Assembly: GCF_000469135.2 (NCBI RefSeq)
Contig: NZ_CP048117.1
Coordinates: forward strand, 3,137,501-3,201,500
Length of the DNA: 64,000 nucleotides
From: Bacillus sp. SB49
GTDB lineage: Bacteria > Bacillota > Bacilli > Bacillales > Halobacillaceae
Direction of reading: 5' to 3'
Shown: positions 1 through 64,000 of the stretch, one piece after another
Layout of the letters: each line of letters opens with the position of its first letter
Numbering within the stretch: position 1 is the stretch's first letter
Made by a program: the position numbers and the translations under genes
Notes under the pieces: generated by a model
Told to the model about the DNA's origin: nothing
Seen by the model: the letters and a program-made list of their open reading frames with translations, nothing else
The model's database searches: none

Positions 1-782
1 TTAAAGAAATCAGGCCAGCAGCGGATGGCGAGACCGGAGAGTCCCTCTTCCTCTATGATGGATTCCACATGTGTCGTGAACTGGGCAAACCTCTGGACCG
101 TCTCTTCGTTTCGGTTCAGACCGATCACCTGTTGTTCCGCTCGGTCGATCGCGTGCTCCCATGCTTCCTGTGGCAGTTTCTTAGATTCTTCGAAAGCCTT
201 CATCAAATCTACTTTCTTGATCTCTACACCGAATTGCTTATGTAGAAGCTCCTCATCCGTCCCTGAGAAAAAGAATCCGGGCGGGTGCTCTCCGACGACG
301 CCGATTTTGAATTGCTTGAGTTCATGAATGACATATTGGACTTTCAGGAACTTGAGCAGGCGGCTTTTGATTTGTGCTTCTTCCGGGTTCCCGAACAAGA
401 AAGAATACGGATGATTCGCACATTTCAGCATATGGCTCGTGCTGTTTCCGCCTGTGAGGGAATTCAACCGGAGCCGGCCGTTGATGCTCGGCTCCCTGAT
501 GGACCAAACCATGACAGGAGCCTGCACCTGCTTGATCAACACCTCCACAAATTCTCCATCTGCGAAAGTGACACTTTGATAAATCGATGCGACGATGCGG
601 TCCTTTTCTATGCCATTTAAGAACTCCTCTAATTCATCCGGTGACGTCACGATTTCTTCCGGTTCAATCACTTCAACCCCAAGACTGTTCAGCATGGTTG
701 AACTGTTCTTCCGCTGTATTTCTCCTGCTTCCAAGTCAAATGTCTTTCTGCCGATTGGGACGTAAAGAATGGTCATGCTCAT
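1..782 (-). CDS. L-fucose/L-arabinose-isomerase-like protein (3' end outside window)
   Basis: About 260 codons are visible; the gene continues past the left edge. The start is the ATG at 782, ten bases after a GGAGG at 793-797. I translated it by eye: it begins MSMTILYVPIGRKTF and contains a run like the fucose/arabinose isomerase fold (an FADGEFVEVL stretch, then PVMVWSIREP, GRLRLNSLTGGN and later GVVGEHPPGFFFSGTDEEL). Members of that superfamily interconvert aldoses and ketoses, or are uncharacterised relatives. It follows the sulfoquinovosidase, so an isomerisation of sulfoquinovose or of a sulfo-sugar fragment is the natural guess. That substrate is inference. The metal ligands of the C-terminal half cannot be checked because the gene is cut. 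Confidence 0.6.
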   Translation of the reverse strand, partial: MSMTILYVPIGRKTFDLEAGEIQRKNSSTMLNSLGVEVIEPEEIVTSPDELEEFLNGIEKDRIVASIYQSVTFADGEFVEVLIKQVQAPVMVWSIREPSINGRLRLNSLTGGNSTSHMLKCANHPYSFLFGNPEEAQIKSRLLKFLKVQYVIHELKQFKIGVVGEHPPGFFFSGTDEELLHKQFGVEIKKVDLMKAFEESKKLPQEAWEHAIDRAEQQVIGLNRNEETVQRFAQFTTHVESIIEEEGLSGLAIRCWPDFF

Positions 783-824
783 TGCCAGGTAGCCTCCTTC
801 GTGTTCTTAAGACAAATATAACAT

Positions 825-856
825 ACATAGTTACCTTTTAGTAAAGGTAACTATGT
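825..856. repeat. Perfect 14-bp inverted repeat with 4-base loop
   Basis: ACATAGTTACCTTT (825-838) and its exact complement (843-856) flank TAGT. It lies 7 bases after the sulfoquinovosidase stop and about 40 bases before the next start on the same strand. The minus-strand run after the stem is only weakly T-rich, so it may be a leaky terminator, an mRNA processing hairpin, or a regulator operator for the downstream isomerase-like gene. Confidence 0.6.
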
Positions 857-862
857 TTATTT

Positions 863-2917
863 TCATTTTTTCCATGCGTAATGCTGGCGAATGGATTCAA
901 AGGTATCTTTAAAGGCAGAACCTTTTCTATAGAACACAGGCGGTTCGCCAATGCCGGCTGCCACTTCAACCGTACCGCCGCTGTAGGATTCTCCACTCCA
1001 TAAGTGCACCCATTCATCCTCAGGCAAGTACACCGACCAGAATGTCGCGGATTCCTCATAGACAGGAGCGACTAAAACGTCTTCCCCCAACATGTATTGG
1101 TATTGCAGCTCATACGTTCTTTCATCCTCTTCGTATTCCATGAAGAGCGGACGCTGCACAGGAATCCCTTCCGCCGCATTCTCCTTGACGAGCGTTCTCA
1201 AATAGGGAGCCAGCGCTACATGGACGTCTGTCATGCGGGCGAAATGCTGCATCGTTTCTTCCTCTTGATCATATTGGTAATTATCATTCGGGCGGTTCCC
1301 CTCGTGGCTTCTCATCACTGGTGTGAAAGCAGCCATCTCCAGCCATCGGAGCAGCAATTCCTTCGTCCTTTTATTACCGTGAAGCGATGTGTATCCTCCG
1401 ATATCGCTGTGATGCAGACCGTTCCCGCATAAGCCTGCGGACAGTGCTGCCGGTATAACCGAGGCGATCCCGTCATCCAGATCCCAGTTCACACTCTGGT
1501 CACCTGCCCATAATAAGTGGCAGTACTTCTGGCTGCCGGTATGACCAGCCCTCATGAAGTAAACCAGATCATCCGGACGCTCCGACTCTGCCACAGCTTC
1601 GAAGTTGACTTTCGCCCACAGCATCGGCCACGCATTGTGCATCAATTTGGCGGAGACTTGAGTGTGCAGTTTGGCATCTGTCGGCAGATACTCTCCGAAG
1701 TCTGCCATCCAGCCGTCCAGTCCAAAATCAATCAAATTGGCCTGTATCACTTCTTTATACCACTGGAATGCCTCCGGATGAGTCAGATCCACAATCCCGC
1801 AGTCAAACTCTCCGAAGTCGACCAAGTACACCTCATCTGCTTGGTTCCGAACGAGATAACCCAGTTCAACCGCTTCTTTATACAAGGTACCGTCGTTTAC
1901 GAGATAAGGATTGATATAGCCGAGAAGGCGGATCCCCTCTGCCTTCCATTCCTTCAATTTCACATCTAAATCCGGATATTCGTTCTCATCCCATTTCCAG
2001 TCCCAATTCAACCGTCTTCCAAAAGAAGTGACGCGCTTGCCCTGCCAGTCCTGGGCCCAGACTGCTCCTACTTTTATTCCCTTCTCCCGCGCCTCGTCTA
2101 TTTTCTGCTGGACCTTCTCCGTTCCACCCTGCATACCGAGCCATATCCCGTCATACGTCCACTCCGGAAGCTCAGGCTGGCGCCCCAGATGAGAGGTCAG
2201 GCTGCCAACGAGATCCTTGTAAGTTTCTCCACTCTCGAACAGGACGGATTCCGGTATTTCCCACACCTGCAGCTCGTGGAAATCATCATTACGAAAATCA
2301 AAATCCGCATAGGCCGTCGTCTCGACATGACAGAAATACTTTCTCGTAGATAGATAGGTAGGCTGAGGATAGTTCGTATGATAGTAATCCCCTCCTGCCT
2401 TGTCATGCACATCTGCCTGCCAGGTCGTATAGGTTGATTTGTTCCGGCCGACTCCTGGCTCGGATGTCCAAAGTGGGAAGTGCTTCCCTCTAAGATTCAA
2501 ATGGGACATTTGTTGGCCGCATCCATACACTCGTTCGCTGTTATCTGCATGTATACGAATCCAGAAACGGTTATACATCTCCCTGTCCCCATCGAATTGA
2601 ATACGAAGACTCTCCTTCTCATAAACTACCTGCATCACCAGGATGGATTCGTCTTTTGGAGCGCGCTTTAATTCAATTTCATACCCTGTTTGGTTTTCCG
2701 TAACCTGCGCGTATCTCAACCCGCTTCGTTCTATGACATAATCATCGATGTGAAAGTTCCCTCTATACATATCCATCGTTTCTTCGCCTTGTCCTACATA
2801 GACACATGGTGATTGTGGAGAATGCTTCAGCAGGGTACGGCCATCCAGTTCGATGGTAAATTGATCTCCTTGAGTGTGTAACTTTAGTCCATGCTTTTGT
2901 TCTGATACCGTCTTCAT
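863..2917 (-). CDS. yihQ: Sulfoquinovosidase (GH31, YihQ-like)
   Basis: This 684-residue GH31 protein should release sulfoquinovose from plant and algal sulfolipid glycosides. The family separates from ordinary alpha-glucosidases by its sulfonate-binding residues. Those I recall from E. coli YihQ (Q288, R301, W304, Y508, nucleophile D405, acid/base D472) all occur here one position later: Q289 (in QDW), R302, W305, D406 (in WMADFGEYLP), D473 (in AGDQSVNW) and Y509 (in GGYT). That constant offset is strong evidence for specificity. No signal peptide is seen, so it is cytoplasmic and acts on imported glycoside. It sits 21 bases after the symporter gene in the same operon. Confidence 0.93.
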   Translation of the reverse strand: MKTVSEQKHGLKLHTQGDQFTIELDGRTLLKHSPQSPCVYVGQGEETMDMYRGNFHIDDYVIERSGLRYAQVTENQTGYEIELKRAPKDESILVMQVVYEKESLRIQFDGDREMYNRFWIRIHADNSERVYGCGQQMSHLNLRGKHFPLWTSEPGVGRNKSTYTTWQADVHDKAGGDYYHTNYPQPTYLSTRKYFCHVETTAYADFDFRNDDFHELQVWEIPESVLFESGETYKDLVGSLTSHLGRQPELPEWTYDGIWLGMQGGTEKVQQKIDEAREKGIKVGAVWAQDWQGKRVTSFGRRLNWDWKWDENEYPDLDVKLKEWKAEGIRLLGYINPYLVNDGTLYKEAVELGYLVRNQADEVYLVDFGEFDCGIVDLTHPEAFQWYKEVIQANLIDFGLDGWMADFGEYLPTDAKLHTQVSAKLMHNAWPMLWAKVNFEAVAESERPDDLVYFMRAGHTGSQKYCHLLWAGDQSVNWDLDDGIASVIPAALSAGLCGNGLHHSDIGGYTSLHGNKRTKELLLRWLEMAAFTPVMRSHEGNRPNDNYQYDQEEETMQHFARMTDVHVALAPYLRTLVKENAAEGIPVQRPLFMEYEEDERTYELQYQYMLGEDVLVAPVYEESATFWSVYLPEDEWVHLWSGESYSGGTVEVAAGIGEPPVFYRKGSAFKDTFESIRQHYAWKK

Positions 2918-2938
2918 GAAAGAGACCTCCGATTCGAA

Positions 2939-4699
2939 TTATAAATTTCCCGCTTCTTTCAACTGCTCTTCTTGTGATCGTACGTATTTATTTTCCCATT
3001 TCTTCTTAGCCACCATAAGAATGACTGCGGTCACTCCCGCTAATAAAGCTGTCGCCATCCAGAACCAGTTCGAAACGATCGCATCCGGATAAGCAAGGCC
3101 GATCGGAGAGAACACGATATAGGCGAAAACCATCAAGCTTAGTAATACGACAGCTGTAGGCAGTGCATATTTCCAAGGGACCATGTCCACTTTCGGGCTG
3201 TACTTGACGGAATAAGGAGTAGCAAGCGGCTTCATATAACCGACGACAAGCATAATCGCTACTTCTATAACAAACAGAATGCCGGAAATATGGACGAAGC
3301 TCATCGTGATTTCGATGCCGAACAACTGTCCGAGACCCCATACCAGCATGTAATAGGTGACGACGTGGAAGACCACGACGATCTTCGCTGCCACCGGTGG
3401 AACGAACTTAGATGCGATTCCAACGAGAACAATCGCAATGATCGGAATGTTGAAGAATCCCGTGAACTGGCGGATGATATTCCAAAGCCCTTCCGGTGCA
3501 TTCATCAGTAACGGCGCGATGAAGAAAGAGATCAGCGCCAGGATCGTTCCGAAATACTTACTGACCCTTACCAGCTGCTCATCATTGGCATTCGGTTTAA
3601 AGCTCGGCTTATAAATATCCAGCGCGAACATCGTTGCTGCACTGTTCAACAAGGAGTTGAAGCTTGAGAACACCGCTCCAAGAAGGACAGCAAGGAACAA
3701 ACCGGACAAGATCGTAGGCATCAGGTTCGTCACCATCGTCGGATAAGCCAAATCCATCGTCTGCATCCCGCTTCCGTACAGATGGAAGGCGATGACCCCC
3801 GGGATCATCATCAGGATAGGAACGATCAGCTTGTAGAATCCTGAAAACAGAACCCCTTTCTGCCCCTCTGCCAAGTTCTTCGCACCGAGCGCACGCTGGA
3901 TCACATACTGGTTCGTTCCCCAATAGAACATGTTCATGAAGATCATGCCCGTGAAGATGGTGGAGAACGGAATAGAATCATCCTTCGACCCTATCGCATT
4001 CAGCTTCTCCGCATGATCGGTCGTCATCGTCTTGAACCCTTGAAAAAGGTTTCCATCACCTAAAGCCAGTAGCCCCAGAACAGGAATCAAAAGACCGATG
4101 AACAGCAATCCGATCCCATTTAACGTATCCGAAATCGCAACCGCTTTCAATCCTCCGAAAATAGCATAAACTGCACCGATGATTCCGATAATCCATATCA
4201 CTAACCAAACCGAGGATTCAAACGAAATTCCGAGAAGGCCCGGGACGTCGAATAATTTCAGGACTGCCAGTGCTCCCGAATACAAAACCGAAGGAATCGT
4301 AACAAATACATAACCAAGCATGAACAACAGGACAATGTACCGTCTCACACCATCATCGAACCTGGTGCTGAGGAATTCCGGCAGCGTGGAGAAGGCCCCG
4401 CCCAAGTACTTCGGCAAGAGGACAAGCGCCATGATAATGACAGCAATCGGTGCCGTGACTTCCCAAGCCATGTTGGATAGATTCGCACTGTACGCCTGTC
4501 CGTTCAATCCGATCAGCTGCTCCGCAGACAAGTTCGTCAGAAGCAGACTACCAGCTATGAATCCCCCTGTCAGACCGCGTCCTGCCAAGAAGTATCCATC
4601 CGAATCATTGACCTGGCCCTTCGCCTTCCGATAAGAGATCCAACCGACAAGTCCCATAAAGAATACACATGTAATCAGAGTAAAAGCGATGCTATTCAT
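2939..4699 (-). CDS. Sodium:solute symporter (SSS family)
   Basis: The 586-residue protein is a polytopic SSS/SGLT-type carrier with roughly 14 hydrophobic segments. The N-terminal part carries the usual run SDGYFLAGRGLTGG followed by a helix with LLTNLSAEQLIGLNG. Such carriers import sugars or carboxylates with Na+. Its start overlaps the stop of the upstream DUF4867 gene by 4 bases and the sulfoquinovosidase follows directly, so the likely cargo is sulfoquinovose or its glycerol glycoside. Cargo is inferred from context only. The C-terminus is a short charged tail. Confidence 0.85.
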   Translation of the reverse strand: MNSIAFTLITCVFFMGLVGWISYRKAKGQVNDSDGYFLAGRGLTGGFIAGSLLLTNLSAEQLIGLNGQAYSANLSNMAWEVTAPIAVIIMALVLLPKYLGGAFSTLPEFLSTRFDDGVRRYIVLLFMLGYVFVTIPSVLYSGALAVLKLFDVPGLLGISFESSVWLVIWIIGIIGAVYAIFGGLKAVAISDTLNGIGLLFIGLLIPVLGLLALGDGNLFQGFKTMTTDHAEKLNAIGSKDDSIPFSTIFTGMIFMNMFYWGTNQYVIQRALGAKNLAEGQKGVLFSGFYKLIVPILMMIPGVIAFHLYGSGMQTMDLAYPTMVTNLMPTILSGLFLAVLLGAVFSSFNSLLNSAATMFALDIYKPSFKPNANDEQLVRVSKYFGTILALISFFIAPLLMNAPEGLWNIIRQFTGFFNIPIIAIVLVGIASKFVPPVAAKIVVVFHVVTYYMLVWGLGQLFGIEITMSFVHISGILFVIEVAIMLVVGYMKPLATPYSVKYSPKVDMVPWKYALPTAVVLLSLMVFAYIVFSPIGLAYPDAIVSNWFWMATALLAGVTAVILMVAKKKWENKYVRSQEEQLKEAGNL

Positions 4700-5385
4700 G
4701 TCCTTCCTCCTTGAGTGAATTCATTTTCCAGAAACTGAACAAATACATTCGGACCTTTGATCCCGACATGAGCGCCATTAGAGACAAACCTGTCATGCTC
4801 TTCGTGAGCAAGAAGCCATTTGTTCTTCATGTAAAGCAGAGGGTCTTCCCCTGCCTGTTCCTCTTCCAAGGGAGTATTCGTACCCTCCGGCAAGATGACC
4901 ATGCATTTAAATCCGTCAGCGGTTACTTTGCAAGGTGCCAGGTGCAGAGTCGTTTGATAGATTTCCACCGCTGTGCCCTTCGGTATGTAGAATGCCTTCA
5001 GAAATCCCGTATCGAATGAATTATCCTCCACTTCATTCAAGTGCCCTAACAACAACACCATATCCGTCATGGCGACGTTGATCTCACTGCCTTTGTGGTA
5101 CTCCAGTCCACCCAGGTTCGAATTATTGCCGTTACAGTATCCAATCTGACAGCTCATCCCCCCGTAGTACCTTCGTTCCAAAAGCGACTTCAATTCGGGT
5201 TCCTCCAACTCCGCTGACCCGGGAACATATTCATTACCCTCCTCCGGAATCAACGTGCGGGCCATCCGTTCCTCGAACCTCTGAAAAGGAAAATCCTCCA
5301 ACACTCTTCCGTAACGTATAAAGGACTTCGATCTGACATCTTCCACATTCATCGACTGATTAAGGTCCTGCAACTGCTTCAGCAT
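4696..5385 (-). CDS. DUF4867-family protein, probable sulfoquinovose isomerase
   Basis: This is a 229-residue, cupin-like protein, first gene of the operon, with an excellent ribosome site (GGAGGAGG, about 7 bases before ATG). The middle carries the run MSCQIGYCNGNNSNLGGLEY then HKGSEINVAMTD, typical of DUF4867. As I recall, a DUF4867 protein is the sulfoquinovose-to-sulfofructose isomerase of the sulfo-transaldolase pathway described in Bacillus (called SqvD or SftI). Co-transcription with a sulfoquinovosidase agrees. The transaldolase expected to cleave sulfofructose is not in the window and may lie beyond the left edge. Confidence 0.75.
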   Translation of the reverse strand: MLKQLQDLNQSMNVEDVRSKSFIRYGRVLEDFPFQRFEERMARTLIPEEGNEYVPGSAELEEPELKSLLERRYYGGMSCQIGYCNGNNSNLGGLEYHKGSEINVAMTDMVLLLGHLNEVEDNSFDTGFLKAFYIPKGTAVEIYQTTLHLAPCKVTADGFKCMVILPEGTNTPLEEEQAGEDPLLYMKNKWLLAHEEHDRFVSNGAHVGIKGPNVFVQFLENEFTQGGRT

Positions 5386-5447
5386 ATGCTTCCTCCTCCA
5401 AAAGGTATGAACCTTTAATTAAACATCACTACCTATCTTTGAGTCTT

Positions 5448-5477
5448 ATTCTAATGGAAGCGCATTCAATAAAGCAA
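5448..5477 (-). promoter_or_regulatory. Sigma-A promoter of the sulfoquinovose operon
   Basis: On the minus strand, TTGCTT (5477-5472) and TAGAAT (5453-5448; five of six matches to the -10 consensus) are 18 bases apart, about 63 bases ahead of the DUF4867 start. The -35 match is modest. The spacer is filled by the cre box. Confidence 0.55.
5454..5468 (+). promoter_or_regulatory. CcpA cre box
   Basis: ATGGAAGCGCATTCA matches the Bacillus cre consensus WTGNAANCGNWNNCA at every specified position. It occupies the spacer of the predicted operon promoter, a position expected to give carbon catabolite repression. This fits a peripheral sugar-uptake operon. Confidence 0.8.
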
Positions 5478-5528
5478 GTGTTTTTTTAATTTTGAGATAA
5501 CTTTTCATAGTTTGTTGTTTTAGATAAC

Positions 5529-5552
5529 AAAAAAACGCAGACATAGTCTGCG
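5529..5552 (-). terminator. Rho-independent terminator
   Basis: CGCAGAC/GTCTGCG, a 7-bp stem with a 3-base loop, is followed on the minus strand by seven T residues. It ends the transcript of the small membrane protein and insulates the sulfoquinovose operon promoter. Confidence 0.85.
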
Positions 5553-5565
5553 CTCTTCGTCCTGT

Positions 5566-6030
5566 TCAGGAAGGATGGACAATCGGTTTAAACCCACCCA
5601 ATTCCACGATTTCCTGTTTCCCACCGGCCGTAACGAGGTAAAAGTATTCCTTTTCCATAGCCTCGATTCCCTCAACCGTTACCCCCTTCTTCTTATAAAA
5701 ATTTATGATTTCACTTCTCGCGGCGGTAGATACATTTTTTGAAATCCCTGCGTCTGTAGTCGACGATGGCGTGGGAATGTCCTCCTTGTCCCGCTCCTTC
5801 TCCGGCGCTCCTTGGTTATAGATTCCCTGCAGCAGTTTGATGATTTCAGAGAATCCCAGTAACACGACTCCCCAGACGACCCCGTAGATGACGAAGGACC
5901 ATCCAAGTGTTCGTTGATCGTAGCCATAGGACGGCTCCTCCGTTCCGTAAACCAAGCCTAAAATGATCCCTCCAACAATGGATAACACGCCGAGAATAAA
6001 CAGCGCTGTAGCAATCGGATTTTTCTTCAT
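5566..6030 (-). CDS. Small two-helix membrane protein of unknown function
   Basis: A 154-residue protein, not recognised. Two transmembrane segments (about residues 8-28 and 44-66) are separated by a short loop with GTEEPSYGYDQ. A polar linker rich in Ser, Thr and Pro follows, then a soluble C-terminal domain of about 50 residues (SEIINFYKKKGVTVEGIEAM...). It stands alone between the two catabolic operons, with its own terminator and a GGGGGAAAGGG ribosome site. Nothing ties it to either pathway. Confidence 0.7.
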   Translation of the reverse strand: MKKNPIATALFILGVLSIVGGIILGLVYGTEEPSYGYDQRTLGWSFVIYGVVWGVVLLGFSEIIKLLQGIYNQGAPEKERDKEDIPTPSSTTDAGISKNVSTAARSEIINFYKKKGVTVEGIEAMEKEYFYLVTAGGKQEIVELGGFKPIVHPS

Positions 6031-6151
6031 ACCCTTTCCCCCTTCCTCACATAGTCCTATGTATTCCCTATTTCCTCCAGTATTCCTTCATTAACCACAA
6101 AAACAACAAAGTGGGGGCGTAATTGTTATAGAATTGTTATAGTGCATGTAA

Positions 6152-6190
6152 ATAACAGGCATGAGCTAAAACAAAGCCCATGCCTGTTAT
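6152..6190 (-). terminator. Hairpin ending the TRAP/GlcDF operon
   Basis: ATAACAGGCATG (6152-6163) pairs perfectly with CATGCCTGTTAT (6179-6190) around a 15-base loop, 12 bases after the GlcF stop. The T-run after it is weak, so termination may be partial. Confidence 0.65.
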
Positions 6191-6202
6191 AAAGAAACGC
6201 TC

Positions 6203-7504
6203 CTATTGAGGCTCCGGATCAGCCTCCAGTAATAGATCCACAAGGTGAACGGCTGACATACTCTCCGTTCTCCCTTCTCTTTCTATCCCTAACTTCATTT
6301 GCAGCAAACAGCCGGGATTAGTCGTAACGACAGTATCCGCTTCCTTGGAGCAGACATCCTTCATTTTCACATCCAGAATATCCATCGACTCTTCATAGTT
6401 TACTAGGTTATAAATCCCGGCAGAGCCGCAGCAGAACTCAGGACGGTCCAGCTCTTTCAACGTGATACCGGGCACCCGTTTCAACAGCTCAAGGGGCGGT
6501 GTGATGACCTTCTGTACATTGGTCATATGACAGGAAGGTTGATACGTGATTGTCTTATGTACAGGCTTAAGGAATTTCAGACCATCGACGTTAAGAAGGA
6601 CTTCAGAAATATCCATCACTTTAGAAGTGAAGCTCTTTGCCCGGTTGTACCATTCGGGGTCTTCTTCAAAGAGATGATGGAGTTCAATCAGGCGAGCGCC
6701 GCAGCCCCCGGCGTTATTGATGATATAGTCGACCTCCTCGTTTTCAAACGCTTCAATATTGCGCTTGGCGAGCTCTTTGGATTCTTCCACCTTCCCTGCA
6801 TGCGCATGCAGGGCACCGCAACAGGTTTGCTGTTCCGGTATGACAACCTCTAAGCCGCTCCGCAGCAGCAGCTCCACCGTATTTTGATTGGTGTCAAAAA
6901 AAACACCATCCATGACACAGCCGGTGAAGAAAGCGACTCTGCCTTTCGCCGGGCGTGTCCGCACGTACCTTTTTGCACGTTTTCTGTGTTTCGGCACTGG
7001 CTGAGGAGGAATGGCTTTTTCAAACGCACCTAAGTGAAGCGGCAATCGATCTGTCACCTTTAAGCGCTGGGCGCCTTTTTGCAGACCCGACACTTGGTAG
7101 AGCCAAGTAGCATTCCCTAAGAAGTTCATCCATTTACTTGAAGGGAAAAAGGATTCAAACAGGAAGTTTTCTGTTTTTCTCTGCCATGTTTTCTTTTCTT
7201 TCGTGGACTCGATTACTTCTTTCGCGCCTTCTAATATCTGCCCATACTGCACATTCGTCGGGCATACGGATGTGCAAGCCATACAGCCCAGGCATTTCTC
7301 TATCGGCTCCACCAGGTCCCCGATGGATATCTTGCCTTCGCCAGCCATTTTCACTAAGTTGATCCGGCCGCGTGGAGAGTGTGTTTCCCGTTCCATTGTC
7401 TCGTAGGTGGGGCAAACTGGAAGACAGTAGCCACATTGAACACAATCGAATGTTTTATCGTACTTAATGACACGTTGCAGCTCTTTTACACTATCCATCC
7501 GCAA
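6203..7504 (-). CDS. glcF: Glycolate-oxidase-type iron-sulfur subunit (GlcF-like)
   Basis: A 433-residue protein with two N-terminal 4Fe-4S clusters (C21, C24, C27, C31 and C71, C74, C77, C81) and two CCG-type domains (CCGALHAHAG and CCGSAGIYN). It passes electrons from the flavin subunit to the membrane quinone pool. Its start overlaps the end of the GlcD gene by 14 bases, so translation is probably coupled. No GlcE-like third subunit is present, as in many Bacillota. It is the last gene of the ten-gene operon. The 2-hydroxyacid oxidised could be glycolate, D-lactate or a pathway-specific acid. Confidence 0.88.
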   Translation of the reverse strand: MRMDSVKELQRVIKYDKTFDCVQCGYCLPVCPTYETMERETHSPRGRINLVKMAGEGKISIGDLVEPIEKCLGCMACTSVCPTNVQYGQILEGAKEVIESTKEKKTWQRKTENFLFESFFPSSKWMNFLGNATWLYQVSGLQKGAQRLKVTDRLPLHLGAFEKAIPPQPVPKHRKRAKRYVRTRPAKGRVAFFTGCVMDGVFFDTNQNTVELLLRSGLEVVIPEQQTCCGALHAHAGKVEESKELAKRNIEAFENEEVDYIINNAGGCGARLIELHHLFEEDPEWYNRAKSFTSKVMDISEVLLNVDGLKFLKPVHKTITYQPSCHMTNVQKVITPPLELLKRVPGITLKELDRPEFCCGSAGIYNLVNYEESMDILDVKMKDVCSKEADTVVTTNPGCLLQMKLGIEREGRTESMSAVHLVDLLLEADPEPQ

Positions 7505-8894
7505 GCACCAGCTTCTGTCCTTTTTCCGGGAAAATCTTGCCTGGGTTCATAATCCCGTTCGGGTCCCAGCTATCCTTGACGCGTTTCATCATATCTAATC
7601 CTACGGCCCCCAGTTCCGCTTCCATAAACGGCGCTTTCATCGTTCCAATACCGTGTTCCCCAGAAAGTGTTCCTCCGAGAGCTATCGCTGCTAGAAAGAT
7701 CTCTTCCACTGCTTTCTCCACCCGGAGCATCTCTTCTCTATTCGTCTTATCACATAGTATATTCGGATGGAGGTTTCCATCGCCGGCATGGCCGAAGACA
7801 ACCATCTCCACCTTATATTTCTCCTTGATTTCCTGCAATCGATCCATCATTTCCGGAATTTTACTACGAGGAACGGTAGCATCTTCGGATATTTTGGTCG
7901 GCTTGATCTTTGCGATTGCCGGCGAAACCTGCTTCCTTGCATGCCAAATAGCAGCTGCTTCCTCCTCTGAAGCGGGGATGACCATACTACGGGCGCCTAT
8001 TTGCTCCATGATGGCTTTCATCATCGTCGTCTCCAGTTTCAGCGTTTCCGGATGACCGTCTAATTCAATAATAATAATGGATGCAGCATCGAGCGGAAGG
8101 CCGGATGGTTTGAAGTTCTCTACGGCACGGATACAGGCATGGTCCATCATTTCCATTTTGGATGGTAGAATCCCTGAGGTCAGCGTACGAGAAATCGCTT
8201 CTCCCGCTGTCCGGATATCATTGAATTCGACCATGATCGTTTGTTTGGCAATCGGTTTCGGCAGGAGTTTCAACGTTGCTTCCGTAATGACACCAAGCGT
8301 CCCTTCTGAGCCGACAATCAATTTCGTCAAATCATAACCAGTCACATTCTTGATGGTCTGTCCTCCCGTTCGGATGAGCTCGCCCTCTGGTGTAACCAGC
8401 TCGAGACCAAGAACATAGTCTTTCGTCACTCCATATTTCAACCCGCGGGGACCTCCGGAATTTTCAGCCAGGTTTCCACCAATCGTAGATACGTGGGCAC
8501 TGCTTGGGTCCGGCGGGTACATCAGCCCATGCTTCTCCGCTTCTGCGTTGATTCGTGCTGTACGGACACTTGGAGATACCTTGACGATTAAATCTTCCGC
8601 ACTCATCGTGATTTCCTCCGGCCACTGCGAGAGGTCCAGTACCATTCCCCCGTCAACAGCCAAGGGACCGCCGCTTAAGCATGTCCCTTGGCCTCTTGGA
8701 TATACAGGTATGTGAAAGCTGTTGGCCACTCTCATACAGTGGACCACTTCTTGTTTACTTTTGACTTGGATCACTGCTTCAGGCAGGTGTTCCCCGAACG
8801 AAGCATCGAAGCTATAAGAATACCTTCCAGCCAAGTCTGTGATGATGCGCGGAGCCGGTATCCCCTCTTTCAGTTCATCCAGCCAGTGCTTCAT
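7491..8894 (-). CDS. glcD: FAD-linked 2-hydroxyacid oxidase subunit (GlcD-like)
   Basis: A 467-residue VAO/PCMH-type flavoprotein. The FAD-binding loop PRGQGT is at 66-71, followed by GGNLAENSGGPRGLKYG and, in the C-terminal cap, HAGDGNLHPN and GEHGIGTMK. These are hallmarks of D-lactate/glycolate oxidases. It forms the catalytic partner of the overlapping GlcF. Within this operon it could oxidise the hydroxyacid made or consumed by the D-2-hydroxyacid dehydrogenase encoded upstream. Substrate cannot be read from the sequence. Confidence 0.88.
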   Translation of the reverse strand: MKHWLDELKEGIPAPRIITDLAGRYSYSFDASFGEHLPEAVIQVKSKQEVVHCMRVANSFHIPVYPRGQGTCLSGGPLAVDGGMVLDLSQWPEEITMSAEDLIVKVSPSVRTARINAEAEKHGLMYPPDPSSAHVSTIGGNLAENSGGPRGLKYGVTKDYVLGLELVTPEGELIRTGGQTIKNVTGYDLTKLIVGSEGTLGVITEATLKLLPKPIAKQTIMVEFNDIRTAGEAISRTLTSGILPSKMEMMDHACIRAVENFKPSGLPLDAASIIIIELDGHPETLKLETTMMKAIMEQIGARSMVIPASEEEAAAIWHARKQVSPAIAKIKPTKISEDATVPRSKIPEMMDRLQEIKEKYKVEMVVFGHAGDGNLHPNILCDKTNREEMLRVEKAVEEIFLAAIALGGTLSGEHGIGTMKAPFMEAELGAVGLDMMKRVKDSWDPNGIMNPGKIFPEKGQKLVLADG

Positions 8895-8921
8895 CCCTTC
8901 CCCTCCTATCCAAGACTTTCC

Positions 8922-10352
8922 CTAAATACTTCCGATCGATACGAATTTGTCTTCTAAGTATTCATCGATTCCTTGATGTCCGCCTTCGCGCCCGATTCCG
9001 CTTTCTTTCATCCCTCCGAACGGAGCTTGTGCGGTGGTGGGAACCGGATCGTTCACTCCGATAATCCCGTATTCCAAGCCCTCCACCAACCGGTAGGAAC
9101 GAGCCAGATCCTTCGTAAAGCAGTAAGCGGCTAGTCCATAATCCGGGTGGTTGGCGCGTTCAATCGCTTCCTCTTCCGTAGAAAAAGTATAAATGGGTGC
9201 CACAGGCCCGAACGTCTCTTCCTGTGTGATCAACATGTCATCGGTTGCTCCCCCTAGAACGGTCGGTTCATAGAAGCTGCTTCCATCCATTCCTGGAACA
9301 CTTAAGCGGTTCCCGCCACAAAGGACAGCCGCGCCTTTCCCTTTCGCATCCTGAATCTGCTCTTCTACTTTCGCCACTGCAGATTCATCAATCAACGGAC
9401 CGATTTCCACCCCTTCTTCCAATCCATTACCGATGGTGAGGTCCTTCACCTTAGCAACGAATTTCCGGGAGAACTCGTCTACGATTGTATCTTGAACGTA
9501 AATTCGGTTTGTACAGATACACGTTTGTCCTGCATTTCTGAACTTACTTCCGATGACACTATCGACAACCAGGTCTATATCCGCATCATCAAACACGACA
9601 AATGGTGCGTGTCCTCCTAATTCCATCGACATCTTCTTCACCGTATCCGCTGAATCCTTCATCAATTTCTTTCCGACTTCCGTCGATCCTGTAAAGGTGA
9701 TTCTTTTCACTTTCGGATTTCTCGTCATTTCTCCGACAACAGCGGAAGCGGAACCGCTGACAAGGTTCGCAACGCCTGCTGGAAGTCCCACTTCGTGAAA
9801 TGCTTCAAACACTTTCATGGCTGAAAGAGGCGTAGCGGAAGCAGGCTTCACTACGACCGTACATCCGGCAGCCAGGGCAGGAGCAACCTTCCTTGTAATC
9901 ATCGCAACCGGGAAGTTCCAGGGAGTGACCGCCGCCGTCACACCGACCGGTTCCTTGAACACTTGTAACCGCTTGGATGGGTGGGAGGCTGGAATGATCT
10001 CTCCGTACACCCTTTTCGCTTCCTCTGCATACCAATCCAAATAATCAATGGCAAGGTTGACTTCACCTTTGGATTCAGCCAGCGGTTTTCCCATCTCTTT
10101 CGTCACTATTTCTGCCAAGCCATCCGCATGCTCTCTTAGATAATCCGCCGTTTTCCGCAGGTACGTGCTACGCTCTTTAGCCGTTTTTTTCTTCCAGATC
10201 TGGAATGATCGATCTGCCGCGGCGATAGCGCGCTCAGAGTCTTCCGCCCCGCCCTTCGCCACCTTATCCACGATGTCGCCCGTGGCCGGATTCACCACTT
10301 CGATGGTTTCCCCCGATGACGCATGACTCCACTCTCCATTTATATATAACAT
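8922..10352 (-). CDS. NAD(P)-dependent aldehyde dehydrogenase, succinate-semialdehyde type
   Basis: 476 residues, full length for the family. The catalytic base E244 (in MSMELGGHAP) and nucleophile C278 (in FRNAGQTC) are present, with PWNFP in the cofactor region. The overall look is that of GabD. It follows a GabT-like aminotransferase by 12 bases, the usual pairing for oxidising an omega-amino acid through its semialdehyde. An alternative is oxidation of sulfolactaldehyde from the nearby sulfoquinovose operon, since sulfolactaldehyde dehydrogenases are of this family; co-transcription with the aminotransferase makes that less likely. Confidence 0.85.
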   Translation of the reverse strand: MLYINGEWSHASSGETIEVVNPATGDIVDKVAKGGAEDSERAIAAADRSFQIWKKKTAKERSTYLRKTADYLREHADGLAEIVTKEMGKPLAESKGEVNLAIDYLDWYAEEAKRVYGEIIPASHPSKRLQVFKEPVGVTAAVTPWNFPVAMITRKVAPALAAGCTVVVKPASATPLSAMKVFEAFHEVGLPAGVANLVSGSASAVVGEMTRNPKVKRITFTGSTEVGKKLMKDSADTVKKMSMELGGHAPFVVFDDADIDLVVDSVIGSKFRNAGQTCICTNRIYVQDTIVDEFSRKFVAKVKDLTIGNGLEEGVEIGPLIDESAVAKVEEQIQDAKGKGAAVLCGGNRLSVPGMDGSSFYEPTVLGGATDDMLITQEETFGPVAPIYTFSTEEEAIERANHPDYGLAAYCFTKDLARSYRLVEGLEYGIIGVNDPVPTTAQAPFGGMKESGIGREGGHQGIDEYLEDKFVSIGSI

Positions 10353-10364
10353 GTCTGGCCCTCC

Positions 10365-11642
10365 CTATTTCTCATCCAATACTTTTTCTACTATCGTAAT
10401 GACACGATCGATTTCTTCCTTTTTCACCGTCGTCGGCGGGATAAATCGCAGGACATTCTTTTTCGTTCCGCATCCTAATAGGATGACCCCGTCTTCAAGT
10501 GCCGCTTGTCTGATTCTTGTGAGTGCATCTGAATCAGGGGAGCCGTCCGGATTGGTCAATTCAATGGCAAGCATTAAGCCGATCCCCCGTACATCTCCAA
10601 TCCCTGCGACACGTCGTTGAAGCTGATGCAGCTGTTCTTTGAAATATGCACCTTTTTCTTTAGCATTGGACAGCCCTTCCCGCTCCAGGATTTCGATGGA
10701 AGCTAAGGAAGCAGCACAGGCTACTGGGTTGCCTCCATACGTGCCCCCGTGCGTACCGGCGGACCACTGCTCCATAATCCTTTTAGGCGCGACAATCGCG
10801 CTTAACGGAAAGCCGGATGCTATTCCCTTGGCAAGGGTAAGGATGTCCGGTTTCACACCAAAATTCTGATAGGCGAACATTTCCCCGGTCCGGCCGAACC
10901 CTGTTTGTATTTCATCGAAAATCAGAAGAATGCCATGTTTGTCACAAAGCGATCGCAGCTCCTCTAGGAACGTCACCGGAGGTACGATATAGCCACCCTC
11001 TCCCTGAACAGGTTCCAAAATGATCGCCGCCACACTCCCCGGGTCCACTTGAAAGGCAAACAGTTCATCCAGTTGGTATAAACACCGCTGCACTTCCTCT
11101 TCCTCTGATAGTCCCGTTCGGAAAGCGTATGGATAATCCGCATAGTAGACACTCGGAAGTAGACCTTCGTAATCTTTGCGATACGCGGCATTCGATGCTG
11201 TAATGGATGTAGCCGCTATCGTTCTCCCATGAAACCCGCGTTTAAAGGAAATGACCGCCGGCCGCTTCGTCACTTTCTTTGCCAGTTTAAGAGCTCCCTC
11301 ATTCGCTTCCGCTCCACTGTTGCTGAAATAAACCATCTGCTCTCCACCATTAAGCTCGTTCAGCTTCTCTGCAAGCTTCACGTAGGAAGGATAATACACA
11401 ACGTTGTGGCCTCCATGGATCATTTCATCCACCTGGGCTTTCGCAGCTGCCACGACTTCCGGATGATTGTGACCGACGTTCGTTACTGCTACTCCACTGG
11501 CAAAGTCCAGATAGCGCGTACCTTCCTCGCTGATCAAGTAATGCCCCTCTGCTTTAACTATCCCTAACTCCGTCGCACGGGCTGCGGTGGGAGGCGTGAC
11601 TTCCTTCGCTCTTGCATATAAACTCTTCGTCGTCTGTACCAT
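10365..11642 (-). CDS. Class III aminotransferase (GabT/ornithine type)
   Basis: A 425-residue PLP enzyme of fold type I. D243 (in IFDEIQTGFGRTG) and the Schiff-base lysine K272 (in LTLAKGIASG) are in place, as is the SNSGAEANEGALK motif. Such enzymes move an omega-amino group, giving a semialdehyde, which matches the aldehyde dehydrogenase encoded next. The preceding gene is an M20 peptidase, so the amino donor may be freed by that hydrolase first. Amino donor identity is unknown. Confidence 0.87.
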   Translation of the reverse strand: MVQTTKSLYARAKEVTPPTAARATELGIVKAEGHYLISEEGTRYLDFASGVAVTNVGHNHPEVVAAAKAQVDEMIHGGHNVVYYPSYVKLAEKLNELNGGEQMVYFSNSGAEANEGALKLAKKVTKRPAVISFKRGFHGRTIAATSITASNAAYRKDYEGLLPSVYYADYPYAFRTGLSEEEEVQRCLYQLDELFAFQVDPGSVAAIILEPVQGEGGYIVPPVTFLEELRSLCDKHGILLIFDEIQTGFGRTGEMFAYQNFGVKPDILTLAKGIASGFPLSAIVAPKRIMEQWSAGTHGGTYGGNPVACAASLASIEILEREGLSNAKEKGAYFKEQLHQLQRRVAGIGDVRGIGLMLAIELTNPDGSPDSDALTRIRQAALEDGVILLGCGTKKNVLRFIPPTTVKKEEIDRVITIVEKVLDEK

Positions 11643-11653
11643 TCATGTTCCTC

Positions 11654-13351
11654 CTATTTATTAAGAACTTGTACCGTCACCTCACGAATAAGGTGTGGTA
11701 ATATCCGAAAACTGTATGGTTTATAAACGCGTTCCGTGTATTTATGAGCATCCTTCCCGAATACCCCCATGGTTATAGAAGGGATGTTCAGCTTTCTGAT
11801 TTCCTGGATTGGAACAGGGTAAATCTTCTCGTACTCCGGGAAATTGTTGATCAGCGACTTCACCTCTTCATTAGAATCATGAAGCGAAAGATAGCTGCTA
11901 TCCGATAAGAACGGGAAGAATTTCTTTACCGCCACTTTATCTTCCAGCTTGTTCTTCTGAATGACGGTATCAAGGATGTGAAGGATTTCTCTCTCCTCTT
12001 CCACATGGTTCCTTAAATAATTGTGCGGGCAATAAGGGGGTGCGAAGAATACAATGACCTTCGGCTTCTTATCAGGATCGAGTGCTTGCAGGGTTTCGAC
12101 TACATGGAAGGCCATCTCCCTTTTATCCATACCATCTGGATCAGTCATTCGATCGGTTACTGCCTTCACATCTATCCCATGACTTTCCAAGTAATTCACA
12201 TACGCTTCGAAGGTATAGACAGATATATCCCAGTGCAGCGCTTCCGTATCCGGATAATCCCCTTGCTTTATGAAGGTCCTGTATTGTTTTTCCATGTGAG
12301 ACTTGGCCGAGCGGCAAGCGTCCTCCGCCTGTTCGACAAGCTTCCTCATCACTTCATCAGGAGAAGCTTCATAAATGAAATAGTTGAAATAAAGCCTGCT
12401 GTACGGCGGAGTCTGTACATTATAGAAGTCTTTGATATCTCTTTGCTGCAGACACGTGGGCGGCAGCATATGCTCGCCTTCCATCTTTTCGGAGAGCTCC
12501 ATGTTATTATTGATCCTTATATTGATTTCAGAAGAAACCAAGGTCGGATCCACCCCTTTAACGGTTTCCCCGACGTGCACTTCCCTCCCGCTTATAGAGA
12601 AACAGGGCAGCAGCTTACCGACGGCACCCGTATAAATATAGTAATGAGGATCACCGGGATAAAGCTCCGTTACGAAGTCGCTGTTTACAGCTAATTGAAT
12701 AGACAGTCCGAGATCCTCCTGGACTCTTTTCAATTCATGGATAGATTGGATTACTCCCGTGTGTTCGTTCTCCTCTACCGGGTTCAACATCAACAGGATG
12801 TTCCCTTCTAACTCCTCCAAATGACAGCAGAAGTGCAGAAGATTGACGATATGAACAGCAATGCCGCTCTTCATATCCAGCGCCCCTCTGCCGAACATCC
12901 ATTGATCGCTCCGGGCGTGGCTTCTGACTTCAGGATTGTCGGAGTACTTGGAGAAATGCTCCTTCAACTCCTCGGGGGAAGATGCGATCGCTTTGATATC
13001 TCTATAATCTTCAATGCCTACGGTATCCATATGAGAATGATATAGAATTGTCTGGCTGCTTGCCGCTTTTCTTACAAGGGCATAAACATTCCGCCTCTTT
13101 AAGGAATCATTCGGTAATTCCTGTGTCCAAACGTGGGACGGGTTGCTTCGGAAATAGGGGAAGGCGCGGATGAACGCTTCCAGGTATTCAGCCATATGGA
13201 CTTCTCCTGCTGTACCGTTGATACTTCTAATTCGGACAAGCGTTTCGGTTATACGCTCCATTTTCTCTTCATCAGAAAGACCTTTAATTTGATCAAATAG
13301 GGCTTCCGGACTCTGCGTGACCCATTCATTCGTCTGCATAGGATTAGACAT
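11654..13351 (-). CDS. M20-family metallopeptidase, RocB-like
   Basis: At 565 residues this matches the length of Bacillus RocB (arginine utilisation), longer than typical M20 deacylases. Metal ligands are visible: H107 and D109 (in YHSHMDTVG), D159 (in GRGALDMK) and the E193-E194 pair (in NPVEENEHTG). RocB function is poorly defined, but the fold hydrolyses amide bonds of N-acyl or amino-acid substrates. Placement directly before an aminotransferase suggests it liberates an amino acid from an imported conjugate. The gene is tightly packed (11 bases to the next). Confidence 0.83.
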   Translation of the reverse strand: MSNPMQTNEWVTQSPEALFDQIKGLSDEEKMERITETLVRIRSINGTAGEVHMAEYLEAFIRAFPYFRSNPSHVWTQELPNDSLKRRNVYALVRKAASSQTILYHSHMDTVGIEDYRDIKAIASSPEELKEHFSKYSDNPEVRSHARSDQWMFGRGALDMKSGIAVHIVNLLHFCCHLEELEGNILLMLNPVEENEHTGVIQSIHELKRVQEDLGLSIQLAVNSDFVTELYPGDPHYYIYTGAVGKLLPCFSISGREVHVGETVKGVDPTLVSSEINIRINNNMELSEKMEGEHMLPPTCLQQRDIKDFYNVQTPPYSRLYFNYFIYEASPDEVMRKLVEQAEDACRSAKSHMEKQYRTFIKQGDYPDTEALHWDISVYTFEAYVNYLESHGIDVKAVTDRMTDPDGMDKREMAFHVVETLQALDPDKKPKVIVFFAPPYCPHNYLRNHVEEEREILHILDTVIQKNKLEDKVAVKKFFPFLSDSSYLSLHDSNEEVKSLINNFPEYEKIYPVPIQEIRKLNIPSITMGVFGKDAHKYTERVYKPYSFRILPHLIREVTVQVLNK

Positions 13352-13368
13352 ATCATGACTCCTCTCTA

Positions 13369-14322
13369 TTAATAATTCCTGCTGATATCAATCAAGTTCT
13401 TCATATTGGCAGGATCGTTACTCCGGTACCGTTGATAATTCTCCAGCAAAATGTCCATGCAGCGAGTCATATAATGATTGGACTTGGCAGACATATGAGG
13501 GGTCAGCAGCAGATTAGGTACCTCCCATAAACTATGGTCCCTTGGTAAAGGCTCCTGGATGAAAACGTCGAGAACCGCGCCTTTCAATCTTCCGGTCTTC
13601 AACATATGTACAAGGGCCTCCTCATCCAGAACCGCTCCCCGTCCCAGATTCATGAATACACTGTCGGTTGCAAGGGTGGCCAGCCTTTCTTTTGAGAACA
13701 CATTCTTTGTGGAAGCCGTGAGTGGAAGGACGGAGATCACGTAATCGTACTCCCCGATCTTATCCAGACCTTCCTCCAATCCATATACATGGTGGAAGGC
13801 ATCAACCTCCCTGCCACGGGTATTGACTCCATCCACACGCATTCCAAAATAACTCGATGCTTTCGCAATTTCCGTACCGATGGTCCCTGTACCGAACAGC
13901 AGCACTTTCCGCCCGATGAGTTCCCCGACAAGCGTCTCCCTTTCCCAGACCCTTTCTTCCTTCTGCTTCAAAAAACGATGGAAATGTTTTTCGAAATGTA
14001 ACATCGCACCGATGACATACTCCTTCATCGGAATAGAATGGACGCCTTTCGCATTGGTGATATAGAGACCCTTCTTCCGTAATTCTTCAAACGGCAGATC
14101 CTCAAGTCCCGCACTTAACAATTGGATCCATTTCAAAGATGGGAAATCATGAATGTTCTTTGCGGTCAAATCATTCCCGAAGGTAATTAACACATCTGTC
14201 CGAGAGCGGATTTCCTTAGGAATCTCCTCGATTCCATTGAAAATATAGACTTCTTCGTCATAGCGCTCCTTCCAGCAGGATACATGAGATTCTCTCCATT
14301 CATCAGAAGTACTGACAATCAT
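13369..14322 (-). CDS. D-isomer-specific 2-hydroxyacid dehydrogenase
   Basis: 317 residues with the NAD-binding GTGTIG at 144-149, substrate arginine R228 (in NLGRGA), E257 (in VFIQEPLP) and the catalytic H276 (in LLTPHMSAK). It should interconvert a 2-oxoacid and a D-2-hydroxyacid. In this operon it could work in series with GlcD/GlcF, one making and the other oxidising the hydroxyacid. It begins 8 bases after DctM, so the transport and catabolic parts are one transcript. Confidence 0.86.
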   Translation of the reverse strand: MIVSTSDEWRESHVSCWKERYDEEVYIFNGIEEIPKEIRSRTDVLITFGNDLTAKNIHDFPSLKWIQLLSAGLEDLPFEELRKKGLYITNAKGVHSIPMKEYVIGAMLHFEKHFHRFLKQKEERVWERETLVGELIGRKVLLFGTGTIGTEIAKASSYFGMRVDGVNTRGREVDAFHHVYGLEEGLDKIGEYDYVISVLPLTASTKNVFSKERLATLATDSVFMNLGRGAVLDEEALVHMLKTGRLKGAVLDVFIQEPLPRDHSLWEVPNLLLTPHMSAKSNHYMTRCMDILLENYQRYRSNDPANMKNLIDISRNY

Positions 14323-14330
14323 GGTCCCAC

Positions 14331-15617
14331 TTACCTCCCCTCATATAATTCAGGTAAATACAGTGATAAAGAAGGAACATAGGTAATGATCAATAAAGAA
14401 AGGATGAGCATAAGTAAAATAGGCAGGATCGCTTTCGATATGACTTCTATCCTCGTTCCGCTGATATTAGATGCTACAAACAAGTTGACCCCTACAGGAG
14501 GAGTAATGAAACCGATAGCTAAGTTAGCGACTAAAATGACGCCGAAATGAATCGGATCCACACCCAGCGCAGTCACGACAGGCAATAGAATCGGCGCTAA
14601 TACCACTAAAGCAGAGATCGTATCAATAAACGCACCGACGATAAGAAGGAGAATGTTGATCAATAAGAGAATGACCAGCGGATTCTGCGAAAGGTTCGTT
14701 AGGTATTCTGCAATCGTCATCGGCACTCTTTCGGAAGTCATCAAGAAAGAGAAGGAAATGGATAATCCGATGATGATCATCGTCGCCCCATTGATCACAG
14801 CCGCCTCAGACAGGGAAGCATAGACATCTTTCCAGCTCAGCTCCCGGTACACGAAGACACCGACAACAATGGCATAGACGACCGCTACAACAGCAGCTTC
14901 CGTTGGAGAAAAGATACTTCCATAAATTCCGCCTAAGATAATGAAAGGAATGAGAAGCGCCCATTTCGCATCCCAGAAAGTTCGTAAAACATCTTTAAAG
15001 GAAAAAGACTCTACCGCAGCTGTATAGTTATTCTTCTTCGAAATAACATAGGAGATCGCAAGCAGGCAGATGCTGATTAATATTCCCGGCAGGATTCCTG
15101 CCAAGAACATGCTTCCGACAGACACACTTCCCACAACCCCGTAAAGGACAAAGGGAATACTTGGAGGAATGATAACCCCGATGGAACCAGCGGCTGCGGT
15201 GATGGCGGCAGCGAAGCCTTCTCCATAGTTACGCCTTTTCATTTCAGGAATCATGAAGGAACCGATGGCAGCAACCGTCGCTGGACCGGAACCCGAAATC
15301 GCAGAGAAGAACATGCAAGCTACGACCGTAACCATGGCCAGTCCGCCGACAATCCAGCCGACTAGAGCACTGGCGAAGTTGAGAATACGTTTGGATATCC
15401 CTCCTTTGCCCATCAGAATTCCGGCAAGCATAAAGAAAGGGATAGCCATTAAAGGAAAAGAATCAAGGGAAGTGAAAGCTCGTTGTGCAACGATGGTGAG
15501 GTTCATGTTAGTGGCGAACATTATAGTGAAGATAGACGATAAACCGAGTGCAATGGCTATGGGGACATTGATAATGATGAATAGAAACAGAGTTCCAAAT
15601 AATATTAAAATGGTCAT
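14331..15617 (-). CDS. dctM: TRAP transporter large membrane subunit
   Basis: A 428-residue DctM protein with about twelve hydrophobic helices and family runs such as MGKGGISKRI, SGSGPATVAAIGSFMIP and NLAIGFITPPVGVNLF. Together with DctQ it forms the Na+-driven permease that receives ligand from the DctP binding protein. Its start overlaps the DctQ stop by 4 bases. TRAP systems carry carboxylates or sulfonates; the actual cargo is not predictable from this subunit. Confidence 0.93.
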   Translation of the reverse strand: MTILILFGTLFLFIIINVPIAIALGLSSIFTIMFATNMNLTIVAQRAFTSLDSFPLMAIPFFMLAGILMGKGGISKRILNFASALVGWIVGGLAMVTVVACMFFSAISGSGPATVAAIGSFMIPEMKRRNYGEGFAAAITAAAGSIGVIIPPSIPFVLYGVVGSVSVGSMFLAGILPGILISICLLAISYVISKKNNYTAAVESFSFKDVLRTFWDAKWALLIPFIILGGIYGSIFSPTEAAVVAVVYAIVVGVFVYRELSWKDVYASLSEAAVINGATMIIIGLSISFSFLMTSERVPMTIAEYLTNLSQNPLVILLLINILLLIVGAFIDTISALVVLAPILLPVVTALGVDPIHFGVILVANLAIGFITPPVGVNLFVASNISGTRIEVISKAILPILLMLILSLLIITYVPSLSLYLPELYEGR

Positions 15618-16114
15618 AGGCTCTCACCCTCTGATGAAGAATATTCCTGATCAGGATGTTTCCACAAGCGAATGAACTGTTGGATCAAGCGGATAGACAT
15701 GAGCAAACCGCCGACAGGAATAGCAAGATACGCCCACCACATTGGAATCCTCATGGCAGGTGACACTTGTCCCTGCTCCATCAAGCTTAGGATGACATCA
15801 CTTCCTACATAAGCCAGGGTGACTGCAACGAAGAACCATAAAGCCAAAGCAATGAAGTCGATGATTCTCCTGTACAGGTTAGGAAGCAGATCCTTGAACA
15901 TTTCTACTTTGATATGTTTGCCTTTCTTCACAGCGAAACTCGCCGCTATCCAAACCTGCCAAATATGTATATACCGCGCCAGTTCTTCTGTCCAACTCAT
16001 CGAGTCATTGAAAACATAACGAGACACGACTTGATAGAAAATCAGAAGCACCATTAAAGCCATGGTAATTACGATAAGGATTTCTTCTAACCTTTCATCT
16101 AAAAACTGCTTCAT
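15614..16114 (-). CDS. dctQ: TRAP transporter small membrane subunit
   Basis: 166 residues, four hydrophobic helices, with the DctQ feature SMSWTEELARYIHIWQVW. It is the partner of DctM. An 80-base gap holding an imperfect hairpin separates it from DctP, which could let the binding protein be made in excess. Confidence 0.9.
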   Translation of the reverse strand: MKQFLDERLEEILIVITMALMVLLIFYQVVSRYVFNDSMSWTEELARYIHIWQVWIAASFAVKKGKHIKVEMFKDLLPNLYRRIIDFIALALWFFVAVTLAYVGSDVILSLMEQGQVSPAMRIPMWWAYLAIPVGGLLMSIRLIQQFIRLWKHPDQEYSSSEGESL

Positions 16115-16157
16115 ATTGTCGCTCCTTTATTCCAGCTGATTCGTCAGGAACAGATGA

Positions 16158-16185
16158 ACTGGTGAGGCAGGAACACCCCACCAAT
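16158..16185 (-). other. Imperfect hairpin between dctP and dctQ
   Basis: ACTGGTGAGG (16158-16167) can pair with CCCCACCAAT (16176-16185) at eight of ten positions around an 8-base loop. No T-run follows, so it is more likely an mRNA-stability element protecting the dctP message than a terminator. Confidence 0.35.
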
Positions 16186-16194
16186 TCGATCCTG

Positions 16195-17211
16195 TTATTC
16201 GTTGGCAGCTTTCGCCTGCTCAATCAGGTCTTTGCCGATTTCATCTTCGTAATCTGTATAAACCGACTTGGTCGCTTCAATGAACGCATCCTTTTGCTCA
16301 TCTGTCAGTTCATTGATCTTAACTCCTTCTTTCTCCAGCTCTTTCACCCATTCTTCATCCTGCTCACTGGCAATCTTCCGCTGCTCATCGCGATAGGTCT
16401 CTGCTTCTTCTTCAAGAATCGTTTGCAGGTCTTCCGGAAGATCATCCATGAAATCCTTGTTCATCAACAAGATAGTTGCTGCATAAAAGTGACCACTCTT
16501 CGTCAGGTAATCCTGTACTTCATAGAACTTGTTGGTATAGATCAATGAAATAGGACTCTCCATTGCGTCATATGTACCCTGCTGCAAAGAAGTGTACAGT
16601 TCACCAAAGGCAAACGGAGAAGCATTCGCTCCTAAAGCGTTGAACGTATCGGTATGAACCGGATTCTCCATCGTTCTCAGTTTCAATCCTTCCAAATCTT
16701 CAGGGCTCTCGATCGGACCTTTATTGTTGGTCATGTGACGGAATCCGTTCTCCCCAAAGGCCAGCCCCTTAAACCCTTCATCTTCCAAGTCCGATAAGAG
16801 TGACTGTCCAAGCTCGCCATCCAGTGCGGAGTAAGCCGCTTCTTTCGTCTTGAACAAGAAAGGTAAATCAAAAACCATAAACTTGCTGTTAAAGCCTGAT
16901 AATGGCGCGACCGCTGGAATCGTCATCTCCAGGTTGCCCATCTGTACGGCCTCAATCGCTTCCCGATCCGATCCATATAGCGATCCATTCGGATAAGCTT
17001 CAATCTTCAAGCGGCCATCCGATCGATCTTCCACCCGATCGATGAAGGACTCCAGAGCAACATGTGTCGACTGTTCTTCACTCACTAGGTGAGCGACCCG
17101 TATTTCATACGTGTCACCATCTCCACCATTGGAGCTCGCCTCTTTACTGTCGCAACCTACTAAAGCAGAAGATAACAAAATGCCGGCTAAGGGTAATAAC
17201 CATTTTTTCAT
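16195..17211 (-). CDS. dctP: TRAP substrate-binding lipoprotein
   Basis: A 338-residue DctP-family binding protein. The signal peptide ends in the lipobox LVGC with C20 as lipidation site, so it is anchored outside the membrane. The mature part shows the family runs FGENGFRHMTN and LKLRTMENPVHTDTFNALGA, the latter holding the arginine that usually clamps a ligand carboxylate. An acidic organic ligand is therefore likely. Its ATG overlaps the regulator stop by 4 bases. Confidence 0.92.
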   Translation of the reverse strand: MKKWLLPLAGILLSSALVGCDSKEASSNGGDGDTYEIRVAHLVSEEQSTHVALESFIDRVEDRSDGRLKIEAYPNGSLYGSDREAIEAVQMGNLEMTIPAVAPLSGFNSKFMVFDLPFLFKTKEAAYSALDGELGQSLLSDLEDEGFKGLAFGENGFRHMTNNKGPIESPEDLEGLKLRTMENPVHTDTFNALGANASPFAFGELYTSLQQGTYDAMESPISLIYTNKFYEVQDYLTKSGHFYAATILLMNKDFMDDLPEDLQTILEEEAETYRDEQRKIASEQDEEWVKELEKEGVKINELTDEQKDAFIEATKSVYTDYEDEIGKDLIEQAKAANE

Positions 17212-17876
17212 CCTTTAACTTCCTCCTCTTGTTTATAGTTAATGATCCGTCTCGTCACTTGCTTGATGTGCTCTTCCATGGAGTGCTCAGCCAACACGGG
17301 ATCATTACTCTTAATTGCTTCGATAATTCGGTAGTGCTCTTCCACCGCACCTATCGCACTATCAGACAGTGTGCTTGTCAGGATTAAGAAACGCTGGATT
17401 TGGCTGTACAGGTTTTCTATGAATTCTTTTAACTTCTCGTTTTGCGATATGTCTGCCACGGTAGAATGGAAGTCATAATCCAATTCAATAAATTGGTGAT
17501 AATCCCTTTCATCTATGGACTCCTTCTGCTTCACACATATTTCTGTCAACCGCTCGACGTCCTCCGCTGTGGCAAAACGGCTGGCCAGTCCTGCAGCCAT
17601 CGACTCCAAACGCTCCCGAATCAATTGATAATCATAAGCATTCTCAGGAGTCACCGAGCTCACTTTCGCCTTGCTGCCTTTCTTCAGTTCTACCAATCCT
17701 TCAAAAGCCAGTCTCTTCAATGCCTCACGTATAGGTGTTCTGCTGATACCCAACTGCGAAGCAATTCTTTCTTCTGCTAAATTATCTCCAGGCTGAACTT
17801 CGTTATTAACGATAGAAGCCTTGATCGCTTTGTATGCTTGTTCCATCAATGTTTCCCTCGGTGCAATCGGTCTCAA
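17208..17876 (-). CDS. GntR-family regulator with FCD effector domain
   Basis: About 222 residues. The N-terminal winged helix (ERIASQLGISRTPIREALKR) is followed by an all-helical FCD domain with metal-ligand histidines (FHSTVADISQNEKL and HYRIIEAI). I prefer the TTG at 17876 because the TTG at 17891 lies inside the GGAGGA ribosome site. It is the first gene of the operon and overlaps dctP. A near-perfect palindrome lies just upstream, so autoregulation is likely, with a carboxylate intermediate as inducer. Confidence 0.9.
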   Translation of the reverse strand: MRPIAPRETLMEQAYKAIKASIVNNEVQPGDNLAEERIASQLGISRTPIREALKRLAFEGLVELKKGSKAKVSSVTPENAYDYQLIRERLESMAAGLASRFATAEDVERLTEICVKQKESIDERDYHQFIELDYDFHSTVADISQNEKLKEFIENLYSQIQRFLILTSTLSDSAIGAVEEHYRIIEAIKSNDPVLAEHSMEEHIKQVTRRIINYKQEEEVKG

Positions 17877-17901
17877 AAAATCTTCCTCCAATTATGATAT
17901 T

Positions 17902-17918
17902 CTGTATACTGTATACAG
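17902..17918. promoter_or_regulatory. Probable FCD-GntR operator
   Basis: CTGTATACTGTATACAG has two perfect 8-base arms around one base. GTATAC-centred palindromes are typical for FadR/FCD-subfamily operators. It lies 26 bases upstream of the preferred regulator start, downstream of the predicted promoter. Confidence 0.75.
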
Positions 17919-17930
17919 TTTGATACTACT

Positions 17931-17960
17931 AGTCTATCTGCTCGCTATGAACAATGTCAA
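17931..17960 (-). promoter_or_regulatory. Predicted sigma-A promoter of the TRAP operon
   Basis: Minus-strand TTGACA (17960-17955, perfect -35) and TAGACT (17936-17931, four of six) with 18 bases between. Transcription would start just before or within the operator, so bound regulator would block it. Confidence 0.55.
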
Positions 17961-18023
17961 GACTTTTCTGAAAATTATAATATTATGTGGATACTTGTAT
18001 AATTCGGTCGGAAATTGGCATAA

Positions 18024-18055
18024 AAAGACCGCAGACACATTCGTCTGCGGTCTTT
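18024..18055 (-). terminator. Rho-independent terminator after the lactonase gene
   Basis: A perfect 13-bp stem AAAGACCGCAGAC/GTCTGCGGTCTTT with a 6-base loop, followed on the minus strand by a T-run. It lies about 50 bases past the lactonase stop and keeps that transcript from entering the GntR operon. Confidence 0.9.
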
Positions 18056-18106
18056 CCTTCTATTTAAAATCTGTTTTCCTCGCATTTATAGTTGGTACAG
18101 AGCTTC

Positions 18107-19153
18107 TTATTTACCGGAAGTAAACTTCACACAAACCGGCTCCGGAACATACACATCCGACTGAACAAGCGTCAGCTTCCCTGTATCCTTATCCCGCTCA
18201 AACAACGTCATCGTGTTCGATTTCTGGTTCGTCGCAATCAAGAATTCCTCCGTCGGATCAAGGACGAAATCGCGCGGCCAGTTTCCTTCCGTCGACGTCC
18301 ATTCGATGAACGTCAGCTCTCCGGAATCCTGGTCCACTTTGTATGCCGCAATCGAATTGTGGCCGCGGTTTCCGGCGTAGACGAACTGTCCGTCGGACGA
18401 GATGTGGATCGCACTTCCGTCGTTCGTCTCTTCGAACGTTTCCGGAATCGTTGTGATCGCCTGCTTCTGGGTGAAGCTTCCGTCCTTTTCGTCATAGTGA
18501 AGCACGAGTACGTCCGAGCTCAGCTCGGTCATGACGTAGGCATATTTGCCGTTCGGGTGGAAGGTGATGTGGCGCGGACCGGCACCAGGTGCTGTCTTAA
18601 ACACTTGGACTTGATCGAGCTTCCCGTCATTTACCGCATAAGAAATCACGCGGTCGCTTCCGAGGTCGATGGCGATGACATACTTCTCATCCGGCGTGAA
18701 GCCTGTATAGTGCATGTGCGGCTTCTCCTGGCGTTCGTGCGGGCCTGTCCCTTCGTGCTCCACGACGGAAGCAGCCGGATTCAGCGATCCGTTTTCATTC
18801 GTTAAATAGGAAGCAATTTTCGTCGTATGGTAATTCGCTGTCACGACCGTATTCGTATTGCGGTCGACGCTCACATGACACGGAGGTGATCCGGCTGCGA
18901 ACTGCCCGTTCAGCGGTGTCAGCCCGCCGTCGCTTCCGATCGAGAACGCCGTCACGCCGCCTTCATCACCGTCTTTTGCAACCGCATATAAATGCTGATC
19001 ATCGTCACTGACCGTTACATACGTAGGGTTGTTCAATTCAGCAGCGAGCTTCACATCGCCAAGCTCTTTCTTCTCCGTATCGAGCGTGAACTGGTACACG
19101 CCTTTACTTTCCTGTTTCGTATACGTACCGACATATCCATTATACTTAGCCAT
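18107..19153 (-). CDS. pgl: 6-phosphogluconolactonase-type lactonase (YkgB-like)
   Basis: A 348-residue seven-bladed beta-propeller lactonase. The repeated blade patterns are visible (GPRHITFHPNGKYAYVMTEL, SDGQFVYAGNRGHNSIAAY). It hydrolyses 6-phosphogluconolactone in the oxidative pentose phosphate route and is cytoplasmic. It has AAAGGAG before the ATG and its own terminator, thus a single-gene unit. A role on a sulfo-sugar lactone is possible because of the nearby sulfoquinovose operon, but it is 13 kb away and nothing in the sequence supports it. Confidence 0.85.
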   Translation of the reverse strand: MAKYNGYVGTYTKQESKGVYQFTLDTEKKELGDVKLAAELNNPTYVTVSDDDQHLYAVAKDGDEGGVTAFSIGSDGGLTPLNGQFAAGSPPCHVSVDRNTNTVVTANYHTTKIASYLTNENGSLNPAASVVEHEGTGPHERQEKPHMHYTGFTPDEKYVIAIDLGSDRVISYAVNDGKLDQVQVFKTAPGAGPRHITFHPNGKYAYVMTELSSDVLVLHYDEKDGSFTQKQAITTIPETFEETNDGSAIHISSDGQFVYAGNRGHNSIAAYKVDQDSGELTFIEWTSTEGNWPRDFVLDPTEEFLIATNQKSNTMTLFERDKDTGKLTLVQSDVYVPEPVCVKFTSGK

Positions 19154-19295
19154 TCCAAAACTCCTTTAACGATTAGTGTGCTGCGTTTCTTATCTAATTA
19201 TCTCATAAACTAGTCGATTGCAAAATGAAACACCTTTCCAGATAACGAGAAAAAGAACGCAGCCTTATAACAGGCCATGTATATAGTCGCGCACA

Positions 19296-19308
19296 CGGAA
19301 AAATTCCG
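19296..19308. promoter_or_regulatory. Short palindrome upstream of the XRE regulator
   Basis: CGGAAAAATTCCG, two 5-base arms around AAA, lies about 75 bases before the regulator start in the intergenic region shared with the lactonase gene. It could be the operator of the XRE protein. There is no further support. Confidence 0.3.
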
Positions 19309-19383
19309 ATAAATTGTAAATAAAACCCAAAACTTGACTCATAGTCCATGGGCAGATCACCGAAACCATTGGATGATTTTCAC

Positions 19384-19635
19384 ATGGCTAATTATATTGA
19401 AAGTAAGTTGTACAACGTGGTTGTAGGAATCAAAATTCGCAAACTCCGCATTGAAAGAAATTGGACGCAAGAGGAGCTGGCCTTCCGTGCCGGTATGGAT
19501 GTGACCTACATCAGTGATTTAGAAAACGGAAAGAGAAATCCCACCATTATCACCATGAAAGCAGTGGCGGAAGCATTAGAAATCGAATACAACGAAATCT
19601 ATCCCACCCCGGAAGAGATAAAAGAGTATAATTAA
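19384..19635 (+). CDS. XRE-family helix-turn-helix regulator
   Basis: A small DNA-binding protein of about 83 residues. The HTH_XRE domain covers most of it: IKIRKLRIERNWTQEELAFR then AGMDVTYISDLENGKRNPT. An in-frame ATG at 19348 would add 12 residues but has no ribosome site, whereas GGATGAT precedes the ATG at 19384. Single-domain proteins like this often act as local or defence-related repressors. Target unknown. Confidence 0.78.
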   Translation: MANYIESKLYNVVVGIKIRKLRIERNWTQEELAFRAGMDVTYISDLENGKRNPTIITMKAVAEALEIEYNEIYPTPEEIKEYN

Positions 19636-19716
19636 ACCTGTTCCTTTATCTCTTCCCGCTCCTCAAGCGCTATCCCCGGTAACACTCCAACCATTCCCCG
19701 AACGAGGTGAACCCCA

Positions 19717-19917
19717 TTGAAAAAAGAATATCTCTACTTTACCATCGAGCAGGAACGTATTTGCATTGAAATCTGGTGCGGTCTCTTGTCTTACTTTGTC
19801 ATTGGCAGCGTGCTTGGAACTTTCGAGTTTGGAAGTCTTCGTGAAGGCCGTGATAAGGAGGAGGCTGTCGGTTATGTTGTGGATCAGTTGAGGAAGGAGA
19901 TTGAGAGAAGGAAATAA
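19717..19917 (+). CDS. Small hypothetical protein
   Basis: 66 residues starting at TTG (19717), six bases after AGGTGA. A hydrophobic stretch (about residues 19-36, WCGLLSYFVIGSVLGTF) could span the membrane; a charged helix ends the protein. Not recognised. It lies just behind the XRE gene on the same strand and may share its transcript. Confidence 0.5.
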   Translation: MKKEYLYFTIEQERICIEIWCGLLSYFVIGSVLGTFEFGSLREGRDKEEAVGYVVDQLRKEIERRK

Positions 19918-19991
19918 TCGTAGCGCCTAAAACTCTTAACCAAATGATCCTTATATGAAAAATCCACCTATCACTTAGAAATTTGGGACAA

Positions 19992-20029
19992 AAAAGAGGC
20001 GAATACTAAAATAGCGCTACGCCTCTTTT
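19992..20029. terminator. Bidirectional terminator
   Basis: AAAAGAGGCG (19992-20001) pairs with CGCCTCTTTT (20020-20029). A/T runs lie on both sides, so it can stop both the plus-strand small genes and the minus-strand gene fragment. Confidence 0.75.
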
Positions 20030-20042
20030 ATATTTTGCAAAG

Positions 20043-20633
20043 CTACTCAATGACTTCCGCTTCCATAGCAGGAAGAGTAATTTGATGACCAGCTGTAGAT
20101 TCATATGTATAAGAGCCTGAAACCGTTCCATAAACAGTAACGATATCCTCTTCCACAAACGGTGTCGTATCATCAAACGTTACATAAACAACGTCATTAT
20201 AATCATATCCATAGCTGTCTTTCGTTACAGCCAGGCGAATGACCGTTGACGTTTCATCTTCCATGATTTGTATGATTTCTCCTTGGTACTTGAGAAAGTC
20301 CCCACTATATTTATCCGGATTTTTGTCCAGCTCCTTAAATCGAATGTCTTTAGCATTATCTTTCTTCTTTTCTAATTCTTTCTCAGCTTTTTCGTTCTTC
20401 TCTTTTATATACGCTTCAAAGGCTGCATCTGACTCTTCCACGGAATGCCCTTCTGTGACATTTACTGTGCCAATAGACTCATACGTGATAATATAATGGG
20501 TGTAGTAATCTTCCACGTCACCATCAACCAGATTCTCTACTTGCTCAGCAGACCCATTATTATCATAGAATTCCGTATTATATTCGGATTCATTAACGTA
20601 TATGGTCGCTGCTAAACTATATGTAGACGTCAA
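20043..20633 (-). pseudogene. C-terminal fragment of a gene split by IS21 insertion (OB-fold-like protein)
   Basis: About 195 residues are open from the insertion edge to the stop; no convincing start exists because the frame runs into the element end. The sequence has a Glu/Lys-rich coiled segment (around residues 75-95) and then a tRNA_anti/OB-fold-like domain (NPDKYSGDFLKYQGEIIQI, later VVYVTFDD and VTVYGTVSG). Such domains occur in exported or membrane-anchored Bacillus proteins. The fragment at 23070-23534 is the likely N-terminal part, but a direct join is out of frame by one base. It could instead be an independent gene starting at the TTG at 20633. Confidence 0.6.
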
Positions 20634-20634
20634 G
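20630..20634. repeat. Target-site duplication, left copy
   Basis: TCAAG directly abuts the element end; the same five bases occur at 23070-23074. Confidence 0.7.
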
Positions 20635-20665
20635 TCGAATTTTACACTTTATGCTCGTTTTCCCT

Positions 20666-21430
20666 TTACACTTCTGCTGAAAATATGCTTTTTCTATTTT
20701 TCATACGATGACTTTCCTCATTCTCTCCGCCATGTATAACTTCCACACGATGGAGTAAACGATCTAAAATCGCTGTCGTAATCCCCTGGTCGCCAATCAA
20801 ATGCCCCCATTCCTCTGGACTTTTATTTGAGGTCAAAATGATCGAACTTCGTTCGTATAAATGGTTAATTAAATGAAAAAACAGATTTGCCTCTCGTTGA
20901 TCCATCGCCATATACATCAGGTCATCAATAATCACAAGGTCAGCGTTTCTCATTCGTTTCAGTTGTACCTTTGATTTGTTCAGATACTCTTCCGTCTTTA
21001 AGAGCTGCACAAGATCCCCCATTGTAACGAAGTAAACATTGAATCCCCTGGAAACAGCTTCGATCCCCAGTCCAATGGCAATATACGTTTTCCCTATGCC
21101 GGGTGGCCCGAGAATAATTAAGTTATACTGCTGTTCCAGCCAGCTTAACTCTCTGAGTTGAGTTAGTTGGCGGGCAGTCAGAACGTTTTGACCACTCAGT
21201 TCAAACTCATCTAACGACTTAACGAAAGGAAAACGTGCCCATTTCATTCTTTTTTCAAGGCTTTTTGCTTCACGCTTTGCTAGTTCATATTGCGTAATCG
21301 ATTCTAGAAATTCTAAGTAGGTCCATGAGGATTTTTCAGCTTCGCGAAGAAGCTGTGGAAGCTCCTCCGCCGTTTCTGAGAGCCGTAACTGACGAAACTG
21401 ATCTTGTAATTCTTGTACTGTCTTGTTCAT
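20666..21430 (-). CDS. istB: IS21 helper ATPase IstB
   Basis: 254 residues, AAA+ protein related to DnaC. Walker A GPPGIGKT at about 107-114 and Walker B LVIIDDL are intact. It controls target choice and stimulates the IstA transposase. ATGA overlap with istA indicates translational coupling. Confidence 0.95.
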   Translation of the reverse strand: MNKTVQELQDQFRQLRLSETAEELPQLLREAEKSSWTYLEFLESITQYELAKREAKSLEKRMKWARFPFVKSLDEFELSGQNVLTARQLTQLRELSWLEQQYNLIILGPPGIGKTYIAIGLGIEAVSRGFNVYFVTMGDLVQLLKTEEYLNKSKVQLKRMRNADLVIIDDLMYMAMDQREANLFFHLINHLYERSSIILTSNKSPEEWGHLIGDQGITTAILDRLLHRVEVIHGGENEESHRMKNRKSIFSAEV

Positions 21431-22974
21431 GATGATCGACCTCCTAAAATGCTGGTATAAGCATTTAAAGATCGAGTAGAGGCTTTAATATGACAACGTC
21501 TTGTTGAATAGGTATTAAAGGGTTTTATCTCTTTTAGCGGGTCATGAGGTAATTTATGAATGTGCTGGGCGATATCACGAAAGTCATTCGCACTAAACAG
21601 CTTTTCTCTCATACATTTGGCTAATACTTTTCCGATTACCGTTGGGTACTGTTGGATGACCTGGTGAATGATCGCAAACTGGTCTCGACGATACCTTGGG
21701 TATCTTTGGCTAATCTCGTCAAAGTAAGTAGCTGCCTGTGTTTGATTTTCAAAAAAGGAGACCAACCGTTGTTTGAATTCTTCAACCCCTTTGGAGCGAT
21801 CACGGGTATGATTGCGGTTTTGAATGAGCTTTCCTTTTTCTAAACTGACACAGTGTTCGGCGATGATTTCACTTTCTGCTTCCTTTCGAATTACGAGCGT
21901 CGCCGGTTCTTGGCCTGTCACTTCAATCAAAACATGATTATCAACGTTTGTTTGATAAGTCCCGAGAGGGACGGAATATCGATTAGACTTATACCGGATT
22001 GTATTGTCCTTGCTTACACTTCTTGATATACTTTGATTATTGGTACTTTCAAATGAAAGTAGGGAAGAGACCGGCTTTAAGTGTTGCTTTTCGACGAGAA
22101 ACACTTCGGCTGGTCTTTTTTTTGTTGTCTGATGAACTTGATAATTTCCGGTACGCTTTAGCCATTGTAGGGCCCGCTGATTCCAATCCTCTATATCACG
22201 GAACACTCGACTGTCTGCGAAATTGCCTTTAATGTACTTCACTACATTCTCAATCATTCCTTTAGATTCCGGATCAGCTCTCCTACACAAATGAACCGTA
22301 AACTTACGTTCATTCACATAACTTTGAAACTCAGCTGTTAAAAGCAGCTGTCCTGCATTTTCACTAACCGTAATTAAATGATCCTGATCGTATACAATTT
22401 CTTCTGTACACCCTCCGTAGAATTGAAAGGCATTTTCATGGCAGCGAATCGCATCTCTCGTGGTAAATGGTCTTGACTGCCATTCCATATACTTTTGTCT
22501 GGAGTGGGCGAGTACAAACGCAATGAAATACAACTTAATCTCTTTACGGTCAGTTGTCTTCTGTTTTGTTTCACCCCAGTCTACCTGGAGTTGTTTCCCC
22601 ATTGGTTGTTCAGGTATTGCCTCATATTGGCGAACCAATTGTTTCTTCTCAATTTGGTAGACTTCCCTGACTTCTCTAACATATGACCTCACTGTACTTC
22701 CACCGACCGCTAGGTCGGGGTATCTCTCTAAAAGCCAATCGTGTATCTGTGCAGCACTCAAGTGGGGATACTCTTCTAACCAGGCGAGTATCCAATCTTT
22801 GTAGCTGTCTAATTTCTTTTTCTTGCCAATCGGTTGTTCCGTATAAGCTTTGGCTTCTTCAAAAGTCATCTCTAAATATTTATAGACAGTTGGTCTTGAG
22901 ATCTTAAGCTCCTTAGCAATTTGTGCTATTTTAAACTTCCGTTTATGTAGGTCTTTGATATTTAAATACAACAC
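21427..22974 (-). CDS. istA: IS21 transposase IstA
   Basis: About 515 residues from the GTG at 22974, which follows GGAGGAG by a normal spacing; a longer reading would begin outside the element, in the flanking gene. An N-terminal HTH (KIAQIAKELKISRPTVYKYL) is followed by a DDE catalytic core with D132 (in QVDWGE), D196 (in VYDQD) and E242 (in KGMIEN), then a beta-barrel-like C-terminal region. No frameshift or stop is seen. Confidence 0.93.
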   Translation of the reverse strand: MLYLNIKDLHKRKFKIAQIAKELKISRPTVYKYLEMTFEEAKAYTEQPIGKKKKLDSYKDWILAWLEEYPHLSAAQIHDWLLERYPDLAVGGSTVRSYVREVREVYQIEKKQLVRQYEAIPEQPMGKQLQVDWGETKQKTTDRKEIKLYFIAFVLAHSRQKYMEWQSRPFTTRDAIRCHENAFQFYGGCTEEIVYDQDHLITVSENAGQLLLTAEFQSYVNERKFTVHLCRRADPESKGMIENVVKYIKGNFADSRVFRDIEDWNQRALQWLKRTGNYQVHQTTKKRPAEVFLVEKQHLKPVSSLLSFESTNNQSISRSVSKDNTIRYKSNRYSVPLGTYQTNVDNHVLIEVTGQEPATLVIRKEAESEIIAEHCVSLEKGKLIQNRNHTRDRSKGVEEFKQRLVSFFENQTQAATYFDEISQRYPRYRRDQFAIIHQVIQQYPTVIGKVLAKCMREKLFSANDFRDIAQHIHKLPHDPLKEIKPFNTYSTRRCHIKASTRSLNAYTSILGGRSS

Positions 22975-23069
22975 TAATTTCTCCTCCAAAATCCTAACCT
23001 CCAGTAAAATAATGTCACCAACTATTTTACTAAAGTAATAGGCTGATAGAGCAAAAGTGTAAAATCTTA

Positions 23070-23074
23070 TCAAG
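23070..23074. repeat. Target-site duplication, right copy
   Basis: TCAAG, identical to 20630-20634, immediately outside the element end. Confidence 0.7.
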
Positions 23075-23534
23075 CGAAAACTGTCAACTTTATTCTAGCG
23101 TTTACACTATATCGACCGTTAGCAACCAACTGCCCTTCATCATCTCCAAATACCACGTTCAGCTCTCCGTTTTCAACAGTGCTCTCACCAGGATAATCCT
23201 TTAACTCATCATCATCGTTCAATCGCATATTAACAACTGTCCCATCCGGGAGATTGGTCTCCAAAGTAGCATGGATGACGTCTTCCCCTTTGTCAAAACT
23301 CATTTCTTCCAATGTAATTGTAAACTTTTCTTCTTGATCTGTCGGACTCTCTGCGTCTGCCTCTACGTCAACACTCGTATCCAAAAGAACACCTACAACA
23401 AAGACCAGGAAACAAACTAAAGAAGTTAAGAAAGTTTTCACATTAAACTTCCGTTGTCTTATAGAATTAATTATTGACATTATGAATAAAATTACAGCCG
23501 CGATTAAACAAGCAAAAGTGAACAAAAACCCCAT
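23070..23534 (-). pseudogene. N-terminal fragment of a membrane protein next to the IS21 element
   Basis: 154 residues: two hydrophobic segments (about 2-22 and 34-52), an acidic linker, then an immunoglobulin-like domain (KFTITLEEMSFDKGEDVIHA and later NGRYSVNARI). The stop TGA is formed within the TCAAG duplication at the element boundary, so the frame ends where the insertion lies. It is probably the front part of the gene whose remainder is at 20043-20633. Against this, rejoining the flanks keeps the stop and leaves the halves one base out of register, so an indel must also be assumed or the two were neighbours. Confidence 0.6.
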
Positions 23535-23579
23535 AAACTCTACCTTCTCTCTATGTACTTACACTCCATCTAACGCAAT

Positions 23580-23612
23580 AAAGTGCAACCCTTTTAAAAA
23601 GGGTTGCACTTT
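23580..23612 (-). terminator. Terminator of the exopolysaccharide operon
   Basis: AAAGTGCAACCC (23580-23591) pairs with GGGTTGCACTTT (23601-23612), a perfect 12-bp stem extended by T/A pairs, 12 bases after the last gene of the operon. Confidence 0.85.
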
Positions 23613-23624
23613 TGTTCTCCCTAG

Positions 23625-24653
23625 TTATTTCAATTTGTAATAATCTACATACCAATCAGCAAAATGCTGCAAGCCTTCTTCAATGGATGTTTCCGGCTTA
23701 AACCCGACAGCTTCCTGCAGCTGATCCGTACTTGCATACGTTGCAGGAACGTCTCCCGGCTTAATCGGCTCATACTCTTTATGGAACTCCACTTCCTTGC
23801 CAAGCGCACTGCTCAATGCCTTCTCCAGAGCGTGGATGAATGTCATAAGTTTCTCAGGGCTGTTATTCCCGATGTTGAATACTTTATGCGGTGCCGCTTC
23901 CGTTTCCGGAGGATTACTCAGAAGCCTCTCTATCCCAATGACAATATCATCAATATATGTAAAGTCACGGTAAAGGTCATTGTCAAAATCCGCATTGTTA
24001 AAGATTTTGATAGCTTCATCATTAAAGTATTTATCCGTAAAGCCGAAATAGGCCATATCCGGGCGCCCCATAGGACCGTACACGGTAAAGAACCGCAACC
24101 CGGTTGAAGGGATATCGTACAAGTGACTGTAGGTATGTGCCATCAGCTCATTTGATTTCTTCGTCGAAGCATACAGGGAAACCGGATGATCGACAAAGTC
24201 CGTCTCTTCAAATGGAACTTTCTTATTAGCACCATATACGGAGCTTGAAGAAGCATAAACGAGATGATCGACTGGATGATGACGACATGCTTCCAGGATA
24301 TTATAAAAGCCTATGACGTTACTTTGAATATAGGCATCTGGATTTTCAATGGAATAACGAACGCCTGCCTGTGCAGCCAAGTTTACCACAATATCCGGCT
24401 TATACTCTGTGAATACATCATTCACCACACCCTTGTCAGACAAGTCCCCTTTTACGAAAGTAAACGCGTTATATGGCTTTAACAATTCCAAGCGCTTATG
24501 TTTAAGTTTCACATCATAATAGTCGTTTACGTTATCAATCCCGATTACCTTACATCCCTGCTCTAATAGTTTCTTAGATAGGTAATATCCAATAAAACCG
24601 GCAGCACCGGTTACGAGATAGGTCTTATTAGTATCTAGCTGCTTGTAGCTCAT
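23625..24653 (-). CDS. UDP-glucuronate 4-epimerase (CapI/LpsL type)
   Basis: A 342-residue extended short-chain dehydrogenase. GAAGFIG (17-23), the SSSSVYG segment and the YASTKKSNE catalytic YxxxK are present. The sequence is closest in style to epimerases making UDP-galacturonate from UDP-glucuronate, and it directly follows, with a 26-base overlap, the UDP-glucose dehydrogenase that makes the substrate. Galacturonate is thus a likely component of the Wzy-dependent polymer. A UDP-glucose 4-epimerase is the less likely alternative. Confidence 0.85.
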   Translation of the reverse strand: MSYKQLDTNKTYLVTGAAGFIGYYLSKKLLEQGCKVIGIDNVNDYYDVKLKHKRLELLKPYNAFTFVKGDLSDKGVVNDVFTEYKPDIVVNLAAQAGVRYSIENPDAYIQSNVIGFYNILEACRHHPVDHLVYASSSSVYGANKKVPFEETDFVDHPVSLYASTKKSNELMAHTYSHLYDIPSTGLRFFTVYGPMGRPDMAYFGFTDKYFNDEAIKIFNNADFDNDLYRDFTYIDDIVIGIERLLSNPPETEAAPHKVFNIGNNSPEKLMTFIHALEKALSSALGKEVEFHKEYEPIKPGDVPATYASTDQLQEAVGFKPETSIEEGLQHFADWYVDYYKLK

Positions 24654-25998
24654 CAGAAAACTCCTTCGTCACTTCAATCTTCCCAGGCTCTCTGCCGATA
24701 GAGTGGTATTCTACTTTCGCCTGCTTCATCGCCTCAATATCATAGATGTTACGACCATCATAAACTAGCGGGGTACGCATAAGCTCTCTATATTGACTCG
24801 GAGTCACAGCCTTAACCTCTCCCCATTCTGTCAGCACGAAGCACACGTTCGCATCTTCTAGGGCTTCTTCCGGAGTGTTTACATAGGTAATAGATCCTTG
24901 CCCGTTCTCACCTTCCGGGTAAACTTTAGCAAAGTTCTCTGCTCCTACAGGATCATAGGCATAAATATCGGCACCTTGTTCAAGCAGCAATGGTACGTTA
25001 TCCAAAGAAGGAGATTCTCTTAAATCGTCGGTACCAGGCTTAAATGTTAACCCAAGCACAGCCACTTTCAAACCATCGAACGTAATCAGACGATTACTTG
25101 CTTTTTTATACAATACCGTTTTCTGCTTTTTGTTTACATCAATCGCAGCTTTTACTGTTTTCAGCTCATAGCCATTTTGCTTGGCAAGATAGTCTAAGGC
25201 CTGTGTATCTTTAGGGAAGCAAGAACCTCCAAAGCCGATTCCTGCATTCAAGAACTTCGCACCAATTCGCTCATCATAGCTCATACCTCTGGCAACATCC
25301 TGGACATCTGCACCGATTAGCTCACATAGGTTGGCAATATCGTTCATATAAGAAATCTTCAAGGCAAGAAAATCGTTGGAAGCATATTTGATCATTTCTG
25401 CTGATCTTCTATTTACCGATACGACTGGCAGATGGAAAGGCTCATAGATATCCTGAAGCACTTTTTCTGCCCATTCCGATTCTGTCCCAATAATAATTCT
25501 TTCCGCATAAAGCGTGTCATGAACCGCAGATCCCTGAGCCAAGAATTCCGGGTTAGAAGCGACTTCTACTCGGACATCGTTCACCAGGAAGTCTTGGATG
25601 AACTGTTCTACCTTGTCATTCGTTCCAACAGGTACAGTAGATTTAACGACAACTAAACAATCTTTCTCAACAGATTCAGCAATTTGTCTGGCAACGGTAG
25701 CTATGTATGATAGGTTTGCTGAACCATCCGGTTTCTCAGGAGTTCCTACGCCAAGGAAAATGGCATCGGCATTTTTATAAGCAGATTGGTAATCCGTTGT
25801 ATAGTCAATCCTGCCTGCGGCATAATTTTTCTGCATCAGTTCTTCTAAGCCTTCTTCGTAGATTGGAGAGGCACCTGATTTCATTAATTCTACTTTCCTC
25901 TGATCAATATCAACACAAGTCACTTGGTGACCCATTTCTGCGAAACATACACCTGCAACTAAACCTACATAACCTGTACCTGCTACTGCAATTTGCAT
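24628..25998 (-). CDS. ugd: UDP-glucose 6-dehydrogenase
   Basis: About 456 residues from the ATG at 25998, which has AAAGGGAG upstream; an ATG 27 bases earlier lacks one. The N-terminal GTGYVG nucleotide motif, the catalytic GGSCFPKD loop and the C-terminal UDP-binding domain (LGLTFKPGTDDLRESP) are complete. It oxidises UDP-glucose (made by the GtaB encoded in this locus) to UDP-glucuronate. It resembles Bacillus TuaD. Its base composition is clearly richer in G+C than the rml genes beside it. Confidence 0.94.
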   Translation of the reverse strand: MQIAVAGTGYVGLVAGVCFAEMGHQVTCVDIDQRKVELMKSGASPIYEEGLEELMQKNYAAGRIDYTTDYQSAYKNADAIFLGVGTPEKPDGSANLSYIATVARQIAESVEKDCLVVVKSTVPVGTNDKVEQFIQDFLVNDVRVEVASNPEFLAQGSAVHDTLYAERIIIGTESEWAEKVLQDIYEPFHLPVVSVNRRSAEMIKYASNDFLALKISYMNDIANLCELIGADVQDVARGMSYDERIGAKFLNAGIGFGGSCFPKDTQALDYLAKQNGYELKTVKAAIDVNKKQKTVLYKKASNRLITFDGLKVAVLGLTFKPGTDDLRESPSLDNVPLLLEQGADIYAYDPVGAENFAKVYPEGENGQGSITYVNTPEEALEDANVCFVLTEWGEVKAVTPSQYRELMRTPLVYDGRNIYDIEAMKQAKVEYHSIGREPGKIEVTKEFSDELQAARY

Positions 25999-26032
25999 AA
26001 TAGCAACTCCCTTTTTAATATGCAATTTAAAA

Positions 26033-27052
26033 CTATATATTATACTGCTCTACAAAGTATTGTTTATATTCACCACTAACTATTTGTTCCCACCATCTTT
26101 TATTATTTAAATACCATTTGATTGTTTGCTCCATTCCGGTTTCAAAATTGTAGTTGGGTTTCCAACCTAATTTTTCTAATTTAGTAGGGTCAATAGCATA
26201 TCTCTTATCATGGCCTAAACGATCTTTTACGAATTCGATAAGATCTTCAGATTTATCTAACGACTTGATAATAGTCTTTACTACTTCCAGATTGGTACGT
26301 TCATTATGTCCTCCAACGTTATATACTTGACCGCTGACGCCATTGTGCATGACTAAATCAATTGCTTTGCAATGATCTTCAACGTGTAACCAGTCTCTAA
26401 TATTTTTACCATCACCATACACAGGTACTGTCTGATTATTTAGTACTCTCGAAATAGTTAAGGGTATTAATTTTTCAGGGAAATGATATGGACCGTAATT
26501 GTTTGAACATCTAGTAATATTAATGGGTAAACCATAAGTCTCGTGATACGCTCTTACTAGAAGATCAGATGAAGCTTTACTTGCGCTATAAGGACTGTTG
26601 GGCTGTAATGGTGTCTCTTCGGTAAAGAAAGTAGATGGATCAAAATCTAGTTCTCCATATACTTCATCGGTTGATACATGCACAAATTTTTCAATCCTAT
26701 TTTTCAAAGAAGCATCGAGTAGTACTTGAGTACCCTTTATGTTTGTCTCTACAAAAATTCCGGGATCAGTTATAGAACGATCTACATGACTTTCGGCTGC
26801 AAAATGAACCACAAAATCAAATTGTTCTTGTTGAAACAAATTATCTATAGTGGAGCGATCCGCTATATCAGCTTTGATGAATTTATAGTTAGCTTTATGT
26901 TCTATCTCTTTATGCTTTGTTAGATCTCCTGCATATGTGAGTAAATCAAGGTTATAAATCGTTATATCTGGATATTTATTAACCATATAATTAACGAAAT
27001 TACCCCCTATAAATCCTGCGCCACCTGTAACTAAAACCTTCTTACCAATCAT
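26033..27052 (-). CDS. rmlB: dTDP-glucose 4,6-dehydratase
   Basis: 339 residues: GGAGFIG near the N-terminus, the HFAAESHVDRS motif characteristic of RmlB, and the YSASKASSD active site. It performs the second step of dTDP-L-rhamnose synthesis. It starts immediately after the RmlD stop, with AGGTGA spanning the junction. Gene order in this operon is A-C-D-B. The coding sequence is AT-rich. Confidence 0.95.
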   Translation of the reverse strand: MIGKKVLVTGGAGFIGGNFVNYMVNKYPDITIYNLDLLTYAGDLTKHKEIEHKANYKFIKADIADRSTIDNLFQQEQFDFVVHFAAESHVDRSITDPGIFVETNIKGTQVLLDASLKNRIEKFVHVSTDEVYGELDFDPSTFFTEETPLQPNSPYSASKASSDLLVRAYHETYGLPINITRCSNNYGPYHFPEKLIPLTISRVLNNQTVPVYGDGKNIRDWLHVEDHCKAIDLVMHNGVSGQVYNVGGHNERTNLEVVKTIIKSLDKSEDLIEFVKDRLGHDKRYAIDPTKLEKLGWKPNYNFETGMEQTIKWYLNNKRWWEQIVSGEYKQYFVEQYNI

Positions 27053-27907
27053 TTACTTCACCTCATCTTTTAATTGTTGTAAATAATGATCAAGTGCTTC
27101 GTCCCAAGAGGGAAGTGGTTTAAACCCTTTTTTCACCAATTTATCTTTAGACATTCGTGAGTTCTTTGGTCGTACTGCTTTTGTTGGAAATTCTTCTGTG
27201 CTAATTGGATTTACATCCACTTTATTCCTTGTCTTATAAAATATTGCTATTGCAAAGTCCGCCCATGTGCAATAGCCTTCATTAGAAGCATGATAAATTC
27301 CAAATTTATCTGTACGAATCATATCAATAATTAGCCTTGCTAAATGAAAGGTGTATGTGGGGGATCCGTATTGATCACTCACTATATCTAGTGTTGTTCT
27401 AGTTTCAGCTAACTTCAACATGGTTTTCACAAAATTATTCCCATTAGTTCCAAACACCCAAGAAATACGCAATATAAAATACTTTTCTAATATATTTTCA
27501 ACTCTTTTCTCACCAATATATTTAGAAAAACCGTAGTATCCTATGGGATCAGGAATGTCTTCTTCATGAAATGGCACATTACCTTCTCCGTGAAAAACAT
27601 AATCAGTACTTACATAAAGAAATTTAGCGTCAATATCTTTAGCTGCTTTAGCTAAATTCTCTGTACCTATAACATTCGTATTCCAACAGGTTTCACGTTC
27701 TTCCTCAGCTTTATCGACAGCTGTGTAGGCAGCACAATGTATAATTACATCTGGCTCCATATTCCTAACGAATTGTAAGGTTGAAAGCCCATCAGTAATA
27801 TCAAAATCAGCACTGCTAACTCCGGTCATATTGAGCCCGCGTGCATTTCCTTCTTTAACAACATCGTATCCAAGCTGACCAGTATATCCTGTCACTAATA
27901 TGCTCAT
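27053..27907 (-). CDS. rmlD: dTDP-4-dehydrorhamnose reductase
   Basis: About 284 residues from the ATG at 27907 (GGTGA before it). GYTGQLG replaces the usual Rossmann glycine motif as in other RmlD proteins, with STDYVFHG and YGFSKYIGE as the catalytic region. It makes the final reduction to dTDP-L-rhamnose. The start overlaps the end of rmlC. Confidence 0.93.
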   Translation of the reverse strand: MSILVTGYTGQLGYDVVKEGNARGLNMTGVSSADFDITDGLSTLQFVRNMEPDVIIHCAAYTAVDKAEEERETCWNTNVIGTENLAKAAKDIDAKFLYVSTDYVFHGEGNVPFHEEDIPDPIGYYGFSKYIGEKRVENILEKYFILRISWVFGTNGNNFVKTMLKLAETRTTLDIVSDQYGSPTYTFHLARLIIDMIRTDKFGIYHASNEGYCTWADFAIAIFYKTRNKVDVNPISTEEFPTKAVRPKNSRMSKDKLVKKGFKPLPSWDEALDHYLQQLKDEVK

Positions 27908-27908
27908 A

Positions 27909-28472
27909 TTACTGGTCACCATATGTAAAATTGTTTTCAGCCTCTTTTAAACTTGGTGCACTCTTATCTTTTTCTGATAATACAGGAGTGATATTTTCAG
28001 GCCAATTTATATTTATAGTAGGATCATCCCATATAATACTTCTGTCATTTTTAGGAGAATAAAACTCATCTACCTTATATTGAACTTCTGCATCCTCTGT
28101 TAGAGTTATAAAACCGTGCGCAAATCCCTTTGGAACTAGTAATTGCTTTTTATTATCTTCTGATAACTCTAAACCAAACCATTTACCATATGAAGGACTA
28201 CCTTCTCTAATATCCACAGCTACATCAAATATCGATCCCTTTGTACAACGGACAAGTTTCGTTTGAGCCTTAGGATTCGTTTGGTAGTGGAGACCCCTAA
28301 GAGTACCTTTAACCGATGAGAATGAATGATTGTCTTGTGAAAATTTTATATTAATACCTACTTTGCGGAAGCTAGCCTCACTATAGGTTTCCATGAACCA
28401 ACCTCTATGGTCGCCATGTATATTAGGATCGATTATTAAAACTTCTTTTAGAGGTGACTCTGCTACTTTCAT
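27909..28472 (-). CDS. rmlC: dTDP-4-dehydrorhamnose 3,5-epimerase
   Basis: About 187 residues from the ATG at 28472. It has the cupin-type RmlC pattern: HGDHRGWFMETY, the TLRGLHYQ segment with the catalytic histidine, then VPKGFAHGF. It performs the third step of the pathway. Tight spacing to rmlA (15 bases). Confidence 0.94.
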   Translation of the reverse strand: MKVAESPLKEVLIIDPNIHGDHRGWFMETYSEASFRKVGINIKFSQDNHSFSSVKGTLRGLHYQTNPKAQTKLVRCTKGSIFDVAVDIREGSPSYGKWFGLELSEDNKKQLLVPKGFAHGFITLTEDAEVQYKVDEFYSPKNDRSIIWDDPTININWPENITPVLSEKDKSAPSLKEAENNFTYGDQ

Positions 28473-28487
28473 TACAACACACTCCAA

Positions 28488-29366
28488 TTAGTATTTTATT
28501 TCATCATTGGCTACTTTTAATAAATACTGACCATAACCTGTTTTAGAGAATTGTTCTCCAGACTTTATTAAGCTTTCTTTTGAAATCCACCCGTTTATGT
28601 AAGCTATTTCTTCTAATGATGCAATTTTAACACCTTGGTGCTCCTCTACTGTTTTCACAAAATTGGTGGCAGCAACTAAACTTTGATGGGTACCAGTATC
28701 TAGCCAAGTATAACCTCTTCCTAGCAATTCAACCTCTAGATTTCCCCTGGATAAGTATGCTTCGTTAATAGCTGTAATTTCTAATTCACCACGAAAGGAC
28801 GGCTTAACATTTTTGGCTATTTCAACGACATTGTTATCGTAAAAGTAAAGACCGGTTATAGCATAATTAGATTTTGGAACTTTGGGCTTTTCTTCTACAC
28901 TAATAACTTTACCTTTATTATCAAACTCTACTACTCCAAATCGCTCAGGGTCCTGTACATGGTAGCCAAATACAGTTGCTCCGTTTTCCTTACTAGCCGA
29001 TCTTTTTAGAATTTCTCTCATACCGCTTCCATAATATATGTTATCTCCTAAAATCATTGCCACTGAATCGTCACCAATGAACTCTTCACCTATTATAAAG
29101 GCTTGGGCTAAACCTTCAGGTTCCGGTTGTATAGCGTAATCTATGTTAATTCCGTATTGTGATCCATCCCCAAAAAGTTCCGAAAAACGTGGCGTATCTT
29201 CTGGGGTGGAAATTATTAAAATATCCTTTATTCCTGCTAACATTAAAGTTGAAAGAGGGTAAAAGACCATCGGTTTATCATATATAGGTAGAAGTTGTTT
29301 GCTAGTGACCATAGTCAAAGGATGCAATCGTGTTCCGCTTCCTCCGGCCAAAATAATACCTTTCAT
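28488..29366 (-). CDS. rmlA: Glucose-1-phosphate thymidylyltransferase
   Basis: 292 residues. The nucleotidyltransferase signature [11 protein letters not shown] is at the N-terminus, with the family runs [12 protein letters not shown] and LGDNIYYG. It commits glucose-1-phosphate to dTDP-rhamnose. It lies between the flippase gene and rmlC in one close-packed transcript. Confidence 0.95.
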
Positions 29367-29371
29367 ACTAA

Positions 29372-30625
29372 TTACCTCCTATTCAAAGAAAAATTTTTAT
29401 ATTTATTTTTTAGTATATCCTTTTCATAAGCTTGAAAAATAAAAATTTCATCTAACCTAATTTTGTATCTTTTCATAAATGATGCTAGCATAATTATTCC
29501 AGATAATAAGTAAGAGATTACTGAAGAAATCGCCGCTCCTAGAATACCCATATATGGGATTAAAATCACATTTAAAATGACATTTAAAATGACAGAAATT
29601 AACAGAATATAAAAACTGAATTTTTGTGCACCAATTGATTGGTATAGTGTATTAATCATTTTGAAAAAAATCATAGGAATAGTACCAATTAACAAAATTA
29701 GAGAAACATTATATGAAGACGAATACTGAACTCCATAAATAAAATCAATAAACAACTGTCCTATTAAGAAAAAGAAAAGGATTACTACTATGCATATATA
29801 TATATTAATTTTTATACTAAGTTTAACTAAATATATAGAATCACTTTTGGCAGTTCTATTAAATAAAACATCCTTAAAAGCATCTGGTATAATCCATAGC
29901 ATTGAAGCAAGTGTCACACCTACACTATATATACCGACTTCTTTACTTCCTACAAACAATTTAAGTATAACCACATCAATATTGTAGTTGAATATTGTAA
30001 ATAAAGATATTATCATAGGAAAAAAACTAAACTTAAGAACTTCTTTTGTACTTAGTTTAAATGTGTTTTTTCCAGGTATAAGTTTGTTACTAATTAAAAA
30101 TAAGAATATTTTCAGAATATTGTACGCTAATAGAACAAACAATACATACTGAACTTTACTTTCAAAACTAAAAGATAAATATATTAAAGAAATAGTATTT
30201 ATTATAGAGGCTATTATTACTATTCTGTTTCTTTTGTTTACATTCAATATGATACTTAAGAAATCAAGTTGATTACTAAATTGAATAATTATACTTATGA
30301 TAATTACACTTACTAAAAGTTTATTATCAAAAAAACAATAAATCACAAGTATAGCAATTGCATAGATACTAATTTGTACAAATAAAATATTTATGTAATT
30401 CCTAATTAGGTTACTTCCAGTTTTTCTTGAAAAGAATGGGTATGAAGAGGCAATATTGAATCCTATGATAATTGTTATTATATTTGATATATTTAGTATA
30501 AAAGCGTAATCGCCTCTTAATTCAGCACCTAAGTAGCGGTTAATAACTATAGTGTTAACAAAAGATAGTAATACTAATGTTATTTTTGAAATAATAGATA
30601 CAAGAAATTCATTATCTCTTCTCAA
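29372..30625 (-). CDS. wzx: Wzx-type polysaccharide flippase
   Basis: A 417-residue polytopic protein (about 12 hydrophobic helices) of the MOP superfamily, starting at TTG with AAGGTTGAG upstream. The N-terminus ([19 protein letters not shown]) fits oligosaccharide repeat-unit flippases. It would move the lipid-linked repeat unit to the outer leaflet. The gene is extremely AT-rich. Confidence 0.85.
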
Positions 30626-30672
30626 TAAATTCTCAACCTTACACTTTTAAATTTTGTTTATTTTATAATTAA

Positions 30673-31974
30673 CTATCCATGTTTTAATTTTTTTGTAGTA
30701 AGAGTATCTACAATTATACTAATAATTAACAAGACAGATAAGATAAATATAACAGATCTATACAAGACGAATGGAGTGTACAAATACCACCTAAAAGTCA
30801 TGACTATTAAGCAAATTCTGTATAGTTTAATGTAATTATTTTGGCTCGAAAAAAGAGACCTAATTATATAGCCTAATACAATAGCACCTACTATTACCCC
30901 AACTATTCCAAACCAAAAATAAAACCAAGAGAAATAAAAGCCCCCGCCTTTATTCAATAAATATTCAAAGGATACAGCTCCAACATCAGCATTCCTAAAT
31001 CCCCCACCCAAAAATATCCCTCCTAAAAAATCGAAGAAATAGCTCTCGGTTGAGTTTACTAAATAATGTGATTTAACAATTGTAATTCCTGTGTAATATG
31101 ATTGTGAAACTGTATCCGACAAAAATGCGGTCATACCATACTTATCAAAAAATATATCCTTTAAATCGCTTAATGAAAAAGCTATTCTATAAGCTGATAC
31201 AATATTTGAAGCTAATATTCCTGAGATAGCCAATATTATTAATGTTCTGAGATTTATTTTGAAATCATTAATTAAAACTAAGGCAAGAATCATAGGAAAA
31301 GCAGAAGAGCGGTCTCCTCTAACTAAAGCTTGTAAAATATACATAATGGCAAAGAAATAAAGTAGAAGGAGTCTAATGTTTGACTTACCGCTATAAAACC
31401 ATACAACTAAAAAGATTAAAATACTGTACTCGTATATCGTTCTAGTATTACTGTGATAGGTATCCCCCATTGAAGAACTGTAACCGAAGAACCAAAATAC
31501 TAAGAGTACTAACATCCCTGCAAAAAAAATATAAAAATTATCTTTTTTTATAATTGTATTTGTAGAAGCTGTTTTTATCTTATTTAAATATTCTTTATTA
31601 ATCATAATATTCAATATAATCATAACAAACAGCAATGCCTTTGATGCTATGATATTATAATCAGATGAACGTAATCCCATTTGCCAATTTAAACTTTCTG
31701 ACCCTAAGACTTGACTAACTTGTAGAAGATCACCAATTGCAACAGATAAATTAACATACGCAATTAGACCAAATAAAATCAATAAGCTTGAATAAAACCT
31801 TACCTTATATATTAGATAGAATGAAATTAGAATTAAAAGAAAGCCAATTATCTTGAGTGAATTCTGTGAATTATTAAGAGTCAAAAGTATTATAGTAATT
31901 AATAGTGATATAGCTACATCATTATAAATATTAAACACTTTTATATATTTATTGTGCTGCTCATTTTTACTCAT
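30673..31974 (-). CDS. wzy: Wzy-type repeat-unit polymerase
   Basis: About 433 residues from the ATG at 31974. Roughly 11-12 membrane helices and a large outer loop (about 270-330) rich in aromatic residues suit O-antigen polymerases; individual Wzy proteins share little sequence, so the call rests on topology, the late GGGFYFSWFYFWFG run and position beside wzx. It would polymerise the repeat unit on the outer face of the membrane. Confidence 0.75.
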   Translation of the reverse strand: MSKNEQHNKYIKVFNIYNDVAISLLITIILLTLNNSQNSLKIIGFLLILISFYLIYKVRFYSSLLILFGLIAYVNLSVAIGDLLQVSQVLGSESLNWQMGLRSSDYNIIASKALLFVMIILNIMINKEYLNKIKTASTNTIIKKDNFYIFFAGMLVLLVFWFFGYSSSMGDTYHSNTRTIYEYSILIFLVVWFYSGKSNIRLLLLYFFAIMYILQALVRGDRSSAFPMILALVLINDFKINLRTLIILAISGILASNIVSAYRIAFSLSDLKDIFFDKYGMTAFLSDTVSQSYYTGITIVKSHYLVNSTESYFFDFLGGIFLGGGFRNADVGAVSFEYLLNKGGGFYFSWFYFWFGIVGVIVGAIVLGYIIRSLFSSQNNYIKLYRICLIVMTFRWYLYTPFVLYRSVIFILSVLLIISIIVDTLTTKKLKHG

Positions 31975-32041
31975 ATGCACCCCAACCAAAAATAAATGAT
32001 ATAGACAAAACTTATAAGAGTAACTTACTTAATTTCTAAAA

Positions 32042-33007
32042 TTATATTTTGTCTATTATCTCTAATTTATATTTCTCGTGTGTCTTTTTCGGTAACTCTA
32101 AAGTGTAAGCCCCCCCTGCTTCATTAACATATTTCCCTTGAACAGGCTCTTTCTTAGTTGCACCGGAAAGATACCATTCATATTCTATATCTAAGTGCCC
32201 TATATCTATTGCTTGCCCTCCCATTTTTCCAATATCATAGGCCAAAATTGTTGCTGTAGGACCAAGTGATATTAAGAATAAAGTTTCTTTGTTAATGTAA
32301 TTCTTTACAACACCATAAATTTCATTATATTTTTTAAAAGCATTTTCGGAAGGAGCAATTATTCTTTTAATGCTTGTTGCATTATCAAGTAAATCATTAC
32401 CAACACCAAATCGTGTTTGGCTGCCTTCTACAACTATAATATGTTTATCCTCCCAAATTTTTCTCCAATCGTTAAACAATGGACTAGTACAATTATTTTC
32501 TAAACCATTATAAACTCTTGTAATCAGAGCGTCAGCATACTTTTTATCAGTTTCAAGTAATTCATTCCATCTATTATAGTATTTACCAAGATGAGCATTT
32601 CGAGAATTTTTTCTTTTTCTTGAGAAGCCATTCAACTCTCCAAAGAAATTTGGTACCCCTATTAGGATTCGATCATCATTCGAAAATATTATTTCCCTTA
32701 ATCTGTCACTAAGTTCTTTTGAATTCTCTTGACTAAAATACCCTCTAGAGTCTCTGTATATCCAAGATATCTCTCCATCACCAAATCGGCACAGAGATTT
32801 CTTATAGCTATTAATTAAGTCAAAAGTTTCTTTATTATTATAAAAATTTACTTTTTTAATTTTATGTTTAATGAAATTAAACTTTAATGCGTAAATTTTT
32901 GTAAGCGGTACCGCAAGAATATAGTGATATGCTTTTAAAAAAAACTTACCGTAGGGATTACCAGAAAGTACACGCTTTATATTTATTAACGTAGTCATTA
33001 AATTCAT
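32042..33007 (-). CDS. GT-D-type glycosyltransferase (DUF1792/SP_1767 family)
   Basis: About 321 residues from the ATG at 33007 (GGAAGAGG upstream). The run LCRFGDGEISWIYR contains the acidic DGE motif of the GT-D fold, first described for streptococcal adhesin glycosylation. Later NRWNELLETDKKYADALITR and SLGPTATILAYD also fit the family. It likely adds one sugar of the repeat unit at the cytoplasmic face. Donor and acceptor unknown. Confidence 0.78.
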   Translation of the reverse strand: MNLMTTLINIKRVLSGNPYGKFFLKAYHYILAVPLTKIYALKFNFIKHKIKKVNFYNNKETFDLINSYKKSLCRFGDGEISWIYRDSRGYFSQENSKELSDRLREIIFSNDDRILIGVPNFFGELNGFSRKRKNSRNAHLGKYYNRWNELLETDKKYADALITRVYNGLENNCTSPLFNDWRKIWEDKHIIVVEGSQTRFGVGNDLLDNATSIKRIIAPSENAFKKYNEIYGVVKNYINKETLFLISLGPTATILAYDIGKMGGQAIDIGHLDIEYEWYLSGATKKEPVQGKYVNEAGGAYTLELPKKTHEKYKLEIIDKI

Positions 33008-33020
33008 ATAGCCCTCTTCC

Positions 33021-34208
33021 TTAATTTCTTTTCGAAAAAGATGCCAACACATCTTCTTTATATGCCTCGTAAATTTTTTTTCGATTAGAATCTAGTTTTA
33101 TTAACTCAAACTCTTTTGCTTTATTAAAGTTTCTACTTGCTATCCACTCTAAATTCATATAACTAATTCTTTTTAGTATTTTACATATATCATTCGTATC
33201 ACCTTTTCGAAAAACCATATCCTCTTGGATTAATTCAGGAATTCCTGCTGTAGTTGATCCAATAGCTGGACATGCTCTACTCAAAGCTTCAATCATAGCT
33301 CTAGGTAAACCTTCTTGTTTACTTGGTTGTGCATATATATCAATTGAATCCAACCATGATATTACATCTTTATTTAATAAAACACCTTTAAATCGAACTT
33401 TATCCTCCACACCAAGATTTTTAGCAATTTTTTTTAGACGGCTTTTATTACCACCTCCTACTAATTCATACTCAAAATTATAGCCTTGTTTATTTAATTT
33501 CGAAATAGCCTTAATAATATATTCCTGACCTTTATATCTAACATCAATTGCTGCTGTCGTACCTATAATTATTGGATCTTTAAAATTTCTTTTTCTCAAT
33601 TTAATCATTCTCTGTTTGTACACATTATCATCTAGAGGATTCAAATATACATTAGAAGCTGGGATATTGGGGCGCTTGCATGGGTATCTTTGCTGCAACC
33701 ACTTTTCAGTCACATAAGTGGCATAACTAGCATTTTTAACTCCTATATACTCATTGTAAAACATAAGTGGAGCTACCAGCTTCCCTTTTATTCCATGGTT
33801 CCAAAAAGCATCCCATGCACATCCGCCTACTTCTACCATATATTTTTTTTTCTTTTGCCGTGCTAAATCAATTGTTATATCACTAATTACACTGGGCATT
33901 CTTGCAAATATCATATCTGCTTTATCGACTTGTGTCTCTATTTGTCTCTTGTATTCCTTTTTATCGAATAACATTCCTTTAAAAGAATTAATATTAGGAA
34001 TTTCAATTATTTTTATACCCTTTAGATCCACCTTGTTTAAATTTGCTTCTTTATAAGTTTTATCCAAATGAAAAGTTCGTATTACTAATATTAACTCATC
34101 AACTACATGAAAATATCTAGACAACATTTCCGAAGTAATTGTAGTATTACAATATACACCATTACTGTCTCTATACATTGGACCATCAAAACTAAATAAA
34201 CCAATCAT
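33021..34208 (-). CDS. GT4-family glycosyltransferase
   Basis: About 395 residues; the ATG at 34208 is preferred over an upstream GTG. A GT-B retaining enzyme: donor-domain runs VRFKGVLLNKDVISWLDSID, YAQPSKQEGLPRAMIEALSR and the E-x7-E type helix are present. It probably adds a sugar such as rhamnose or glucose to the lipid-linked unit. AT-rich like its neighbours. Confidence 0.85.
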   Translation of the reverse strand: MIGLFSFDGPMYRDSNGVYCNTTITSEMLSRYFHVVDELILVIRTFHLDKTYKEANLNKVDLKGIKIIEIPNINSFKGMLFDKKEYKRQIETQVDKADMIFARMPSVISDITIDLARQKKKKYMVEVGGCAWDAFWNHGIKGKLVAPLMFYNEYIGVKNASYATYVTEKWLQQRYPCKRPNIPASNVYLNPLDDNVYKQRMIKLRKRNFKDPIIIGTTAAIDVRYKGQEYIIKAISKLNKQGYNFEYELVGGGNKSRLKKIAKNLGVEDKVRFKGVLLNKDVISWLDSIDIYAQPSKQEGLPRAMIEALSRACPAIGSTTAGIPELIQEDMVFRKGDTNDICKILKRISYMNLEWIASRNFNKAKEFELIKLDSNRKKIYEAYKEDVLASFSKRN

Positions 34209-34225
34209 ATTACTCACTACTCCCA

Positions 34226-34825
34226 CTATCTAGGTACTTGCCATTCTTTAGTTGTATAATTATATTTTTTAACTACTTTTGCAGGAACACCAACAGCAAT
34301 ACTGTTATCGGGGATATTTTTATTCACAACAGAATTAGCGCCTATTACGCATCCATTACCAATTTTCACGCCCGGTAGCACACATACATTTTCACCTAGC
34401 CACACATTACTGCCTATGGTCACAGGCTTTGTTGTTAAAGGTCTATCATCAGGTGGTATAGAAGGATCTGAGTTTCTATTTGAAGAAGAATATTCACCAT
34501 GGCTTATATCACTAATATATATTTTTGAAGCAAATAAGCATTTGTCACCGATAATGACTTTTTGACCCGCTGCAATATGTACATTGTCACCAATCTTACA
34601 ACCTTCTCCAATTTCTAATAAGTTTTCAGGATTACTATCATTTACTACTAACATCTCAAACCTACAATTATATCCTGTAGTAAAACCCTTCCCAAAACTC
34701 ATATACTTCCTTCCTCTTATAAAAATAGGTCTTCTTATCAGTCTAGCTTGCTTAAAGAAGATTTTAGTATATATAAGCGATATAGAATTTTTTATAAACT
34801 CGCTCAAACTATATGTATTTTGCAC
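34226..34825 (-). CDS. Hexapeptide-repeat O-acetyltransferase
   Basis: 199 residues with left-handed beta-helix repeats ([20 protein letters not shown], then [20 protein letters not shown]) and a histidine in [11 protein letters not shown] suited to catalysis. It resembles the WcaF/maltose-acetyltransferase group and would O-acetylate a sugar of the polymer. The next gene starts within its stop region. Confidence 0.85.
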
Positions 34826-34875
34826 AGAAGAAAATCTCCTCTCGTTGTTTCAATAATTCTTTGTATATCTTCTTT

Positions 34876-35655
34876 TCAAAATAACTTCCATCCCCATTTT
34901 TTAAAGTAAATCTTCATAGATTTTAACGTAATCAAAGCTAATTTAAAGCTTTTGTGCCCCCCACGTTCCCAAGCATGTATTACTTTCGCTTCGGGATAAT
35001 ATATAGCTTTTGAAACTTGATTAACTCTCCTAGTTATATCAGCGTCTTCTAAATACATGAAAAATCTTTCATCAAATCCATTAATACTTAGATAAACATC
35101 ACTTCTAAACACCATAAAACAACCCGAAGCGTAGTCCACACTCATAATCTGATTATAGCCTGTTGATTTCAATATGTACCTTGCTTGCCTAGAAGGAAAA
35201 AGATTAGGTGATATTCTTCTAATCATCATATCAAAAACAGTTGGATTTTGTTTACAAAGATATTGTATTGACAAATCAGTATTTAATATCTTTGGAGATA
35301 ATAATCCAACTTCTTCATTTTGTTCCATATAACTAATGATTTTTCTTAAATCGTTCTCCGTTTGGATAGTTATATCTGGATTTACAACAATATGATAATC
35401 TGATCTAATTTTATCCTTTATTATGTTGTGCCCATGTGCAAATCCTTTATTATCCTTTAACGCGATGATCTCAATGGAACCAGCTATTTTTTTTGCTATT
35501 TTTAAAGTGTCATCAGAAGAATTATTATCGATTATATACAATTTGTATTCCATATCATTTGGTATATTACTAATAATACTCTCTATTGTCTCTTCAATTA
35601 TATTTTCATTATTATAAGTAACGATTGCTAAACTCAGAATTACTTTCTCTTCCAT
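34876..35655 (-). CDS. GT2-family glycosyltransferase
   Basis: About 259 residues from the ATG at 35655. The GT-A signature runs SLAIVTYNNENIIEETIESI, IDNNSSDDT and VNPDITI are followed by YLEDADITRR, a typical ED region of rhamnosyl/galactosyltransferases of this family. A rhamnosyltransferase is a reasonable guess because the locus makes dTDP-rhamnose, but the donor is unproven. Confidence 0.85.
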   Translation of the reverse strand: MEEKVILSLAIVTYNNENIIEETIESIISNIPNDMEYKLYIIDNNSSDDTLKIAKKIAGSIEIIALKDNKGFAHGHNIIKDKIRSDYHIVVNPDITIQTENDLRKIISYMEQNEEVGLLSPKILNTDLSIQYLCKQNPTVFDMMIRRISPNLFPSRQARYILKSTGYNQIMSVDYASGCFMVFRSDVYLSINGFDERFFMYLEDADITRRVNQVSKAIYYPEAKVIHAWERGGHKSFKLALITLKSMKIYFKKWGWKLF

Positions 35656-35675
35656 CAAGTTCCCCTCACTCTTTA

Positions 35676-36473
35676 TCATTCTTTTTTATAAGTTAAATTT
35701 CCAAATACTTTATTAATTAAACTAGACTTTTTACCTATGAATAATATTAATATCCCAAGTTTTTTGGACAAGATCATTTTACGACCACTTTCTTCTCTAA
35801 TACTTTTAACTAGCCTACTTGTGTTTACATATGCTTCATCTTGTGGAAGATAAATTCCACTGGCATTTAAATCTATATACTTCTCCAAAAAATAACACAG
35901 TTTATTAACATTCAACATACTTCTTTGATTATCTATCATAGGGAATATAGGGGTTAGCAAAGCTAACTTCTTTAATGATTTAAAGTTCCCCGGGCAATCC
36001 TCTCCGTATATCATAGGTGGTCTAACAATTGTAACCTTAAAATTTTCAGACGCTAACTTCATTATTTCTTTCTCTGCATGCAACTTGCTCTTTCCATAAA
36101 GAGATATAGGATTTGGTACAGTTTTTTTAGTAATATTAACTTCCTTAGATAATTTTCCTTGCTCTCCATAAACAGCCATAGTACTCATAAATATAAATTG
36201 CTTTACACCTGATTCTTTTGCTTTTTTTGCTAATTTAACGGTTAAATTCGAATTAACTTCAAAGTATGTAAGTTCCTTTTCCTTTTTCTCTCTTTTGTGT
36301 ACTATAGCCGCAACATGGAGAAGGATATTGTATTTTGAGAAGTCCTTATCAATCCATTCATCACTCTTCACACTAATTGAATCCGTTGAATAATCATTAA
36401 AATTCTGATTAATATAATTATCGAAATTTCGACCGATATAACTATTTATTCCAGTGATTAAAATACTTTTCAC
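35676..36473 (-). CDS. NAD-dependent sugar epimerase/reductase
   Basis: 265 residues of the extended SDR family: GINSYIGRNF at the N-terminus (a relaxed GxxxxIG motif), STMAVYGEQ and YGKSKLHAEKE as the catalytic YxxxK. Short members like this next to an initiating sugar transferase often act on the keto-sugar made by a CapD-type dehydratase, giving the first sugar of the repeat. That link is inferred from the CapD and transferase genes in the same operon. Confidence 0.78.
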   Translation of the reverse strand: MKSILITGINSYIGRNFDNYINQNFNDYSTDSISVKSDEWIDKDFSKYNILLHVAAIVHKREKKEKELTYFEVNSNLTVKLAKKAKESGVKQFIFMSTMAVYGEQGKLSKEVNITKKTVPNPISLYGKSKLHAEKEIMKLASENFKVTIVRPPMIYGEDCPGNFKSLKKLALLTPIFPMIDNQRSMLNVNKLCYFLEKYIDLNASGIYLPQDEAYVNTSRLVKSIREESGRKMILSKKLGILILFIGKKSSLINKVFGNLTYKKE

Positions 36474-36493
36474 TACGCACTTTCTCCTTATTA

Positions 36494-37081
36494 TTATTTA
36501 CTAGGGCCTTCTACAATATTTTCTCTTTTAATTACTTTTATAAGTGTCAGAAAAATACACTTCAAATCCATAGACATGCTTATATTTCCAACATACTCTC
36601 CATCTAATTTTGCTTTCAAGTCAATTGGTACTTCATCTCTTCCATTAACTTGAGCCCATCCGGTTAACCCTGGCAAAGCATCATTTGCACCATACTTCTC
36701 TCTAGCTATTATTAAGTCCTCTTGGTTCCATAGAGCTGGTCTAGGTCCAACAAAACTCATATGGCCTAATAATATATTCCAAATTTGTGGTAATTCATCC
36801 AATGAAGTCTTACGCATGAATTTTCCTACATTAGTAATATAATTTTCTGCATTAATTAGTAAATGTGTGGGGGTATCCTTAGGAGTATCAACTTTCATAG
36901 TGCGGAATTTCAACATATAGAAGTATTTTTGATTAATCCCTACTCTTTTCTGTTTAAATAAAACAGGCCCTTTTGAATCTAACTTTAGTATTATCACGAA
37001 TATAAGGATGAAAGGTGACAATAGTAAAAGTGCTGTTACTGATAACATGACATCAATAAATCTTTTTAATTTAATATACAT
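36494..37081 (-). CDS. Initiating phosphoglycosyl transferase (monotopic, PglC/WcaJ-C type)
   Basis: 195 residues. An N-terminal hydrophobic re-entrant helix (about 14-34) is followed by the catalytic core: LFKQKRVG, MLKFRTM, KTSLDELPQIWN (the DE dyad) and FVGPRPALWN. It transfers a sugar phosphate to undecaprenyl phosphate, starting the Wzx/Wzy repeat unit. The composition change between this gene and gtaB marks one edge of the AT-rich cassette. Confidence 0.9.
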   Translation of the reverse strand: MYIKLKRFIDVMLSVTALLLLSPFILIFVIILKLDSKGPVLFKQKRVGINQKYFYMLKFRTMKVDTPKDTPTHLLINAENYITNVGKFMRKTSLDELPQIWNILLGHMSFVGPRPALWNQEDLIIAREKYGANDALPGLTGWAQVNGRDEVPIDLKAKLDGEYVGNISMSMDLKCIFLTLIKVIKRENIVEGPSK

Positions 37082-37156
37082 AACTTACTCCTTTTATAAA
37101 ATAAAACTGGGAAATCACTTTATATACATCTTTACGCATTATACAATTGAGGACAG

Positions 37157-38044
37157 CTACTCAGATAGTGCTTTATTTTTTAATAATATCTCTTCAATAA
37201 AACATAGCACGTCGCTTTTTAACTCTTTTTGATCTAAGGCTAATTCAAGTGTAGTCTTCACAAAACCTAACTTCTCTCCGACATCATAGCGCTTACCTTC
37301 AAAATCATACGCATAAACAAGCTGAATCTCATTCAACTTTTGAATAGCGTCCGTCAACTGTACCTCACCACCAGCGCCTTTCTCCTGCTTATCCAAAAAC
37401 ATAAAGATTTCAGGATTTAACACGTAACGTCCCATGATGGCCAAGTTAGAAGGAGCCGTCCCCAGTACAGGTTTCTCAACGAAAGCATTTACTTGATAAC
37501 GACGACCATCCTGACTTTGTGGATCAATAATTCCATATCGATGTGTTTCTTCATCAGGAACAGTCTGCACACCGATGACGGAAGAAAGGGTGTCTTCGAA
37601 CTGGTCCATCAGTTGTCGCAGGCAGGGCTTTTCCGCACGGACGATATCGTCCCCGAGAAGGACCGCAAACGGTTCATCGCCAATGAATTTGCGAGCACAC
37701 CAGACTGCATGACCAAGGCCTTTCGGTTCTTTCTGGCGGATAAAGTGGATTTCTACATTAGAAGTGGCATTGACCTTTTCAAGGAGATCGAACTTTTCCT
37801 TTTCCATCAAGTTATTCTCGAGTTCGAAGTTCTTATCGAAGTGATCCTCGATGGCCCGTTTCCCTTTTCCGGTAACAATGATGATATCTTCGATTCCAGA
37901 CTCAATCGCTTCTTCTACTATGTATTGAATCGTCGGTTTGTCGACGATCGGCAGCATTTCCTTCGGCATCGCTTTTGTTGCCGGAAGGAATCGGGTTCCG
38001 AGTCCCGCAGCGGGAATAATCGCTTTTCTTACTTTTTTCATCAC
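37157..38044 (-). CDS. gtaB: UTP-glucose-1-phosphate uridylyltransferase
   Basis: 295 residues, standard length. [20 protein letters not shown] at the N-terminus is diagnostic of GtaB/GalU. It supplies UDP-glucose to the dehydrogenase and glycosyltransferases of the locus. G+C content returns to the level of the surrounding chromosome here. Confidence 0.96.
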
Positions 38045-38061
38045 TGACTCCCCCTTGGCGT

Positions 38062-39924
38062 TTAATGTACTTTTTCCATGATTGGTATACTTGTTAATTT
38101 ATTGTTAGCTAAAGCAATGGCATAGTCTTTTATATCCTTTGCATTACTCTCTACATGCTGGTCGATCAAATATTGAACCAGTTGAAAATCGAAATCGACG
38201 GTCTTCCCGATAAAAATTTTAGGGAATACCGGTTCTTTGTTCACTTCCTTCTCACTCAACAGTTCTTCGTACATCTTCTCTCCAGGGCGGATACCGCTGA
38301 AGGCGATCGGAATCTGTTCTTCTGTAAAGCCGGAAAGATGAATAAGATTTTTCGCAAGGTCGACAATTTTGACTGGTTCTCCCATATCGAGCACAAATAC
38401 TTCTCCCCCGCGGGCAAGTGCTCCTGCCTGCAGAACCAATCTAGAGGCTTCCGGAATCGTCATGAAGTAGCGCGTCATATCCGGGTGGGTTACGGTAACT
38501 GGTCCACCTGCTGCGATCTGTTTCTTGAATAGTGGAATGACACTCCCACGGCTTCCCAATACGTTCCCAAAACGGACGGCAACGAATTTCGTTTCGCTCT
38601 TCTTACTTAAGTTCTGGACAACCATTTCTGCGATTCGTTTCGTCGAACCCATCACGTTTGGCGGGTTAACCGCTTTGTCTGTGGAGACGAGCACGAAGGC
38701 TTTTACGCCTGCATGATCGGCTGCTTCTGCGACGTTCTTCGTACCGATGACGTTGTTCTTCACCGCTTCTTTCGGGTTCGCTTCCATTAACGGCACGTGT
38801 TTATGGGCTGCAGCATGATAAATATAAGACGGGTAATAGTCGGATACCACTTGGAAGATCCGTTCCCTATCCTGCACATCAGCGATGACAGTGACCAGCT
38901 CTGTCGGGATGTCTAATTGCTGTAATTCCATATGTATCGTATAAATGCTATTTTCCCCGTGTCCCAAAAGAACCAGTCGCTCCGGCTCGAACTTCACGAG
39001 CTGACGGCAGATTTCCGACCCGATACTGCCTCCCGCACCGGTGACAAGCACCGTTCTTCCTTTCACTTCCGATTCAATCGATTGGATGTCGAGTTCCACC
39101 GGCTCTCTTCCGAGCAGGTCTTCGATCTGGACATCCCGGATCTGGTTGACAGATACGTTTCCGAAGGCGATATCTTCAATCATCGGCAGCGTCTGTACGT
39201 TCTTGACTACTCCCTTTGCGTCATGAATGATATCTTTCACCCGTTCATGGTCGACCGAAGGCATCGCCATGACGATATGGTTCACGGTATGTTTTTCCGC
39301 GATCGCTTGGATGTTCCTCGTACTACCCAGGACAGGTAAGTGCGCGACTGTCAGTCCATGCATCGTAAAGTCATCATCGACAAAGCCGATCACGTCTGCA
39401 TTAAATTCCTTTGAATTCCTCATCTGCCTTGCAAGCATCCGTCCGGCAGAACCAGCACCGACGATCAGCGTGCGCTGGCGGTTTGGATCGCGGAGGACCA
39501 CTTTCGCTTTCTTCCTTCTAGGCTTCAGCGTCAGGCCGTACGTTTTATAGTACTGCCACGTGAAGCGAATTCCACCGAGAAGAAGGATATGCAGCATCCA
39601 CGCAACCGTCAGCGCCCTCTCATAGATATTTCCGAAGGCTGCCAGCTGAATGACGGCAGCGGATAGGATCGAGAGCGTGACGACGGCGATGATACCGATC
39701 AATTCTTCGATACTCGCATAGCGCCATTTCATCTTGTACAAGCCGAACAGGCTGGAGTATGTATGATGCGTGATCAGCAGCACTGCAGATAAAACGATCA
39801 TTTTCGCATCGAACACGTTGACGTATGGATTTAAGAAAAAGTGCGACATATAAATAGAGAACGCGACGATGATCGAATCGATGCCCATCAATAGTAATAG
39901 TCGTTTCCGATAAGCAGCTGTCAT
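38062..39924 (-). CDS. capD: CapD/PglF-type NDP-N-acetylhexosamine 4,6-dehydratase
   Basis: About 620 residues from the ATG at 39924 (AAAGGAG upstream). Four N-terminal membrane helices, a first Rossmann domain ([16 protein letters not shown]) and a second one ([18 protein letters not shown]) with the active-site run [18 protein letters not shown]. It makes a 4-keto-6-deoxy sugar from a UDP-HexNAc, the probable first sugar for the phosphoglycosyl transferase. First gene after the terminator behind capC; no obvious promoter was found ahead of it. Confidence 0.92.
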
Positions 39925-40141
39925 TAGTCCATCCTTCTCCTTTCTTATTCTTATATTTCCAATCTTGGATTGTGTGTGTGAATCATTTATCCTGCTTTGT
40001 AACATAATTGCAACATTGGCTATTGTAACAGGTTTTACTAGGATAATGAAGGTATGAAAAGGACAATTTTACAATCTTTTATAAAAATGTTTGTTAACCG
40101 CTTTCTTTTTCCTACAAGTTGTTAAGTTTATTTAAAAAAAG

Positions 40142-40180
40142 GGAGTAACAATAGACTATTACCTCGACTAAAGTTACTCC
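40142..40180 (-). terminator. Terminator after the tyrosine phosphatase gene
   Basis: GGAGTAAC (40142-40149) pairs with GTTACTCC (40173-40180), followed on the minus strand by a run of seven T after CCC. It separates the regulatory trio from the biosynthetic genes. Confidence 0.8.
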
Positions 40181-40198
40181 AAAAGAAAGATACAATGG

Positions 40199-40966
40199 TT
40201 AAAAAAGACCTAAGAATTTAGTTTTCCTTACATGTTCCGGCGGGTAAGCCTGCAGAACCCGGTTTCCGACGATGTCTTCTGCGTTCTCCCTCAGCATATA
40301 GACCATATCCATTCCGAAGTTCTTCTCGACCGTCTCATAGGCTTCCGATAAACAGAACCCTCTCGTATCCGTATTGTGGGCATCTGTCGCAATCAAGTGA
40401 GCTAGGTTCGCTTCCAGCAGCTGTTCGGAGAACTTCTTGATCTTCTTGCCGAACTTGCCGCACACGCTTCCGGCCGTTAGTTGGGCGAAAGCTCCCTTCT
40501 TTACAAAAGAGTAAAGGATGTCCGGCTTCTCCATGATCGCCTTATTCCGCTCCGGATGGACAATGATCGGCGTGTAGCCGGCGACTTGAATCTCAAAGAA
40601 GAGCTCGGATGCATAACGCGGTACAGAAGAAGAGGGGAATTCGACCAGCACATAGCTGCTGTCTACCTGTATAGGAAGAATCTCTTCTTGTTCCAAACCT
40701 GCGATGAATTCGCCGTACACTCTTGTTTCCTGCCCCGGAAGGACCTCCAGTTTAATACCCCGCTCCTGAAAGGTTCTGTTCAGCTCCGAAACCTGCAGAA
40801 TAATGTCATGCTTGTAATTGTCATACCGGCCGTTCTTATGATGGGGGGTTGCAATGATCGTATGTATGCCGTCTGCCTCTGCTGCACGGGCCATCTGGAC
40901 ACTTTCTTCAATCGTCTGAGCGCCGTCATCGACACCGGGTAAGATATGACTATGTAAATCTATCAA
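40199..40966 (-). CDS. ywqE: Manganese-dependent tyrosine-protein phosphatase (YwqE/CapC)
   Basis: 255 residues of the PHP family. The N-terminal MIDLHSHILPGVDDGAQ holds metal ligands, with TPHHKNGRY, HPERNKAI and LIATDAHNT further on. It dephosphorylates the BY-kinase YwqD and thereby tunes chain length and export of the polymer. A terminator separates it from the kinase gene upstream, so it may have its own promoter or rely on read-through. Confidence 0.93.
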   Translation of the reverse strand: MIDLHSHILPGVDDGAQTIEESVQMARAAEADGIHTIIATPHHKNGRYDNYKHDIILQVSELNRTFQERGIKLEVLPGQETRVYGEFIAGLEQEEILPIQVDSSYVLVEFPSSSVPRYASELFFEIQVAGYTPIIVHPERNKAIMEKPDILYSFVKKGAFAQLTAGSVCGKFGKKIKKFSEQLLEANLAHLIATDAHNTDTRGFCLSEAYETVEKNFGMDMVYMLRENAEDIVGNRVLQAYPPEHVRKTKFLGLF

Positions 40967-41125
40967 TCGTCCTGCTCCCTTACAAAATATTTCTTTTTCC
41001 GCTATTTTCTAACTAAAATGGTTCCTGTTAGATACTGAAACTTATTATAACAATTTAGGACAAATTATTGAATACTTTTATCTATTTTTCTTTTATTTTT
41101 ATCCTTTTCAGGGAAAAAGAACAAA

Positions 41126-41151
41126 AAAAGAGAGTCCTTAGACTCTCTTTT
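41126..41151 (-). terminator. Terminator after the BY-kinase gene
   Basis: AAAAGAGAGTC/GACTCTCTTTT, an 11-bp stem with a 4-base loop and T-run, 2 bases past the kinase stop. Confidence 0.9.
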
Positions 41152-41152
41152 C

Positions 41153-41857
41153 CTATTGGCCGTAATAGTAGTAATAATTACTCTTCTTGATATCCTGATC
41201 ATTCAGCACGACGCCAAGGATGTTCGCCTGCGCCTGGACCAGCTGATCCTTCGCTTTCAAGATCGATTCTTTCTCGGTCTGCTTGCTGCGGACGACGAGG
41301 ACGACACCGTCGACGAAATTCGCAAGCACCTGAGAATCTGTCACCGCATGGACGGGAGGGGTATCAAAGATGATCATGTCATACATGCCCTTCGCTTCTT
41401 CGATGAAAGCCTCCATCTTGTTCGAGCCGAGCAGCTCGGACGGATTCGGCGGAATCGGTCCGCATGTCAAGACGTCCAGCTTGCTCAAGTCCGTCTGGTG
41501 GACGATATTCCCCAGCTTCTGAGCTCCAATCAAGTAATTACTCAAGCCTTCCGTATTGGAAACGCGGAAGGTGTAATGAATCGTCGGCTTCCGTAAATCA
41601 GCATCGACAAGGAGTGTCCGCTTGCCCTGCTGGGCGAAGACGACGGCGACGTTCGCTGCCGTTACGGATTTCCCTTCCGATGGGTTCGCTGACGTCACGA
41701 CCATCGTCGAAACGTCCTGGTCGACGGATGTGTACTGCAGGTTGGTACGGATCGTCCGGAACTGTTCGGCGATCGGGGATTTCGGATTATCATGGGCGAT
41801 CAACGTCTTCGCCCGTGTTTGCACTGCTGCTTTCTTCTTACGTGCCAACAGACTCAC
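41153..41857 (-). CDS. ywqD: Bacterial tyrosine kinase (YwqD/CapB)
   Basis: 234 residues. Walker A SANPSEGKS (57-65), Walker A' LLVDADLRKP (82-91) and Walker B (MIIFDTPP) define a BY-kinase. The C-terminus carries a tyrosine cluster YYYYYG, the autophosphorylation tail. It works with the membrane adaptor encoded just upstream (20-base overlap) to control polymer assembly. Confidence 0.95.
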   Translation of the reverse strand: MSLLARKKKAAVQTRAKTLIAHDNPKSPIAEQFRTIRTNLQYTSVDQDVSTMVVTSANPSEGKSVTAANVAVVFAQQGKRTLLVDADLRKPTIHYTFRVSNTEGLSNYLIGAQKLGNIVHQTDLSKLDVLTCGPIPPNPSELLGSNKMEAFIEEAKGMYDMIIFDTPPVHAVTDSQVLANFVDGVVLVVRSKQTEKESILKAKDQLVQAQANILGVVLNDQDIKKSNYYYYYGQ

Positions 41858-42593
41858 CTCTTACTTCTCTGAGTTGTTTCTTATTCGAACGGCCCTGTAC
41901 CATATCACTCGGTGAAATGGTCGTTACGACTCCAAGGACAGGCAGATCAAGAATATCATCGATATCCTGTTCGGACTTGACGGTGTTATCCAAGTATTCA
42001 AGCAGGAAGGCGATTCCGACACCAAGCATCAACCCGACAACAAGGGCGATCGCGATATTCAACGTCGTATTCGGGCTGACCGGTGCAGGGTCCGCTCCGA
42101 CAGACGCTTCTGTCAGCACCTGGATGTTATCGACACCGTTCATCAAGGTCGGTACTTCTTCCTTGAAGATTTCGACCGTCGTATTGGCAATGTCCGCAGC
42201 CATCAGCGCATTCGCATCCGTTGCTGTGACATTCACGACTTGGGATTCTGCCGCATTCGCGACGGTGATTTTACTGGATAAAGCTTCTGCTGATAGGTCG
42301 AGATTCAATTCTTCCGCCACGCGATCGAGGATGCGCGGACTTTCAATGATGACATTGTATGTATTGATGAGTTCGACGTTTGTCCGGATTTCATTGATAT
42401 CATAGGCGGCATTCGCCTTCTGTTCCTGGGACTGGTTGACGATGAACTGAGAAGAAGACTCGTAGGTAGGAGTGACTAGGAAAATCGTATAAGCAGCACT
42501 AAGAACCGCTGCTCCGACTGCCAAAGCGATGATGAGCCAGATTCTCTTCTTGATGACCTCGAAAATTTCTTTCAAGGAAATTGTCTCTTCCAT
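41838..42593 (-). CDS. ywqC: Polysaccharide co-polymerase/kinase activator (YwqC/CapA)
   Basis: 251 residues with two membrane helices (about 19-38 and 178-198) enclosing an outer Wzz domain; the inner C-terminal tail after EYLDNTVKSEQDI activates the kinase. A proline-containing segment just before the second helix fits chain-length regulators. It is the first gene of the regulatory unit, with GGAGG before the ATG. Confidence 0.93.
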   Translation of the reverse strand: MEETISLKEIFEVIKKRIWLIIALAVGAAVLSAAYTIFLVTPTYESSSQFIVNQSQEQKANAAYDINEIRTNVELINTYNVIIESPRILDRVAEELNLDLSAEALSSKITVANAAESQVVNVTATDANALMAADIANTTVEIFKEEVPTLMNGVDNIQVLTEASVGADPAPVSPNTTLNIAIALVVGLMLGVGIAFLLEYLDNTVKSEQDIDDILDLPVLGVVTTISPSDMVQGRSNKKQLREVRGESVGT

Positions 42594-42633
42594 TAATAAA
42601 CCTCCAATTTATGTCGAAATTACAGATAGGGAT

Positions 42634-42639
42634 ATTATA
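42634..42639 (-). promoter_or_regulatory. Extended -10 promoter ahead of ywqC
   Basis: Minus-strand TGCTATAAT, a perfect -10 hexamer with an upstream TGn, about 40 bases before the start codon. No clear -35 is seen. Confidence 0.55.
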
Positions 42640-42835
42640 GCACACTCTTTTTCTAGAAAAATAGAACATTAGGAAATTTTTCTAAACCTTTACGTGCTAT
42701 GTCCCCCGCCATTGTAATCATCGGAACAGAACGGAGAACTTAAAGGAAAACGCTTAAAATCCATCCCTTTGACCTATGAATTGCATAAGTTTGTAAAAAT
42801 CGGTCGAATGAACGCAAACGGAAGAATGGAACATG

Positions 42836-42841
42836 TATAAT
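42836..42841 (+). promoter_or_regulatory. -10 box ahead of the InlB-repeat protein
   Basis: TATAAT, 38 bases before the ATG at 42880. No good -35 at the usual distance. Confidence 0.4.
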
Positions 42842-42879
42842 GGTAATAATTATCTCTATTTACAGAAAGGTGTGAGTCT

Positions 42880-44826
42880 ATGAATAAAAAGTACTTCCTG
42901 CTCGTACTGGCAGGAATCATCGTCGTCGGTGCCGCGGCCTTCTTCACGATGAACGCCGTCCAGGCCGATAGCGTGGACGAGCTGTATAAAGAAGCGAAGG
43001 CGGCTTACGATGACGAAGACTACGAAAAGAGCGTGGAACTCTATCAGGATGTCCTCGATATGGATGCCGCGCATGAGAAGGCAAGGCTCGAACTCGGGAA
43101 ATCATACATAGCCTTATCCGACTACGAAGCAGCCATCCGCACGTTGAACGACGGCATCTATGAAGTGCCGGAGCGTGCCTCCAACTACCTGCTTCTCTCT
43201 GATGTCTACCTCAATCAGGAGAACGTGGAGAAAGCATTGGAAACATTGGATAAAGGCCAAAAGTACAGTGAAGCAGCTTCCATCAAGGAAGCGCATGACG
43301 CCATCACCTCCAACATTTTCGTTAACGTCGACGGTCCGATGATCCAGAAAGGCTACGACCGTGAACTTGAACTCGTCTGGGAAAGCAAGGAAGGGAACCT
43401 CGTCCCTCTCCCTGCCGAATGGGAAGTGGAAGACCCTGCCGTCGGTGACATAGCGAAAGAAGAAGATACCGTCACCTTCACATCAGCCGCTGTCGGCAAA
43501 ACGAATGTGAACGCCAACTGGGAATCGATCACCCAGTCCATTGAACTGGAAGTGGCCGATCAGGTCTTGAAGGAAGTGACCGTCACTCCGGAAGAAATCG
43601 ATCCCTTAGCTGTCGGAGAGACCCTCGAGCTGTCCGTCACCGGTGTCGATGAAGCCGGAGAAGAAATGGCCTTCACACCAGAGTGGGAAGTGAGCAAAGA
43701 CTTCTTCTCGATTGAACCAGGAGAAGATCAGAACGTGACGATCACCGCGGAGAAGGAAGGGAAAGACACCCTGATTGTCCGCTACCAGAACTACCAGGAA
43801 GGCATTGATATCTACGTGGAAGGCGAGAACAAATACGTCCGCACAGAAGTAGTCGGAGAAGGACAGGTCACCGTCTTTCCAGCCGAAGAAAGCTTCCCTG
43901 TCGGAGAAGACATCACCATCGAAGCCAGACCGGCAGAGGGATGGGAATTCGTCCGCTGGGAAGGCGACATAGACGCAGACGGTCCTAAAGTGAATCTGAC
44001 CATCGAAGATCACATCAACGCAACCGCCGTCTTCGAGAAAGTAGGACACAACCTGGAACTATCCATCGAAGGGGAAGGACAAATTATCCGCGACTCCCTG
44101 GCAGCCACCTACGCCCATAACGCCGAAGTCTCTCTTCGCGCCCGCGCCGACCAAGGATGGGAATTCGTCCGCTGGGAAGGTTCACAAACCGGCAGCGAAT
44201 CCGATATCGAAGTCCTCATGGATGACGATAAAGCATTGAAAGCCGTCTTCCAGCAAGTCGGTGCAGAAGAGGAAGAAGAACAGGAAGAGGAAACGACAGA
44301 TGAGACAGAAGCTTCCTCCGCTGCCTACAGCCTCAACCTCGCCATCAACGGCAACGGAAGAATAACGAAGAGCAAATCAGGAAGCAGTTTCCCGGAAGAT
44401 ACCGACGTCACCATCACCGCCATACCGGCAGATGGATGGACCTTCAAAGGCTGGAGCACAGGCAGCTACTCCTCCAGCCTGACCGTGACCATGAACCAAA
44501 ACCGGGCCATGACCGCAACATTCGAGAAGAAAGCCTCCCAACCGGCCCCAACGCCGGCACCGGAGCCGAAACCGGAACCGAAGCCCGATCCGAAGCCTGA
44601 ACCAGAACCGGAACAGTTCAGCCTTTCGACATCCGTAGAAGGACAAGGCAGCATCCAGGCCTCCGACCGCAGCGTGCGTGCCGGCAGGAATATAACCGTG
44701 ACGGCTGTACCCGCTGAAGGCTGGTCGTTTGTCAGATGGTCTGGAGACATCAGTGGATCGAGTCCGTCAGCGACGTTTATGATGGATCGGAATAAGAGTG
44801 TGACGGCTGTGTTTGAGGAGAATTAA
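42880..44826 (+). CDS. Secreted/anchored TPR and InlB-B-repeat protein
   Basis: 648 residues. An N-terminal hydrophobic segment (4-27) is a signal peptide or anchor. Tetratricopeptide-like helices occupy about 30-140; two Ig-like (Big2-type) domains cover about 145-313; then come four InlB B-type repeats (about 319-387, 391-460, 482-550, 579-648), each with the GWxFxxW core and ending in a VTAVFE-like strand. An acidic linker (about 462-478) and a Pro/Glu/Lys-rich linker (about 553-578) separate them. It is very acidic, as expected of a halophile's exported protein. Its place between two polysaccharide loci suggests a cell-surface or glycan-binding role. Function not known. Confidence 0.82.
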   Translation: MNKKYFLLVLAGIIVVGAAAFFTMNAVQADSVDELYKEAKAAYDDEDYEKSVELYQDVLDMDAAHEKARLELGKSYIALSDYEAAIRTLNDGIYEVPERASNYLLLSDVYLNQENVEKALETLDKGQKYSEAASIKEAHDAITSNIFVNVDGPMIQKGYDRELELVWESKEGNLVPLPAEWEVEDPAVGDIAKEEDTVTFTSAAVGKTNVNANWESITQSIELEVADQVLKEVTVTPEEIDPLAVGETLELSVTGVDEAGEEMAFTPEWEVSKDFFSIEPGEDQNVTITAEKEGKDTLIVRYQNYQEGIDIYVEGENKYVRTEVVGEGQVTVFPAEESFPVGEDITIEARPAEGWEFVRWEGDIDADGPKVNLTIEDHINATAVFEKVGHNLELSIEGEGQIIRDSLAATYAHNAEVSLRARADQGWEFVRWEGSQTGSESDIEVLMDDDKALKAVFQQVGAEEEEEQEEETTDETEASSAAYSLNLAINGNGRITKSKSGSSFPEDTDVTITAIPADGWTFKGWSTGSYSSSLTVTMNQNRAMTATFEKKASQPAPTPAPEPKPEPKPDPKPEPEPEQFSLSTSVEGQGSIQASDRSVRAGRNITVTAVPAEGWSFVRWSGDISGSSPSATFMMDRNKSVTAVFEEN

Positions 44827-44873
44827 CAGCAAGCCATATTTGCGATAATGAATCTTCATCTATCATAACGAAT

Positions 44874-44914
44874 AAAAAGGATGATCTTGATTACTGCTCA
44901 AGATCATCCTTTTT
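44874..44914. terminator. Bidirectional terminator
   Basis: A perfect 17-bp stem (44874-44890 with 44898-44914) around a 7-base loop, A-run on one side and T-run on the other. It lies between convergent genes. Confidence 0.95.
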
Positions 44915-44945
44915 CAATGCTGAAATCTGGTTTAAGTATCAGAGA

Positions 44946-46121
44946 TTATACTTCCAATAATTCTTTTACTTCTTCTATCCGCTTTTCACTATTGTATTTT
45001 AGAACTTCTGCAAACTTATCCCTGTAATTCTTTTTGTGCTTCGCTAGGGAATAGGCTTGTCTGAACTCTTTTTCTGCATCGTCATGTTCTCCCAATTTCT
45101 CTAGAGCTAATCCAGCATGATGATAGGCACTTGCTAATTTAGGATCTAATTCATACGCGATCTTATTCGCCTCATAAGATTCTTTGTAACGCCCTATCGC
45201 TCTGAGACAAATCCCCAGGTGATGATGTGCCTTTTCGTTGTGTGGACTAAGTTCTGTCGCACGCTTTTGGTGGATATAAGCTTCTTTATGTTCTTTCAAG
45301 TGATACAAAGTAATTCCCAGAACGTGATGAACAATGTCATTGTCCGGCTCAAGATCGGCTGCTCTGGAAACAAGTTCCTTTGCATCCACAAAGTTCTTCA
45401 CTTCAATTAGATCTAAAGCAGCCAACACTTTGTCTCTGACACCATTAGACATGGTACTCTTTTCAGGCATCTCTACAAAGGGGGTCCCATCGATAAAGTC
45501 GCTGAGTATTCTCTTGAAGCCATACTTCTTACTCAGATATAAAGGGGTCTTGTGTGCAATACCTTTCATACTGATACATTGCACATTAGGTAAGTGACTC
45601 AACTGCTGGACGGCAAGAAGATCATTATAATCCGTTTCACCTTGGTAGCTTAGAATACTGCATTCGCTCTTTTCTACTAAAGGAACGATACTCTTATATT
45701 TAAATTGGTATCCACTTTTAGCTAAACGGAAGCTTTGGCTTCCTCTAGTTCCAAGGACGACCCTTGCACCAAAGGATAACACCTTGCAATTCAGAAGTGC
45801 ACCATACATAATAGCTGCATAAGCTCCCATGCTGCTTCCAATAGTAATGATATTATCTGCTCCTAATCTCTTCTTTAATTCGTTTATCTCTTGAACTGTT
45901 TCTTCTACAGTCACCCCGAGTCCCTCTATACCGTCTTGATACCATGTATTCTTGTCATTGAGATACAGTTTATGAACGGGTAAGTCTATTGTCTGTTTGT
46001 AAAATACGAATTTACCAGGCTGCATACCTACACTAGAGAATATTAACGCTAAAGTCTTCGCTCCTTCATGAGGAACAAATTTATAATAAGTATCTTCCAC
46101 TTTTTCCAATAATGCCGACAT
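44946..46121 (-). CDS. Alpha/beta-hydrolase with C-terminal TPR repeats (copy 1)
   Basis: 391 residues. The front half (1-225) looks like a serine hydrolase: the nucleophile elbow GSSMG has S97, with the paralogue-conserved NxTWYQDGI run before it and a late histidine in GIAHKT. The back half (about 235-390) holds TPR units (ITLYHLKEHKEAYIHQKRAT and GLALEKLGEHDDAEKEFRQA). A paralogue at 52898-54091 has the same architecture, and both flank the TagGH-type exporter. An esterase or acyltransferase acting on a surface glycan is possible; substrate unknown. No signal peptide, so cytoplasmic. Confidence 0.75.
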   Translation of the reverse strand: MSALLEKVEDTYYKFVPHEGAKTLALIFSSVGMQPGKFVFYKQTIDLPVHKLYLNDKNTWYQDGIEGLGVTVEETVQEINELKKRLGADNIITIGSSMGAYAAIMYGALLNCKVLSFGARVVLGTRGSQSFRLAKSGYQFKYKSIVPLVEKSECSILSYQGETDYNDLLAVQQLSHLPNVQCISMKGIAHKTPLYLSKKYGFKRILSDFIDGTPFVEMPEKSTMSNGVRDKVLAALDLIEVKNFVDAKELVSRAADLEPDNDIVHHVLGITLYHLKEHKEAYIHQKRATELSPHNEKAHHHLGICLRAIGRYKESYEANKIAYELDPKLASAYHHAGLALEKLGEHDDAEKEFRQAYSLAKHKKNYRDKFAEVLKYNSEKRIEEVKELLEV

Positions 46122-46196
46122 AAGAAAGCCCCTTTATGAACTGAAATTCTAAAAAAACACATTTTCTTCATCATATTTCATTTCTGGTGTACGTAA

Positions 46197-47819
46197 TTAA
46201 AGCGCATGATAGATCTCTACAGTGTCAACATTAACACCATCAGAAGATCGGAAGGAGTAGTCATAGTCCGCTGTATGATACAACATTAAGGTTGAACCAC
46301 TTTCTAAATCAGGGTCTCCCAGCTCTCCTTTTAAGTTAGCTACAGCGACGTCTATGTCTTCAATAATAAATTTCTCAGCTTTAGAATCTTCCCCAAATAC
46401 AGCCATTAACCCATTGCTGTATCTGTACTCATTCCCTACCAATAAAGGCTCGCCGTAATTTCGGTCCAGTACAACTTTACTTTTACCTAATTCATTTTTC
46501 GACAAGTCGATCAAAGGCTTTGTTTCACTTATGAAAACTTCTTCGACCTCTTCTTCCGTATAGGAAGGGGAAGTTATTTCACTTGTAGAGTCCTCTTGAA
46601 TCCATGCTTTTTTGTTGTTATCCACGCTTACTTTCAACCACTCTTCACCATTCGTATCTTTTTCTTTCTCCAACACCAGCAGAGATTCTGAAAACATCAC
46701 ATTACCTGAGTCCTCAGATTCTGCATCAGGAGAACTCTTTAACACTGCGCCCTCCGGTTCAGTTACATAACGGGCTTCTGTGTCCGTATTTTCCGTACTA
46801 TTTTCCGTAGTCTCTACAACATCGTTTTCTTCCTTGTCGCTTATTGTTTTTTCAACCTGAACATTACTCGTCGTAAGAGCATTTACATACTCAGTAATAT
46901 CGTTCTTGGACATATACGTAAAAGAAACCAAGATCAACATGAATATAGTAAGCAATGTATTCTTTACAGCTTTTTTTCTCTTTCTTCTTTTCTTCTTTTT
47001 AAGCTTTTCCTTGCTTACAGTAGCTTCTTTGACTTCTGCTTGCTTACTGATTCCTTGTTCTTTAAATGCTTGTTGGTCTTTTTTGCTCATTTTCTTATAA
47101 TCATTTATGAATTCTGTGTATTTAGGCAGAACCTCATGTATATCTCCTTGATCCCTTACCTCACCATGCTCAAGCCAGACGGCCTTTGTACAAAAGCTTC
47201 TTACTTGAGCTGCCGAGTGACTGACGAAGAATATTGTCTTCCCCTGAGCCTTGAATTCATTCAATTTATCCAAACACTTATCTGCAAAGGTTTGATCCCC
47301 AACAGAAAGAGCTTCATCTATAATCAACACATCTGGATCGACACTGACGGAGATCGCAAAACCTAACCTTGACCTCATTCCACTTGAGTACTTCTTTACC
47401 GGCATATCAATAAACTTACCAATATCAGCAAAGTCGATAATCTCCGGCTCCAAGTCTTTGATTTCTTCTTTTTTAATACCCATCATCAGGCATTTCAGCT
47501 CAATATTTTCTCTACCTGTCAATTCTTTATTTAATCCAGCAGAAACTGCAATTAATGCAACTTCTCCTCTGACAGTAATGCTTCCATAGGTAGGCGCTGT
47601 TACATTCGCGATCAGGTTGGAAATCGTTGACTTACCGGAACCGTTGATTCCTATAACTCCTACAATGTCTCCAGGTCTCGCCTCGAAGCTGATATTTCGG
47701 ACAGCATAGAAATCGTTCTCAGAACTCCCGGTCGAGAACAGACTCTTTAATTTATCGGACTTCTTACTATGCATCTTATATCGTTTTGTTACGTTATGAA
47801 GCTTAACTGAAAAACTCAT
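46197..47819 (-). CDS. tagH: ABC exporter ATPase with membrane helix and SH3 domain (TagH-like)
   Basis: 540 residues. The ATPase has Walker A GINGSGKST (57-65), signature YSSGM (144-148) and Walker B LIIDEA (165-170). A Lys/Arg-rich stretch precedes one membrane helix (about 288-303), and an outer part follows with a bacterial SH3 domain (about 349-412) and a C-terminal domain of about 110 residues. This layout and the sequence match Bacillus TagH, the wall teichoic acid exporter ATPase. No teichoic acid synthesis gene is nearby; the Kdo/KpsC/KpsS operon is, so the exported glycan may be the Kdo-linked one. Confidence 0.88.
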   Translation of the reverse strand: MSFSVKLHNVTKRYKMHSKKSDKLKSLFSTGSSENDFYAVRNISFEARPGDIVGVIGINGSGKSTISNLIANVTAPTYGSITVRGEVALIAVSAGLNKELTGRENIELKCLMMGIKKEEIKDLEPEIIDFADIGKFIDMPVKKYSSGMRSRLGFAISVSVDPDVLIIDEALSVGDQTFADKCLDKLNEFKAQGKTIFFVSHSAAQVRSFCTKAVWLEHGEVRDQGDIHEVLPKYTEFINDYKKMSKKDQQAFKEQGISKQAEVKEATVSKEKLKKKKRRKRKKAVKNTLLTIFMLILVSFTYMSKNDITEYVNALTTSNVQVEKTISDKEENDVVETTENSTENTDTEARYVTEPEGAVLKSSPDAESEDSGNVMFSESLLVLEKEKDTNGEEWLKVSVDNNKKAWIQEDSTSEITSPSYTEEEVEEVFISETKPLIDLSKNELGKSKVVLDRNYGEPLLVGNEYRYSNGLMAVFGEDSKAEKFIIEDIDVAVANLKGELGDPDLESGSTLMLYHTADYDYSFRSSDGVNVDTVEIYHAL

Positions 47820-47834
47820 GATATTAAGACCTCT

Positions 47835-48650
47835 CTATAAATAATCTACGAAATGCTTCTTAAACTTCATGTGGAGACTTGCCCCTACTATGAGCATACA
47901 TATAACTAAAGTCCAGAAATAAAGTGTGTATCCTACATCTTCAAAAAACCAGCGGCCTCCTATAAATGCGTCTCTATAGCCTTCAACAATATAATATAGA
48001 GGATTAATCTTAAGGATGGTTTCCACCAGATTTTTCATCGACTCGGGAAGACTATCGGTTGTCCACAGAATAGGTGTTAAATACAGCAGCATACGAATTA
48101 CCGAACGTAAGCCTGTCTGAATATCCCGCACAACTGTAGTTAAAGTGGAGAATATAAGTGCAAAGGCAAAAATAAAGCTTACCAAAGCAAACATATAGTA
48201 GGGTAACTGAATAAAGTAGATGGATATCCCACCTGCAAAGATAATATAAATAATGGTTAGAAATGTCCCTAGGAAAAGGTGTTGATAAAAGGACGATAAT
48301 ATAACAAAACTAGGAATGGCACTGACAGGAAAATTCATTTTGGATATTAAATTCAGTCTAGAATGAATAGACCTCGATCCGTTCATTGCCGCCGCATTGA
48401 AGAAAAACCAGACGAACATGCCGATGGACAACCAATAAACAAAAGGGACTCCGTTGACATCTTCCCCACCACGAATACCTATGCCGAATACAAACCAATA
48501 AATTAGTAATTGGATGATCGGGTTGATTATCTCCCAAGCCATACCCAGATAATGGTTACTGTTATTGCTTTTCATTTGAAAAATGGACAATCGCTTAATT
48601 AAATACGCACTGCCGATTTGTTCTCGTAATAATTTGATTGTGGAATTCAC
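47835..48650 (-). CDS. tagG: ABC-2 polysaccharide exporter permease (TagG-like)
   Basis: About 271 residues from the GTG at 48650, nine bases after an AGG-type ribosome site; the GTG at 48665 has none. The N-terminus (MKSNNSNHYLGMAWEIINPI) is very close to TagG. Six membrane helices. It pairs with the ATPase encoded 15 bases downstream and shares the family with KpsM, so it can serve either a teichoic acid or a Kdo-primed glycan. Confidence 0.88.
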   Translation of the reverse strand: MNSTIKLLREQIGSAYLIKRLSIFQMKSNNSNHYLGMAWEIINPIIQLLIYWFVFGIGIRGGEDVNGVPFVYWLSIGMFVWFFFNAAAMNGSRSIHSRLNLISKMNFPVSAIPSFVILSSFYQHLFLGTFLTIIYIIFAGGISIYFIQLPYYMFALVSFIFAFALIFSTLTTVVRDIQTGLRSVIRMLLYLTPILWTTDSLPESMKNLVETILKINPLYYIVEGYRDAFIGGRWFFEDVGYTLYFWTLVICMLIVGASLHMKFKKHFVDYL

Positions 48651-48665
48651 AAGCAGTTTCCTCAC

Positions 48666-49025
48666 GATCTTTACTGTATTTAAAGCATTTTACTATGTAT
48701 CTTTAATCTCTAAGAGAAAATTTTAACACATTATCCTTACTTTTTACTAGACTGGAAAAGAATATCTGTCTGTCATTTCTGAATTGAATAATATTATCTC
48801 TGTGTCATTTGTTGCAGCTATATCACCATAGGTCCTCTATTTCCTTAAGAAATCGATACTGGCAAAAGCAGCCTATTTTACTGATTCCCTGCAGACTATT
48901 GTCTAACCTTGGCAATTTAGGTAGAATATAAAAGTATGACAATTAGGAGAATTCCACATAATTTGTAATTATAGATGATTATGTTATTAAAATATTGTAT
49001 ATAAAAGAAAGGATGATAGATACAT
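48666..49025. other. Divergent intergenic region, 360 bases
   Basis: AT-rich and non-coding between tagG and the 1267-residue gene. On the plus strand TAAAAT (48988-48993) and GAAAGGATGAT (49007-49017) can serve as -10 and ribosome site of the latter. Nothing resembling an RNA gene or strong hairpin was seen. Confidence 0.5.
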
Positions 49026-52000
49026 ATGGCAAACACCCCGTTTAAAAACGCTTTGTTCCTCTCCAACTTCACCATTGATATGGGGGACCCAAATTTCCGT
49101 ACAGGTGCTTACTCCAAGTTCCTGGAGCCGATGGCTGATTCTTTATCAAAGATCAGTGATGTAGATGTCAAGTTCCTGGCTTCTAAACACACGTTTGACT
49201 CGATCACGAGGGATGCTAAAGCATCCAAAATAAAGAAAGACAATACGTTCATTGTCGATTACCAACGTAGTATCGATATCTTCGGATTCGGGGACTGGTT
49301 TATCCGCAAATCTTATAATGACGAGTTTACGAATGAAGAGAAAGCTTATATATCCGGCTATTTCAAGTCATTATTCGGTAACTGGGAGCCTGATCTTATC
49401 GTAAGCTGGGAATTCCCGACTACCATCCTGCGGTCTCTGTTCCCAGATGCTTTAGTCATTGACCTCATGCCTGGTTTGTTTATGAGACCTCCCTACCCAA
49501 GGACTATTTCCATTGATCCATCAGGTCTATACAAAGACAGTGCTTTTTCCAGCCAGATAGATCCTTCAACACGTGCGAAAGCTACAGATCAGGAATTGGA
49601 TAATTATTATCGGATCAGAGATCACTATGAAACCTTCTATCGTGATCATAAAACAAAAGATATGATTCTATCCAAATTCCAAAACCCTGAGAAATTCAAC
49701 AAGTTCGCATTAGTTCCTTTGCAGATTTCCCAGTACTTTGGCTTCCATGAGAATACACCTTATACATCACAATTCGATTTCTTATTAGATGTCCTCAGAA
49801 ATACGCCGGAGGATACGGGGGTTATTGCTACACAGTATATTAGTGGTCTATTACAGGAAAAAGCTATCAATGACAAGAACATAGACTTCCTTCATGCTAA
49901 CTTCCCGAATTTCCTTTACTCTAAAGAATTCGAGAAAGTAGACAACATATCCCAGTATATCGTTCCGTGGGCAGATATTACTTATTCCGTCTCCAGTACA
50001 ATCGGCTTACAGACGAAATTCTTTGATAAGAAATTGATTTCCCCTTCCAGATCCCATCTGGCATATTTTGCAGACGAGACAGAACTGGGTAAGGATGGTT
50101 CAAACGAACACAATGATCATAATATGGCTTTGCTGTTGAATAGAGGTACATTCCTTGAGTCCCGACTTATCAATGAACCACAGTACCTGCTGGATATATT
50201 CACAGAAATGGCCGCTAACAAAAAGAATGGTAAAACTGGAATCGATCTCTTAGCTGGTCGTACCATCCATAAAGCCAATAAAGAAACACCGCTTCATTAC
50301 ATCGCTACATCCTCTCAACATGCAGCCGAGCGTCAACTGGCCAAACTTGGTGGATCAGCTGCCAAGTCTAAGAAAAATGAGTTGAAGGATATTCTTAATA
50401 AAATGGAAGAAGCCAGCATCGTTTCCTTCGACGTATTTGACACGTTGCTTTGTCGTTCTGTGTTCAAGCCGGAAGATGTCTTCCTCCTCATGCAGAAGGA
50501 ACTGGCTTCAGGAGAGAAGAAGATAGATATTCCTTCTCACATCATCGGTGCGTTCGCTGAATTGCGGAAAGGCGTGGAAAGACAGTTAAGACAGGAAAGA
50601 GATGCAGCGTTAAAACTTCCAGAGTGTGAGCTGCAGGAAGAAATCCTTATTGAGGATGTGTACCGCATCCTGATCGAACAATTCGGCGGAAGTGCAAACG
50701 CTGCTCAGGAACTTGTAGATTTTGAGCAGGAAATGGAGTTCCGCATATTAAAACCGCGGCCGGTCGGTAAGTTCCTATTTGACGAAGCTGTCCGCGCTGG
50801 AAAACAAGTGATTATCATTTCTGATTTCATTCATGATAAAGTCTTTGTCAGCCAAGCACTTAAAAATGCCGGAATCACACAATATGATCATCTGTTCGTC
50901 TCTGCAAATGCTGGTATGAAGAAACACTCCGGTGATCTCTTCCATCATGTCGTAGAGCAGTTGAGTCTTGATACTAACAGTGTTCTTCATATTGGGGATA
51001 ATGCGATAGGAGACCTAGCTAAAGGACATGAAGCTGGTTGGACGACCATGCGGATTACTTCAGCAAGGGAAAGAGCATTGGATATCCTTAAAAACCGTGA
51101 TCTCTCTCCGGCAATCGTCGATAAGAGCTTCTTCCTGCGTACATCTCTGTCGCTATTTGCCGAAGAGTTCTTCAACACGAAGACATACAATCCGGACACT
51201 CCTAAGAATGAGAAGGAGAATCGCAATATTGTAGAAAGCGGTTTTGAGTTCGGATACCTGGCCTTGGGTCCAATCATGTACAATTTCTCCGAATGGATTC
51301 TTAAGCAGGCGAAAGACAAGGGCTGCACTTCCATCGTCTTCTTTGCCAGGGACTGTTACCTGCCTCATAAAGTTACAAAGAAAATTCTTGAAACGAGACA
51401 GGATGACAGCATAGAAGTGCATTACATCCCAGCCTCCAGAAAAGGTTTGATGGGGCTTAACCTGTATCAGCCGGAAGATTTCCTAAAAGTACGGATCGAT
51501 GATTTCAACAGACGTAAGACGCTTGCAGATTTGATCGAGAGCCGTTTCGGGTTGGATCCTTACACCTTCTCCCAAGCCACTTTGGACAAATGGGGCGTAG
51601 AGGATATTGATGTAGAAGTCCGCTATGTAACATCTGCCGCAGTTTATGGTATCGTTCTTGCCCACGTAAGAAACAACTGGGAAGACGTATCTGCCATGCT
51701 TGACGATAAGCGTGATGTGTACACGAGGAAGTTGAAGGAAATTGGAGTCGACTTGAGCAAGGATACTCTGGCGCTGGACTTCGGATACAAAGGATCCACT
51801 CACAAAATGATCCGTGAACTGTTCCAAGGAGAATTCCATCCTGCATTCTTCATGACCTTTGCAGATGATTTCGGCAGAGATCCTATCGAGAATGCCGCAA
51901 GCTTCTACATGACGAATTTGAACCCTGTTCATAAGAACGGTAACATCATGTTAAGTCATAACTTGATTATCGAAACGTTAGTCAACGAACCTACCGGAAG

Positions 52001-52829
52001 CTTGATCGAAGTCATAGAACAAGATGGAGAGATAAGGACGGTAAAAGAAGAATTGGGTTCCGCCGATCACTTATCCAAGGTCAATGCGATCCACCAGGGT
52101 GTATTGAAGTTTGCTGACAGCTGGCTGGGAAGTTTCCAGGCCTTCCCTTCCTCTCTCGCTACGTTGGAAATGAATTCAGCCGAGTACTTCCTTTCCTCTA
52201 TTTTGAGAAAGCCGGTCGTAGAGGAAACGGACGTGTTGAAAGGTTTATTGTTTGATAATGCATTCGCAGGACATGCCAACCGTTATATCCTTTCTCCAAA
52301 TGCAGGGGCAAAAGACAACCAGAGTATTTGGAAAGAGGGTCATCGCGTCTATCAAGCGAGCATTCCAAAAAAAAACAGCAATCCGGTAAAAAAGCCCGCA
52401 CCGAAAAAAAAGCCTGAACCACCAGTAAAACAAGTAAATACACCGGCTCCTGCTCCCGCAAAACCAAAGCAGCAAGCTGCTCCGAAGAAACCGGCAGCTA
52501 AAGCTGTACCGGAGAAGAAAAAAGCCGTGAAGAAACCGGCGAAAATCGTACTGCAGAAGAATAAAGTTATGATCGGAGATCAAAGCTATCCTAAGCAGAT
52601 AACTGCACTTAAAGTGCTGCATAGAAATGAATTTATCGAGGTCATCTCCTGGCTGGCTAAACTTACTCCATCCGAGGAAGTTCGAAGAAGCTATGCGGAT
52701 ATGATCAAAGAAAATCCCAAAACATATGTAGCTGCCAGGTTATTGAACGAGTATGGCGGTATTTCAAAAGCAGATATCTCCAAGAAAGATAAGCTGCGTT
52801 CCTATAGAAGCCTGATGATGAAAAAATAA
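49026..52829 (+). CDS. Giant glycan-assembly protein: KpsS-like domain fused to a HAD-containing (COG5610-like) module
   Basis: 1267 residues, the only plus-strand gene of the Kdo region. Residues about 1-400 resemble capsule KpsS-type glycosyltransferases (VPLQISQYFGF at 230-240, SVSSTIG at 321-327). Residues about 455-690 are a HAD domain with SFDVFDTLL (nucleophile D469) and HIGDNAIGD as motif IV; position +2 of motif I is Phe, as in haloacid dehalogenases, not the Asp of phosphatases. Residues about 740-1095 (FFARDCYLPHKV, LALDFGYKGS) match the C-terminal part of COG5610-like proteins found in glycan loci. A Lys/Pro/Ala-rich linker (about 1113-1178) and a small terminal domain end it. No signal peptide. 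It probably builds or phosphorylates the polymer; function is inferred. Confidence 0.75.
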   Translation: MANTPFKNALFLSNFTIDMGDPNFRTGAYSKFLEPMADSLSKISDVDVKFLASKHTFDSITRDAKASKIKKDNTFIVDYQRSIDIFGFGDWFIRKSYNDEFTNEEKAYISGYFKSLFGNWEPDLIVSWEFPTTILRSLFPDALVIDLMPGLFMRPPYPRTISIDPSGLYKDSAFSSQIDPSTRAKATDQELDNYYRIRDHYETFYRDHKTKDMILSKFQNPEKFNKFALVPLQISQYFGFHENTPYTSQFDFLLDVLRNTPEDTGVIATQYISGLLQEKAINDKNIDFLHANFPNFLYSKEFEKVDNISQYIVPWADITYSVSSTIGLQTKFFDKKLISPSRSHLAYFADETELGKDGSNEHNDHNMALLLNRGTFLESRLINEPQYLLDIFTEMAANKKNGKTGIDLLAGRTIHKANKETPLHYIATSSQHAAERQLAKLGGSAAKSKKNELKDILNKMEEASIVSFDVFDTLLCRSVFKPEDVFLLMQKELASGEKKIDIPSHIIGAFAELRKGVERQLRQERDAALKLPECELQEEILIEDVYRILIEQFGGSANAAQELVDFEQEMEFRILKPRPVGKFLFDEAVRAGKQVIIISDFIHDKVFVSQALKNAGITQYDHLFVSANAGMKKHSGDLFHHVVEQLSLDTNSVLHIGDNAIGDLAKGHEAGWTTMRITSARERALDILKNRDLSPAIVDKSFFLRTSLSLFAEEFFNTKTYNPDTPKNEKENRNIVESGFEFGYLALGPIMYNFSEWILKQAKDKGCTSIVFFARDCYLPHKVTKKILETRQDDSIEVHYIPASRKGLMGLNLYQPEDFLKVRIDDFNRRKTLADLIESRFGLDPYTFSQATLDKWGVEDIDVEVRYVTSAAVYGIVLAHVRNNWEDVSAMLDDKRDVYTRKLKEIGVDLSKDTLALDFGYKGSTHKMIRELFQGEFHPAFFMTFADDFGRDPIENAASFYMTNLNPVHKNGNIMLSHNLIIETLVNEPTGSLIEVIEQDGEIRTVKEELGSADHLSKVNAIHQGVLKFADSWLGSFQAFPSSLATLEMNSAEYFLSSILRKPVVEETDVLKGLLFDNAFAGHANRYILSPNAGAKDNQSIWKEGHRVYQASIPKKNSNPVKKPAPKKKPEPPVKQVNTPAPAPAKPKQQAAPKKPAAKAVPEKKKAVKKPAKIVLQKNKVMIGDQSYPKQITALKVLHRNEFIEVISWLAKLTPSEEVRRSYADMIKENPKTYVAARLLNEYGGISKADISKKDKLRSYRSLMMKK

Positions 52830-52845
52830 ACGGAATCAGCTGACA

Positions 52846-52892
52846 AAAACGGATGAATTCCATGCATTTGCTGCATGGAATTCATCCGTTTT
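52846..52892. terminator. Bidirectional terminator, 21-bp perfect stem
   Basis: 52846-52866 pairs perfectly with 52872-52892 around TTTGC; T-rich tails on both strands. It serves the convergent 1267-residue gene and the hydrolase/TPR gene. Confidence 0.95.
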
Positions 52893-52897
52893 CTTTA

Positions 52898-54091
52898 TTA
52901 ATCAAAGGAGTTTCTTATTCTATTCGCAAAAAAAGATGCCTCCGCATATCCTAAATCGGAATCTTTCATAAAGAAAGTAATCAAACTTTCCCTGAATGTC
53001 GGATTTCCTCTATTAATTTTCACGGCGCATTTCAAGTAATGTCCTGCTTCATCCAAGTCTCCTGCCTGCATATACATCAAACCTAAACTATGGTAGGCAT
53101 GGGCATGCCATGGATTTATAAGAATGGAGTGTTTCAGCAATTTCTCTGCCCGCTCTCTCTTGCCTCTTCTTTTGTACAATGCTCCCAGCTTCGCGTATGC
53201 TTCAAACTGATATTCACAAAGGTCGATGGACTTCCACCACGCTTCTTCCGCATCATCGTGCTGACGCAGGCGGTGGTATGCTTCCCCCAAACGAAGCCAG
53301 TAAAGGGATTCTCCCTTACAGGTAGAAAACATTCTCTTTAAGTATTTTATATGATATTTCTTATCCTTCTTCACCTTTTTTATATGATCGGCATGATACA
53401 GGGCTACGACAGCCTCCTGATTCTCTTCCAATATTCCTCTTCTCGGTATATCTTCCTCTGTTTCATTCCCTTTTGTGAATGTTTCAATTAAATGTACCAG
53501 TTTGTTTTCTAAGTGGACCGGCTGTACACCTGGATGAAAAGATCCCTTCACTGTATATGTATGTACATTGGGGATATCTCTTAACCAGTATTGGCTGATA
53601 AGATCCCACTCATCACTTTCACTTGCAAGCAGCCAAATTTTCATCGTGTTTTGATTCATAAGAGGTTTTAACCTCCGATACTTTACCTTCAGGCCATCCG
53701 GCATATGAAGCTGACTTCTGCTCCCTTGTTTATTAAGGACAGACTCCACACCAAAAGCCAAACATTTGTCCGCTCCGCCTAGTAACCCATATAACAGTGC
53801 ACCATAAGCCCCCATGGAAGTCCCGAATGTCGTAACATGACCATTCCCTAATTCTCTTGCAGCACGGATAAGCATTTCCGCCGCTTCTTTCGGATCTATG
53901 GAGTAACCGACGATACCATGCTGATACCACAGGTTCCCATGATCGTTTACAAAAATGATATTAACATCCGCTTCGATAATTGCCTTATATGGTTTGAACT
54001 TCCCCGGTGGAGTATTCACTTGGGAGAATGCCACTAACGTAGGCAGGTGCTTTCCTTTACTGATAATCTGTACGTATTCATTTTCTATCAT
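52898..54091 (-). CDS. Alpha/beta-hydrolase with C-terminal TPR repeats (copy 2)
   Basis: About 397 residues; the ATG at 54091 has the best spacing to GGGGG. Same architecture as copy 1: a nucleophile elbow GTSMG (S92 in this numbering) preceded by the shared LWYQHGIVG run, a late histidine in GSFHPG, and TPR units in the C-terminal 160 residues (LGALYKRRGKRERAEKLLKH, LGLMYMQAGDLDEAGHYLKC). It is the last gene behind the Kdo/KpsC genes, though a terminator-like hairpin precedes it. Possible acyl modification or release of glycan; substrate unknown. Confidence 0.75.
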   Translation of the reverse strand: MIENEYVQIISKGKHLPTLVAFSQVNTPPGKFKPYKAIIEADVNIIFVNDHGNLWYQHGIVGYSIDPKEAAEMLIRAARELGNGHVTTFGTSMGAYGALLYGLLGGADKCLAFGVESVLNKQGSRSQLHMPDGLKVKYRRLKPLMNQNTMKIWLLASESDEWDLISQYWLRDIPNVHTYTVKGSFHPGVQPVHLENKLVHLIETFTKGNETEEDIPRRGILEENQEAVVALYHADHIKKVKKDKKYHIKYLKRMFSTCKGESLYWLRLGEAYHRLRQHDDAEEAWWKSIDLCEYQFEAYAKLGALYKRRGKRERAEKLLKHSILINPWHAHAYHSLGLMYMQAGDLDEAGHYLKCAVKINRGNPTFRESLITFFMKDSDLGYAEASFFANRIRNSFD

Positions 54092-54128
54092 CATCTTTCC
54101 CCCCACAAAAAGACACTGGTAAATAAAA

Positions 54129-54160
54129 GGATGAGAGAGAAACTTAATCCCCTCTCATCC
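54129..54160 (-). terminator. Attenuator-like hairpin between the KpsC paralogue and the hydrolase gene
   Basis: GGATGAGAG/CTCTCATCC, a 9-bp stem followed on the minus strand by TTTTATTT. It overlaps the KpsC paralogue stop codon. Downstream expression may depend on read-through. Confidence 0.65.
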
Positions 54161-55279
54161 CATTAACTGCATATTCTTCTGTTTATAGAGCAGGTCGATT
54201 GCTTCTTCCACTTCTATTCTGGAACGATCTACCGGATTAACGTACACAGGATAGAGAATATATGCTGCAGCAAATACTTCTGCCAAGGTTCGTTGCTGTT
54301 TCCTTCTCGGAACTGGCTGACGGTCGTCTGTAAGGCCCCAACCAGAATAAAAGGGAGCTCCTATGCACGTCACCTTTATTCCTCTCATCAATGCTTCAAA
54401 GCCCGCTAAAGAAGTGATCGTATACACGTGATCGATCGTCTGAAATGCGTCCGACAAACTCAATGGGGTTGTAATTACAGTGGCTATATCCTGCACATGT
54501 GCTGGATTACTGAGAGCATCCCTCCGCCCGAATAATACATCAGGATGAGGCTTATAAATGATTTCCGCATCCGGATTTTCTTTACTCGCCAGCCTGACTA
54601 AGTCATTATTCGTAATGGAACGCTCACAACCCATTTTAATAGACGCATCGTCCTCTACTTGACCGATGACGAGAATCCTCTTTCTATTCTTAGGGCCATA
54701 GATCTCCTGTATGTTCTGACTTTTCACATGATTATACTTACTTAAACCTAGTTGGTTTAAACGAGTCATGCATATCCCGGCACGCTCCAGCAGCTCTACA
54801 TCTTTAGAAAAATCATAGGTATTAAGCATATCCTCCAAGTCACTTGGTTTCTTGGAGTTATAATAAAGCTCTTGTTTGTCCAAGCACATGGATATAGGCT
54901 CAGAGAACATCGAGCCTAGACCGATGGACCGGATGAAGCCGTCTTCCATCCTGTAAACCGGGATGTTGTATTTGTCTGCGTATTCCACTAACTTCTTCTG
55001 CTCGGCATATCCCCACACGATAAACACTTTGTTCTTGTAAAGGCGAAGCAGGTATGGGAGAAGCACCCCTCCAGATGAAGGGATAAACTTAATGGTATAG
55101 CCAGTCAGGAAATTTGGTATGAATGAATGTTTCCACTTGGAGAAGTGAAAAAGGAAAGCTACGGGAGCTTCTTTCTTACTCCTCCGTTCAAACAGCCATC
55201 GCATAAACAGGATGTCCGCTTCTATCCTATTGATGATCTTCTTGATGATACGCTTTGTCCTCTTAAACACAACATTCAT
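54155..55279 (-). CDS. Single-module KpsC-like beta-Kdo transferase paralogue
   Basis: 374 residues, one KpsC module with both signature sites: EDGF at 112-115 and KPHP at 243-246, and the FYSGWGLTDDR run near 310-320. It is closest to the first module of the adjacent three-module protein (shared YGPKxxKRILVxGQVEDDAS), so a duplication is likely. It would add one type of beta-Kdo linkage. A basic N-terminus (KRTKRIIKKIINR) could touch membrane phospholipid. It lies 21 bases after kpsC. Confidence 0.85.
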   Translation of the reverse strand: MNVVFKRTKRIIKKIINRIEADILFMRWLFERRSKKEAPVAFLFHFSKWKHSFIPNFLTGYTIKFIPSSGGVLLPYLLRLYKNKVFIVWGYAEQKKLVEYADKYNIPVYRMEDGFIRSIGLGSMFSEPISMCLDKQELYYNSKKPSDLEDMLNTYDFSKDVELLERAGICMTRLNQLGLSKYNHVKSQNIQEIYGPKNRKRILVIGQVEDDASIKMGCERSITNNDLVRLASKENPDAEIIYKPHPDVLFGRRDALSNPAHVQDIATVITTPLSLSDAFQTIDHVYTITSLAGFEALMRGIKVTCIGAPFYSGWGLTDDRQPVPRRKQQRTLAEVFAAAYILYPVYVNPVDRSRIEVEEAIDLLYKQKNMQLMG

Positions 55280-55300
55280 TCTTCAAGCTCCTTCACTGGC

Positions 55301-58300
55301 TCAGTTAACCGGTTCTGTTCTTGATTCTTTAATATGCTCAATTACCTCAAAGATCGTCCCGCGTCTGCCTGTTTCCGGATTAATATATCTCGGGTACATT
55401 AAGTAAGCAGCAGCAAACACTTCTTCTACCGTCCTTGTTACTTGCCTTCTCGGACACTGCAGCCGGTCCACTGTAATTCCCCAATTGGAGTAGAAAGGAA
55501 GTCCGAAACAATGCACTCGCTTCCCGAGCATCAATGCTTCAAATCCCATTTGGGAAGTGACCACATAAACTTCGGAGAACTGTTCTAACAGGGTCAACGG
55601 GTTGCAGTCATCATATATAAAGTACGTATGCTCATCTATTTCTACGTTGGAGAAGTAACCCTGCTTCTTCCCTGCGATGACATCCGGGTGTGTCTTGATA
55701 TAGATGTCCGCTTCAGGATGGTCTTCTCTAGCGGAATGATACATCTCTTCAAAACGGCTTTCATCCGCCATTCCCAATCCTACAGACTTGTCTCCGAGAG
55801 TTTGGTCGATCAGTAATACTCTTGTTTTTGAATAATCCTTGATCAGACTCTTATCCATAGGAGGAGCATGGTTATACTTGCTCAACTGGTTCTCAACAAT
55901 TAAACGCTTTGCTTCGCAGGCTTGATCCATCAGCTCTTCCGTTTCCCATCCTGGCGTGTTCAAAATGTTCTCCAGTCTGGAAGGTCGAGTGCCGTCATAA
56001 TAAATACCTACATCATCCACACACATGGAAAGAGGAGGATAATTATTCACTCCCAGCCCCACCGAACGAAGGAATCCATCTTCCAGGCGTAAATACGGGA
56101 TGTTATGCTTTTCCCCGAAAGCGATAGCCTTCTCTGCACTCGGCTTCATCCCCCAGCCTGCAATGAAGCTCAAACTGTTGATTGACTTCGCAGGAGAAAA
56201 GTTCACTGTACCATTAAGGAAAGACTGCAGGTTTGGGATGTCTTTGATTCCCTTCGACAAGATTCCAATATCCCCATTCTCTTCTCCTTTCACTTCAAGT
56301 TCCTCGAGTGACAAGGGTTGATTCTCTTTAGATGAAGTCATGCTATTGGTCGGGAGATTAGTGGTCCTTTCTTTGTTTATCCACTTATCTTTAACACCTT
56401 TCAGAGCCGTCTTCATGAATCCGATCATCTCTATCGCCTCTTTCAAACTAATCTTTTCTTTCGTGAAAGGATGGTAATAGGAGGTGCAGAGCATATAACT
56501 GCCGATAAACAACTCTTCCAAAAGAAGGGTCCTGTGACGGAATAACGTCTTACTTCTATCATCGGTCAGACCCCACCCTGCATAAAACGGCTCCCCAAAA
56601 GTGGTCACTTGCTTCCCGTAAAGCAAAGCTTCCATTCCACCCAAAGCTCCTTGTGTATAGACATGATCGACTCCACCTATGACCTGTGCCAGTGTCACAG
56701 GTTGGTCGATGATCCGGACAAAATGTTCGATGTCCTCCACTTCAGGATCTTTCTTACCTTCCAATAGATACAAAGGATGAGGAATGTAGAGAAGTTCTGC
56801 CTCCGGGTTTTCCATTTTTGCAATCCATGCCATATCCTTCACGGATGTGTTTGAGGTTTGTTTTTTGTCTCCTAGTAATAAAACTCGCCTTCCAGAGTCT
56901 GTTTCGCTCATTTCATAGACATGCTCTTGGCTGGAGAGATTATATTCACTTATTCCGTATTTCTTTATCAGCTTCATAGCCTCTTGAGCTTTCGCCTTCA
57001 GCTCAGGGCGAGAGGCAAAGTCATAGTTATACATAGATTGGATGATGGCCTCATCTGTACTCTTCAAGCTCCCATCTGCTTCGTGAACATACAGAGAGAA
57101 CGAAAGGTCGTTACCCAAACGGCCCCCTCCCATGTTGATGGGACCTGTCTTGACAACTTTCACTTGGATCTTCTTCTCAGCGGCCAATTCAAGGATCTCA
57201 TCTATCTTAGAAAAACCATCCCATATGATGAATTCTAAATCGGTATATGGTGCAGATCTCTCATCTAAACTTGCAAGCGTTTCATCAGCAGAAATGAACA
57301 CTTTCTCATCATGAGAAAAGTAAGCATTGGCATAATCCGCTTTAGTTAAGTCGAATCCAAAGAAAAACGCAGCCGGTTCCGTAACCTTCTTCTGTATCGC
57401 GCGGTCTTGAATAGCACTTCTCATACGCTCTATGATACGGACAGCTTCTTCTGCGGATATCTCCTCTTTAGTAAAGGGACTGATATACTTCGGATAGAGC
57501 AAGTAAGCTGCTGCAAATATTTCATCGATCGTCAATGTTCTGTTACGCCGAGCTACTTCTTGTCTATCATCTGTCAATCCCCATCCAGAATAGAACGGAG
57601 CACCGACAGTTGTCACACTTATCCCACGTATGAGTGCTTCAAAACCTGCAAGTGATGTGATGGTATAAACGTGATCAATGGTTTTGAAGGCATCATTCAA
57701 ACTTAGTGGTTCTCTAATGACTTGGGCAATATGAGCTACATCTTCAGGGTTTGACTGCATAGCTCTTTTACCGAATAATACATCTGGATGTGGTTTGTAT
57801 ATAATTTGTGCGTCGGGATTCTCTGTCTTCGCAAGCCACACTAAATCATTATTCGTCATTTTCCTCGCGCTTCCTTTGGCTATGGAAGCATCATCCTCCA
57901 CCTGACCTACTACAAGTATCCTCTTCTGTGTTTTAGGGCCGTAAATCTTCTCGGTGTTTTTCTTTGAGACATTGTTATATTTACTGATTTCAAGATTCGT
58001 TAACAATTTCATCGTAGTTCTTGCTTTATCCATTAATTCATTGTCTTCCGAAAAAGGGTGGTTATTCAGAATATCCTCCAGGTCGCTTGCTTCTGTACTA
58101 TCATAATATAAAGCTTTACTGTCAAGACACATGGATAACGGGATACTGTGAGCAGCTCCTAAATCTACTGAACGAATGAAACCATCTTCCATTCTGTAAA
58201 GCGGTATTCCGTAATTTTGTGCGAAAGACTTCATCTTTTGATGCTCTTTATACCCCCACACAATAAACACTACATCGTCATACTGCTTGGCTTGCTTCAA

Positions 58301-58525
58301 TGTTTTACCTACACTTTGTTTCTCTTCTACGAAAATCATTTGATATTCAGGATAAAACGATTGAACATGATCTCTTTTCCAGAGGCTGAAACCTATCATG
58401 AACGCAACCGTCTTCTCTGTTTTTTGCTTTGGTTTAATTTTATGTACACTGGAAGCCAACTTCGCATAACCTTTATCTCCGACAATCGCCTTTGTCAAAT
58501 CCTTCATTTTACTCACGACAGCCAC
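55301..58525 (-). CDS. kpsC: Three-module KpsC-like beta-Kdo transferase
   Basis: 1074 residues in three tandem modules. Module 1 (about 38-372) has EDGF at 113-116 and KPHP at 244-247. Module 2 (about 384-712) keeps the FYAGWGLTDDR run but has KTGP where EDGF should be and IPHP for KPHP, so it is probably inactive. Module 3 (about 752-1065) has EDGF at 815-818, KTHP and an NNYPPLSMCVDDVGIYYD run like the N-terminal module of Gram-negative KpsC. Known KpsC has two modules making alternating Kdo linkages that join capsule to lipid. The start may be the GTG at 58525 or a nearby GTG/ATG. Confidence 0.88.
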   Translation of the reverse strand: MAVVSKMKDLTKAIVGDKGYAKLASSVHKIKPKQKTEKTVAFMIGFSLWKRDHVQSFYPEYQMIFVEEKQSVGKTLKQAKQYDDVVFIVWGYKEHQKMKSFAQNYGIPLYRMEDGFIRSVDLGAAHSIPLSMCLDSKALYYDSTEASDLEDILNNHPFSEDNELMDKARTTMKLLTNLEISKYNNVSKKNTEKIYGPKTQKRILVVGQVEDDASIAKGSARKMTNNDLVWLAKTENPDAQIIYKPHPDVLFGKRAMQSNPEDVAHIAQVIREPLSLNDAFKTIDHVYTITSLAGFEALIRGISVTTVGAPFYSGWGLTDDRQEVARRNRTLTIDEIFAAAYLLYPKYISPFTKEEISAEEAVRIIERMRSAIQDRAIQKKVTEPAAFFFGFDLTKADYANAYFSHDEKVFISADETLASLDERSAPYTDLEFIIWDGFSKIDEILELAAEKKIQVKVVKTGPINMGGGRLGNDLSFSLYVHEADGSLKSTDEAIIQSMYNYDFASRPELKAKAQEAMKLIKKYGISEYNLSSQEHVYEMSETDSGRRVLLLGDKKQTSNTSVKDMAWIAKMENPEAELLYIPHPLYLLEGKKDPEVEDIEHFVRIIDQPVTLAQVIGGVDHVYTQGALGGMEALLYGKQVTTFGEPFYAGWGLTDDRSKTLFRHRTLLLEELFIGSYMLCTSYYHPFTKEKISLKEAIEMIGFMKTALKGVKDKWINKERTTNLPTNSMTSSKENQPLSLEELEVKGEENGDIGILSKGIKDIPNLQSFLNGTVNFSPAKSINSLSFIAGWGMKPSAEKAIAFGEKHNIPYLRLEDGFLRSVGLGVNNYPPLSMCVDDVGIYYDGTRPSRLENILNTPGWETEELMDQACEAKRLIVENQLSKYNHAPPMDKSLIKDYSKTRVLLIDQTLGDKSVGLGMADESRFEEMYHSAREDHPEADIYIKTHPDVIAGKKQGYFSNVEIDEHTYFIYDDCNPLTLLEQFSEVYVVTSQMGFEALMLGKRVHCFGLPFYSNWGITVDRLQCPRRQVTRTVEEVFAAAYLMYPRYINPETGRRGTIFEVIEHIKESRTEPVN

Positions 58526-58557
58526 ACCACCTTTAAATTTACTCTGACATAAAACAA

Positions 58558-58579
58558 ATAGCAGGGCTAGGCCTGCTAT
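58558..58579 (-). terminator. Weak terminator-like hairpin before kpsC
   Basis: ATAGCAGG/CCTGCTAT, an 8-bp stem with a 6-base loop, then TTGTTTTA on the minus strand. It may lower kpsC expression relative to the Kdo synthesis genes. Confidence 0.55.
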
Positions 58580-58587
58580 AAGGGAAG

Positions 58588-59022
58588 TTATCTATTCAAG
58601 TATGAAGAGACACGATCATTCAAACGATCGTATTCCAGGACAGCAACTTGTTTGCTCGTCTTAACCTTTTGTTGAGTTGCCTGTTCAATCAGAGGCAGCC
58701 CTTTAACTTCTTCTTCTCTGCTCCTGGGAATCAAATGCAGATGCAAATGCCTCACTGCTTCACTGATTGTAACTACATAAAGGCGTTCTGCTTTATCTTC
58801 TTCCCGAAGGACTTTTTCTACTTCCTGTACAAGCGGCCCCATCTCTGTCAACTCTTGAACAGATAAATCCGTCCAATTCTCTACATGCCTCTTCGGTTCC
58901 AGGTAATAATAACCGAGGACCTGCGAAGCATGAGGACCAGCGCTAACAGCCCAGTGGGCATTCTCATATAGAATGGAAGCGTCTTTCTTCTTATGTTTCT
59001 CGCATATTGGACATATGGTCAT
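58588..59022 (-). CDS. HIT-family protein
   Basis: 144 residues with the histidine triad HLHLHLIP near residue 92 and an N-terminal CPIC zinc-type motif. HIT proteins hydrolyse or transfer nucleotidyl groups. In the middle of a Kdo operon (11 bases after kdsC) a role with CMP-Kdo or its CMP by-product is conceivable, but that is inference. A general housekeeping HIT hydrolase is the alternative. Confidence 0.85.
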   Translation of the reverse strand: MTICPICEKHKKKDASILYENAHWAVSAGPHASQVLGYYYLEPKRHVENWTDLSVQELTEMGPLVQEVEKVLREEDKAERLYVVTISEAVRHLHLHLIPRSREEEVKGLPLIEQATQQKVKTSKQVAVLEYDRLNDRVSSYLNR

Positions 59023-59033
59023 GGTGAATCCCC

Positions 59034-59582
59034 TTACTGTTGAAGCTTTATAGTTTCTGACTGGGTTACACCGGCAAGGTAATCTTCAATGAACTGGTTA
59101 AGGTCGCCTTTTTCTTGAAGGATTGCTTCGACAACTTCCCTCACGGCCCCTTCGCCGCCTTTCGCCTTCGTAACGAAATCGACATCCCGCTTCACTATCT
59201 CCACCCCGTCACTCGGAGCACAGGAGAAACCGGCATTTCTTAAGACCGGAAGATCATTGATGTCATCTCCGACATAACAAACGTCTTCCATTGTAAGACT
59301 TAGAGATTCCAAGATTTCATCCAGCACTTTCTGCTTGTGATGAATTCCTTGGTAGACAAAGTCTATTTTCAGTTCACCGGCACGTTTCTCCACAGAAGGA
59401 GATTTCCTGCCCGTAATAATCGCCGTCTTAATACCGGCATAACGGGCTAGGCTCAACCCCATGCCGTCTTTCGTATGGAACGGTTTATATTCTACTTGGT
59501 CGGACCCGATGTAGAGCTTGCCGTCTGTTAGGACGCCGTCTACGTCAAGAACGATTAATTTCACGTTTTCTGCACTCATCAT
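59034..59582 (-). CDS. kdsC: 3-deoxy-D-manno-octulosonate 8-phosphate phosphatase
   Basis: 182 residues, HAD superfamily without cap domain. The nucleophile loop VLDVDGVLTDG, TGRKSPSVEKRAGEL and GDDINDLPVL match KdsC. It removes phosphate from Kdo-8-P, the third step of Kdo synthesis. It overlaps the kdsD stop. Confidence 0.92.
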   Translation of the reverse strand: MMSAENVKLIVLDVDGVLTDGKLYIGSDQVEYKPFHTKDGMGLSLARYAGIKTAIITGRKSPSVEKRAGELKIDFVYQGIHHKQKVLDEILESLSLTMEDVCYVGDDINDLPVLRNAGFSCAPSDGVEIVKRDVDFVTKAKGGEGAVREVVEAILQEKGDLNQFIEDYLAGVTQSETIKLQQ

Positions 59583-60565
59583 TAAATCCCCAAATTCATC
59601 ATATCGTGGAAGTGGATCATTCCCAGAGGCTTGTTATTGTCATCAATAACCGGCATGACATTGATCCGCTTCTCTTCCATTATTTCCAGGACGTTCGTTG
59701 CCAACACATCGGCTTTCGTAGTGATAGGCATCGTATTTCCTAATTCCTGAACAGTCTTGCCTAAGACAGACTCTCCATCAGCCATGGCTCTACGGATATC
59801 TCCATCTGTGAGTATTCCTGCCAGTTCTCCAGCTTCATCCACAATACACGTGGCACCAAGTCCGTGTCGTGTCATTTCAAACAACGCTTCTTGGACTGTT
59901 GTTCCTGACGTGACGATCGGTGTCTTTTTCTTAGTGGCAAGCAGATTATCGATGGTCATCAACAACCGGCGCCCTAATGATCCACTTGGATGATAAAGTG
60001 CAAAGTCTTCCGGTTGGAAATTGCGCTTTTTAAGTAGTGCGACAGCAATGGCATCACCGAGAGCGAGTGTTACCGTCGTACTGGTAGTAGGTGCCAAACG
60101 TAAAGGACAAGCTTCTTCAAAATGCCCCAACGTAAGGACAACATCAGATTTGATAGCTAAAGTTGACATCGGATTTTTCACAATAGCGATAAGGTTGACC
60201 CCGATCTTATCCAGGGAAGGTAGTAGATTTAACACTTCGTCTGTTTCCCCGCTGTTGGATAGGGCAATGACTGTATCGTCAGAAGTAACCATCCCAAGAT
60301 CCCCGTGAAGACCTTCAGAAGGATGCATATAGATAGCCGGTGTTCCCGTACTGGCAAGGGTGGCAGCGATTTTCTTACCGACAAGTCCGGATTTCCCCAT
60401 GCCGGTGATGATCGTACGGTTTTTGGTCGTGTAGATCATCTCAATCGCTTTTTCGAGATCATCCATGTCAATAGATTCAATTAAATCACGAATAGCATTC
60501 GCTTCTACATCCAGCACTTCCTTGACGATCGTCTTATAGTCAACTTCCGTTTTCAAATCTAACAT
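59582..60565 (-). CDS. kdsD: D-arabinose-5-phosphate isomerase
   Basis: 327 residues of the KdsD/KpsF family. A SIS domain (GMGKSGLVGKKIAATLASTG, then SNSGETDEV) is followed by two CBS domains (from about 200). It converts ribulose-5-phosphate to arabinose-5-phosphate, the first step of Kdo synthesis. Standard full length; 18 bases after kdsA. Confidence 0.93.
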   Translation of the reverse strand: MLDLKTEVDYKTIVKEVLDVEANAIRDLIESIDMDDLEKAIEMIYTTKNRTIITGMGKSGLVGKKIAATLASTGTPAIYMHPSEGLHGDLGMVTSDDTVIALSNSGETDEVLNLLPSLDKIGVNLIAIVKNPMSTLAIKSDVVLTLGHFEEACPLRLAPTTSTTVTLALGDAIAVALLKKRNFQPEDFALYHPSGSLGRRLLMTIDNLLATKKKTPIVTSGTTVQEALFEMTRHGLGATCIVDEAGELAGILTDGDIRRAMADGESVLGKTVQELGNTMPITTKADVLATNVLEIMEEKRINVMPVIDDNNKPLGMIHFHDMMNLGI

Positions 60566-60583
60566 TATACACCTACCACCTTT

Positions 60584-61414
60584 TTATTTTATATTCTTCA
60601 CTAACCTGTCGATTTCTTTAATTGGCTTCAAAATCTCTTCCAGCTCTTCCATGCGGACCATGTTCGGACCATCAGAAGGTGATTTCTCAGGCTCTGGGTG
60701 TACTTCCATGAACAGACCGTCGATGCCGATACTTGCTGCTGCTCTGGATAGGTATGGAACGAATTCACGTTTACCACCTGTAGAAGTTCCATTACCACCT
60801 GGGATTTGTACACTGTGTGTTGCGTCAAAGACAACCGGCGCACCAAGCTCACGCATTGTCACAAGGGAACGCATGTCGACGACAAGGTTGTTGTAACCGA
60901 ACGTAGAACCACGCTCTGTAAGAAGTGTGTTATCGTTCCCAGACTCCTGAAGCTTCGTTACAACGTTCTTCATATCGTTAGCTGCAAGGAATTGACCCTT
61001 CTTCACGTTAACGACTTTTCCTGTTTTTGCTGCTTCTACAAGCAGGTCCGTTTGACGGCAAAGGAAAGCAGGGATTTGAATGATATCCAATACTTCTCCA
61101 GCTGCTGCAGCTTGGTCTGGTGTGTGGATATCGGAAGTGACAGGTACGCCTACTTCTTCTTTGATAGCCGCAAGCATTTCCAAGCCTTTTTCCAAACCAG
61201 GTCCACGGTAAGAATGGATTGAAGAACGGTTTGCTTTATCGAATGATGCTTTGTACACATAAGGAATTTCCAGACGATCGGTAATTTCTTTCACGCGTTT
61301 CGCATTTTCAATTGCTTCCTGCTGGTCTTCCAGTACACAAGGTCCTGCGATTAGGACGAAGGGATTGTTTCCTCCGAAAGTGATTTGGTCGTTTAGTTTC
61401 GTCTCGATTGTCAT
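60584..61414 (-). CDS. kdsA: 3-deoxy-8-phosphooctulonate synthase
   Basis: 276 residues. Runs IAGPCVLED, KASFDKANRSS and FDATHSVQIPGG define KDO8P synthase, condensing phosphoenolpyruvate with arabinose-5-phosphate. C26 in AGPC marks the metal-dependent class; E. coli-type enzymes have Asn at this point. ATGA overlap with kdsB. Confidence 0.95.
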   Translation of the reverse strand: MTIETKLNDQITFGGNNPFVLIAGPCVLEDQQEAIENAKRVKEITDRLEIPYVYKASFDKANRSSIHSYRGPGLEKGLEMLAAIKEEVGVPVTSDIHTPDQAAAAGEVLDIIQIPAFLCRQTDLLVEAAKTGKVVNVKKGQFLAANDMKNVVTKLQESGNDNTLLTERGSTFGYNNLVVDMRSLVTMRELGAPVVFDATHSVQIPGGNGTSTGGKREFVPYLSRAAASIGIDGLFMEVHPEPEKSPSDGPNMVRMEELEEILKPIKEIDRLVKNIK

Positions 61415-62136
61415 TGTGTTACCCCCATGATTGTCTCTACTTTTTGTATATCTTCTGGTACATCAACGCCGACAGCGTCGTATGTCGTTTCAATTACTTT
61501 GATCGTATAGTCATTTTCCAATAGACGCAGCTGCTCCAGCACTTCCACTCTCTCCAGTGGAGACTGCGGCAGATCGACGAATTTGGTGATGACGTTTCTT
61601 GGATAACTATATATGCCTAAATGTTTATAATATGTAGTCGGTTCTTTGGAGCGGTTATAAGGAATTGGCGACCTTGAGAAATAAATTGCCGTGTCCTTTG
61701 AATCTGCGATGACTTTCACAACGTTAGGATCCTGTACATCTTCCATATCCTCAAGCTTTGTCTTTGCAGTAATGACGCTCTCAGGATTTTCAAGGGCCGC
61801 TTCGACCAGCTTATCGATCGTACCTGTGTGAATAAGCGGCTCGTCTCCTTGGATGTTGACGAAGATATCGCCTTCCATTTTGGATACGACTTCCGCCATA
61901 CGGTCGGAACCGGTCTCGTGATCTTCTCTTGTCATGACGACCTTACCACCGAAGTTTAAAACGGTCTGTTTGATATCTTCATGATCGGTTGCGACGACTA
62001 CCTCGTCGATTTTGTCAGACGCGCTGACTCTTTCGAATACGTGCTGGACCATCGGCTTTCCTAGAATGTCTGCCAATGGTTTCCCTGGGAATCGGGATGA
62101 ATTATATCTTGCCGGAATAACACCAATCACTTTCAT
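61411..62136 (-). CDS. kdsB: CMP-Kdo synthetase
   Basis: About 241 residues from the ATG at 62136, which has AGGTGA before it; an ATG 51 bases earlier gives an atypical extension. PARYNSSRFPGKPL, HETGSDRMAEV and NIQGDEPLI are the KdsB signatures. It activates Kdo with CTP for the KpsS/KpsC transferases. The start lies within the end of the kpsS gene. Confidence 0.94.
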   Translation of the reverse strand: MKVIGVIPARYNSSRFPGKPLADILGKPMVQHVFERVSASDKIDEVVVATDHEDIKQTVLNFGGKVVMTREDHETGSDRMAEVVSKMEGDIFVNIQGDEPLIHTGTIDKLVEAALENPESVITAKTKLEDMEDVQDPNVVKVIADSKDTAIYFSRSPIPYNRSKEPTTYYKHLGIYSYPRNVITKFVDLPQSPLERVEVLEQLRLLENDYTIKVIETTYDAVGVDVPEDIQKVETIMGVTQ

Positions 62137-63499
62137 CTCTTTCACCTCTGATGGATAGATTGTTTTCCTGATGCTTATATGCTGCACTTTCTAAATGGTT
62201 CGCTACTTTCTTAGCCGTAGCTGCGTTCGGACTGATCAAGTTGCCTTCTACTTGATAATGAAACCGCAAATAATATAGGAACTGAGAAATCAATGTTTCA
62301 TTAACCGGTTGTTCCAGCACATCTTCAATTAATTCATAAAGCCGGTGAAATTCTTCACAATGCCGGACGACGCCCTCAATATTATAAAAAGCGTCTCCAA
62401 GTGTGATTACACGCTTGTGCTGTGCTAACGCTTCTATGCCTACCGTAGAATTGATGGTTATGACTGCGAGACTTTTCTCGATCAATTCACTAACACTCTG
62501 TTTCTGCAGAAAGACGACATTAGGATCAGAAGCATAACGTTCCTTTAATGCCTTGTAATTATTTCGGGGCATGTCTTCTGGATGTTCCTTGAACACTAGA
62601 CATATATTGCGCCCTTGTCTTTTATTAACTTTTGCTACATGTTCATAAACGAAATCTACGAGCGTCTCCATATTCTTTATGGACGAGTTGTAGAATATTT
62701 GGGTATCCCTGGAGACTTGGAACGGGACGAAGATGTATTCCTTTGGTAATGGTTCTTCATCCTTCTTCTTAAACTTGAATGCTTGCTTGAAAAGAAAATA
62801 TTTAAATGCTTCGTACCAAGTTATGTGGGCATAAAGCTTGGGATTGATACCAAGTATACTTCCAAGCATACTGACAAACTTAACAAAGGCTACCTGAGTC
62901 AGGTTTTCACCTTTCACTTTCAGTAAGTCTTCATTCTCTGGAGCCATTAAATAGTTCTTATATTTATGGGAATTTACTGTGATAGATTCGTAGAATTCCT
63001 GGTATCGTGGGATGGTGGCTGCATTGTTTATTCCATTCGGATCACATGTCAGCGTATATGGGCGGAAATAACCTTGTTCAAAGTAAACCGTTTTGAGGCC
63101 ACGTTGTTTCGCAATGTATGTAGAGACTTGGTCAATCCAATGATAGCCATTAAACATACAGATAACATCAATGTCGTGCTCTTCTATGAAACGATCGATA
63201 AAGTACATATAACGCTTGTACATCTTCAGCTCACGTTTCGATATGTCGGTGTCTTTCATCTCTCTCATGTATGTAATATTATAAATCTGCATGTCCAACA
63301 GTTCTGAGTCGGATATGGAATATGTCTTCCGAGAAACGCGGTTTGGAACAAACACCGCTTCAATCTTACTCGGTATTAAAAGCTCCCCCAGTTCAAACTT
63401 CAACTGATAACATTTATGTCCTGTCTCTTCCAGCTCCGATGCTACATCAGAAAAAAAATATTTATTTCGGTTCCCTCTCAAAAACAAGTAATTTGCCAT
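62102..63499 (-). CDS. kpsS: KpsS-like capsule polysaccharide transferase
   Basis: About 465 residues from the ATG at 63499, chosen because a good promoter -10 lies at 63585-63590, overlapping the alternative ATG at 63586. Family motifs: EQGYFRP at 141-147, VPFQVSRDTQ at 258-267, KEHP at 304-307 and NSTVG at 350-354. In Gram-negative group 2 capsules KpsS places the first Kdo on phosphatidylglycerol. Here it heads the Kdo operon, so the acceptor may likewise be a membrane lipid. Confidence 0.85.
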   Translation of the reverse strand: MANYLFLRGNRNKYFFSDVASELEETGHKCYQLKFELGELLIPSKIEAVFVPNRVSRKTYSISDSELLDMQIYNITYMREMKDTDISKRELKMYKRYMYFIDRFIEEHDIDVICMFNGYHWIDQVSTYIAKQRGLKTVYFEQGYFRPYTLTCDPNGINNAATIPRYQEFYESITVNSHKYKNYLMAPENEDLLKVKGENLTQVAFVKFVSMLGSILGINPKLYAHITWYEAFKYFLFKQAFKFKKKDEEPLPKEYIFVPFQVSRDTQIFYNSSIKNMETLVDFVYEHVAKVNKRQGRNICLVFKEHPEDMPRNNYKALKERYASDPNVVFLQKQSVSELIEKSLAVITINSTVGIEALAQHKRVITLGDAFYNIEGVVRHCEEFHRLYELIEDVLEQPVNETLISQFLYYLRFHYQVEGNLISPNAATAKKVANHLESAAYKHQENNLSIRGERDESDWCYSGKI

Positions 63500-63584
63500 C
63501 CATTTGCCCCCATGCTGCCATAAAAACCTTCTATCACCAGTTATTTCGGTTTGACTTTTCGAATAATTTCGAATCACGCTATAC

Positions 63585-63590
63585 ATTCTA
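63585..63590 (-). promoter_or_regulatory. Extended -10 promoter of the Kdo operon
   Basis: Minus-strand TGGTAGAAT: TGn plus a five-of-six -10 hexamer. The -35 is poor, as often for extended -10 promoters. It predicts a leader of about 80 bases before kpsS. Confidence 0.6.
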
Positions 63591-63908
63591 CCATATACAG
63601 GTAAGTAAATGAAGAAAAATAATGGACCTTCTGTAATTATGTTGAAATTTGTATAACCATTGACGTAATACGTCGGAATATTCCGTTAAAACATAACTAA
63701 ATGTCCAATTACTACATAGATCGCTTCCGCAACCTTTTTGCAACTAAAACCACAAACTGTGTCTCCATACCTAAAAAATACATAGGTATAAAATAACATA
63801 ACATAGTAAAATAATCCAATTACGTTTTTGTACCTGTCTTTCTATTCATCTCTATTGTATTAGGAACGATTTCATGAATTTAATGAGTTTTCTATTCAAA
63901 TTTCTTTA

Positions 63909-63917
63909 TGGTAAAAT
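63909..63917 (+). promoter_or_regulatory. Extended -10 promoter of the lipoprotein gene
   Basis: TGGTAAAAT, TGn plus TAAAAT, 22 bases before the ATG at 63940. The start of transcription would be close to the ribosome site AAGGTGG. Confidence 0.4.
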
Positions 63918-63939
63918 TAGCAAAAAAAGGTGGGTAAAT

Positions 63940-64000
63940 ATGAAACAAATGAAGATCATAGTAGCAGCTCTCAGCATATTACTACTTCTATGTGCCTGCA
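63940..64000 (+). CDS. Lipoprotein, N-terminus only
   Basis: Twenty codons before the window ends, starting MKQMKIIVAALSILLLL and then CAC. A basic start, a hydrophobic core and a cysteine at residue 18 or 20 make a lipoprotein signal peptide. AAGGTGG stands seven bases before the ATG. It is divergent from kpsS. The function cannot be told. Confidence 0.7.
   Translation, partial: MKQMKIIVAALSILLLLCAC

Follow-up and report, generated by a model that had tools for sequence, protein, structure and literature searches.

Kdo, a sugar acid, is typical of the Gram-negative cell surface and of LPS. Capsules carried on a Kdo-bearing lipid are known solely from Gram-negatives, according to the accessible part of a 2025 review. 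Retaining Kdo transferases follow a double-displacement mechanism that relies on Glu, Asp and His residues, as described in the available text of PMC10148158. Kdo genes together with kpsC have been in print for Bacillus since 2016 (PMC4744853, available sections), and no Kdo glycan work in Bacillaceae beyond that paper was among the matches listed for open-licence PMC papers.

Here we analyzed a window (the whole stretch of DNA under study, 64,000 nucleotides) of the Bacillus sp. SB49 genome. An earlier interpretation of the same stretch, hereafter the sequence-only reading, knew of no characterized example in Bacillota; a precedent does exist at the gene level in B. coahuilensis m2-6, although its function is left open in the text available (PMC4744853). 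We give a probability of about one half to the reading that CMP-Kdo and the KpsS- and KpsC-like families encoded here prime a surface glycan in a cell with a single membrane, by attaching a short run of beta-Kdo to a membrane lipid.

Results

The window contains a tight row of minus-strand genes, listed here in the order of transcription together with the features that follow them:
62102..63499, minus strand, kpsS-like retaining Kdo transferase, 465 aa (longest ORF to 63586)
61411..62136, minus strand, kdsB, CMP-Kdo synthetase, TIGR00466 (longest ORF to 62187)
60584..61414, minus strand, kdsA, Kdo-8-phosphate synthase, TIGR01362
59582..60565, minus strand, kdsD/kpsF, arabinose-5-phosphate isomerase type, TIGR00393
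59034..59582, minus strand, kdsC, Kdo-8-phosphate phosphatase type, TIGR01670
58588..59022, minus strand, HIT-domain gene, PF01230
55301..58525, minus strand, three-module KpsC-like gene, 1074 aa (PF05159 three times, motifs, module tree)
54155..55279, minus strand, single-module KpsC-like gene, 374 aa, clade C (PF05159, motifs, tree)
54128..54161, minus strand, terminator-like hairpin 3' of the last gene in the row (pattern scan)
52898..54106, minus strand, hydrolase-like protein with TPR repeats (TPR families; hydrolase part assigned by eye)

All four families of the CMP-Kdo pathway scored above their curated cut-offs, with 402.8 bits for KdsA (cut-off 314), 230.9 bits for KdsB (155.2), 323.1 bits for KdsD against the KpsF/GutQ subfamily model (203.7) and 169.9 bits for KdsC (106.95); the cut-offs of the narrower models NF008141, NF009109, NF007019 and NF003948 were not reached. 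Neighboring genes overlap by about 35, 4 and 1 bases or are separated by gaps of 18, 11, 62 and 21 bases, and the KpsS start at 63499 agrees with the database copy P0123 and with an alignment of eight sequences. The four kds genes and the KpsS- and KpsC-like genes named in the sequence-only reading were thus all found where it had placed them, except that its single KpsC-like protein is encoded by two genes, of 1074 and 374 aa. The hairpin at the end of the row is no proof of a terminator, as 14 such hairpins were found in the region against 8.3 expected, and the pattern scan returned fewer promoter-like sites than it did in shuffled sequence. The hydrolase-like TPR protein, which has a relative in the cluster of genome G094, is a possible accessory component.

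The genome is one closed 3.77-Mb contig (3,765,941 bases; 100% complete, 0.02% contamination), which rules out contig contamination, the objection that the sequence-only reading had itself raised. A supply of Kdo for an LPS-type outer membrane would be another explanation, since Kdo is typical of LPS and diderm Bacillota exist in the Negativicutes and Halanaerobiales (PMC5007114, accessible text). However, neither LpxC nor WaaA matched in this genome or in seven other genomes with the cluster (0/8 for each, controls positive), which, on the evidence of these two markers, refutes this explanation and agrees with the earlier claim of a Kdo pathway without lipid A genes. The KdsA of the cluster also groups apart from those of Negativicutes and Halanaerobiales in a tree of 31 of the 78 non-Bacillus loci and both Bacillus loci. 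An LPS role is therefore scarcely credible.

A conserved Bacillota cluster, which the sequence-only reading had suggested looking for, was indeed found in several genera. This KpsS occurs in 8 of the 397 genomes of the order, representing seven genera, and all eight belong to the 27 KdsA-positive genomes (hypergeometric 1.6e-10, kinship ignored). In each of the eight, kpsS, kdsB, kdsA, kdsD, kdsC and the HIT-domain gene follow in the same order, with the HIT-domain gene in constant position, and are accompanied by kpsC and a single-module kpsC. The G+C contents of the row genes (0.39-0.47, against 0.424 for the window) gave no clear sign of a recently imported low-G+C island. The patchy spread within the family (2/44 genomes), together with the degenerate middle KpsC module, might suggest a silent or decaying acquisition. 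We consider this very unlikely, however, as all genes are open, the motifs are kept over seven genera and the gene order is identical in the eight genomes.

We then compared the Kdo transferases with their Gram-negative relatives. The KpsS-like protein matched PF05159 with 114 bits and reached 131 bits, far under the cut-off of 600, with the NCBIfam KpsS equivalog NF050054. A single-sequence search against the PDB returned chance matches only, and a profile search found KpsC at 2e-4. Foldseek alone ranked generic GT-B folds at the top; in the VIA second look, WbbB came first and KpsC was about level with generic GT-B (15.2 and 15.1). The Glu, Q..D and HP residues of KpsS are kept in all eight clusters. 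The 1074-aa KpsC-like protein consists of three modules:
57416-58423, minus strand, module 1, clade C
56408-57373, minus strand, module 2, degenerate
55316-56290, minus strand, module 3, KpsC-N type (6mgb, 1e-106)

Module 3 is of the beta-2,4 (KpsC-N) type with its catalytic residues in place, and no module of this type was detected in G012, G123 and G326. The retaining beta-Kdo transferase residues (QXXXD Asp, HP His and the Glu base) are present in KpsS and in the outer KpsC modules. The catalytic His is printed as His94 in the accessible text of PMC10148158, and the HP-motif His near 194 of the aligned structure was used here. The three residues of the double-displacement mechanism (Glu, Asp and His) are kept in all clade B and clade C modules of nine clusters, and loss of Glu and Asp is confined to three middle KpsC modules. 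The module trees, which were built without these three degenerate modules, the stretches of KpsS and two incomplete P0120 fragments, resolved three clades, the third of which (clade C) stands where KpsC-C is missing. None of 36 Bacillota modules was placed in the canonical beta-2,7 (KpsC-C) clade, so that the linker cannot be of the known alternating 2,4/2,7 type, and identity with group 2 KpsC is ruled out by the same trees. Among the new findings are the retaining residues in the outer modules, the module order reversed relative to group 2 KpsC, and clade C instead of KpsC-C.

Beyond the Kdo row noted in the sequence-only reading, the window holds a likely polymerase (49026-52829) and an ABC exporter (46197-48665), both outside the tight row:
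49026..52829, plus strand, 1267-aa likely polymerase (profile matches, fold)
47835..48665, minus strand, TagG-like ABC exporter permease, PF01061
46197..47819, minus strand, TagH-like ABC exporter ATPase with a C-terminal extension (NF010066, 353.6 bits, cut-off 320)

The 1267-aa protein combines an N-terminal Kdo-transferase-like fold (about residues 8-425) with a HAD phosphatase and a PRPP-transferase-like domain. Its profile matches were Bcs3 (4e-38), 7shg (9e-34) and, weakly, KrkA (7.5e-6), and the fold agrees with them, suggesting that it is likely a polymerase resembling the ribofuranosyl capsule polymerases Bcs3 and KrkA. The key Asp and Arg residues of the HAD phosphatase and PRPP-transferase domains are invariant in 28 homologues. 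The QXXXD Asp and HP His that mark the N-terminal module of KrkA (GT140) are absent, the Asp position being Tyr in 28/28 homologues and the His position Tyr in 27/28. For 8 of the 14 other Bacillota copies, the longest contig equals in length that of a listed KpsC or KpsS match, the lists compared holding about 50 entries each.

The number of KpsC-like modules raises the alternative that Kdo lies inside the polymer, as poly-Kdo or in a Kdo-containing repeat, and that the surplus modules build this polymer instead of a linker. Clade C modules exceed the apparent linker need in every cluster, and one 1502-aa protein has as many as three that resemble each other. According to the available text of PMC13171606, E. 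coli capsules whose repeat contains Kdo carry GT99/GT107-like domains and E. coli K6 is putatively poly-Kdo. Moreover, this KpsS is missing from 19 of the 27 genomes in the order that are KdsA-positive, implying other uses of Kdo there. Yet every cluster encodes KpsS, which acts as initiating enzyme in Gram-negatives, and a separate ribofuranosyl-type polymerase adjoins the cluster both here and in G094, where a homologue of the 1267-aa protein is found. We thus regard Kdo within the polymer as unlikely.

An ABC exporter is close to all eight clusters, as a TagGH-type exporter in five (G000, G107, G123, G339 and G388) and in the form of a short gene pair in the other three (G012, G094 and G326); the pairs of G012 and G094 reach 40-46 bits with the KpsM model (cut-off 300). 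The TagH model passed here, NF010066, is a teichoic acid exporter model, and the TagG of this locus is the sole TagG match in the genome. TagG was matched in 7 of 22 members of the genus, twice weakly, indicating that it is not core. In G014, of the same genus and with no KdsA above cut-off, the same flanks surround TagGH and a ManNAcA-type cassette. Of the two TagG copies of G388, the first belongs to the Kdo cluster and the second adjoins TagB/F-type genes; the TagG analyzed here is closer to the second (55%) than to the first (43%). A TagA-family gene lies 18 kb outside the window and PF04464 (TagB/F) has two marginal, distant matches in the genome (24.8 and 21.3 bits, cut-off 22.1), so that teichoic-acid-type genes are not wholly absent.

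LCP enzymes act on polyprenyl-pyrophosphate-linked glycans. A Kdo glycan exported by TagGH and transferred by LCP to peptidoglycan, as a polymer resembling wall teichoic acid, would accord with the five TagGH-type exporters and with the restriction of strong TagB/F-type matches to one cluster genome (G388, 446 bits). A TagU-like LCP gene near 6/8 KpsS clusters and 6/22 other Kdo loci (rough counts, from stretches of unequal length) likewise points to wall attachment; the G107 copy scores 511 bits with NF006897 (cut-off 441). Nevertheless, no LCP gene was detected in the 64 kb around this cluster, and the kin of KpsS are not known to make polyprenyl-pyrophosphate-linked glycans. A wall-linked polymer is accordingly quite improbable.

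Discussion

The best reading of the glycan is a monoderm, ABC-exported, KpsS/KpsC-primed variant of the group 2 capsule, and the interpretation offered in the sequence-only reading is partly supported. KdsD, KdsA, KdsC and KdsB, whose families are all present, would supply CMP-Kdo. KpsS, which has the catalytic residues, would set the first Kdo on a lipid, putatively phosphatidylglycerol by analogy with kin enzymes. A beta-2,4 Kdo would be added by the KpsC-N-type module, and further Kdo may come from the clade C modules, which stand where a beta-2,7 module is missing. The 1267-aa protein, judged from its profile and fold, would then lengthen the primer with a ribofuranose-containing polymer, and the adjoining TagGH would export this chain, a role suggested by its position and by the exchange of cassettes at this site. 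Given that no outer membrane genes were detected, the glycan would stay at the outer surface of the cytoplasmic membrane and span the wall in a lipoteichoic-acid-like manner. More tentatively, monoderm Bacillota may own a class of ABC-exported, Kdo-lipid-anchored capsules, a new Gram-positive lipoglycan that relies on KpsS, a KpsC of altered module order that includes a third type of Kdo-linkage module, a teichoic-acid-type exporter and exchangeable polymerases, one of them with Tyr for the Kdo-transferase nucleophile.

If the cluster works in the way proposed, a Kdo-lipid primer works without an outer membrane, where the role of the linker would be open to study; one locus joins capsule and teichoic acid export; and Kdo loses weight as a Gram-negative marker.

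The locus shares with the Gram-negative group 2 capsule the CMP-Kdo genes, an ABC-2 exporter and an exchangeable polymerase, and its retaining transferases resemble KpsS and KpsC down to the catalytic residues. In contrast, the host has neither LpxC nor WaaA, neither KpsE nor KpsD was noticed within the window, the exporter is of TagGH type, and KpsC lacks KpsC-C, has a reversed order and a degenerate middle module and is joined by an extra single-module KpsC. The B. coahuilensis m2-6 island GIm2d likewise has kdsB, kpsC, kdsD, kdsC and kdsA in a Bacillaceae genome, but it is strain-specific, low in G+C and described as LPS-type, unlike the present cluster (PMC4744853, accessible text). The HAD and PRPP-transferase part of KrkA (E. 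coli K13) and Bcs3 (H. influenzae b) matches the 1267-aa protein in profile and fold, and KrkA also has the N-terminal Kdo-transferase fold, whereas the 1267-aa family carries Tyr at the Asp position and, in all homologues but one, at the His position. As in the TagGH wall teichoic acid system, the TagH model is passed, the permease is of TagG type and TagH is extended; unlike in that system, the exporter here has a Kdo cassette as its neighbor, and strong TagB/F genes are missing.

A conserved Kdo gene row in Bacillota

The genes for CMP-Kdo synthesis share one minus-strand row at 54155-63499 with KpsS and KpsC genes (kpsS-kdsB-kdsA-kdsD-kdsC-HIT-KpsC-KpsC1, the last being the single-module KpsC), with intergenic gaps of at most 62 bases. 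All four CMP-Kdo enzymes scored above at least one curated family-model cut-off each, bearing out the sequence-only reading of such a row in a Gram-positive genome. Contamination, set beforehand as one of the cases against that reading, is ruled out, as the window (bases 3137501-3201500) sits in a single closed contig of 3,765,941 bases. For LpxC and WaaA, the absence noted by that reading in the window extends genome-wide: profiles for the two, which found E. coli and other controls, matched none of the eight cluster genomes, the window genome among them.

Within the family, 2 of 44 genomes have a KdsA above the cut-off. The order sample has 27 of 397 such genomes, spread over 19 of 135 genera, and the class sample, which overlaps it, has 5 of 398. 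The KpsS profile matched eight of the 397 order-sample genomes, from 7 of the 135 genera, and each of the eight is also KdsA-positive. Stretches of at most 40 kb surrounding kdsA were compared from 28 further genomes; kpsS-kdsB-kdsA-kdsD-kdsC-HIT with KpsC and single-module KpsC is common to all eight KpsS genomes. A ninth cluster (kdsC-HIT-KpsC-KpsC1) lies on L008, a 20.8-kb stretch of Bacillus sp. J37, an organism with a KpsS on a contig of equal length; at L008:1-12430 there are two kdsC genes, of which one precedes HIT-KpsC and the other belongs to a kdsA-kdsD-kdsC set on the far side of KpsC. Among the matches listed, KpsS/KpsC relatives occur in Halobacillus, Cytobacillus, Rossellomorea, Peribacillus, Ectobacillus and Neobacillus. 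The HIT-domain gene (58588-59022 in the window) stands between kdsC and KpsC in all eight KpsS clusters and also adjoins kds genes in three KpsC-less loci (genomes G286, G314 and G366).

The only KpsC-profile match in the 22 other Kdo loci is a stretch of 37 bits within a KpsS-like ORF of genome G502. At several of the 22, Wzz/Wzc/CapD genes adjoin the kds genes, and Kdo therefore probably enters Wzy-type polysaccharides there.

The sequence-only reading knew of no characterised example in Bacillota. This holds for function but not for gene content: a genomic island of Bacillus coahuilensis m2-6 carries kdsB, kpsC, kdsD, kdsC and kdsA, and its describers inferred horizontal transfer of LPS-component genes and left their function open (PMC4744853). 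The KdsA tree groups the nine cluster rows with 12 other Bacillota rows (SH-aLRT 99) and separates this set from Negativicutes, Halanaerobiales and Pseudomonadota; no recent donor was seen among the sampled Gram-negatives. The nine cluster rows alone are not firmly one clade (support 58).

Probable exporter, polymer and anchor

The following features accompany the row in the window:

20666-23073, two ORFs resembling an IS21-type helper ATPase and transposase (by eye)
23625-42593, distinct polysaccharide locus, Wzx/Wzy-like by eye, that includes a polymerase-like gene very rich in A+T (G+C 0.286)
42880-44826, secreted-looking 648-aa protein with repeats; relatives at the corresponding place in genomes G012, G014 and G094
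44946-46121 and 52898-54106, hydrolase-like proteins with TPR repeats, flanking the exporter and polymerase genes

The ABC exporter near the cluster is TagGH-type in five of the eight genomes and a short two-gene pair in three; this pair resembles KpsMT and Wzm/Wzt and falls below every KpsM cut-off. TagG has a single match in the window genome, at the cluster, and matches in 7 of 22 genomes of the genus, two of them weak. In G014, a genome of the genus without KdsA, the same flanking genes surround TagGH together with a UDP-GlcNAc epimerase, a UDP-ManNAc dehydrogenase and glycosyltransferases (names by eye), an arrangement not seen in the other three genomes fetched from the genus (G015, G004 and G018). 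This swap between the same flanks points to a locus for exchangeable cassettes, with TagGH probably exporting whatever the local cassette produces. Counted against such export is that the window TagG lies closer to the TagG beside TagB/F-type genes in genome G388 (55%) than to the Kdo-cluster TagG of that genome (43%). Given a TagA-family gene and two marginal PF04464 matches, a teichoic-acid-like polymer may be made elsewhere in the window genome. Far from the window, two adjacent ORFs (L199:3202-6124) have marginal PF05159 matches, one also a marginal PF04464 match.

The segment at 49026-50330, in the likely polymerase, has a Kdo-transferase-like fold with an invariant Tyr at the position of the catalytic Asp, a replacement shared by homologues named Kushneria and Sneathiella. 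The loci L152 (4686-6935) and L184 (8614-11028) encode 749- and 804-aa proteins, in which a GT2-like domain is joined to a Capsule_synth domain that keeps the Q..D and HP motifs (by eye); these are candidate alternative polymerases.

We infer a lipid anchor for the putative polymer. Attachment of the glycan to the wall stays alive as a rival, since a TagU-like LCP gene lies near six of the eight KpsS clusters versus 6 of the 22 other Kdo loci, in fetched stretches of uneven length, although none was found in the 64 kb around the window cluster.

KpsC modules

A tree of 62 modules resolved three well-supported clades: A, the canonical KpsC-C (beta-2,7); B, KpsC-N (beta-2,4); and C, a third. The 36 placed Bacillota modules, some of them duplicates, fall into B (10) and C (26), with none in A. 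Clade C also takes both modules of the Phytobacter, Pantoea and Syntrophobacteraceae bacterium proteins and one further protein. No clade B module was detected by profile in genomes G012, G123 and G326, whose large KpsC proteins each have ~390 residues without a profile match. The G012 protein (L145:10840-15345; 1502 aa) combines these with three similar clade C modules, and G326 encodes a comparable protein of 1513 aa.

Beta-Kdo transferases rely for catalysis on a Glu base, a His and the Asp of a QXXXD motif (PMC10148158). The nine clusters keep all three residues in each of their clade B and clade C modules; Glu and Asp are gone from the middle module in the three proteins of 1074-1095 aa. 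Judged from enzyme family and residues, synthesis of CMP-Kdo and retaining transfer of Kdo are both well-supported predictions. The same paper (PMC10148158) assigns linkage to the N-terminal half of each module, and the linkage that clade C would form is for that reason unreadable from sequence. In E. coli KpsC, the first module is beta-2,4 and the second beta-2,7 (PMC12887879). In contrast, the window KpsC begins with a clade C module, the clade that also holds the single-module KpsC, and ends with module 3 of clade B, the beta-2,4 type.
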